From a virus: 35,473 nucleotides of DNA. This document shows positions 1 to 35,473 of the stretch, piece after piece (within the stretch, counting starts at the first letter, position 1; the number at the start of each line of letters is the position of its first letter). Location of the stretch: positions 1 to 35,473 of the IMG/VR virus record IMGVR_UViG_3300030102_004019. The stretch is one strand, 5' to 3'. The translations under genes were made by a program, and so were the position numbers. The notes under the pieces are model-generated. The model was not told the DNA's origin, did not search any database, and was given only the letters and a program-made list of their open reading frames with translations.

Positions 1-42
1 GAATGCAGGGCTTGTTTAGGAATATGGTCAGAAAAAACATGA
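1..42 (+). CDS. Possible 3' end of a plus-strand gene converging on the tail operon
   Basis: Frame 1 is open from the window edge to a TGA at 40-42 (13 residues, ECRACLGIWSEKT). The only support is position: the stop sits directly at the base of a strong terminator whose T-tract lies on the plus strand. Too short to identify; the other two frames cannot be excluded. Confidence 0.2.
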   Translation, partial: ECRACLGIWSEKT

Positions 43-72
43 GGGGGGCTTCGGCCTCCCTCGCTTTTTTTT
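41..72 (+). terminator. Intrinsic terminator with UUCG tetraloop, probably bidirectional
   Basis: A 9-bp stem pairs 41-49 (GAGGGGGGC) with 54-62 (GCCTCCCTC), with one G-T wobble. It closes on a C(TTCG)G tetraloop and is followed by GC and eight T (65-72). On the minus strand the same stem is followed after three bases by six T (complement of 32-37), so it could end the leftward tail operon as well as a rightward gene. Hairpin plus U-tract is the classic bacterial form; archaeal terminators usually need only U-tracts. Confidence 0.75.
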
Positions 73-113
73 GGTTTTTAAAAAGGGGTAAATTTTAATT
101 TCCCTTATTTCTT

Positions 114-153
114 ATTTTGTTCGGCTAAATCAGAAGATTAAGCCATACAAAAT
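114..153 (-). other. Imperfect palindrome overlapping the stop of the last tail gene
   Basis: ATTTTGT (114-120) pairs with ACAAAAT (147-153). Inside, GGCT-A-AAT (123-130) pairs with ATT-A-AGCC (137-144) around a CAGAAG loop, with one A-A mismatch and a 2x2 internal loop. It includes the edge of the TGA stop at 153-155. No T-run follows on the minus strand, so it may stabilise the 3' end of the mRNA rather than terminate by itself. Confidence 0.4.
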
Positions 154-1409
154 CAATCACTAATAATCATATGTCCAGTCACCAATGGTGGAATACTATC
201 ATTATGTCCTTGTAATGTAATATATTCATGGGGTGCTAATACTACCTGATTAGGAGTGCTTATTTTAGCGTGAGTAGGAAGTCCCAAATTAATCACAGGA
301 TTCCCTAAAATAGTGATAGGCGCACCTCCAATATTTATAACATGTAAAATGTTTCCAGCCACGGGTGGAGGCAATTGAACCTGATTTGCTGGAGTAAGAG
401 CAGTAATATCATCAACATAAACAACAGTTTTTGCTCCTGTCATAACTGCCCCAACTGCATTATTATGCACTTCATAAGCAAGATTTTGGTTGGCTGTTGA
501 AGTAATAGTCGCTACTGAAATGCTATTTGCTGTTGTTGAGCCTCTTCCGCTAACTGAATCTAATGTATCAGATTCTGCACTTAATGTTCCTGCTCCAATA
601 TCACTTCTAACTTCTGTTCCTGTTCTAAAGTCTACATTTCCGCCACTATCTAAAACCAAGAACTTATCCGTATCTGTTCCAGCATTTACTACGCTTCCTA
701 GATTTACCGTCCCTGCAATTGATGTTGCACCTAATCCATTTACTGAAAATACCTCAGTAAGTGTGTCAGTTAAATCCCCATCAGCGTCATCATCAGTAAC
801 TATCTCAAATTTCTCATCAGCAGTATTATCTCCTAATACAAATCTAATATCTGCATCTGCTATTTTATTATGGAAAGTTGTTTTAGTAGAACTGCCTTCT
901 ACTGACATAGCCTCTGTATAACCACTAGAATCATACCCTACGCTCAAACTGTTTTCAGTCTTATGAACTGTTAAGTATTGAATATTTGGGTCGCTTCCTG
1001 TATGAGTAATAACAGCAATAATAGTATCTGCTCCTGCTACTCCAGAAGCAGGGTGTCTATATTCAGGAACTTTATTTACTGCGGTTGGGTTTCTAATTTC
1101 CAAAACAGGCGCAGTTGCGTGATTATTAGCAACTAACAAATGATAACCGTTTGTATATGATGCACTTAAAGTTAAATTATTTACACCAGCAACAGCAAGT
1201 CTTTTACCATCACGAAAAATAACTCCCGCACCAACATCAATCTGTGTTGCGCTATCAACAGTAATATCAAAACCGCTAATTGCATAATTTTGTCCTAATC
1301 CATCAGATAAAGCCTTGATAATTCCAGTATGCGGAAAATCCACATCATCTTCAATTTGATTTGCAGTTCCTGTTGTGCTTTGACCATAGTAGTTTCTATT
1401 GCTTACCAT
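153..1409 (-). CDS. Tail fibre / receptor-binding-type structural protein
   Basis: A 418-residue Thr/Ala/Asn/Gly-rich, beta-type protein with no membrane segment, last in the tail operon. Residues about 25-150 look like the N-terminal domain of marine phage fibre or adhesin proteins. The middle (about 150-230) holds a Asp-rich stretch typical of fibre shafts. The last 90 residues (with VQLPPPVAGNILHVINIGG) look like a small beta-sandwich tip. The ATG at 1409 is chosen over an in-frame TTG at 1418 because GGAGG lies nine bases before the ATG, and the junction TAAG-ATG with the previous gene recurs elsewhere here (31938, 16878). The role as host-binding fibre is inferred from position and composition. 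Confidence 0.6.
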   Translation of the reverse strand: MVSNRNYYGQSTTGTANQIEDDVDFPHTGIIKALSDGLGQNYAISGFDITVDSATQIDVGAGVIFRDGKRLAVAGVNNLTLSASYTNGYHLLVANNHATAPVLEIRNPTAVNKVPEYRHPASGVAGADTIIAVITHTGSDPNIQYLTVHKTENSLSVGYDSSGYTEAMSVEGSSTKTTFHNKIADADIRFVLGDNTADEKFEIVTDDDADGDLTDTLTEVFSVNGLGATSIAGTVNLGSVVNAGTDTDKFLVLDSGGNVDFRTGTEVRSDIGAGTLSAESDTLDSVSGRGSTTANSISVATITSTANQNLAYEVHNNAVGAVMTGAKTVVYVDDITALTPANQVQLPPPVAGNILHVINIGGAPITILGNPVINLGLPTHAKISTPNQVVLAPHEYITLQGHNDSIPPLVTGHMIISD

Positions 1410-1410
1410 C

Positions 1411-1785
1411 TTATTCAACCTCCAATAAAATAAACAGTTCTAATGTTTCTGTTGTGGAAAATGGGCCAACTCCGTCAAAGTTAGTTCTAAATAGAGAGTA
1501 ATCCACTCTAGGGCTTCTTGAAGCATGGGCTGATAAAGTATTGTCATCAAACAAACCAACTTCACGAATAACCTGTCCTTGAATAGAACTACCTGCTACT
1601 GAAACTTTAATTTCTAATACATTCAAATCGGATTCGGTTTTGACTAATGTAGGAGAAACACTTAATGGAACATCTAAATCAGTTGATATAGGATTCGTTG
1701 AATTACCTCCCAAGCCTATTTTAGCACTAGTAATAATGCTTTTAAGATGAGATACCAGTTGTTTTTTAAGTTCATCAGTTATCAT
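1411..1785 (-). CDS. Small tail fibre / tail-collar-like protein
   Basis: 124 residues. An N-terminal helix (1-22) is followed by a Gly/Thr/Pro-rich segment and then a beta-rich region containing IREVGLFDD at 73-81. The IREVGLF pattern is typical of phage tail-collar fibre and related fibre-base proteins, where a short strand is followed by a D-rich turn. It overlaps the hub gene by four bases (ATGA) with GGAGG in front of the ATG, so it is probably translationally coupled to it. Likely connects the tip to the fibre encoded next. No enzymatic motif seen. Confidence 0.5.
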   Translation of the reverse strand: MITDELKKQLVSHLKSIITSAKIGLGGNSTNPISTDLDVPLSVSPTLVKTESDLNVLEIKVSVAGSSIQGQVIREVGLFDDNTLSAHASRSPRVDYSLFRTNFDGVGPFSTTETLELFILLEVE

Positions 1786-4700
1786 GTTAAATCCTCCTCT
1801 ATTAAATCAGTAATTGTAATAGTTGCGCCACCTTCAAATCCAAGTTTAGCAGTTGATGTATTGAACGCCCGTCCGAATCCGAGGGTCATACCGCCCGATG
1901 CCTCACGCTTGCGAACCAATAATTTAAGTCCTTTGATGTTGATGCTATCCAAGAAATCAAAGGATATTTCGTTAGTGGTTAAATCATTATTTCTCAACGC
2001 TGCTTTTGTTTCCTTGCTTGAAACGAGAAGTTCAGAGAAAATATCGGAAAGGTCTTTTGTGTATCTTCCAAGTTGTAATTTAATAAAGCCTGTCAATAGA
2101 TGTTCCATTTCTAAAATAATATATTCGCTCATTTCTATGTTTTCTCTAGGAATAGAAACATTTACAATATCTCCAGGTCTTAATTGATTTATGCCTTTAT
2201 TTTGCATAGTAAATGTTAATTTTTGGTTTACTCTTGAATGAATAAGCAATAATCTAATTGCTTGCTTATTTACTTCTTCTTGAGTTAGCAAAGTATTATC
2301 AACTACTTCTAAGGTCTTTCTTCCTCTTTTTTGGATAGAGCGAATATCCTTTCTTGATGCTTTGTGAGATAATCCATAAACAATGATTTCATTGTAAAAA
2401 TCAAAAGTAGTTGAAACCTTTTCAAATTCTGATATTAAATATTCTTCACTATCATCAATTATGATATTAGTATAATAGTCATTTGAGTCATCGGGAACAA
2501 TTTTAAAAACATTGTTCTCTTCAACTAATTTCATCTCCTTTTTATCTAAAACATATTTAATTGCTGAAAATAAATCTAATCCTTGATAATTAGGTGCTAA
2601 ATACATAGGAGTATCGGTTGATGTTGTTTCAAATTCAATTCCTTCTTGTTCAAGTAATTCATTAATCAAGTCTTCTCCCTCAAGACCGACACTCACCGTT
2701 GAACCAATACACGCTCTTTTAGCATCAATTTGAATTTCTTGGGCAGTATCTAAAGTAAATGTTTCCGAAACGCTCACAACGCCTTGCATTTCTTTTATTT
2801 TTGAGAAATTTAAAATAACAGTATTTTGTGGAGTTGGGGAAGCAGTTCCATCAACAGACACATTTTTGATAACTTCAAGACTAGTTTTTGTATTATCTTC
2901 TCCATCAGACATATACATGCTATAATTTCCTTCAGGCATTATTTCTAAGAAATTTGTGTCTGTTCTCATAACCAAATGATTTTCCGTAGAACTTTGCTTA
3001 TCAGGGTCTACTACAACATACATTGATAGAAATGCTTCTTGGTTTGGCCCCGTTATATCTGGAGTTGAACCCGTAAGAGTTTTTCCTCTCGTTCCTTCAA
3101 CAATATCAATATCTTGATTAATATCATACATTTTGTCTTCATTTGCCATTTTGGTGTATTTTGAATGTAAAGTATTAAGTTTTATTTCTTTTGGACTATA
3201 ATCATAAAAGGTGGTTTCATTTGGTTTAAGGACACGGTAAGCAGACTCATCCACTAATTGTTTATCTAAAATAAGATGGTTCTTTAAACCACCAGAATTT
3301 GAAACGGTGTGAGAAACAACATAAATAATATCATTAGGAACAACATTATTCATATTTCTTGAGGACTCGGTGTTTTCATCACCTGTTGAAACAGTTTTTC
3401 CTAAATCAATATCTTTTCCTGCCTCTGATACTAAATAGCACCCAGTTAAGTCTATCATGTCCATCCAGCCTAATTTTTCAGCGTAGGCATTGAAACCATA
3501 TTCATAGAGAGTTCCACTTGATGAACCTATTGGTGAAACAGTATCATGTTCGGAAGCATCATACCAAAGTCTTGGTTTAATGCCTATTTTGATTCCTGTT
3601 GCTTCGTAGGGAGAAGTGGTGGCCTTTGTGTTTGATGAACCCCTTCTTTTTTCTCCAAAAATATAATTATTACTTGTTTTTCCAACAGTTAAACTTCTTT
3701 TAGTTGAAGCACCGTCATTATGGTCATATTGTCTTCCATCTTTGATTGGAATGGTTGCCCCTGCATCAACATCATGTTTTTGTCCATCTTCAATTATATA
3801 TGTATCTAAAGCAACCACTATATTATGGTCATACAAATTGTCAGCAAATCCTAACATATAGTAAAATGGTCTTGAAAATAAGATTCTTGGAGTGTTTCCT
3901 GGAGTAGCAAGGGAGTTATCATATGCAACCCTAATTGGAAACACTACTGCATCGGAAGAGGCAAAAGCAGCAACTTGGCTATTATGGAAACCATGCCATG
4001 CATCACCAGAGTTAGAACCATAATTTCCGCTAACGATTCCGCCTTTTTGAATATGTGCGCCATCTTCGGACATAAAAGTATCTCTATCTTTGCTTCCTTG
4101 AAGAGTCAGAGAAGTGAACTCTGTGCCTCTTTTGTATATATTTCCAGTAGTTAAAGAAGCATCATCATTTAAATTAACCTCACTTGTAAATTCAACTGTT
4201 TTTGTTCCAGAATCATAAGAATGAACTAGACCTAAAAATTTGTAATTAACATCATATAATCTATCTCCGTTTGCTGGATTAGTTGATACTGTTGCTAATT
4301 CAATTTTTGTTGGTTCTGAAGCCAAAGAAGAAGATGTTCCGAGTAAAGAATCAGAACCTAAAGTTCCAATAGCAGAAGAAAAGTGTCCTCCGTTTAATTG
4401 ACTTACTCTAATATATTCTTCATTAGGCACAGTTTCTTTCTCTGGGTTAAATAAGTTATAGTGAATATCAAAACAAAGTTCAGTTAGTCTCATAATCCCA
4501 AACCTTTTGAGCGCAGAAATGTCAGTATTATTTTGTATAGTTATCGTTTGAAAATTATCATCTGTTAGGCGAACTTGATTACCTGCGGTAGTATTTGTAT
4601 ATGTAAGAGAAGAATCTTTTGTTTTTTTGTTTTCAATAAGAAGTAAATTATAGTCTATGATGTTTTTATTACCATCCATAATACTATCTCCTCTTAATGA

Positions 4701-7700
4701 GGAATATGGTAAAATATCAGAATTAATATACAAAAAGAGCGTTGCTGCTGAACTGACTTCATGTATAAGTCCTTTCGCATATTCTGTGTTTAAATGAACA
4801 TAGCCTCCATAGCCTCCATAATCATCAGTTGCTTTACTTGCATCATCTATATTAACTCTATGTCTTTTTGCTTCTCCATTTAACAAAGAACCATGTGCGC
4901 TACCAAATCCTCTCATATCAAAATCTCTGTGGTTATCATCACCTGTTCCAGTTTTATCATATTCACTAATATTTACGGAAGAAATATTAGGCTTTATTTT
5001 GTAATTAATAGAATGGTGTTCTAATTTAGAATCATTTGGATAAACTTCTCTTAGTTCCACAATTGATGATTTAATTTGAGTGGGTTTCTCATTAAAGAAA
5101 CCATCTGCTTTAGCAATTGATTTGTAATAGGGCTGTCCATATTTCTTATTAGTGTCTTCGTTACTAACAAAGATATTTTCTATGTTTAATGGAACAGGCC
5201 CACTAGAGGTCAATTTACTATGAGGCAGAGTTAAAATTTTTCCTCCCCAAAGATGCGCTCCATTAATAAAGACTAAATCATGCGTGTCTTTACTTACTTG
5301 GTATATTTTATCTCCAGCAGTATAACTTACATCTCTGTCTAAGAATAACAAAAATTTACCATTTCCTGTTCCTTTTTCAAACCTTTTAACTATAACATAT
5401 CCAGCAAAAACAGCATTATCAGTATCGGCTCCTATAAATACTGGGTCGCCTCTGTTGAAGTTTTTAATGAGATTGCCGTTTGCTTCAATAATATTTGGAT
5501 GTGTAGCATTAAGTCCAACATTTTTATTGGCTTGTTCCGTATTTGTTAAAGTATATCCTTCACTTTGTCCATAGTTTTTAATTTTTCTTCCCAATGTAAT
5601 AGGCAAATACGGTGCTAATTCAATTTGAGTTATGTTGCCTTTTTTTGTAGAAGAAACGATTTCAAAATCAATTAAAGTATTTACAGTATCAAATGTAGAA
5701 GCAGAGGCAGAACCGTGTTCATCATGTAATTTTGCTTGAAACGCTAAATCATTTTTAATATTAGATGGGCTATTAATTGAATGCCCTACTGCTCCAACGC
5801 TCTGATTAGTGCTGGATGAAACTAAGGTGTCTCCCTCAGCACCCGAAGAATAAGTAATTTCGTTCCCTGATGTAAAAACTAAACCTTTATTTGCTGAACC
5901 AGTTAAACTAGCCGCCTTTTTATCAGCAAAATGAGATGAGCCAAGTGCCTTTGAAAGAATATAATTTTTTTCTGTTTCCATATAAACTGCTTCATTATTA
6001 GCGGCAGTTAGAGAAGAAGTAATTGAATATTGTCTTGCAGGCCCACCTCCATGAGAATAAGTGCTAGACGCAGTTACTTGCCCAATATATCCATTAGCCG
6101 TAAATAATTTTGTTCCTACCACGGGAAAATTATCAAAATTAGCACCATCTCCATTATCAGGAATTGTAGTCTGAAATAAAGTAACTCCTAATGGTATAGT
6201 AAATGTAGATGCGGCTCTAATATTTGCTAATTTATTGTATGGACTATTGCTAGAATAAATAATATCTTCACTAAATAATGTATTTAAATTCACAACAGGA
6301 GATAATAACTTATTAAATTTGTCTCTACCTTGAATTTCAACGATAGTCTGCCCTTCTTCTTTTTTGGTTTCAATATTTTCTATCTCCCCGTTAAACCTTT
6401 CAATAAATACTTGATATTGACCTTTAGCAAAACTTAAAGGATTACTGTTATACGAATCACCCGTGAAAGATAAAGTAAGCATACCTGTTGTAGCATTACA
6501 GGCAGTAATACTAGCAAATCTTTCATTATGGTTTAAAGATGTAAAAGACACATACATCTTGCTAAATCGGTTATTTAGCAGATGTGTATTTAGCATAAGT
6601 GTTCCATCAGTTGCGTTGTATGCCCGCCGTTGAAGCGCATCTCCGCTTGTCGGTGTCGTGGACTGTGCGGTAAAAGCGGAGTCATTTACGCCTCTCACAT
6701 AGGGGTGTGTGTCGCTTTGGAAGGTTATCTCTTGGGTTGTTCCTGTTAGGCCAGCAATAGACTGAACAATTAAAATATTATTCCCTAACTTGACTTCATC
6801 TCCTGCATTTAGAACATCACTTAAATTATATTCAGTATTGAAAGAAAACACAGCATTAGATGTTTTTGATGAATAGGTTGCTGCTAAAGAGAAAAACTCG
6901 TTCATATCACCACGATGAATGTTATGTCTTACTCTGTATTCATAAAACTCTTTAATTTTCTTAGGCATGATTCTTCCGTTATCTAAAATAGAAGTTTCGG
7001 AAAAACCACCTTTACCATCAATTGATTCAGTATTTACATGTTCAAAAACATTATATAAAAGATTTGATTTAGTAGGAGAATAATCATAATGTAAATATCT
7101 TTTTGGCCCAGTATATGAGGGAGTTGCTATCAAATCATCGCTAATTCTTCTAGCGTTAGGAAACATAGCATTATAGTCATTAGTATCGGCAGTAATAGTT
7201 GCTCCTTCATTGGTTGTTATTGAATCACCTTGATTTACAGTATTATCTAAATCTCTTAATTTATCTGTTAAAGTAACTCTATGAGAAAATTTACTATAAT
7301 CAATAACTGTTTTACCAAAATCTTGAACAGTTCTAAATACAACAGCATCCGTAGTATCAAATGCAAAACTAGTTCCCGAACCGCTTTTTTGCATACAATA
7401 GTATTTTGTGTTGTGGTCTAATTCGTTTTTCTTATCTAAAAGACTATCAAAGAAATAAAACAAGGGTCTAGCACAGGAAAGATTTTCATCCAATGCTATA
7501 CTATCATTTAGAATACCTCCCGAAAAAGCAACAATGTTAGTATTTGTTTTGATGTGGCCCTTGACAATTAAAAATTTTGTATCTTTTGGAATTTCATTAC
7601 CTAATTTTGGTTCAAACTCAAAAGCATCTCCTTCTAAGTCTTCTGTTATTATTTCAGTTATTCTAGCAAAGTGATGTTTCTTATCATTATCTGAATACAC

Positions 7701-7973
7701 TAATACAAAATAGTTATATGTTGCGAAATCACCAGGATTAAAACGAAAGCCTGTGGTTGTTAAAGCATCATAGCATTTAATTCTAAATCCTTTTGTTGTC
7801 GCTAAATTAGAATATTGTGTTCCGCTAGTATGGTCAGTAGCAGTAAAGGTGCTTGCTCCATCTGTAGCAATAGCAGTATAAATTCTGTGAGAAGAAGTTA
7901 TAGAACTATCAGAGAACTTAGGATTTGTTGGAGACTCTTCTTTAGATAAGCCTGTGGCTAAATCAACAACCAT
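1782..7973 (-). CDS. Giant tail hub / tip protein
   Basis: 2063 residues, the largest gene in the window. Two parts resemble phage baseplate-hub proteins of the gp27/gp44/late-control-D type. One is around 530-580 (VEIQGRDKFNKLL, typical of the first hub barrel). The other is about 1755-1990 (EDLINELLEQEGIEFE, a Y/N-rich middle, then LRPGDIVNVSIP, the usual hub-domain ending). Between them lie about 1150 residues of Ser/Thr/Asn/Asp-rich, beta-type sequence, which I read as an elaborate insertion exposed at the tail tip. The C-terminus is Gly-rich. The ATG at 7973 shares one base with the previous stop (TAATG) and has GAGGAGGTGG before it. Homology is judged by eye; position after the tape measure supports it. 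Confidence 0.65.
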   Translation of the reverse strand: MVVDLATGLSKEESPTNPKFSDSSITSSHRIYTAIATDGASTFTATDHTSGTQYSNLATTKGFRIKCYDALTTTGFRFNPGDFATYNYFVLVYSDNDKKHHFARITEIITEDLEGDAFEFEPKLGNEIPKDTKFLIVKGHIKTNTNIVAFSGGILNDSIALDENLSCARPLFYFFDSLLDKKNELDHNTKYYCMQKSGSGTSFAFDTTDAVVFRTVQDFGKTVIDYSKFSHRVTLTDKLRDLDNTVNQGDSITTNEGATITADTNDYNAMFPNARRISDDLIATPSYTGPKRYLHYDYSPTKSNLLYNVFEHVNTESIDGKGGFSETSILDNGRIMPKKIKEFYEYRVRHNIHRGDMNEFFSLAATYSSKTSNAVFSFNTEYNLSDVLNAGDEVKLGNNILIVQSIAGLTGTTQEITFQSDTHPYVRGVNDSAFTAQSTTPTSGDALQRRAYNATDGTLMLNTHLLNNRFSKMYVSFTSLNHNERFASITACNATTGMLTLSFTGDSYNSNPLSFAKGQYQVFIERFNGEIENIETKKEEGQTIVEIQGRDKFNKLLSPVVNLNTLFSEDIIYSSNSPYNKLANIRAASTFTIPLGVTLFQTTIPDNGDGANFDNFPVVGTKLFTANGYIGQVTASSTYSHGGGPARQYSITSSLTAANNEAVYMETEKNYILSKALGSSHFADKKAASLTGSANKGLVFTSGNEITYSSGAEGDTLVSSSTNQSVGAVGHSINSPSNIKNDLAFQAKLHDEHGSASASTFDTVNTLIDFEIVSSTKKGNITQIELAPYLPITLGRKIKNYGQSEGYTLTNTEQANKNVGLNATHPNIIEANGNLIKNFNRGDPVFIGADTDNAVFAGYVIVKRFEKGTGNGKFLLFLDRDVSYTAGDKIYQVSKDTHDLVFINGAHLWGGKILTLPHSKLTSSGPVPLNIENIFVSNEDTNKKYGQPYYKSIAKADGFFNEKPTQIKSSIVELREVYPNDSKLEHHSINYKIKPNISSVNISEYDKTGTGDDNHRDFDMRGFGSAHGSLLNGEAKRHRVNIDDASKATDDYGGYGGYVHLNTEYAKGLIHEVSSAATLFLYINSDILPYSSLRGDSIMDGNKNIIDYNLLLIENKKTKDSSLTYTNTTAGNQVRLTDDNFQTITIQNNTDISALKRFGIMRLTELCFDIHYNLFNPEKETVPNEEYIRVSQLNGGHFSSAIGTLGSDSLLGTSSSLASEPTKIELATVSTNPANGDRLYDVNYKFLGLVHSYDSGTKTVEFTSEVNLNDDASLTTGNIYKRGTEFTSLTLQGSKDRDTFMSEDGAHIQKGGIVSGNYGSNSGDAWHGFHNSQVAAFASSDAVVFPIRVAYDNSLATPGNTPRILFSRPFYYMLGFADNLYDHNIVVALDTYIIEDGQKHDVDAGATIPIKDGRQYDHNDGASTKRSLTVGKTSNNYIFGEKRRGSSNTKATTSPYEATGIKIGIKPRLWYDASEHDTVSPIGSSSGTLYEYGFNAYAEKLGWMDMIDLTGCYLVSEAGKDIDLGKTVSTGDENTESSRNMNNVVPNDIIYVVSHTVSNSGGLKNHLILDKQLVDESAYRVLKPNETTFYDYSPKEIKLNTLHSKYTKMANEDKMYDINQDIDIVEGTRGKTLTGSTPDITGPNQEAFLSMYVVVDPDKQSSTENHLVMRTDTNFLEIMPEGNYSMYMSDGEDNTKTSLEVIKNVSVDGTASPTPQNTVILNFSKIKEMQGVVSVSETFTLDTAQEIQIDAKRACIGSTVSVGLEGEDLINELLEQEGIEFETTSTDTPMYLAPNYQGLDLFSAIKYVLDKKEMKLVEENNVFKIVPDDSNDYYTNIIIDDSEEYLISEFEKVSTTFDFYNEIIVYGLSHKASRKDIRSIQKRGRKTLEVVDNTLLTQEEVNKQAIRLLLIHSRVNQKLTFTMQNKGINQLRPGDIVNVSIPRENIEMSEYIILEMEHLLTGFIKLQLGRYTKDLSDIFSELLVSSKETKAALRNNDLTTNEISFDFLDSINIKGLKLLVRKREASGGMTLGFGRAFNTSTAKLGFEGGATITITDLIEEDLT

Positions 7974-9160
7974 TATTCATCCACCTCCTCAAATCTTAAA
8001 TATAAAACAGTATTGTTATAGTTAGGCATTAAGTTATTTGTTGCTGAAAATTGAGTTTTTCTAATATTCATAAAACTTAATTCATGAAGTTCACCCATAA
8101 ATTGATTATTGGTTTTTGCGGAACTTACTCCTGTTGTTCCTCCACCATTCGCACCAATATAAAAATCTTCTGCGGCCATAGAAAATGAATCTGTTTGAGT
8201 ATGCGTTCCTGTTTTTACTAGTCTCCCATTAAAGAAAATAAGAATTTCTTTATTTTGATTATCCCATGCACAAGCAATATGATAGGTGTTGTTGATATAA
8301 CTTGGCTCAAAATATTTATCATGGATATAAAGATTAGTATTTACACCAACTGCTTGCGAAGGGGCTGCTTTTAGAGTCAAAGCACTTGCAGTAGCACTAT
8401 CAACAAAACCGATAGAAGTAAAAGTAAAACCATCTCTAACAAATATCTCTTTAAACTCACTAACATAATCATTTGGGTTTCCGCCGCTTACATTTACTGC
8501 ATGGCTTCCGCTAAAAGTTGAACTTGTTTTTCCAATAAGTCTATATTTTGCCTTACCGTCTGCATCAAAGCCAGTTAAGTCATTATCTCCACCTGACCAT
8601 TCATCAGCCGCATAGGAATATTGCGCTCCTAAATTTGGAATTATAACTTCATCTGTTGTAAAATACTCCATAGAAGCACTTCCTAATTTTATCCCTACTT
8701 TGATTTTATATCTTGCTGGATTATTCCAATTATGGGTTGTGCTATTAATTAAACTAATTTGTAAGTTAGTGCTATGAAAAATACGCATTTCGTGTGTTCC
8801 TCTATCGTCTTTGTCCATATATTTATGACTCTCATAATCACTTTCAGTAGCGGCAGAGTTTAATCCATTTTGTATCTTTTTACTGCCTGAAACAAATGCT
8901 TTAGCACTTCCCGAAGGATTATTGTCTGTAAATTGTGGAGGAAACTCATTTCCCGACGCTGCATAAAAACCATAACCATTTATTTCATATGGTGTTAAAA
9001 CACACTCAAATGTAAAATTATTATCTAAATCCCAAAGACCGTAAGGAATACCTGTTCCTGTTGAAGCGATATTATCCGAATAATCTAATGTCAAAAAACC
9101 ATTACACATAATCGGAAAAACAAGCGAGCGTTGTTTTCCTGCGAAAATAGAATATGACAT
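7973..9160 (-). CDS. LamG / concanavalin-like domain tail protein
   Basis: 395 residues. The C-terminal third has a laminin-G/concanavalin-like jelly-roll signature: YHIACAWDNQ at about 290, then LIFFNGRLVKTGT, a F-Y-I-G-A-N strand and a final LYLRFEE strand. This fold usually binds carbohydrate. The N-terminal part is also beta-rich, Ser/Gly/Asn-rich and has no signal peptide. It sits between the distal tail protein and the hub, so it is probably a glycan-binding component of the tail tip. Start ATG with GAGGTTT upstream. Confidence 0.65.
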   Translation of the reverse strand: MSYSIFAGKQRSLVFPIMCNGFLTLDYSDNIASTGTGIPYGLWDLDNNFTFECVLTPYEINGYGFYAASGNEFPPQFTDNNPSGSAKAFVSGSKKIQNGLNSAATESDYESHKYMDKDDRGTHEMRIFHSTNLQISLINSTTHNWNNPARYKIKVGIKLGSASMEYFTTDEVIIPNLGAQYSYAADEWSGGDNDLTGFDADGKAKYRLIGKTSSTFSGSHAVNVSGGNPNDYVSEFKEIFVRDGFTFTSIGFVDSATASALTLKAAPSQAVGVNTNLYIHDKYFEPSYINNTYHIACAWDNQNKEILIFFNGRLVKTGTHTQTDSFSMAAEDFYIGANGGGTTGVSSAKTNNQFMGELHELSFMNIRKTQFSATNNLMPNYNNTVLYLRFEEVDE

Positions 9161-9169
9161 AACGAAACC

Positions 9170-9841
9170 TCAAGGTAAAATCAAAGCAACAACAAAATCT
9201 AAACTAAAAGAAACATCAACCGATTCAGCATTTAATTCATATCCAAAGTTTTGAATAAAACCTTTTAGTCCTTCAGAAGTTGATGCGGTTGGAAAAGGTA
9301 AAGAACCACTAACATTGGTATTATCTAAAGTATTTGGTTCACCTCTTGCTCTAAATGTTAAAGGAATATCAACAGAAACACTTCCTAAAGCAACAGTTGA
9401 TGAATCGGGGCTTGACGGATTATCTGCAAGTCTGCCTCTATCAATGTAATTTTCATTAACAAAAGATGGAGTCAAAACTACTAATTCATTAATAGCCTGA
9501 TAACTTGCTAAACCTGTTGAATCAACACCCGAAGCAATCATCTGCGCTAATTCTTGTGCTGTGAATTTTAATGTTCTATGAGGCGATGTTTCAGGAGAAT
9601 GGGTTCTTTGTATTTCAGTCGGTAAAATAAATCCTTGTAAAGAGATTCTTTTGCTAGACATTCCTAAATCTAAAGCAGCAGTAAGAGACTCACCTGTTGC
9701 TAAACCACTTAAAGGTAAAGGAAAAGCAGGAATCTGCTTATCAACAGAAACAGAGACAGAAGTCACTTGTAATGGAATAGTGTCAATAATTGCACTACTA
9801 CCTGAATGATTTTGTATTTTTAAATAAACTGTGCTTGTCAT
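9170..9841 (-). CDS. Distal tail / tape-measure-adjacent structural protein
   Basis: 223 residues with alternating strand patterns, rich in Ser, Thr, Leu and Val. No catalytic motif, no membrane segment. It directly follows the tape measure gene, the normal place for a distal tail protein or hub adaptor in siphoviruses. The start has a strong GAGGTGATTAA-ATG site. Family not recognised; function rests on position alone. Confidence 0.5.
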   Translation of the reverse strand: MTSTVYLKIQNHSGSSAIIDTIPLQVTSVSVSVDKQIPAFPLPLSGLATGESLTAALDLGMSSKRISLQGFILPTEIQRTHSPETSPHRTLKFTAQELAQMIASGVDSTGLASYQAINELVVLTPSFVNENYIDRGRLADNPSSPDSSTVALGSVSVDIPLTFRARGEPNTLDNTNVSGSLPFPTASTSEGLKGFIQNFGYELNAESVDVSFSLDFVVALILP

Positions 9842-9845
9842 TTAA

Positions 9846-12041
9846 TCACCTCAAAGTGCTAGAAGATGTGCTTCTATTAATTTTTGAATTAATCATACGA
9901 CCAATTTCATCAGCCATTCTTCTCATTTCTGCTTTTGAAGAGTCTTTTGCATTGACAGTAATATTGAAATTATTTACAACAGAATTACTACCTCCGTTTA
10001 GCATTTCTTTTGACTCTTTATTTGAATGAACCCGTGTTCCTTTCGGTAATCTTATTAATTCTGGGCCTTTTTCACCAACTAAAGACAAACCATCTTTTGT
10101 GATTCCTCCTTCCGCAAAGGGATTAATAGCATCAATTAATTTACTAACCAAAAAGCCACCAGCAAGAGCAATTGCTCCAACAACAATAAGAGGCAACTGA
10201 ACAGGTAATGTGGCTAATATAGCAAGAGTTAATGCAACGCCAATTATAAGACCAATAAGTGTTTCTAATTTACCCATTGTATCATTTCCAAAATCAGTAA
10301 AGAATTCCCAAATATTCATTGCTATCGCATAAATAGGGGCAGAAACCAAACCAAGTAAAATTGTTCCAAATATTTTAATTGCATTCCATATAACAGACCA
10401 AAGACCTGATAAAATTGTTTTGGCTGATTCTAAAATCATATCAACATCTTGGGTAAATACTGCGCTAATAAAGTCCATAACACCACTTAGCATTAATTGT
10501 GCTCCTTCCCAAACACCTGCTATTTGCTGTGAAAGCATAGGGATGAAAACATCTGCAACTTTTTGGAACTTATCTTTATTTTCTTGAACAAATTTCTTAA
10601 TAATGAAGAATGCAACTGAGAAAAGAATTAAATACATAGTAGCCATTAATAAGAATTTAGTGACTCTTCCTATAAACTTCACAAATTTAGCAAATCCTTT
10701 TCCTATTCTTCCTCCATTTTCTTCTAAATCATCAAGAAGTGCCATAGTTCCTGCGGCAAAATCAAGTGATTTTTCAATACCCACAGATATTCCATCCACT
10801 ACTTTTTGTGTAGCGGCAAACCTACCAAGTGCTTTTGGATGATTAATTACCTGTTCTCCTATACCAAGAATACCACCAAGTATTGTTTCTCCAGCCGTCT
10901 GTAATCTTCCTCCAACAGACTTTTCTACTCTTTCAAGTTTTTCTGCTATTTTATCTTCTTCATCTGTTTGTTTCTGAATAAATTCAACTAAATACTCTTC
11001 TTGCTTTTCAAAATCTTCTGCTTCAATTTTTGTCATTTGTGATTTATCTTTCCTTCTAAGGTCTGTTAATTCTGTTTCAGCGTCAAATTTAGAACGAGAC
11101 ACTTCTCGCTTTCTCGCTGTTAATCTTTTAACTCCCTTTTTATCAACAGTTGAAGCAAATAACATTCTAGTAATAACATTTCCTGCATTTTCAGCATCAG
11201 CCTTAACGCTTCGGATTGTTCCACCAACAAAGTTTAATGTGGTAGCAAATTTGTTAATCAATCTAAATGTTCCTGGCGGCATAAAACCGTATAAAAATCT
11301 TCTAACAGATGCAACCTCAACACCGAAGATTTTTAATTCCTCTCTTGTGGAAGTTAAAAACTGAGCAAGATATTCAGCACTCGTTCCGCCTTTTTCTAAA
11401 TAAGTGCTTAAACCTTCAAAGAAAGGCAATTTTGCTTGTCCTGTTTCTTTTTTGACTTGATTAATAGTATCACTCATAATTCTTTGACGAGTGCTTAATT
11501 CATTATTTCCTTCTTTTTCTACCTTTATGAATTTTTCATATTTATTTTTAAGATTTTCTAATTGTTCTGCTCTTTCTCTTTGGCCTTCTAATACTTTTGC
11601 CGCATCCGAAGAATTAGCAGTATTTACCTGTTGTTGTATAGCCAAATTTACATCATTTAATGACTGTGTTAGTTTTCTATTCGCATTAGAAAGTTGAGTT
11701 GTCATTGTTTTTTGTATTCTTTCAAATTTTTGACTTATATCAGTTGTGTTGGAAAATGCAGTTGCTAAACCTTCAACCTTATCTGTAAGACTTATCATAT
11801 CTTTTTGTTGTGCTAGTCTTTGTCTTTCCATTGAAGAAGCAATAGCATTCTGTTCATCCATCGTTTTATTCATTAAATTCATGGATTTACTAAAGGTTTC
11901 AAAAAGTCCAGTTGTTTGATTTAACATTTGTGTGCTTACGGCCATTAATTGAGTCATTTCGCTAGAAAGACTCCGAATCTGTGTTTCGGTGTCTTTAACT
12001 CTGCGATTTAACTTATCAAGACCTTCAGCCAAAATAATCAC
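9846..12041 (-). CDS. Tail tape measure protein
   Basis: 731 residues. The N-terminal 180 are coiled-coil (heptads rich in Q, M, L, K); a central helical, highly charged region follows. Hydrophobic segments lie at about 460-483, 553-578 and 594-634. After these comes the Gly-rich block FAEGGI ... LVGEKGPELIRLPKGTRV (about 637-668), a hallmark of the C-terminal region of tape measure proteins. Length implies a tail near 110 nm. The outer start is a GTG at 12041 overlapping the previous stop (GTGA). An in-frame TTG at 12032 is preceded at four bases by AGGTGAT and may be the true start. Confidence 0.88.
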   Translation of the reverse strand: MIILAEGLDKLNRRVKDTETQIRSLSSEMTQLMAVSTQMLNQTTGLFETFSKSMNLMNKTMDEQNAIASSMERQRLAQQKDMISLTDKVEGLATAFSNTTDISQKFERIQKTMTTQLSNANRKLTQSLNDVNLAIQQQVNTANSSDAAKVLEGQRERAEQLENLKNKYEKFIKVEKEGNNELSTRQRIMSDTINQVKKETGQAKLPFFEGLSTYLEKGGTSAEYLAQFLTSTREELKIFGVEVASVRRFLYGFMPPGTFRLINKFATTLNFVGGTIRSVKADAENAGNVITRMLFASTVDKKGVKRLTARKREVSRSKFDAETELTDLRRKDKSQMTKIEAEDFEKQEEYLVEFIQKQTDEEDKIAEKLERVEKSVGGRLQTAGETILGGILGIGEQVINHPKALGRFAATQKVVDGISVGIEKSLDFAAGTMALLDDLEENGGRIGKGFAKFVKFIGRVTKFLLMATMYLILFSVAFFIIKKFVQENKDKFQKVADVFIPMLSQQIAGVWEGAQLMLSGVMDFISAVFTQDVDMILESAKTILSGLWSVIWNAIKIFGTILLGLVSAPIYAIAMNIWEFFTDFGNDTMGKLETLIGLIIGVALTLAILATLPVQLPLIVVGAIALAGGFLVSKLIDAINPFAEGGITKDGLSLVGEKGPELIRLPKGTRVHSNKESKEMLNGGSNSVVNNFNITVNAKDSSKAEMRRMADEIGRMINSKINRSTSSSTLR

Positions 12042-12229
12042 CTTGCTCTTTTGGCTTTTTCAAGTTCTTCTGCTTCTAAATCATTTTGTATATTTACTAG
12101 CATTAATAAATCTACTACTAAACTACTAGGCATTTTATAGACCTCTAAAGGACTAATGCCCAACGCTTTAGAAAGCGTATATACCATAAGGAGAGAAGCG
12201 TCTTGTGGTTGTAATTGACCACCTTTCAT
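12038..12229 (-). CDS. Tail assembly chaperone, second part (GT-type, made by -1 frameshift)
   Basis: 63 residues from the ATG at 12229, helical and ending in charged EELEKAKRAR. It lies between the first chaperone gene and the tape measure, as gpT does in lambda. Its frame is continuous in the -1 direction with the upstream gene through the slippery site at 12247-12253, giving a predicted 189-residue fusion (120 residues upstream plus 69). It also has its own AAGGAG site five bases before the ATG, so free product is possible. Expected role: holding the tape measure open during tail tube assembly. Confidence 0.75.
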   Translation of the reverse strand: MKGGQLQPQDASLLMVYTLSKALGISPLEVYKMPSSLVVDLLMLVNIQNDLEAEELEKAKRAR

Positions 12230-12253
12230 CGCTCTCCTTAATCTTCGTTTTTT
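12189..12253 (-). other. Programmed -1 ribosomal frameshift signal
   Basis: On the minus strand the heptamer A AAA AAC (12253 to 12247) is in the correct zero frame (GAA AAA AAC GAA GAT TAA). Eight bases later a stem forms: 12238-12232 (AGGAGAG) pairs with 12195-12189 (CTCTCCT). Inside it GTGGT (12222-12218) pairs with ACCAC (12209-12205). A G-run (complement of 12261-12265) lies seven bases before the heptamer and could act as the upstream stimulatory element. After a -1 slip, reading goes CGA AGA TTA AGG AGA GCG ATG, directly into the frame of the downstream gene. The stem also covers that gene's own ribosome binding site. Confidence 0.85.
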
Positions 12254-12606
12254 TCTTCATCCCCCGAAAGAGAGTCAAAAGGATTAGGCAACACATCTTT
12301 AAGTTGATTTCCAACATAAGGGTTTAACCTGAGAATATCAATCGCCGTGAGGCTAGGTTCAGTCTTTGTAATAAAGTTCTCAACCATATATCTAAACATA
12401 GCATTTAAATCTAAATCCATGCTTTGCTTTTTAGCATCAATTTTCATGACGCTATTAATGGCTTTATCTACCTCAAGCCATGTGGGTTCTTTAACCCAGA
12501 CTTTGAGGTATTCATCTTTATCGGGTGCTACACGAATATAATGTAGCATAGGCTCGCTTAGTGCAAAAAGCACACTCTTATCTGATACAATTTTTTTGTT
12601 CAACAT
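12238..12606 (-). CDS. Tail assembly chaperone, first part (G-type)
   Basis: 122 residues from the ATG at 12606. That start is preferred over a GTG at 12615 because AAGGTGG lies five bases before the ATG. Helical with an acidic tail (SLSGDEEKNED); the AAA-AAC near the end is the frameshift site. Between the tail tube gene and the tape measure, exactly where siphoviruses place gpG/gpGT. The short and the frameshifted long forms are expected in a fixed ratio during tail assembly. Sequence similarity to lambda G is not obvious, as is usual for this family; identity comes from position plus the frameshift. Confidence 0.8.
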   Translation of the reverse strand: MLNKKIVSDKSVLFALSEPMLHYIRVAPDKDEYLKVWVKEPTWLEVDKAINSVMKIDAKKQSMDLDLNAMFRYMVENFITKTEPSLTAIDILRLNPYVGNQLKDVLPNPFDSLSGDEEKNED

Positions 12607-12655
12607 TTTATCCACCTTCTATACCAACAAACAAACAAACGGTGTTGGTGGAATA

Positions 12656-12772
12656 TTATTCTGCTAACTTAGATTTTTTAGTTGCCTCGGTTGCTTTTTT
12701 CTCTTTTTTAGGCTTTTTAGCCTTTGCTTTTGATGCCTTGATTAAGGCCAGTTTTTCTGCTCTTGAAACCAT
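12656..12772 (-). CDS. 38-residue lysine/alanine-rich peptide
   Basis: A short frame beginning MVSRAEKLALIKASKAKAKK and ending SKLAE, about one third Lys. Evidence that it is real: a strong GGGGTGATTAA-ATG ribosome binding site of the type used by its neighbours, a fit into the gap between the tail tube and chaperone genes, and a biased, histone-tail-like composition. Function unknown. It could be a nucleic-acid-binding or tail-tube-associated peptide, or an assembly factor. Signals in the opposite strand at this place are only its shadow. Confidence 0.6.
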   Translation of the reverse strand: MVSRAEKLALIKASKAKAKKPKKEKKATEATKKSKLAE

Positions 12773-12776
12773 TTAA

Positions 12777-14612
12777 TCACCCCTGCAAAACCCAATGAGT
12801 TTTAACGGTGCAAGCACTTAGGTTTCTAGGCATAACTGTTGCTTCAACAACTAGTGGGCCTTTATCATCAGCAATCGGGAAATTATTTGCACTAACCATG
12901 TAATCAGTAAAGTTTAAAGTAATTGTTTCTTCATTTGGTTTAGTGAAAACTAATTCAATCGTTTGAGTAATATTTTCTGTATCATCTCTAAGAGCCTTAT
13001 ATAGAGCGTTATCAGTCACATGGCCCGTAAATGAAATCTCATAAGTTCTTTGTGCAGGAAGAGATTCTTGAACTTCCTTATTTCCAACGCCTAAGAACCT
13101 TCGGTCTTGAAGGTTATTATTCATAGTCAAAGTCAAGGTATTGATTTTTAAGAATTCTTGTCCCAAAACCTTGAATGTTCCGTCTGAAAAGAAGAAAGGT
13201 TCTCGCATCTCTTGAGCAGCATTAGCACCCGTTGTTTCTCCTTCATAATTGAAAAAGTTTGCTTCATTTGCTTCTGCTCGTCTTGCTTCATATACTTCGT
13301 CTTCTGCTGGTAAATGAACATTTCTCACATTAAGGCTCAATTGCATCTTAACTTCTTCATTTTCATTTGCCGACAAAGTAAGAGTATTAACTCGGCAACC
13401 TCTTGCGATTTGAACAAAGGCATTATCTTCATCTTCTGTTAAAGTGAAGGTCAAAGAAGAACCAGTCGCAGTAGCCGCATTTGTTAATTTAGCAGAAGCG
13501 TTGCTCTGTAATTGTGCAATTCTAGTATTTGCAGGAATACCAGTTCCTGTAATTAACATACCCACTTCAACATTAATATTTGCAGTGTAAGAAATATCTA
13601 CACTTCCACTTGTAGTAGCCCCACCAGCCAAACTAATAGTTGAAGTATCAGTCTTAAATGGAGTAGTTGCTGCTAATTTAGAATCACTTCTTTCAATAGC
13701 AAATGAAGGCAAATGGTCTGTATTTGCTTCTTCAAAGGTATAAGTGATTGCATTATCAATTAAACCATCTGTTCCAATAGAAGGGCGTGTTAATGTTCTA
13801 ACCTCTGTTAAATCACCTACTGCATTATCAGCCATAGGAGGACAAATATCTGTTCCAACTGTTCTATAAAAGATTGGCCCAGTTTCAACAAATCCTTGAA
13901 TTGCTCCAGAAGTGACCGCATTTTGCGAAGAATCAACTGATTCAATTAATACTTCTCCTGCATTACCAGAATGAGTAGTAAATCTATCTACGATTGCACC
14001 GCCAGTATCACCTAAAGCCGCAGTAGTGCAAGTAAGTTCTGTGCATTTTCCTAAGAAATAATACAACCAAGCACCGTGATTAGCAACAATTCCTAAATCA
14101 CCGTTTCCAAAGTTAGTAATTCCTTTATATTGGTAAGTATAGTTTCTTGAACCACCAAGACTTAAATTAACCTGTTTCATTTCAGGTTCAACAGTTGGAA
14201 AAGTAGCACTTTCAAGAATACCTAACCATTGGTCGGAAAGAAGTCGCTTTGTTGTGCTATTTAAAGGAGCAGGAGTTGGCGCACCATAAGCACGAATAAC
14301 AAAGTAATCATGGTCATTGGGAGTAATGCTTTCACTAATCGTGATGGTATTAACAGTATTCTTTTTAATTCTATGAGTTGAGCGAAGAACATCATCTCCC
14401 GAATATCTTTCAACAAGACAACCGATATACAGATTATTAACTAAAAGAAAGTTTGTCTCAAAACCAGCAGATGCTCTGATTTCATTGGTTGAAACGATTC
14501 CATTAAATGCTGAACCACCAGATTGACGACCAACACCTAAATACAAATCACATTCTGGAACAAAAGTTAAACTCGTTCCTGCGCCTAAAAATATATCTTT
14601 GTTTAATACCAT
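12777..14612 (-). CDS. Major tail (tube) protein with an inserted surface domain
   Basis: 611 residues, beta-rich, directly upstream of the tail chaperones and tape measure, the canonical place for the tail tube gene. The last 110 residues have the feel of tube proteins (NTLTLTMNNNLQDRR, YEISFTGHVTDNALYKAL). It is two to three times longer than usual. Residues about 324-396 carry a module with VGMLITGTGIPANTRI and AATATGSSLTFT, found also in the connector at 15577, which is probably displayed on the tail surface. The ATG has AAAGGGGGAG upstream. No second tube- or sheath-like gene is present, so the tail is probably non-contractile. Confidence 0.75.
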   Translation of the reverse strand: MVLNKDIFLGAGTSLTFVPECDLYLGVGRQSGGSAFNGIVSTNEIRASAGFETNFLLVNNLYIGCLVERYSGDDVLRSTHRIKKNTVNTITISESITPNDHDYFVIRAYGAPTPAPLNSTTKRLLSDQWLGILESATFPTVEPEMKQVNLSLGGSRNYTYQYKGITNFGNGDLGIVANHGAWLYYFLGKCTELTCTTAALGDTGGAIVDRFTTHSGNAGEVLIESVDSSQNAVTSGAIQGFVETGPIFYRTVGTDICPPMADNAVGDLTEVRTLTRPSIGTDGLIDNAITYTFEEANTDHLPSFAIERSDSKLAATTPFKTDTSTISLAGGATTSGSVDISYTANINVEVGMLITGTGIPANTRIAQLQSNASAKLTNAATATGSSLTFTLTEDEDNAFVQIARGCRVNTLTLSANENEEVKMQLSLNVRNVHLPAEDEVYEARRAEANEANFFNYEGETTGANAAQEMREPFFFSDGTFKVLGQEFLKINTLTLTMNNNLQDRRFLGVGNKEVQESLPAQRTYEISFTGHVTDNALYKALRDDTENITQTIELVFTKPNEETITLNFTDYMVSANNFPIADDKGPLVVEATVMPRNLSACTVKTHWVLQG

Positions 14613-14642
14613 GCTAAAACTCCCCCTTTCCTAACAAACTTA

Positions 14643-15155
14643 CTAGGGAATAGTTAATGCAAATCTTTTTGCTTCTAAATTGACTTTATATCCGAATAAA
14701 CGCTTGGCTCTATCATTTGATTCGCTTCTTGAACCAACAAACAACTGATTGAACTTTGACCCATCACTTGCGGTATAGCCCCTGCGCTTACCCTCAAGAA
14801 CCCTACGCAGAATCAAGTATATAGCCCTTAGCCTGTCCTTGCCGTAAGCCGAGTCCTCGCCACCTCGTTCATCGTGTAAAACACGAATATGAAGTGTAAA
14901 TGAGTAAGTTTCGTTTCTAATATCATAATGAATCGTTGGATATTCAATATTCTGTGAGTCTTCAAAAACAACAATTGTTGCAGGGGTGCGACTCAAATCT
15001 ACTCTTTTTCCTTTGTTTGCAGTAGTAGTTCTAATATCAATAACATCAGGAGTAACTGCATGAGAAGCAGAAATAGTTCCTGCGCTGACTAAAGCAGTAG
15101 CGTTAGAAGACCAATTGCTATTTATCAAATCTATGAGAAGAGAGACTTCATCCAA
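14643..15155 (-). CDS. Tail terminator / tail completion protein
   Basis: 170 residues: helix (1-16), then strands, then a conserved-looking TYSFTLHIRVLHDERGG block followed by an Arg-rich helix (RLRAIYLILRRVLEGKRRG) and final strands. This resembles the tail terminator/neck fold and sits just before the tail tube gene. The TTG at 15155 is taken as start because GGAGGTGG lies four bases upstream and no in-frame ATG is near. It overlaps the previous gene by 25 bases. The segment 14761-14876 is unusually GC-rich (see findings). Confidence 0.6.
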   Translation of the reverse strand: MDEVSLLIDLINSNWSSNATALVSAGTISASHAVTPDVIDIRTTTANKGKRVDLSRTPATIVVFEDSQNIEYPTIHYDIRNETYSFTLHIRVLHDERGGEDSAYGKDRLRAIYLILRRVLEGKRRGYTASDGSKFNQLFVGSRSESNDRAKRLFGYKVNLEAKRFALTIP

Positions 15156-15346
15156 TTTTCCACCTCCGCAGTTATTTGTTTATTGATTTCTTTTTCGTAT
15201 GCTTCCATCGCAAACTTAATGACTTCATCATCACTAAAAGTAATATCTGTTCCTAATGATTCCGATAGTTCTTTCATGGCTAATTGTCTTTCCTTTTGAA
15301 TTTGGAGTAATTCATTAAACTTGGAAAGGTCAATTTCAATCGCCAT
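15131..15346 (-). CDS. Small helical protein of the head-tail junction
   Basis: 71 residues from the ATG at 15346 (an in-frame TTG at 15358 would add four). Almost all helix with a heptad-like pattern (FNELLQIQKERQLAMKEL) and an acidic second half ending NWMKSLFS. Overlaps the tail terminator candidate by 25 bases. Its place matches small neck or head-completion proteins, but no family is recognised. Confidence 0.6.
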   Translation of the reverse strand: MAIEIDLSKFNELLQIQKERQLAMKELSESLGTDITFSDDEVIKFAMEAYEKEINKQITAEVENWMKSLFS

Positions 15347-15361
15347 TTTATTCGCCAATCC

Positions 15362-15571
15362 TTAATCAACAGCAGATTCAAAGTGAGAAAATGCTCTTGC
15401 ATCTGCCGCATTATCTAATAATTCATCTTTACAATCATCACAAAGATTTTCAGGTTCGTAGTCCATTGTTCTAGCCATATTATTAGCCATTTCATCATAT
15501 TGGTTATATGTAGCGGGCTTCTTCTTACAACGAACACATATATCTTCTTTTTTAATAATTTCTTTCCACAT
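15362..15571 (-). CDS. Small zinc-ribbon protein
   Basis: 69 residues from the ATG at 15571. C12-x2-C15 and C44-x2-C47 form a likely zinc ribbon. The protein begins MWKEIIKKED, a variant of the tryptophan motif seen at the ends of other small proteins here. The TGATTATTATG junction with the connector gene is identical to the one before the zinc protein at 19928. Function unknown; head-tail junction context. Confidence 0.6.
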   Translation of the reverse strand: MWKEIIKKEDICVRCKKKPATYNQYDEMANNMARTMDYEPENLCDDCKDELLDNAADARAFSHFESAVD

Positions 15572-15576
15572 AATAA

Positions 15577-16878
15577 TCAATCCAAGAAATACACAAGGTC
15601 GCCTTTGCCTTTCAAAATATCCATCGCTTCCTTTTTAAGAATATCATATTTTTCTTTAGCCCCGATATTAGCACCCGTTTCAGCAATTAAAACACTTTGG
15701 TCATCCATTCGGATAATTTCTGCTGCAACAAGTTTTGTTGTGGCTTCGTGAATAGCAGATGGAACTCTATTATCACCAGCAATATATGAAACGATAACTG
15801 AATTGTTTGTATGATATGGGTAATCTCTCAAAAAGAAAATACGCCCTTCTTCACCAATTGTCCAATAAGAACCAAGTCTTTTCAAATCTTCCTTATCAGT
15901 AAATACTGTCAAATCACAAACAGAAGGAATCAAATCTTCCGTTGTAAATGTAAGAACATTTGTTCCCGAAGCAGTTGCCGCAGTATCTAAAACGACAGTT
16001 GTTGAATTAGTGATTGATTCAATCGCAACCGTTCCAGTAATGCCTGTTCCCGATACAATCATACCTACGGCTAATTTAGACGAATCAGCAACAGTAAGGG
16101 TCTTTGAAGTGTTTGTCGTCGTGCATGACTGTTTTATGGTCGCCTTGATGGTGCAATCCGACCCATCATCCCCCATCAAGAGGGATGAAATGAAAATCTC
16201 CTTGCCGTTTTCCTTGTTCTTGGCGGCATAGAAAAAGTCAGAAATGGAGAGATTACTAGAAGTGAGGCTTTTTGGAGCAGTTGCGCCTGTAAATTGAGAA
16301 GCACTTGGAAAGGATTCATTCACTAAAGAGATAATTTCTGCAACAGTCGTCTTTGCTCCGAATGTATTACAAAATTCATCATTGGCTAAATCAGTCAAAG
16401 TGTTTTCAGCCACCATTTCAAAACTTACTCCACTATCGGGTAGTTGTAAAATAATAGAATGTAAGTCTCTAAAGTTGTCAAGTAGTCTAATCTTGGCTTG
16501 GGCTGAAGCAATCTCTTCATATTGACTTCCCTGCCAAAGTTGTAGTGAAATAATTTTACGGACTTTCATTTGTTTAAGTTGAATAAATCCAACATAGCCA
16601 CCGTAGTATTGAGCATTTGGCCCTCTCGTAAATTCAAAGTTATGGTATTCATCTTTTGTAATGATAGGTCTAAATGAACGCTTTACTTTATCATCAACAA
16701 TACCTTCTGTTCTTTTGATGATTGCACCAACCTGTGCAGTTGTTGGATAGGTTGTTGCTGAAAAGTCTGGTATTTGAAGAAGGTCTGCTACTTCATTAGC
16801 ATTTGTATAAAAACCTCTACCTTGCGTATAGTCTGGATTGATTTCAGTAAAATCGCTTGGTGAGATTGTTGTTCCCAT
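15577..16878 (-). CDS. Head-tail connector / adaptor protein
   Basis: 433 residues. The N-terminal part (YTNANEVADLLQIPDF, TTAQVGAIIKRTEGIVDDKV) and the C-terminal part (AIHEATTKLVAAEIIRMDD ... ILKKEAMDILKGKG) form the helical pattern of HK97 gp6-like head-tail adaptors. Such proteins usually have 100-200 residues. Here the two halves are separated by beta-rich sequence including a module at about 246-317 (VGMIVSGTGITGTVAI) shared with the tail tube protein. The ATG at 16878 follows the previous stop as TAAG-ATG with AGGTG before it. Confidence 0.65.
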   Translation of the reverse strand: MGTTISPSDFTEINPDYTQGRGFYTNANEVADLLQIPDFSATTYPTTAQVGAIIKRTEGIVDDKVKRSFRPIITKDEYHNFEFTRGPNAQYYGGYVGFIQLKQMKVRKIISLQLWQGSQYEEIASAQAKIRLLDNFRDLHSIILQLPDSGVSFEMVAENTLTDLANDEFCNTFGAKTTVAEIISLVNESFPSASQFTGATAPKSLTSSNLSISDFFYAAKNKENGKEIFISSLLMGDDGSDCTIKATIKQSCTTTNTSKTLTVADSSKLAVGMIVSGTGITGTVAIESITNSTTVVLDTAATASGTNVLTFTTEDLIPSVCDLTVFTDKEDLKRLGSYWTIGEEGRIFFLRDYPYHTNNSVIVSYIAGDNRVPSAIHEATTKLVAAEIIRMDDQSVLIAETGANIGAKEKYDILKKEAMDILKGKGDLVYFLD

Positions 16879-16879
16879 C

Positions 16880-19267
16880 TTAAGCACCTACTTCTCTTCT
16901 TAGAATACTAAGCCTGTCTTTGTATGTATCTAGCATTTCCTCGGCTTCTTGATTTGTATTTCTTCTAATTGGAACAATTCTAAATCTACCTCTTTCTTGC
17001 ATAGTTACTGTAATATAAATATTAGCATTTTCTAAACTTTCTTCAATTTCATCTGTTGTAATGCTAACAAGGTCTTTAGTCGCAGTAACTCCTCTTCTAC
17101 TTGCAGACAATTTACCATAATTTTTAACATCTATGGGTTCGTCTTTTGCTTGAATTTTTTCTCTAAGGTTCTTAGTATATGATTCTTTTTCCTCTTCTGT
17201 CATAGCAATAGATTCATTAATAGGAACAAATAAAGTTCTTTTAGATGTTTCAAACTTTTTATATTGTTTTTCATCAATAACAACCGGATTCTTCTTTTTA
17301 TTTTTTTCATCAAATTCTTGATTTTCTTCTGTTAAATATTCACCATTAGGAACATATATTGTTCTTTTATTGTATGCTTTTCTAGGTAATATTTGAAATT
17401 CTTCTACTTCTTTGAGGTCAGTTATTCTTAAAGGATAACGCCCCAACGGTCTTCTAAAATGTCTGTCTTTTTGTGCTTTAGGTAATTTAGAATATTCTTC
17501 GGAAGAGATTATTTTACCTGTTTTTATGCTAACATATTGAACTGGGCTACCTTTGATTTCAATAAATCTACCTACTGGGTCGCCTTCTCTAATGAATTTA
17601 CTTGGGTCTGATTTTGTTCGGTATGTAATATATTCTTGTTTTAAGTCCCAAATTGGTTTCTTTTCTGTTAAATAATGAGTTGCATCTTCAGGTGCGTCTT
17701 TAAATCTATATTTACCAGTTGAAACTAATTTATTTTTAGGTTTAATTAATTCTTTTCCTTCCCAAACAGTAAAGGTCGGAACATAATTAGTTTTTTCATC
17801 TTCTGAAAGAGACTGATATTTTTCAATAGAAATTTTATTTTTTGTTTTTAGATGCATAAATGCTTCTTTTTCAATTTCTTGCATTTGTCCAACTGATAAC
17901 TCAGTAGTAATATATTTTCCTTTTTTATTAAGTTTGGTCACTTCCACTTCCTTTTTGAATCCTTTTCTATCCATTTGCTCTGAAAGTTTTGATGTTGGTT
18001 TATATGAATTTTTAATAACTCCCGTTGCAGTAAATGTATAAACTTTGAGTGGGTCTTTTTGATACCTATGAACAAGTTTATTTTCAATCTCTCTTACCTT
18101 TTTAACAAATCGCTCTGCTAAATCATTTGTAAAATTCTTATCATCATCTAAAATGAAGGTTTTAGGAGATGCGTCTTTATCTTTATCTGTTAGGTATGAT
18201 ATATCAGTAATAAACTGAATTAGTTTTCCATCGTATTCATATACTCCTGCATCCTTAAAAAAAGGTTCTCTGTCATCATTTCCAATAAGGGGCGAAATAA
18301 TGTTGAGTGCCTGTGGTGATTCCATTTCTCTACTTTCACCAGCGTTCGCAATTACTTTCAAAGCCTTACCGTTTTTGTCTCTTTTAATATCAACAACTCG
18401 GTATCTAATTGTTTTTCCCAAATCTGAATCTAATTCACTTAAAATATCTTTTGGAATTTTAATTGGGAATTTGTGTTTAATAGCAGGTAATACAGTCTTA
18501 TCAGACTTAGACATGAATCTAGGACTTATTTTAGTTGCTTCTAAAATGTGGTTTTCTTTTGCTTGTTTAATTTCTTTTTCAGTTAATACATTATTTAATT
18601 TAAATTGCTCGTCGGGTTGTATTTTATATCTTCTTGAAGTCAAGTAAATGGCTTCTTCTTTCTCTTTTTTTGTTCTATCGTATTCCTCAAGTCTAAAAGA
18701 AAACTCTAAATTATCATAATAATCGTCTTCATTTATTTTATCGGCAATCATTTCTGAGTAATCAAATTCGGGAATATTACTTTCTTCTTGAAAAGTCATT
18801 GAACTGACTCCTGTGAGCCTGTCCATTTTTTTGAGATTAAACAAATCTTCTAACAAAAAATTTTCAAGAAGGCTAATAATCATTTCATCAGGTTTTCTTT
18901 CGTCCTGATAAAATGAAACAGTTTTCTTTTTTCCTTCTTCATCTTCATCATCAGTGTCCTTTTCTTTACGAACCTTCACTAAAGAAGTTGTAAGTTTCTT
19001 ATACGCTTCTGCGTTTTGAGAAAGACCATCCTTAAGTTTTGTTTTTTCAACCCTCTTAAGAATTTTTTTCATGGTATTGTTAAATAATTCTAAATTTTCT
19101 GGTGTCATTGGAGAATCAACATCTCCTTCTCTCGCCTTGTTAAGACGATTAATAAATAAACTTTCGATTGGAGATTGGATATAATTTAACATATCCTTTT
19201 CAATAGACTTTTCATCTGCTTCATTCGGGAAAGTTTTCCTTCCCGCATCCCAATTGAATGTAATCAT
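16880..19267 (-). CDS. Large charged virion-associated protein with repeated Y-x-x-L motif
   Basis: 795 residues from the ATG at 19267 (AAGGTGA four bases before). Very rich in Lys/Glu/Asp; the first 250 residues are mainly helical. The second half has four imperfect repeats of the type I-x-x-E-x-Y-x-x-L-x-x-x-x-[KR], at about 479-497, 587-607, 663-682 and 712-730, each followed by a strand-forming segment. Similar Y-x-x-L repeats occur in structural proteins of marine phages. No catalytic motif found. It lies between the GTPase cluster and the connector; possibly a head-associated fibre or an ejected protein. Function unknown. Confidence 0.6.
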   Translation of the reverse strand: MITFNWDAGRKTFPNEADEKSIEKDMLNYIQSPIESLFINRLNKAREGDVDSPMTPENLELFNNTMKKILKRVEKTKLKDGLSQNAEAYKKLTTSLVKVRKEKDTDDEDEEGKKKTVSFYQDERKPDEMIISLLENFLLEDLFNLKKMDRLTGVSSMTFQEESNIPEFDYSEMIADKINEDDYYDNLEFSFRLEEYDRTKKEKEEAIYLTSRRYKIQPDEQFKLNNVLTEKEIKQAKENHILEATKISPRFMSKSDKTVLPAIKHKFPIKIPKDILSELDSDLGKTIRYRVVDIKRDKNGKALKVIANAGESREMESPQALNIISPLIGNDDREPFFKDAGVYEYDGKLIQFITDISYLTDKDKDASPKTFILDDDKNFTNDLAERFVKKVREIENKLVHRYQKDPLKVYTFTATGVIKNSYKPTSKLSEQMDRKGFKKEVEVTKLNKKGKYITTELSVGQMQEIEKEAFMHLKTKNKISIEKYQSLSEDEKTNYVPTFTVWEGKELIKPKNKLVSTGKYRFKDAPEDATHYLTEKKPIWDLKQEYITYRTKSDPSKFIREGDPVGRFIEIKGSPVQYVSIKTGKIISSEEYSKLPKAQKDRHFRRPLGRYPLRITDLKEVEEFQILPRKAYNKRTIYVPNGEYLTEENQEFDEKNKKKNPVVIDEKQYKKFETSKRTLFVPINESIAMTEEEKESYTKNLREKIQAKDEPIDVKNYGKLSASRRGVTATKDLVSITTDEIEESLENANIYITVTMQERGRFRIVPIRRNTNQEAEEMLDTYKDRLSILRREVGA

Positions 19268-19277
19268 CAATTCACCT

Positions 19278-19925
19278 TCACATCAACCATTTAGCCCAAG
19301 CCGCACCTTTTTGAATTGCCGCACCTAAATGAAGTCCACTTGAAGGAGGCTCATAACTCATTTGACCTTGAGCATCAATCCAATAAGGACGGCCATATCC
19401 GTCTGTTCCGCTTGGAGGGATAGGGTAGCCTGTTCCGTTGTTCATAGCACCCTGCATTTGCTGGTATTGCTGTGTTTGTCCTGTGATACCTGCAATAGCC
19501 ATCCCTGCCGTTGGTTGTTGCATACCGCCTCCGAAGCCTTGAGATTCAAGGTATTGTTGCTTCGCAAGTTTCCTTTGGTTCACGACTTCTGTATTAATGG
19601 CTGATTGTAAAAGGTTGTTTAGGTCTAGTTCAATCTTTTCTTGACTAATTTTATTAAACTCTTGCAAAGCATCATTATTGATGTTCAAGTTAGAACCAAC
19701 AGTAGTAAAAGACAATTTAGCAAGAAGTTGAGAAACAACCCGATTAACTACATCTTCCATCAGTTGCTCAAGAGCCGCCAAAAATTCTTTTCCATGATAT
19801 TGAAAAAATTCTTCAACATGGTTATCCTGTAAAGAAAGTAAGTTATTTACATTCTTAAATTGTTGGTCATTTTGTGCCTGAACTGCATTTAAAACAGTTC
19901 CATTACTTGTTCCTAAAATCCCCAT
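19278..19925 (-). CDS. Gln-rich protein with amphipathic C-terminus
   Basis: 215 residues. The N-terminal 125 are helical (coiled-coil potential at 35-75 and 88-120). Residues about 130-185 are Gly/Gln/Met/Pro-rich and probably disordered (with repeated QQYQQMQG-type stretches). The last 20 residues (LHLGAAIQKGAAWAKWLM) could form a membrane-active amphipathic helix. Strong GGAGG site. No family recognised. Its place next to the membrane/GTPase genes suggests a role with them or in DNA ejection. Confidence 0.55.
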   Translation of the reverse strand: MGILGTSNGTVLNAVQAQNDQQFKNVNNLLSLQDNHVEEFFQYHGKEFLAALEQLMEDVVNRVVSQLLAKLSFTTVGSNLNINNDALQEFNKISQEKIELDLNNLLQSAINTEVVNQRKLAKQQYLESQGFGGGMQQPTAGMAIAGITGQTQQYQQMQGAMNNGTGYPIPPSGTDGYGRPYWIDAQGQMSYEPPSSGLHLGAAIQKGAAWAKWLM

Positions 19926-19927
19926 AT

Positions 19928-20578
19928 CTATTCCTCCTTCTCCTCAATAGTTTCAATTTTGTTATTCATCAAAAGATAATTAATTCTTTCAGTCATTAAA
20001 GTAATTCTAGTCATTAATTCTAGCACTTCTTCATTGGCCTTCTTGGTATCTGCTACGGCGGGTGGGGTTATAAACCAACCTGCTGATGTAAGAGACATAA
20101 CATCTTTTTTGGACAGTGTTTCAAGAGGGCCAGACTTAATTACCTTTGGAACCTTTGGAACAAATCTTTTAAATTCTAAACCATGTTTTTCTGCTAATAC
20201 CTGTTGTTGAAGCATTTCTAATTGCATATACATAGCAGAATGTTTAGGACAGTATGTTCCCATCAACGGTCTTCCTTTCACAACTTTATCTAAAGGCATT
20301 GGTGGTCTTAAATAATCTCCCGATTCCCAAATATGATGAAATCCACAAACAACGCAACGGTCTTTCAAATTAAATTTCTTACCGTATTTAATTCCCAAAA
20401 ACTTCTTAGGTTCTGCTTTTAGAACAGTAGTGAGTTCCTTTAATTGTTTTTTTGGTGTAGCAGTTAAAAATTTATATTCCATTACTGCTCCACTTGCTCT
20501 TGCTTGTTGAATAGGATTCAAGGCAGGATTAAACTGCGGTGGTGCATTTTGTCCAATTAAGTTCGGTTGTTGAAACAT
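19928..20578 (-). CDS. Zinc-binding protein next to the GTPase
   Basis: 216 residues from the ATG at 20578, eight bases after the GTPase stop; a longer reading would run into the GTPase gene. A zinc site is visible: C75-x2-C78, then HH at 81-82, and C110-x2-H113. The first 40 residues are Pro/Gln/Asn-rich. The C-terminus is a helix rich in Met/Leu/Glu (about 180-216). No family recognised; a structural or adaptor protein working with the GTPase is a guess from order. Confidence 0.55.
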   Translation of the reverse strand: MFQQPNLIGQNAPPQFNPALNPIQQARASGAVMEYKFLTATPKKQLKELTTVLKAEPKKFLGIKYGKKFNLKDRCVVCGFHHIWESGDYLRPPMPLDKVVKGRPLMGTYCPKHSAMYMQLEMLQQQVLAEKHGLEFKRFVPKVPKVIKSGPLETLSKKDVMSLTSAGWFITPPAVADTKKANEEVLELMTRITLMTERINYLLMNNKIETIEEKEE

Positions 20579-20583
20579 AATAA

Positions 20584-21252
20584 TCAATAGTCCTTTATCA
20601 TTGTTGTGATTCCTAAATATACCATTTCGGGGTCTGACTTGGCTGATACAATATATTTGAAACACGGTATTCCTTTATCATTTAACTTTCTCATACCGTA
20701 TTTGAATGGTTCAAATATTTCATGTTTATCTATGGATTTTCCTTCTTCTAATGGATATTTTTTTCCCCATATATCATATTTATTTGCCCAAATTCCTACG
20801 GCCATTGGATAATCTGAGTCTCTTTTCTTTTTTCCGTTTGACCAAGTATTTGAAATAATTGTATCAACTAAAAATTTCCATGCTAATTGATGGTCTAAGT
20901 TTGCTTCACTGTCTAAATGTCGGTGGTCAATCATAAATATAACATACTTAACTCTTCTATTTTGCATATCTTTTTCCCATTCTTTCCAGTAAATTGCTTC
21001 TCCACCAATATCTGCACTTCTTATTGTATGTGAATTTCCATCAATTTTAATATTCTTTCTTGATGCTCTATGTCTTCCTACTGTTCTTTGGTTTATTTGT
21101 GGAACTTCTCCTCTTGTTCTTAACTGATGGCTTAGTGTTGTTTTGCCGACCATTGTTGCTCCATAGACTCCGAAATTAATTGCGTGAACCTTTTTGTAGA
21201 ATCCTATAATTGCTTCACCGACTAGAATAGCAAAGCCTGTCATTAATGACAT
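20584..21252 (-). CDS. Membrane-anchored Arf/Ras-like small GTPase
   Basis: 222 residues. All guanine-nucleotide motifs can be seen: G1 GATMVGKT (31-38), a candidate G2 Thr (T57), G3 DIGG (81-84), G4 NKYD (157-160) and G5 SAK (203-205). The DxGG form is that of Arf and SRP-receptor-beta-type GTPases. The residue after DIGG is Glu85 instead of the usual catalytic Gln, which suggests slow or partner-assisted hydrolysis. Residues 1-20 form a hydrophobic helix ending KK, so it is probably membrane-attached, with the nucleotide domain in the cytoplasm (or inside the virion). The ATG at 21252 shares one base with the stop of the preceding membrane-protein gene (TAATG). A GTPase of this kind among head-tail genes is highly unusual. 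Confidence 0.85.
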   Translation of the reverse strand: MSLMTGFAILVGEAIIGFYKKVHAINFGVYGATMVGKTTLSHQLRTRGEVPQINQRTVGRHRASRKNIKIDGNSHTIRSADIGGEAIYWKEWEKDMQNRRVKYVIFMIDHRHLDSEANLDHQLAWKFLVDTIISNTWSNGKKKRDSDYPMAVGIWANKYDIWGKKYPLEEGKSIDKHEIFEPFKYGMRKLNDKGIPCFKYIVSAKSDPEMVYLGITTMIKDY

Positions 21253-21470
21253 TAATGCCCCCACCCGTTTAACAAAGTGTCAAACAGAAAACCCATGATG
21301 TTAATATCAAAAACACCAAGAATGTTTCCAACAAGGAAACCTGCGAGTCCCGCACAAGAACCCCAAAACCACGCTCGCATTTTCAAGAAGAAAATGTCAG
21401 CAGAATGCGCTCTTTGTTGATTATAAGCGTAGTCCGAATCGGAAAAGCCCATTAAGTCGCCAAAGACCAT
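21252..21470 (-). CDS. Small membrane protein coupled to the GTPase gene
   Basis: 72 residues. A soluble, Asp/Tyr-rich N-terminus (1-30) is followed by a hydrophobic segment (about 33-53, with Gly-rich small-xxx-small spacing) and a second hydrophobic stretch (about 55-68). Strong GAGGTGGTTAA-ATG site; overlaps the GTPase start by one base. Likely inserted in the host membrane or in a virion-associated membrane patch. No family recognised. Confidence 0.65.
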   Translation of the reverse strand: MVFGDLMGFSDSDYAYNQQRAHSADIFFLKMRAWFWGSCAGLAGFLVGNILGVFDINIMGFLFDTLLNGWGH

Positions 21471-21479
21471 TTAACCACC

Positions 21480-21866
21480 TCATTGTAGTGTGGCTAAAAA
21501 TTCACTTCCGATAGTATTCTCTTCTGTTTCAGGTTGCGTATAAAAAGGAACATTACCACCAAATTGTCTTGCGCTTTCTCGCATCTTTTGGCGTTGTTGT
21601 TCATCTCTAGCCTTTCTTTCCCAATAAGCAGCAATTTTCCTATCAAGTAGCCACATCTCAATTTTATCATTGAGAGCCAAGTCAAACAACGCTTTAACAA
21701 CCATGATTGCTCCAATTGTTCCTAAACCAAATAAAAACGAATGAGCAATTGGCCCGTATGGGAAAGTTAATCCAATCATAGCATAGACGAAAACATTTGC
21801 TCCACTTAAAGTCCCGACAAATAAAATTGTCATAACTAATCTGGTATCTGCATTTAAAGCCGCCAT
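21480..21866 (-). CDS. Two-span membrane protein
   Basis: 128 residues with two predicted membrane spans (about 10-34 and 42-64). An amphipathic, Arg/Lys/Glu-rich helix follows (about 68-100, with RKARDEQQRQKMRE), then a disordered acidic tail. GAGGTGATTTT-ATG start. Holin-like in size and shape, but its position among head genes and next to the GTPase argues as well for a structural or membrane-remodelling role. A same-length reading in another frame (21494-21715) is a shadow. Confidence 0.65.
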   Translation of the reverse strand: MAALNADTRLVMTILFVGTLSGANVFVYAMIGLTFPYGPIAHSFLFGLGTIGAIMVVKALFDLALNDKIEMWLLDRKIAAYWERKARDEQQRQKMRESARQFGGNVPFYTQPETEENTIGSEFLATLQ

Positions 21867-21875
21867 AAAATCACC

Positions 21876-22199
21876 TCAAGCAAATTCAACGGAAACTGCC
21901 GCACCTTCTCCTGTTCCAGAAGAAATACTCAAATATAGTCCATTTACAGCCAAAACACCATGCATGTCAAATTCAAACAGAGGTGGATTTGCGCCAGTAG
22001 TTGCGGGGTCTGCGGGGTCAGGTCTAGCCAAAATCATTCTCGCTAATTCTAAACCGCTTGCCGCAGAAGCATTATCAAAGACCTTAATTGTTGTTGGCTT
22101 GCTTCCTGTCAAAACAGCATGAATTGAAACCAACTTACATTGTCCAGCATTAATTGCTGTTGATGATGTTTTTACTCCGCTACTTCTACAACTCGCCAT
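21876..22199 (-). CDS. Small beta-type virion protein
   Basis: 107 residues, Ala/Ser/Gly-rich, with the pattern of a small beta-sandwich: an N-terminal strand block (CKLVSIHAVLTG), a middle TIKVFDNASAASGLEL, then FEFDMHGVLAVNGLYLSIS. Short proteins with a KVFDN ... GLYL pattern are common among marine phage structural genes. First gene after the hairpin at 22218-22249. Candidate capsid decoration protein or fibre base; not proven. Confidence 0.5.
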   Translation of the reverse strand: MASCRSSGVKTSSTAINAGQCKLVSIHAVLTGSKPTTIKVFDNASAASGLELARMILARPDPADPATTGANPPLFEFDMHGVLAVNGLYLSISSGTGEGAAVSVEFA

Positions 22200-22217
22200 G
22201 ATAACACCTCGTTCAAT

Positions 22218-22249
22218 ACACCGTTATGGGTTGCCCCATATAACGGTGT
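22218..22249 (-). other. Strong hairpin between head and membrane/GTPase gene groups
   Basis: The 13 bases ACACCGTTATGGG (22218-22230) pair with CCCATATAACGGTGT (22235-22249) apart from a 2-base bulge; the loop is four bases. It starts three bases after the stop at 22253-22255. No T-run follows on either strand, so it is not a classic terminator. It may be an RNA-processing or mRNA-stabilising element, or a partial terminator lowering expression of downstream genes relative to the capsid genes. Confidence 0.7.
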
Positions 22250-22252
22250 CGC

Positions 22253-22579
22253 TCACTCTTCGGTTAAAGAAGACTTTTTGGCTTTAGTAGCCGTTGTTTT
22301 CTTCTTTGTTCCTTTCTTTGGAAGAAACCTTGTAGCCAACTCATTATGGGTTTTAATTTCTTGGCCGATTTCAAGAGAGATAGCAGGGAAAAATTCAGGG
22401 TCAATAGCCATCATTTCCTTTCTATCATCTTCTTGAAATGTAATTTCAAGGTTAGAATCGCTTAAACGAAGAAGGGCCGCCATTACTGGTAATTCAATAG
22501 GAGACTCCCTAGTGAGTTTTTGGCCGTGAATAATAAATGGTTGAAAACCACCACTATCCGAAACTTCAACTTTAACCAA
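22253..22579 (-). CDS. Small head-region protein with lysine-rich tail
   Basis: 108 residues from a TTG at 22579. The reading frame stays open to 22741 but that part overlaps the upstream gene. The GAGGTG six bases before the TTG fixes the start. A compact beta/helix N-terminal part (VKVEVSDSGGFQPFIIHGQK) leads to a disordered Lys/Thr-rich C-terminus (KKGTKKKTTATKAKK). Follows the capsid and decoration genes, so probably a minor head protein; the basic tail could touch DNA. Family unknown. Confidence 0.55.
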   Translation of the reverse strand: MVKVEVSDSGGFQPFIIHGQKLTRESPIELPVMAALLRLSDSNLEITFQEDDRKEMMAIDPEFFPAISLEIGQEIKTHNELATRFLPKKGTKKKTTATKAKKSSLTEE

Positions 22580-22589
22580 AGGAAACACC

Positions 22590-22955
22590 TCAAAGGTTGC
22601 CGAAAACACGCAATCTAAATTGCATTCCCGAATGTGTTCCGCCATCAGCAACTTCCGCAGGAGTAGCCTGTAAAGCATCAATGATGAACAGCGTAAATGA
22701 ATCTGCGCTAGTATAACTTCCATCTGTTCCAGAGATAGCAAAGGTTGGATAAAACTTTACATTACTTGTTCCTGTATGAGAAACAGCAGTAATAGTTGAT
22801 AATCCAAAATTGCTAGCACTAAGAACAACACCCGAAGCATCATAGGTTGAAACATCAAGGAGAGCATCAACCATGTATTCATCGCCATTTACTCTCGGTT
22901 TTGTATAACCTTTGTGGTCTGGTAAGAGACTCACAGTAAAAACTTCTTCTGTCAT
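22590..22955 (-). CDS. Candidate capsid decoration protein
   Basis: 121 residues, beta-rich, Ser/Thr/Gly-rich, immediately downstream of the major capsid gene with a strong GAGGTGATTTAG-ATG site. Strand pattern across about 35-100, with FRLRVFGNL at the end. Genes in this position usually encode head decoration or stabilising proteins. No family recognised from sequence. Confidence 0.5.
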   Translation of the reverse strand: MTEEVFTVSLLPDHKGYTKPRVNGDEYMVDALLDVSTYDASGVVLSASNFGLSTITAVSHTGTSNVKFYPTFAISGTDGSYTSADSFTLFIIDALQATPAEVADGGTHSGMQFRLRVFGNL

Positions 22956-22965
22956 CTAAATCACC

Positions 22966-24315
22966 TCAAAGAAGGTTAGTAATCTTTCCTTGGCCCTTGA
23001 AGTAAGAACAGCCCATTTCACCAATTGTTCGGTAAAGAGCCTTGTTTCCAAGACGGCCAACACCGAATGGGTTTCCATTGGAAATACCATCCTCAAAGTA
23101 TTGAGTTGGCTTCATAACCGACAACCAAAGGTGGTCAGTGTCAAGAAGCAACATATCGCTGATACAGGAAGTATTTGCACCCGTTGAAGGCATAGCGGCA
23201 ACAGGAATCAAAGGAATGTCGTAGTAAGTAGAAACACGGAAACCGACTTCTGCACCCTTAACACCACGAACACCGTTCACAGTTGGAACAATTTCCTTTC
23301 TGTCCATGAATCGCTCTTGAGCCTGAAGCAAGTCAGAAAGCGTTTGAAGCGTATCATATCCAGTAAGAATGACCTTTGGCGAACCACCAGCAATTCTCAA
23401 ATCACGGAGCATGGAGTTAAGCACAGTCAAAGTAAATTGACGAGCATTTCCACTAGCATAGCCAGCACCGAAAGAAACAGCAGAATCAAGGAAAGAAGCG
23501 GCATCACGGTTTGTTCCGTAAATATGGCTAATTTCATCAGTAGTTGCCGAAGAAATCAAAACGGTTCCAGAAGCCATAGCATCCAATTCTGCCTTAGAAG
23601 AAATAATCTTGTAAAGAGAAGTGTAGTTGCGCTCAATGGTAGCAATTTGGTTGGTAGCATTCAAATCGTAGTTTTCAAGAGGCATAACGAGCATAGCATT
23701 CTGCACTTCAGAATGGTGCTTACCCATGTCTTCTCTCAATTGAGCACGAATATCACCGATACCATCATCAATAGCCGCCATTTCCATAGCAAGTTCCGAG
23801 AACTCAAATTGATGAGCAATAATCTTAGGACTCGTAAAGAGTTGGGTGTAAGTTGGAGCAATTGAAGCCAAACCGTCTTGATGGGTGTCTAAAGCCGCAT
23901 TTTCGGGAACACCACCGATAAGGTCAGGACGCAAAGCCGCCGCACCAATGTTAGCCGCACTACCAGCGATATTAACGCCAGTCAAATCAAGGAAATTACC
24001 GCTACCACCAGCAGGTCGCTCCTTTAGGACTCTCCAACCGCTTGAAGTGTAAGGTCGCTTTGAAATAACCGAAAGTGCGTTGCATTCACGGTTTAACATA
24101 GACCAGACCTTTTGGCCGTAGATTTTGTTATAAAGAGCAGTAGTGTCGGAAATAGCACTAAAGCCATTTGCGGCGGTTCCTGCAACATCATGTCCAGCAT
24201 GAATACCAGCAACACCACCTGCTTGCTTAAGCAATTGGTTGTTAAGGCCAGTATGACCAGTCAATCCGTAAGTCTGTCTTTCTAAGTCTGCAATTGTGTT
24301 AATATATCCTGTCAT
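22966..24315 (-). CDS. Major capsid protein, HK97 fold
   Basis: 449 residues, directly after the protease-scaffold gene. A short N-arm (1-30) is followed by a flexible Gly/Ala-rich part (30-60). The central region fits the HK97 fold: long helix around 170-205 (FEFSELAMEMAAIDDGIGDI), A-domain strands near the C-terminus (VGFRVSTYYDIPLIPVAAM, DMLLLDTDHLWLSVMKPTQYFE). Codons here are visibly richer in C/G than in neighbouring genes, as expected for the most highly translated gene. Strong GAGGTGATTTACC-ATG site. Confidence 0.85.
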   Translation of the reverse strand: MTGYINTIADLERQTYGLTGHTGLNNQLLKQAGGVAGIHAGHDVAGTAANGFSAISDTTALYNKIYGQKVWSMLNRECNALSVISKRPYTSSGWRVLKERPAGGSGNFLDLTGVNIAGSAANIGAAALRPDLIGGVPENAALDTHQDGLASIAPTYTQLFTSPKIIAHQFEFSELAMEMAAIDDGIGDIRAQLREDMGKHHSEVQNAMLVMPLENYDLNATNQIATIERNYTSLYKIISSKAELDAMASGTVLISSATTDEISHIYGTNRDAASFLDSAVSFGAGYASGNARQFTLTVLNSMLRDLRIAGGSPKVILTGYDTLQTLSDLLQAQERFMDRKEIVPTVNGVRGVKGAEVGFRVSTYYDIPLIPVAAMPSTGANTSCISDMLLLDTDHLWLSVMKPTQYFEDGISNGNPFGVGRLGNKALYRTIGEMGCSYFKGQGKITNLL

Positions 24316-24326
24316 GGTAAATCACC

Positions 24327-25550
24327 TCAGTTAAATCCTCCAGCCATTTTATGAATATCTGACCAATCCATCTCGGCCAATTCATCCATAGTTGGGAGTT
24401 TAATTTGGGCTTCTTCTTGAGCCTTAATAATTTGGTTCTTCTCAGCCGTCAAAGACTTGCGAAGAGAAGCAAATTCATTCTTAAGAGAAGCAATTTCGGA
24501 AGCCGCATCATATTGCGACTTTGCGAGAATGTTCTCTCTTGAAGAGGTTTCAGCCTTGAAGCGAGCCTCAAACTGCTTTTGGAGGTTGTCATAAGCCAAC
24601 TTCTCCAACTGTTCTTGACGGAAAGCATCGTAAGCCTTCTCAATGTTAGCAACACTCAAATCAAGAGTTTTTAACTCATTGTTGTTAAATGCCTTAACAA
24701 CAGGAAGGTCGCTGGCTCTTGGCTTGCCGTTGTCAATAACGATTCTATCGGCAGGTTCACCGATTTCAACGCCAGCACCATCAAGGGTAGAAAGAAGGGC
24801 TTTTGCCTCTTCATCCCGATACATCTTTTCATCCTCATCCATGAGTTTTTCGGACATCATTTTTTCATCTTCGTCCTCCATTTTCTCATCCATGAGTTTT
24901 TCAGACATCATCTTTTCATCCTCATCTTCCATCTTTTCGTCCATTTCTTCCTTACGCAGAGTATTAACCTCCGCCATAAGTGCGTCCAGTTCTTCTAAAG
25001 CCTTTTCAATTTTGCTCATATTTTTCACCTTTTTTTCTTGTTTAAGAATATCAAACTTTGCTTCGGGATTAATTCCTTTTTCACAGATAGTAACTTCATG
25101 TAATTCAAGTTTGCTAATTTCGTTAAATTCACCTAATTCTGAATTAGTCTTCTTTGTTTTTTGTAAAGCCTGTCCTCCAATACTAAATGACCTAAGCGAA
25201 CCCTTTCTTATTCCTCTATTAATTTCCTTTGCTTTTTCAATATCATCTCTTAATTTGATAACTACAAAGAACCCGACATCATCTACTTCAGTTTTGAATA
25301 ATCTTCCTGATTTATCTCGGTATGATTCTACTACTTCTCCGACTTGAACATTTGAATGGTTTGTCATTACATTTCTAAACTTTGGGTTCTCCATGTATTT
25401 ACTAACCGCTTCTTTAAGGGCTTTGAGTGTGATTAAATCATTTTGTTTATCAACGATTTCAATGCTTGCATATCCTCCAATCATTAAATCGTCTTGACTT
25501 TTGAGAATCCTAAAATCGTGAGTGTTGTTCCTCATCACCGCAGAAGTCAT
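24327..25550 (-). CDS. Prohead protease fused to scaffolding domain
   Basis: 407 residues from the ATG at 25550 (a TTG at 25559 is the alternative). Residues 1-170 match HK97-type prohead serine proteases: catalytic His at about 65 (TNHSNVQVGEV), Ser at about 123 (SFSIGG), and the ELHEVTICEKGINPEAKF block. From about 178 it becomes a scaffold: acidic Met/Glu/Asp-rich repeats (203-236), a long coiled-coil (about 300-385) and a C-terminal DWSDIHKMAGGFN. The scaffold probably guides capsid assembly and is then cleaved by the protease. An internal ribosome binding site before Met178 suggests separate scaffold production, as with lambda C/Nu3. Lies directly upstream of the capsid gene. Confidence 0.8.
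   Translation of the reverse strand: MTSAVMRNNTHDFRILKSQDDLMIGGYASIEIVDKQNDLITLKALKEAVSKYMENPKFRNVMTNHSNVQVGEVVESYRDKSGRLFKTEVDDVGFFVVIKLRDDIEKAKEINRGIRKGSLRSFSIGGQALQKTKKTNSELGEFNEISKLELHEVTICEKGINPEAKFDILKQEKKVKNMSKIEKALEELDALMAEVNTLRKEEMDEKMEDEDEKMMSEKLMDEKMEDEDEKMMSEKLMDEDEKMYRDEEAKALLSTLDGAGVEIGEPADRIVIDNGKPRASDLPVVKAFNNNELKTLDLSVANIEKAYDAFRQEQLEKLAYDNLQKQFEARFKAETSSRENILAKSQYDAASEIASLKNEFASLRKSLTAEKNQIIKAQEEAQIKLPTMDELAEMDWSDIHKMAGGFN
24843..24944 (-). repeat. Two tandem 51-bp repeats in the scaffold
   Basis: Residues 203-219 and 220-236 of the protease-scaffold are the same 17-residue unit, MDEKMEDEDEKMMSEKL, followed by a partial third copy (MDEDEKM). The two DNA copies differ at 8 of 51 positions. 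All eight are third-codon, synonymous transitions. Confidence 0.9.
25017..25030 (-). promoter_or_regulatory. Internal ribosome binding site and start for free scaffold
   Basis: Inside the protease-scaffold gene the minus strand reads AAGGTGAAAAAT-ATG, with AGGTG six bases before an in-frame ATG at 25019-25017. This is as good as the sites of the flanking genes and lies exactly at the protease/scaffold border. It would give a 230-residue scaffold (24327-25019) without the protease. Confidence 0.6.
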
Positions 25551-25579
25551 TCTTCTCAACCCTTCTTATTCAATTGCAG

Positions 25580-25587
25580 TATATAAA
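25580..25587 (-). promoter_or_regulatory. Possible archaeal TATA box for the capsid genes
   Basis: TTTATATA on the minus strand in the short gap between the ligase stop and the protease start. A transcription start about 26 bases from its centre would fall near 25557, just before the ATG at 25550. The preceding bases do not resemble a purine-rich BRE, and such AT octamers are frequent in this genome, so support is weak. Confidence 0.25.
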
Positions 25588-25593
25588 GAACAC

Positions 25594-28107
25594 CTATTCG
25601 TTGGTAGGAATGGGCAACTTGTTATACCTATCTTCGTAAATGTTCCACTTTCCTGTGTCCGAGTCGGTGTCTGCTGGCTTTTGTTTATATCCAGTCCAAG
25701 CAAGCCACATTTTTTCTCCTTTGACGGGAATGACTCTAATATGTAATTTAGTCTCAAATTTATTTCCTTCTAAGAAATATTCATGATAGCCATCTTTTTG
25801 AACTCCAAGTTTAATCTTACCAGAATCAATGACTTTTCCTCTTTCAACATTCTTTGAAACTTCTGCTGGATATTTACCAGCCGCACCGAATAAATCAAAG
25901 AGTTCTTCTTCATTATCTAAATCAATAGTCCAATGCATTACTTCATCTTCAACTTTGATGCTCAAGTGAACCCTATTATCTTCTCTAGCGTATATTTTAA
26001 AATTACCTTCTTGGTATTCTTTTGGTGTTTTGTATTGTTTTATGATTTCTTCATTCTGTAATATTGCATCGGGGTCTGCGTGTAGTTTCCCATTAACCAT
26101 AGAAAGATGTTCTCTCTCTTGCGCCCAACTGCCTAACTTAGATTGCTTAGAATCCAAAATATCTTCATAAGTTTCCTTCATGTTTCTCATTAAGAAATCA
26201 TGAACATCTTTAACACTTCTATCTCCTTTTTCTTGCAAATAATTGACAATAGAAACAGTAAGTTTTCCCTGCTTTGTTTTCATAATTTCTTCTGCTTGAG
26301 TTTTCCAAAGGTCAATGTCTTGTAAAGCATTCTTTGACATTAGATTATTTTCTTCAAAACCATAAATGGTAAATCCACTCATATCATACTTGATAATAGC
26401 ATTGGCTTCTCCATGAATATGGTCTGTAATTTTAACTCCTTTCGTAAAGGCTTCAACATCATAATTTAAAGATTTTTTAGTGTCTTGGGATAATAGTTCT
26501 AAAGTGACTAATTTATCCGGGTGTTCAACTTCTGGAACTTCAATCACTTTAGCAGAGAACAAACTATACCCTTCACCTTTTTTCTTGACTTCATCTACCT
26601 TTACTCTGATAATATCCCCAACATCAACAGAAATTTTTGTATTTAATGCCTTTCCTACATTTAAATACATTCTTCCTTCAATTTCTTGAAGGTTCTTCAT
26701 TTCTTCATTGATTGGTCCAACGCCCACTGTGTAAGAGTATAACTTAGATTTTGTTTTAGATTTATCTAAAACGATAACATCTAAATCAACAAATTTCTTT
26801 AACTTAATCCACTTCGGATTCTTTTTTGTTCCTACATAATAAGTTGAAGTAGCGTCTTTAATCACCACTCCTTCAGATGTTGGAATTTGCATAATTTGTT
26901 CAGAATATTCCTTTAAGTCTTTTAGGCTGTCTGCCTGACGAGTATCTTTCTTTGAGGGGTAATCAATTGCCTCAGAAGATTTAGAAGAATAGTTATTGAA
27001 TAAAGTTGTCATTCTTACTTCAAGTTCTTCTTCCATCATATTTTGAGATTCGTGCCTCATAATATCAAAAACATGACACCTTAGTTTCGCATCCTTATAT
27101 TTGTTTTTAAACACATGGGCGATAGTATCTGCACGATGAAGCGGTTCATCGCCATTAAATAAAATTAGTTCCGCATCAAGAATACAATCACCATATTCCT
27201 TTTTCTTGAGTTCATCAACTTGTTCCTTACATTTATCAGTAATATCTTTTTCATTATAAGAAAAGACCTTAACATTGTTATCAATCTTATGTAATTGAAC
27301 TCTCATACCATCATACTTTTCTTGAATATACCAATTGCCACTAAATCCTTTTAATTCATTAATGTCATCAATCTCAAAAATTCTATACATAGGTTTATTT
27401 GGAATAATAAAATCACTTTGTGCTTTTTTCTCGGAAGACTTCTTTTCTTCCTTTTTCATATCAATATCTTTAAGTTCTTCAAATTCTTCTTCTGTGTTTT
27501 GAGAAAGCATAATTAGTTCTAACATATCCATAGCGGCCTTTACTTTAGATTCAATCTTCTTTGAGTCTTTTCCATCCCCGTAATGCTCCGTAATATAGAG
27601 GGCTACATCATCCACTTCTAGGTCAAGCCCTTGAAGACCCGCCGTAATTTCATCAGGTTCCATGTCTTTAATGCTTAAAACCTCTTCGGAAAGAGTTTTA
27701 TTGTCGTCCCTTATAGCATAATGAACAAATTTAACCATTGATTCGGGATTAGTCATTAATTCTTCCAAGACTCCATCACCAAAAGAAGCGGCGAAGGGGT
27801 CAGCCACCAGCGACGAAGTATAGCGAATTAATTTTATTTTCTTGTAAAGTTCCTTTGCTTGAGGAGATTTAGGGTCTTTTGCTTCTTTAGCATCTAAGTC
27901 CTTCTCATCAATAAAGTTTTTTAATTCCTTTCCAGCAGCATCTAATTCTTCATATGATTCTCTAATCATATCAACTGTCTTACGCCAACGGCCACTGTAT
28001 TCATCAGGGTCTTCATTAGCAGATAAATAAGCAACTCTGGTTTTTTCAAAAAGACGAAGCAACTCAACGGAAGGTTGCTTGTCTTTTTCAATAGACCCAA
28101 GTTTCAT
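25594..28107 (-). CDS. ATP-dependent DNA ligase with extra N- and C-terminal domains
   Basis: 837 residues from the ATG at 28107; AGGTGG before it decides against the GTG at 28116. Nucleotidyltransferase motifs: I KYDG with Lys264 as the AMP-binding residue, III LDAEL (about 309-313), IIIa HVFDIM (345-350), IV EGVVIKD (412-418), V WIKLKK (433-438); an OB-type domain follows (about 440-525). It should seal nicks in duplex DNA using ATP. The first 240 residues are helical and unlike the usual ligase DNA-binding domain. The last 290 residues are an uncharacterised extension. Its final part (MHWTIDL, GAAGKYP, GKIKLGVQKDGYHEYF, MWLAWTGYK) vaguely recalls the LigD phosphoesterase fold, without its HxDxR signature. 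Placement between head genes is unusual and suggests late expression or packaging in the virion. Confidence 0.85.
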   Translation of the reverse strand: MKLGSIEKDKQPSVELLRLFEKTRVAYLSANEDPDEYSGRWRKTVDMIRESYEELDAAGKELKNFIDEKDLDAKEAKDPKSPQAKELYKKIKLIRYTSSLVADPFAASFGDGVLEELMTNPESMVKFVHYAIRDDNKTLSEEVLSIKDMEPDEITAGLQGLDLEVDDVALYITEHYGDGKDSKKIESKVKAAMDMLELIMLSQNTEEEFEELKDIDMKKEEKKSSEKKAQSDFIIPNKPMYRIFEIDDINELKGFSGNWYIQEKYDGMRVQLHKIDNNVKVFSYNEKDITDKCKEQVDELKKKEYGDCILDAELILFNGDEPLHRADTIAHVFKNKYKDAKLRCHVFDIMRHESQNMMEEELEVRMTTLFNNYSSKSSEAIDYPSKKDTRQADSLKDLKEYSEQIMQIPTSEGVVIKDATSTYYVGTKKNPKWIKLKKFVDLDVIVLDKSKTKSKLYSYTVGVGPINEEMKNLQEIEGRMYLNVGKALNTKISVDVGDIIRVKVDEVKKKGEGYSLFSAKVIEVPEVEHPDKLVTLELLSQDTKKSLNYDVEAFTKGVKITDHIHGEANAIIKYDMSGFTIYGFEENNLMSKNALQDIDLWKTQAEEIMKTKQGKLTVSIVNYLQEKGDRSVKDVHDFLMRNMKETYEDILDSKQSKLGSWAQEREHLSMVNGKLHADPDAILQNEEIIKQYKTPKEYQEGNFKIYAREDNRVHLSIKVEDEVMHWTIDLDNEEELFDLFGAAGKYPAEVSKNVERGKVIDSGKIKLGVQKDGYHEYFLEGNKFETKLHIRVIPVKGEKMWLAWTGYKQKPADTDSDTGKWNIYEDRYNKLPIPTNE

Positions 28108-28120
28108 TAATACCACCTAT

Positions 28121-28672
28121 TTAGCGGTATTTATTCATTTTTGGAGTAACTCTTAGGCTTTTGCCGCCTCTTGTTCTTCTATCGGCTTCAGGGGTATTGA
28201 ATTGAGAAGTGGGTAAGAATCTCTCATACATTCTAATCAGTTGTCCCATTCTCTGTTCAAATGCTTTATCGTCCATATCACCCTTACGATATGCTTCAAG
28301 TGCTTCATCCATTTCTTTGTTAGTGGCTTCAAATCCAGCAATCATTCTTTGATACCGTTTGTTCTCTCTTTCTTCATCTAAAAAGGGATTGCTTTCTCTT
28401 TCCTGCTTAAGAAGCATTTTGAATAACATCAATGACTTTTTAAATTCTGTCATCTGACCTCCAAGATTATATCCATCTGTGGGTCTATTATCGGGAATAA
28501 GATTCTTAGGTGTTTCAGCAGAAGGTCGCTTAATTTTGACAACCTCACTATCAGCCTCCATTGGACTTCGGTTGTTATCCATTAAAGATTGATAAAGAAG
28601 TTCTTTTGCTTCTCTTGCTTTCTCAATCACCATAGATACAACTCTTTCTTCTCTAGTTACTCTTTGAGGCAT
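28121..28672 (-). CDS. Helical head-region protein
   Basis: 183 residues from the ATG at 28672 (GGAGTGAT four bases before; an upstream GTG at 28681 overlaps the previous stop). Mostly helix: 5-30, 80-100 and a long C-terminal helical part (about 100-155, with ERMGQLIRMYERF-like heptads in EQRMGQLIRMYERF). The tail is Arg/Lys-rich and disordered. Between portal-side genes and the ligase; may be an internal head or scaffold-type protein. No family recognised. Confidence 0.55.
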   Translation of the reverse strand: MPQRVTREERVVSMVIEKAREAKELLYQSLMDNNRSPMEADSEVVKIKRPSAETPKNLIPDNRPTDGYNLGGQMTEFKKSLMLFKMLLKQERESNPFLDEERENKRYQRMIAGFEATNKEMDEALEAYRKGDMDDKAFEQRMGQLIRMYERFLPTSQFNTPEADRRTRGGKSLRVTPKMNKYR

Positions 28673-28677
28673 ATTAA

Positions 28678-28923
28678 TCACTCCATTCCTTTGACCATTT
28701 TATGAATGTCAGACCATTCCATATCTCCGACATTCTTTCCCAATACAGAATCTCCACCAATAACGGACTCCATAACAGGCGTTGGACTATTTGATACAAC
28801 AAAACCTGCTTTCATAAGCAGACTGTCTTTAGCATAAATTGTTTTTTCTAATGCTTCAACCTTTGCAGTTAAAGCCTTGATAATTTCAAGCATGTCTTCA
28901 TTAATTGAATTTTCTTCACTCAT
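28678..28923 (-). CDS. 81-residue coiled-coil protein sharing the scaffold C-terminal tag
   Basis: A coiled-coil at about 9-36 (MLEIIKALTAKVEALEKTIY) is followed by a Ser/Gly/Val linker and a C-terminus of MEWSDIHKMVKGME. The core MxWSDIHKM is the same as at the end of the protease-scaffold (MDWSDIHKMAGGFN). ATGA overlap with the previous gene and GGAGG upstream. Probably a mini-scaffold or adaptor that docks on the same partner as the scaffold's tail. Confidence 0.65.
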   Translation of the reverse strand: MSEENSINEDMLEIIKALTAKVEALEKTIYAKDSLLMKAGFVVSNSPTPVMESVIGGDSVLGKNVGDMEWSDIHKMVKGME

Positions 28924-29285
28924 TTCTTTTCCTCCTTTTTTCCAGCAGGATAAACCAAATCTCTCAATTGACGGTAGAGTAATTCATACTCCTTACGAAG
29001 TTTCGTAGCGGTGGCGACTATATCAATATTCCTTTCGTCCATTGACTTCATTTTCTTATTTAACTTCTTATCTGATTTAATTAGTTCTAATTCTCTAAGA
29101 GTTTCAATAAGTTCACCTAATTTAGTAAAGTCTTGACCAAAAAATTCTGTTGGCTCAGCCGCTTGAAGAGTTTTCTTTAATCTTTTTCTACCTTTAGCAT
29201 CTAAAGAATCAAGAAGTTCTTTTGGCTTTTGCTTCTCAGCCTTAAGAATAAATCCTTCTCCATCTCCATAATAGTCCCATGTCAT
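28920..29285 (-). CDS. Small helical charged protein
   Basis: 121 residues, Lys/Glu/Leu-rich, with helices at about 20-45 and 50-110. Starts MTWDYYGDGEGFILKAEKQK, an N-terminal Trp followed after a short loop by ILK, so it may be a divergent member of the Trp-motif group. AAAGGAGAG ribosome binding site; ends by overlapping the 81-residue gene (ATGA). Function unknown. Confidence 0.55.
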   Translation of the reverse strand: MTWDYYGDGEGFILKAEKQKPKELLDSLDAKGRKRLKKTLQAAEPTEFFGQDFTKLGELIETLRELELIKSDKKLNKKMKSMDERNIDIVATATKLRKEYELLYRQLRDLVYPAGKKEEKK

Positions 29286-29299
29286 TTTAATCTCTCCTT

Positions 29300-31378
29300 T
29301 CAGAAATCTTCTGCTTCTTTTCTTCTAAGTTCAGACATATCTGTTCTTCTTCTTCCTAATTGGAACTTACCTTCTTTCTCTTTCTCTCTATCTTTTCTTC
29401 TTTGAGAAAGTTTATCCTCAGTAGAAAGTTTTCTTTGCCTTGCTTCCTCAGCAGACTTTGGTTTATCATCTAAATCTCTAGAAATTGTAGCAAATTCTTC
29501 TTCTGCTTGCCTAACAATATCAATTACTTCTTCTACGAGTTCATTAAACTGAGTTTCTATCTTCTCATATTTTTCATCTTGAGTAAAAGAATGCTTTTCA
29601 AATTCATCATCCAATTCCATTTCACTACTGAAACCTTTCTCTTTGATTGCTTCTGAGATTATACTCTCAATAGTATCAAAATATTCAACAAATTCTTTTG
29701 TTACTTTCCTAGAAAGACCATCTAATTTAGCAATCTGTTTATTTGCTTTAATTAAAATTTTAACAGCACTTTTACCAGCAGGAATCATTTCTCCCTCATC
29801 ATCAGTTAATCTTCTAACTAATCTTATATAATCCTTAGTGGCTTGATTTAGAGGTAATTGACCAGCAGTATCTTCTGTAAATCCTAAACGAGTAAGTCTT
29901 TTTGTAGTATATTCAAGTTTAACTTTGGCTTTATCAATTTCATCATTAATGTCTTCTAAAGTATCTGCGGCTATTTTATCTATGAACCCTTGATATTCCT
30001 CAACATCTATATCTCCAGAAAAATACTCCTCTTCAATACCGATTCCAAAAGATAATTCAATAGTCTCTTTAAGTTGTCTTTTTAACCTACCTTGCATTAT
30101 CTCTCTATCACTTCTTTTAAAGCCTTCTCTTGGAATTTCTTCCCTTTCACCTGTTTTGGGATTGTAATTAACAGGTTCTCTTAGAGTGCCTTTTTTATTT
30201 TTAAGCATAACCTTTATTCCATCTTTAATAATTTTGACTTTTCTTTTCATCAAACCAGCAGAATCTTTCTTTAAATCTTCCAAGTCTTCTATAGACTCTT
30301 CAAGATTTCTTTTAGTTTTTAAAAGTTTTTCTGTATATTTTTTAATACTGTCTGCATTTTCCTTTGCTCTCTTAAAACCAAGTCTTTCTCTTGGAGAACC
30401 GCCTCTAAATAGTTCTTGCATGGATTCATAAAAGGTTTTTTCTTGCCTTCTATTGACCATAGGACTTGCTCTTTCGTTAAACTTTCTTTTATGCATTAAA
30501 GCCAAAACTTCAATAATATCCTTAGTTTCTTCCTTATCTTCTACTGGGAAAGACACTTCTAAATAACTGAGTAATCGGTCTTGTAATGCAGGAACATCAA
30601 TAACTTTAGTCTCATCAGGAACATAATCAGGAACTTCACCCTTTTTTCCTTTCTTTCTCTTTAAAGGAACAAATTGATTTTCTTTTGTTTCTTCTGCAAT
30701 AAATTCCCCTCTTTGATTTTTTCTTTTAGAATAAGGAGTATATTTTTTAGTTAGAACATAACTATATGCTTTAACTAAACCATTTTTATCTTTCTTTAAA
30801 ATTTTAAGCATTTCAATTAATTCATTAGATAAACTTTTTCCTAGTTCACCAGTTCCAACCATAGTTTCAAATTCTTTAAGTCTTATAGGAGTTTTAACTG
30901 TGTCTAAATTAGAAGTGATTGCTCTAAGACTATCTGCTCCTCTTTGAAGACGAGCCAATTTCTTTTTAACAGGTTGTTGTTTTTTATATTTAGATTCCCT
31001 TTTAAGTCGTTCTTCTCTAATTTGTGCCTTGCTTTTCTGACCTAGCCTTTCTTTTTCTTCTTTGCTTTTTTGGCCTAATTCACTTTGAAGTCCTTCTTCT
31101 GTTGTTTCTTCAAGAGTTTTGTCTTTTTCATCCTCTAATGAAGGCTCCATCTCTTTTCTTTCTCTTGCTATTCTCTGCTGTTCTGTCTCTTCTTCCTCTG
31201 CTTTTTGAATATATCTTCTATATTGGACAATATTAGAAGAGTTCATATTCTTAACAAGAGACATTTTAATCAAAGTAGCCGAAGCACCTTGATTCACTAA
31301 ATCTTTAGTTTCTTTATCTAACTCAACTCTCTTTAGCAATCCTGCTAAAGACTTATCCTTAGATAAATCAAAAATCAT
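29300..31378 (-). CDS. Large coiled-coil, highly charged protein of the head operon
   Basis: 692 residues, Lys/Glu/Arg/Asp-rich, nearly all helical. Low-complexity charged segments lie at about 60-150 (with a small duplication, LGQKSKEEKER / LGQKSKAQIRE) and at the C-terminus (660-692). No membrane segment, no catalytic motif. Strong GAGGTGAATAA-ATG site. Between portal-side small genes and the scaffold genes; could be an internal head protein ejected with DNA, or a second scaffold. I do not recognise its family. Confidence 0.6.
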   Translation of the reverse strand: MIFDLSKDKSLAGLLKRVELDKETKDLVNQGASATLIKMSLVKNMNSSNIVQYRRYIQKAEEEETEQQRIARERKEMEPSLEDEKDKTLEETTEEGLQSELGQKSKEEKERLGQKSKAQIREERLKRESKYKKQQPVKKKLARLQRGADSLRAITSNLDTVKTPIRLKEFETMVGTGELGKSLSNELIEMLKILKKDKNGLVKAYSYVLTKKYTPYSKRKNQRGEFIAEETKENQFVPLKRKKGKKGEVPDYVPDETKVIDVPALQDRLLSYLEVSFPVEDKEETKDIIEVLALMHKRKFNERASPMVNRRQEKTFYESMQELFRGGSPRERLGFKRAKENADSIKKYTEKLLKTKRNLEESIEDLEDLKKDSAGLMKRKVKIIKDGIKVMLKNKKGTLREPVNYNPKTGEREEIPREGFKRSDREIMQGRLKRQLKETIELSFGIGIEEEYFSGDIDVEEYQGFIDKIAADTLEDINDEIDKAKVKLEYTTKRLTRLGFTEDTAGQLPLNQATKDYIRLVRRLTDDEGEMIPAGKSAVKILIKANKQIAKLDGLSRKVTKEFVEYFDTIESIISEAIKEKGFSSEMELDDEFEKHSFTQDEKYEKIETQFNELVEEVIDIVRQAEEEFATISRDLDDKPKSAEEARQRKLSTEDKLSQRRKDREKEKEGKFQLGRRRTDMSELRRKEAEDF

Positions 31379-31387
31379 TTATTCACC

Positions 31388-31612
31388 TCAAAAGGGAATG
31401 TTTTCTTTTCTGTTCTTTTGTTTTGGAGGTAAGGTGATAACATCAGGAACATCTGCTGAATGCAGTTTCTTTTTAACGCTAGTATCTTGGGGAATACCCA
31501 CACTAAAATCCTTTGTTGGTTTTAGTTTAGTATTTGTATTTGCGTTAATTGCTCTTACTTGAGCAAGTTCCTTTGCTAACCTTACTTCTTTTTGCTTCAT
31601 ATCTTCGCTCAT
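31388..31612 (-). CDS. Small Lys/Pro-rich protein
   Basis: 74 residues. A short N-terminal helix (MKQKEVRLAKELAQVRAIN) is followed by an unstructured Lys/Pro/Asp-rich tail ending PPKQKNRKENIPF. ATGA overlap with the upstream gene and GGAGG site indicate coupled translation. Function unknown. Confidence 0.5.
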   Translation of the reverse strand: MSEDMKQKEVRLAKELAQVRAINANTNTKLKPTKDFSVGIPQDTSVKKKLHSADVPDVITLPPKQKNRKENIPF

Positions 31613-31938
31613 ATTTTTTCCTCCAAAGTTCCCTGTGTTCTTTCTAAGATAGCAATAATTTGTTCTTTAGAAAGGCTCCTGATATAATCAACTGCTCTAT
31701 CAATTAAATCACCTCTTGTCATTTCTGCTAAATTAGACATATCTTCCTCAAAAACTAAATCTAAACTATCGGTTCTTCCTTTTGGATTTATGTCAGCCAT
31801 AGGATTTCCTCCCTTCATTCTCGTTTGAGTAGGTCTTTTTACCCTATTACTCAAAACCTTTTCAGGGATTTCTTTACCCCTGCCAAGTTTGCCTTTTCTA
31901 TCTCTAGCCGCTTTTAATATCGTTTCCCAGTTATTCAT
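31609..31938 (-). CDS. Small head protein starting with the Trp motif
   Basis: 109 residues from the ATG at 31938, reached from the portal stop as TAAG-ATG with AAAGGAGAG upstream; a longer reading into the portal gene is not needed. Begins MNNWETILKAARDRKGK, a clear case of the W-x-x-I-L-K motif. A basic middle part (25-50) is followed by an acidic segment and a C-terminal helix (about 70-105). Function unknown. Confidence 0.55.
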   Translation of the reverse strand: MNNWETILKAARDRKGKLGRGKEIPEKVLSNRVKRPTQTRMKGGNPMADINPKGRTDSLDLVFEEDMSNLAEMTRGDLIDRAVDYIRSLSKEQIIAILERTQGTLEEKI

Positions 31939-31939
31939 C

Positions 31940-33577
31940 TTAACCGACTCTCCTTTCAGTTCTTCTGTCAGTATTTTGATTTCCCGCATCAACGGGTAAT
32001 CCAGTAAGTCTCTTATCCGGCCCTACGCTCATGGAGGCTTTATTTCTTGTGGCTGGCGGGTTTTCCTGTGGCTTTCCTCCACCCTGTAAAGCCTGTTCTT
32101 GCATTTGTCCCAACTGTGAAGCATCAATGTTTGTTCCAGCATAAGGGTCATTTTTTGCATCACCTTCGCCTTCTTGCGGCTTCGGTTCTTCGGGTTCGGG
32201 CTTCTTAAAGGTAAATTGTCCATCTTCGTCCATATCAACTTCAAATCCTAGATTTTTTGTTGATGCAGCAATATTGACTTCAATCTCACGCTTACGAAGA
32301 ACAGCAATTTCATCTTCTTCTTCACTTGGAGGTAGTTTAAGTTTCCAATCTGTAATACCAAATTGTTTTACAAGGAAGGGGAAAACATAATTGTTATACA
32401 CAGTTTGTGCCTTTTGAACTGCTCTATTCGTAACTAAAATTTGCATACCTTCATTGTTTAATCCACCGCTTGTAGTATTATCAGCCATGAAGACTTTGCT
32501 TACACCATAAAAAGCAGAAATTCTATCTCTTAAATCATCTTTGACAGAAACATAATCCATTTCCTTTAGACTATCCATGAACTTAATCCATTCAACTCCA
32601 CCCTTTCCTCCTTCTGCTTCAATTCCCATAACAGGAATAAAGTGTGGGTCTGCTTCCATCTTTTCTTTTACAGACCGCCAAAAGGCTCTCATTGAATCCA
32701 TATTTCTCGTTTGAACGGCTAAAAGTCCTCTCGGCATACGACTCTTGGTGTAAGAAGAATTGACATAGTTTTCCATAGCAATAAGAGTCATCATGGAATT
32801 AAACAAAGTAATAACTGGTGATTGTCCATAAAGACGAGAAGGACTATATTTACTGAAGTGCAAAACTTCTCCCTTCAAAAAGTATTGGTCTGTTCCATTT
32901 GCTCTATTAACATAGTGAACAGGATAAACACAACCACCACAGGTTCCACAACGCTCATGTGGTTCAGTAGTGATAAAATCTCTATGATTAACACAGGTGA
33001 ATCCTTTAGTTCCTCTTTGTCCTAATTCATCGGAATAAATAAACATAGTTACTGGGTCGCCACGATAAAGTTCTTTAATGCGATGCATTCTAATTTTTTG
33101 ATTACCATCAATAAAGTATTCTTTAACAAGAACAATATAAGCATCATCCATAATATTTAAATCATCTTCCAATTCTTGAAGAACATCAATAAATAATTGT
33201 TCTGACTTATTTACATATCCTTCAATAAATTTTTCAGCATATTCTAATTGCTTTGCATCAGGAATATCTAATTCCAAATGACCACAACGAGCGCATTCTT
33301 GAACAGGTCTTTGGTGTTCCTTTCCGCAGTTCTTACATTTTGCTTCGTATGCCTTTTCCCAAACATAACCTCTTCGGAAAACTTCCTGCTTTAATTGAGT
33401 AATGCAAGTTCTCCCAATAACTGATTGATTAATGATGTTATACAACAAAGGCCCAGTCATCATATGACGGTTTTCTCTTTCTTGAATGCCCATGTTATAT
33501 ACGGTTCTATCCGCAGGTTTAGGAGTTTGTCTCCTAAACAGGTTAGTAAAACTGAATCTTCTTTTTTCATCAGCCAT
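31940..33577 (-). CDS. Portal protein with two zinc-ribbon-like insertions
   Basis: 545 residues. Portal features: N-terminal RQTPKPADR region, an expected D-I-x-x-D-A-Y-I-V-L wing strand (about 141-150), GEVLHFSKYSPSRLYGQSPV (236-255), and the helical stem with GVSKVFMADNTTSGGLNNEG near 360. It would form the dodecameric DNA gate at one capsid vertex. Unusually, C81-x2-C84/C95-x2-C98 and C195-x2-H198/C210-x2-C213 (plus C216) look like two zinc ribbons inside the wing. The last 100 residues are Pro/Glu/Gln-rich and disordered. Start ATG with GGGGGTG upstream. Confidence 0.85.
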   Translation of the reverse strand: MADEKRRFSFTNLFRRQTPKPADRTVYNMGIQERENRHMMTGPLLYNIINQSVIGRTCITQLKQEVFRRGYVWEKAYEAKCKNCGKEHQRPVQECARCGHLELDIPDAKQLEYAEKFIEGYVNKSEQLFIDVLQELEDDLNIMDDAYIVLVKEYFIDGNQKIRMHRIKELYRGDPVTMFIYSDELGQRGTKGFTCVNHRDFITTEPHERCGTCGGCVYPVHYVNRANGTDQYFLKGEVLHFSKYSPSRLYGQSPVITLFNSMMTLIAMENYVNSSYTKSRMPRGLLAVQTRNMDSMRAFWRSVKEKMEADPHFIPVMGIEAEGGKGGVEWIKFMDSLKEMDYVSVKDDLRDRISAFYGVSKVFMADNTTSGGLNNEGMQILVTNRAVQKAQTVYNNYVFPFLVKQFGITDWKLKLPPSEEEDEIAVLRKREIEVNIAASTKNLGFEVDMDEDGQFTFKKPEPEEPKPQEGEGDAKNDPYAGTNIDASQLGQMQEQALQGGGKPQENPPATRNKASMSVGPDKRLTGLPVDAGNQNTDRRTERRVG

Positions 33578-33630
33578 AGATTACACCCCCTGTTTCATTC
33601 CTACGCTTCGCTTACCTATCAACGCTTCGG

Positions 33631-33864
33631 TCAAGGGCTTCCGCTATCTTCAATATCATACCTTGCATTACTTGAACGAAGCATTTCTTCTAAGATGCCT
33701 CTTACTGCTTGCACTCTTCTTTCAGGAGAAGCCTTTCCAATGTCTAAATAATATTTAACCATTCTTTTATTAATATCAGCGAGATTGCTGAATTTAACAT
33801 ACTTTGTTCTATCTCTTGGTAAAACATCGGTGAGAATACCTTTAGTAAAATCTTTCCATTTCAT
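33631..33864 (-). CDS. Small protein upstream of the portal with N-terminal Trp motif
   Basis: 77 residues starting MKWKDFTKGIL, a variant of the Trp motif. The rest is helical with many Arg/Lys and an acidic end. ATGA overlap with the previous gene. A 53-base gap to the portal start holds a direct repeat of CGAAGCGT but no clear promoter. Function unknown. Confidence 0.55.
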   Translation of the reverse strand: MKWKDFTKGILTDVLPRDRTKYVKFSNLADINKRMVKYYLDIGKASPERRVQAVRGILEEMLRSSNARYDIEDSGSP

Positions 33865-34202
33865 TTGTTCATCCTCTCCGTTTTTCTTTTGCTGGACTCT
33901 TTTCTAGCCAATGCTACTTTATGTGCCGCATTTAATCTTTTCTTTGTTTCGGGGTCTTTTGCTCTTTTTGCTGCAACTCTTGCTCTTTGTTCAACTAAAT
34001 TGATAATTTGAGATTGTCTCTTATGTGGCTTTGATTTGAATGATGAACTTGAAAATGTTCCTCTTACATCTTTTGCAGTTTTGAATTTAACAGGGACAGT
34101 ATCTTTTGGGTTTTCGTCTGTATATAGTCTTCTTGCTGAACCTTTAGGTTTCTTTCCCGTTCCTTTCTTTGGGTCTTTCTTTAAAATGTTAATCCAATTC
34201 AA
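33861..34202 (-). CDS. Basic virion-type protein (FKSKxHxRQSQIINL family)
   Basis: 113 residues starting at a TTG that overlaps the previous stop (TTGA), with GAAGGG upstream. Begins MNWINILKKDPKKG (Trp motif). A low-complexity basic stretch is followed by FKSKPHKRQSQIINLVEQRA (about 55-74), a sequence block I recall from many marine phage and archaeal virus proteins of unknown function, then a Lys/Arg-rich helix. Probably packaged with, or bound to, the genome; this is inference. Confidence 0.6.
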   Translation of the reverse strand: MNWINILKKDPKKGTGKKPKGSARRLYTDENPKDTVPVKFKTAKDVRGTFSSSSFKSKPHKRQSQIINLVEQRARVAAKRAKDPETKKRLNAAHKVALARKESSKRKTERMNK

Positions 34203-34474
34203 GGTGAACCCTTCCTTCGTTTATAGGTCTTACAAGCAGCGCAAGTTGGCCTACATCTTCTTTTTGTTCCTTTAGAAGCGTCTTTTCTTCCACAAGGTTT
34301 CGGCCCACCCTTTGAACCGCAAGTTCCACAAGCAATCCATCCTCCCTGCGTTTTACCACCTTTTGATTCTTTTCCGCCTCTTCTTGAAAACCATCCGTGA
34401 AGTCCTTCGCTTTTTTCTCTTTTAAAATTATCTCCTTTCTTTCGGAGGATGTTTTCCCAAGACACGACAATCAC
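34199..34474 (-). CDS. Cys-containing basic protein of the GWxxCGxK type
   Basis: 91 residues (GTG at 34474 overlapping the previous stop; a GTG at 34465 would give MSWENILRKK). The Trp motif (SWENILRKK) is at the very N-terminus. The C-terminal half has the block GLHGWFSRRGGK ... GGWIACGTC ... KPCGRKDASKGTKRR ... CRPTCAAC, which I recognise as a small conserved module of unknown function (DUF5872-like from memory) seen in viruses of both microbes and algae. Six Cys may bind zinc. A 93-residue reading in another frame over it is a shadow. Confidence 0.6.
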   Translation of the reverse strand: MIVVSWENILRKKGDNFKREKSEGLHGWFSRRGGKESKGGKTQGGWIACGTCGSKGGPKPCGRKDASKGTKRRCRPTCAACKTYKRRKGSP

Positions 34475-34815
34475 TTCTTTTTGGATTTATTTCCCCAATT
34501 AGCAGCACCGACTTTACGACAACGAACCAATGCACCGCTAGCATAGGCAGAAGGCCACTTTTTATAGCGACTACGAACTTTGTTATAACAAGCGTCTTTT
34601 TTCTTTTTTAGTTCTTCAAACCAAAGACCTTTACGGATTTCTGCCTCTCCTGTGGCTATTTTCTTCTCGCCGCCCGCTTTTCTTGCTCTATTCATTTCTT
34701 TCGCCGCCTTTTCTGCTTTTTCTTTTGTTGAGAAACCACCATGTTTTTTACCATCAAAGAAAAAATGATATTCATTACCTGTTGAATTAATCTTTACTTC
34801 CTTTTCAATTTTCAT
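34471..34815 (-). CDS. Basic protein with the WPSAYASGALVRCRKVGAANWG block
   Basis: 114 residues from the ATG at 34815 (TAATG overlap with the gene upstream, AAGGTGG before it). The N-terminal half looks like a small beta/alpha domain (YHFFFDGKKHGGFSTKEKA). The C-terminal half holds LWFEELKKKKDACYNKV (a Trp-motif variant) and WPSAYASGALVRCRKVG, a highly conserved short sequence recurring in marine viral proteins of unknown function. Two Cys flank it. Very basic; probable genome-associated virion protein by inference. Confidence 0.65.
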   Translation of the reverse strand: MKIEKEVKINSTGNEYHFFFDGKKHGGFSTKEKAEKAAKEMNRARKAGGEKKIATGEAEIRKGLWFEELKKKKDACYNKVRSRYKKWPSAYASGALVRCRKVGAANWGNKSKKK

Positions 34816-35300
34816 TAACAATTCCACCTTCTTCTTGCGGCTCTTGCTTTTTCGCTGTAAGTTCCATCTGCTCGCTTAAATCCTCTTGACCTTGCACAGA
34901 AAGACTTTCTTCTTTTTGCTGCTTTACTTCCTCTTTTTAATTTACTCGGTTTTGTGGTAACTGGAGGTTTTAAATTAGAGCCTTGTTCACGCTTAAACTT
35001 AGCACGACCCTTAGCACTTAATCCACCTGTTCTTGCGTGAATCTTTTTGTTATAGCCTTTGAATGGTTTTTTCTTCTTTCTTTTAAGAACATCTTCCCAT
35101 TTTGTAATTACTCTTGTGGAAACAGGCCTCATGTCCTGTCGCATTTGATTCATCCGTTTCTGTTTCTTTCTTTTATCTAAAATAGCATAAACGATTTTTC
35201 TATCATCCATATTAGGATTATTTTGTCGCATTGTAAGAAACTCCTGCTTTTGCTCAGGAGTAAAAGTTTCATACAACTCTTGTAATGTGTTTCTGGACAT
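34815..35300 (-). CDS. Basic protein with the GLSAKGRAKFKRE block (DUF6321-like)
   Basis: 161 residues from the ATG at 35300; longer readings to 35336 would overlap the preceding gene. The N-terminal 60 residues are helical (LYETFTPEQKQEFLTMRQ). TKWEDVLKRKKKK (about 66-78) is a Trp-motif copy. From about 90 comes GGLSAKGRAKFKRE ... NLKPPVTTKPSKLKRGSKAA ... RRKSFCARSRG, ending RRRWNC. I recognise this C-terminal block as a conserved small domain of marine phages, named from memory. Strongly basic. Confidence 0.65.
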   Translation of the reverse strand: MSRNTLQELYETFTPEQKQEFLTMRQNNPNMDDRKIVYAILDKRKKQKRMNQMRQDMRPVSTRVITKWEDVLKRKKKKPFKGYNKKIHARTGGLSAKGRAKFKREQGSNLKPPVTTKPSKLKRGSKAAKRRKSFCARSRGFKRADGTYSEKARAARRRWNC

Positions 35301-35304
35301 AATA

Positions 35305-35473
35305 TCACTTCGGTTCATGGGTGTAAATATCTCCATCTTTGTGCATGAATACTTTACCTTCTTTTTCTAACTTTGACAAAGCCTGTTTGATTTCTGCTTC
35401 TTCACCAAACTGCTTTAGGTTTTTCATTCCCAATGCTCCGCCTTCTTTTTCAATCTCTCTAAGAATTTGACGC
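35305..35473 (-). CDS. Winged-helix-like protein, 5' end outside the window
   Basis: 56 codons from the window edge to the TGA at 35305-35307. The visible C-terminal part (RQILREIEKEGGALGMKNLK ... LSKLEKEGKVFMHKDGDIYTH) fits the recognition helix and wing of a small winged-helix DNA-binding domain: helix, helix, LEKEGKV strand, DGD turn, IYTH strand. It may be a regulator or a terminase small subunit-type protein; the gene is incomplete, so the assignment stays open. Confidence 0.5.
   Translation of the reverse strand, partial: RQILREIEKEGGALGMKNLKQFGEEAEIKQALSKLEKEGKVFMHKDGDIYTHEPK

Follow-up and report, generated by a model that had tools for sequence, protein, structure and literature searches.

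A predicted small GTPase encoded with two membrane proteins in the head-gene operon of magroviruses

Described GTPase systems and the magrovirus locus

The archaeal small GTPase ArvA (OapA, HVO_3014) drives vesicle budding in Haloferax (PMC10927574), and in T4 the prohead begins on the inner membrane with gp20 and gp40 (PMC9958956). The order Magrovirales is made up of marine viruses of 90-100 kb, linked to Poseidoniales, whose major capsid protein (MCP) and portal are related to those of Druskaviridae, and which carry a chaperonin and a DNA polymerase B in two pieces (PMC10768690). Here we describe a 35-kb magrovirus fragment (IMG/VR record IMGVR_UViG_3300030102_004019; "the window" is the whole stretch of 35,473 nucleotides analysed) in which a gene for a predicted small GTPase lies among the head genes, next to genes for two membrane proteins, TM128 and TM72. 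Magroviruses are a very common group of tailed viruses for which, to our knowledge, there is no isolate.

The best functional precedent is ArvA, which resembles the magrovirus protein in being a euryarchaeal small GTPase with a hydrophobic N-terminal helix, encoded in an operon with two more genes. The partners differ, however, being DUF2073 (ArvB) and a Zn-ribbon protein (ArvC) in the one case and two membrane proteins in the other. Neither ArvB (PF09846) nor ArvC (PF09845) gave a match over the cut-off in any of 24 near-complete magrovirus genomes, with the Haloferax controls matching, and identity with the ArvA operon is ruled out on these partner genes; three weak ArvC-type matches (13-17 bits, cut-off 23) either contain stops or extend over a short stretch only, and we regard them as Zn motifs arisen by chance. 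The roadblock partner MglB (PF03259) is absent from the same number of genomes (0/24), which rules out identity with MglAB. In the T4 gp40/gp20 system, a tailed virus builds its head with a step at the membrane and the help of a viral protein, but no GTPase takes part. The Rab/Ras homologues of giant viruses (Edafosvirus, Pithovirus, Klosneuvirus and others) are also virus-encoded Ras-fold GTPases, but they belong to viruses of eukaryotes and lie outside any tailed-virus head operon.

The source virus has the make-up of Magrovirales. Among 50,697 phage records, only Druskaviridae (HVTV-1, HCTV) and methanogen-associated viruses come close to its capsid and portal proteins, at 21-29% identity, and the near-complete relatives of the window are contigs of 84-99 kb. 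DNA polymerase B is found in all 18 magrovirus-like records sampled (split into two parts in 16 of these), and 14 of the 18 have chaperonin genes. Because the group is assigned as Magrovirales, the predicted host is a member of the Poseidoniales, which are ocean archaea.

The minus strand of the window carries a single structural operon that runs from the portal gene through the capsid gene to large neck and tail genes (Table 1). The initial annotation had placed the GTPase group between capsid and connector genes, and this is where it lies, with the MCP, protease and portal genes on one flank and g15.5 on the other; in HVTV-1 the gp125 gene is located between the capsid and tail genes. A Shine-Dalgarno-like sequence, GAGGTG, stands ahead of g22.5, of the decoration-type gene and of both TM128 and TM72. 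Immediately ahead of the decoration-type gene there is a bulged hairpin, ACACCGTTATATGGG-GCAA-CCCATAACGGTGT (window 22209-22250; z -2.6), which has no T-run behind it and whose conservation among relatives is not obvious; it is a possible RNA processing or termination signal. A sigma-70 promoter scan of the window was set aside because the virus is archaeal. The 2063-aa ORF in the tail region (window 1782-7973) has no PHROG match.

Table 1. Features of the structural operon in the window
Feature	Position	Strand	Basis or remark
Portal protein	31940..33577	-	phrog_18178, 1e-63
Prohead protease (Peptidase_S78)	24327..25559	-	profile matches
Major capsid protein, HK97/SU10 type	22966..24315	-	SU10_MCP above Pfam cut-off; phrog_24667, 2e-21
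g22.5, small protein immediately after the major capsid gene	22590..22955	-	
g22.2, fast-evolving small protein after the capsid gene	22253..22741	-	overlaps g22.5; likely to start in fact close to 22576
107-aa protein, probable capsid decoration protein	21876..22199	-	inferred from place and size; 114/114 loci
TM128, two-span hairpin with charged C-terminal tail	21480..21866	-	114/114 loci
TM72, 66-72 aa, one span	21252..21470	-	114/114 loci
Small GTPase, 222 aa	20584..21252	-	motifs, profiles, model
g19.9, zinc-type protein directly downstream of the GTPase; candidate partner	19928..20605	-	114/114 loci
g19.2, conserved protein of the same operon	19278..19925	-	114/114 loci
g15.5, HVTV-1 gp125 homologue (connector position between capsid and tail genes)	15577..16887	-	E 2.3e-10

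Conservation and distribution of the GTPase gene

Scans of IMG/VR with successive queries gave 187, 234, 377 and 391 related stretches. In loci of divergent clades (114/114), the genes for MCP, the decoration-type protein, TM128, TM72, the GTPase, g19.9 and g19.2 are all present, and the order TM128-TM72-GTPase-zinc protein is kept in every one. We also selected records by the portal protein, so that the GTPase itself was not the selector, and in this sample the GTPase is found as a single copy in all 15 near-complete genomes (at least 84 kb). It is present in 27 of 40 portal-selected records and in 20 of the 22 large ones. The two misses among the large records are contigs that stop short of the region, and where magrovirus-like records gave no hit, their contigs likewise finish before or near it. 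The GTPase is a core magrovirus gene, and the three-gene block first seen near the capsid gene of the window is a lasting feature of its relatives.

The median identity to the window over the 114 loci is 0.63 for the GTPase, 0.62 for MCP, 0.56 for g19.2, 0.51 for TM128, 0.48 for g19.9 and 0.41 for TM72, which makes the GTPase as conserved as the major capsid protein and places it above all other genes of the block. Selection on the GTPase is purifying, with a median dN/dS of about 0.18 (Nei-Gojobori; a crude value, as synonymous sites are near saturation), and a chance origin is excluded because there are several hundred viral relatives under such selection. At one homologous locus (L175, 6001-6669), the GTPase frame is split (6001-6375 and 6448-6669), which may be a sequencing error or a pseudogene. 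The contig IMGVR_UViG_3300021958_000021 (184733 bases) contains two different magrovirus genomes, a tandem or a chimeric assembly, with two portals and two GTPases 91.8 kb apart.

Beyond magroviruses, tblastn with two family members found no relative in the 50,697 phage records, a collection that may omit records very near the window, and tblastn with human Arf1 found none there either; no relative turned up in PHROGs. The gene is absent from three complete Druskaviridae (HVTV-1, HCTV-5 and HCTV-1) as well as from vir335 and a halovirus fragment. In the examined stretches of these three Druskaviridae, profiles of TM128, TM72, g19.9 and g19.2 found no match. On these grounds we rejected a GTPase module shared with Druskaviridae. 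HVTV-1 gp124 (KC117377.1, 18406-18738), a protein of 110 aa with a single strong hydrophobic span (KD19 2.04), is encoded between decoration-type genes and gp125, the position of TM128 and TM72, and has no sequence similarity to them; this lineage may long have had a membrane protein here, and the GTPase may be a magrovirus addition.

For a cellular source, two short patterns searched against 84,980 genomes gave no close host homologue and one match, a virus contig binned as Maricaulis. This contig (NZMJ01000024.1), filed under an alphaproteobacterial genome, is a magrovirus fragment and an instance of MAG contamination. Among predicted viral proteins (BFVD), the best 50 structural matches are all from giant viruses of eukaryotes. 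A comparative paper on 224 jumbo phages does not mention GTPases (PMC7824862), nor does the magrovirus literature searched, whose coverage is incomplete and in which an earlier bare annotation is possible. Within the collections searched, the GTPase is confined to magroviruses, and the initial statement that tailed viruses have no known GTPase in such a place agrees with what we found in the other tailed viruses searched. Proteins of this class are known, but a tailed virus that has one as a core head-operon gene with membrane partners is, as far as checked, new.

Motifs, fold and family of the GTPase

The GTPase ORF encodes 222 aa from its ATG, or 226 aa if translation begins at a GTG further upstream (21264). 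The complete set of small-GTPase motifs first read in the window copy is indeed there: G1 GVYGATMVGKTT (P-loop, residues 28-39), RTVG in switch I (56-59), DIGGE as G3 (81-85), WANKYD as G4 (NKYD at 157-160) and SAK as G5 (203-205), in a G domain of Ras type that starts directly behind a hydrophobic N-terminal helix (residues 2-22). None of the 229 extracted homologues has lost G1, DxGG, NKxD or SAK, the extraction rule having included the G1 pattern, and NKxD and SAK are present in each of 91 non-redundant representatives. The Glu reported in place of Gln after DIGG is right for the window copy but is not family-wide, the residue being Glu in 70 and Gln in 21 of the 91 representatives. In Ras, the Q61E change leaves intrinsic hydrolysis retained or raised. 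Since the canonical Gln also occurs within the family, Glu reads as an accepted substitute, with no sign of a dead enzyme; from these motifs the protein is predicted to bind and hydrolyse GTP, and Glu or Gln could serve at the catalytic position.

An AlphaFold model built with the 91-sequence alignment has a pLDDT of 77.5 and a pTM of 0.77, with the P-loop and switch I among its least certain parts (62-66); an earlier model from 15 near-identical sequences (pLDDT 50) was discarded as evidence. Foldseek against the PDB gives 1482 matches at E<=0.001, among the matches listed all small GTPases or G-alpha, in the order Rab33 (E 4e-9), Rab1b, Gz, KRas and Rab7, with Arl8b lower down. Normalised to the query, the TM-scores are modest, at 0.42-0.54; part of the reason is probably the additional N-terminal helix together with an insertion ahead of NKxD, and the subfamily is therefore not readable from structure. 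Across 23 diverse members, Pfam matches are to MMR_HSR1 (23), SRPRB (20, counted at E<=1 and below the cut-off where scores are shown), Roc (18), Ras (14) and Arf (8). The window copy scores below every Pfam gathering score, and two relatives pass, for Ras (23.4 vs 21.6 bits) and MMR_HSR1 (22.5 vs 21.9). HHalign of the family, against three comparison sequences entered by hand, gives a probability of 90.5% for KRas (E 1.3e-6, spanning G1-G4), 14% for Arf1 and 2% for adenylate kinase, the negative control. By motifs and predicted fold, we assign the protein to the small GTPases of the Ras superfamily, with the intact nucleotide-pocket motifs that the initial reading called for.

The same annotation had called the protein Arf-like, and this label is not supported. 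Matches to Arf, SRPRB and Rab-type families do exist, but Arf is not the best of them: the Pfam hits are spread, with the best Arf match among members at 6e-5 and the best SRPRB match at 1e-4, HHalign favours KRas and Foldseek puts Rab/Ras first. Membership in the Arf family was rejected because Ras, SRPRB and MMR_HSR1 profiles score equally or better and residue 2 is Ser, not the Gly of Arf myristoylation. With Arf/Arl and SRPRB the protein has in common DxGG, a T-x-G switch I and a predicted N-terminal membrane helix, but it differs in lacking Gly2 and in the alternation of Glu and Gln after DxGG; measured against WDxGGQ, DxGG is always there and a W before the D is not. Its layout, a membrane-type N-terminal segment (KD19 1.62 at residue 1) followed by the G domain, looks SRPRB-like. 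With Ras/Rab it shares the G1-G5 motifs and the fold, but these have DTAGQ where it has DxGG, lack its insert before NKxD and are only about 15-18% identical to it, and it is a viral head-operon gene.

Membrane partners and proposed role

Three membrane features of the locus, all of them named at the outset, hold up. The first 19 residues of the GTPase have a mean Kyte-Doolittle value of 1.62, and residues 2-22 are modelled as a helix just ahead of beta-1, in which Glu13 hardly varies and residues 20-21 are basic; the hydrophobic helix is retained in the members examined. Judged from hydropathy only, it looks more like a short SRPRB-like membrane anchor than a classical Arf amphipathic helix, than which it is more hydrophobic. 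The TM72 stop overlaps the GTPase start as TAATG in the window, and the two are 0-10 nt apart in most relatives. For TM128, a 128-aa ORF, two spans are predicted in most relatives (strongest span in the window copy KD19 1.90), and its conserved segments are DTRLVMTILFVG and LND-IE-LL-R-I--YW. TM72 is a 72-aa ORF (66 aa from its second Met) with the conserved N-terminal motif AYDLQRAHSAD-WFL-R-WFWG, of which RAHSAD is strongly conserved. We infer that TM128 and TM72 act as membrane receptor or effector of the GTPase.

These data suggest a switched membrane step previously unknown in tailed viruses. The head-gene operon would make capsid proteins, GTPase, TM128 and TM72 together, late in infection, and the N-terminal helix would tie the GTPase to the host cytoplasmic membrane. 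GTP binding would then switch the recruitment of heads, or the bending or opening of the membrane. Such a step could organise head assembly on the membrane, as the T4 portal does without a GTPase, and/or the membrane could be bent or opened so that virions leave. The GTPase would work like ArvA, an analogy drawn at the level of function. Since sequence data do not separate assembly from exit, we give a membrane-anchored, GTP-switched late module for either or both one combined estimate, an even chance. The absence of the ArvB, ArvC and roadblock families counts against it. Druskaviridae, a sister family, build related virions without the GTPase, TM128 and TM72, and the step is therefore not needed for the capsid type as such.

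The GTPase could instead act on the host as a decoy or as a dominant switch, capturing or blocking one of its membrane-GTPase pathways, for example in vesiculation or cell-surface trafficking. It resembles cellular membrane GTPases, and Ras/Rab homologues exist in giant eukaryotic viruses, but genes for host takeover or exclusion are usually early, variable and scattered, whereas the magrovirus gene is always there, occurs once per genome and keeps its place within the head operon, and the two-pattern search found no close host homologue, although distant ones may exist; we regard this explanation as unlikely. We know of no tailed virus in which DNA ejection requires a nucleotide switch, and this speaks against the GTPase and/or the membrane proteins being virion components in head or neck that act when DNA crosses the host membrane. 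The placement of the genes, with decoration-type genes on one side and connector genes on the other, and a conservation equal to that of structural genes fit such a role, but a place in the late operon also suits assembly factors, and we consider this role rather improbable. That MMR_HSR1 is the commonest Pfam match (23/23), and that HVTV-1 gp124 occurs at the same position without a GTPase, would agree with a soluble assembly or translation GTPase, chaperone-like in head or neck assembly, beside independent membrane proteins (for example holin-like release proteins); the retained N-terminal helix and a TM128-TM72-GTPase trio never separated in 114 loci make this quite improbable. A non-functional P-loop protein or chance motif, to which the sub-threshold Pfam scores of the window copy might point, is scarcely credible when two relatives exceed the gathering scores, the motifs are all invariant and the fold model agrees.

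The capsid-linked core GTPase and its fixed membrane partners form a defined three-gene target, parallel to the recently described vesiculation GTPase ArvA. They would bring the Ras superfamily, mainly known from giant viruses of eukaryotes and from membrane traffic in cells, into a tailed-virus head operon. More tentatively, and less likely than not, magroviruses might possess their own GTP-switched membrane-remodelling machine (GTPase, TM128 and TM72, possibly with g19.9 as regulator) for assembly on and exit through the archaeal membrane, without conventional holin/endolysin lysis. If true, no earlier example would exist in tailed viruses of morphogenesis or egress driven by a small GTPase.

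The zinc protein g19.9 is a candidate regulator of the GTPase. It follows the GTPase in all loci and has a near-invariant CxxC...CxxH zinc-type centre (DRCVVCG..W.. RP..P...KG.P..GTYC.KH), which recalls the idea of the Zn-ribbon protein ArvC as a GTPase regulator, with no ArvC-family match found. In some clades, unrelated extra ORFs lie between the GTPase and g19.9 (loci L313, 2168-2743, and L322, 2166-2904), and this junction is the one variable point of the block that we saw.
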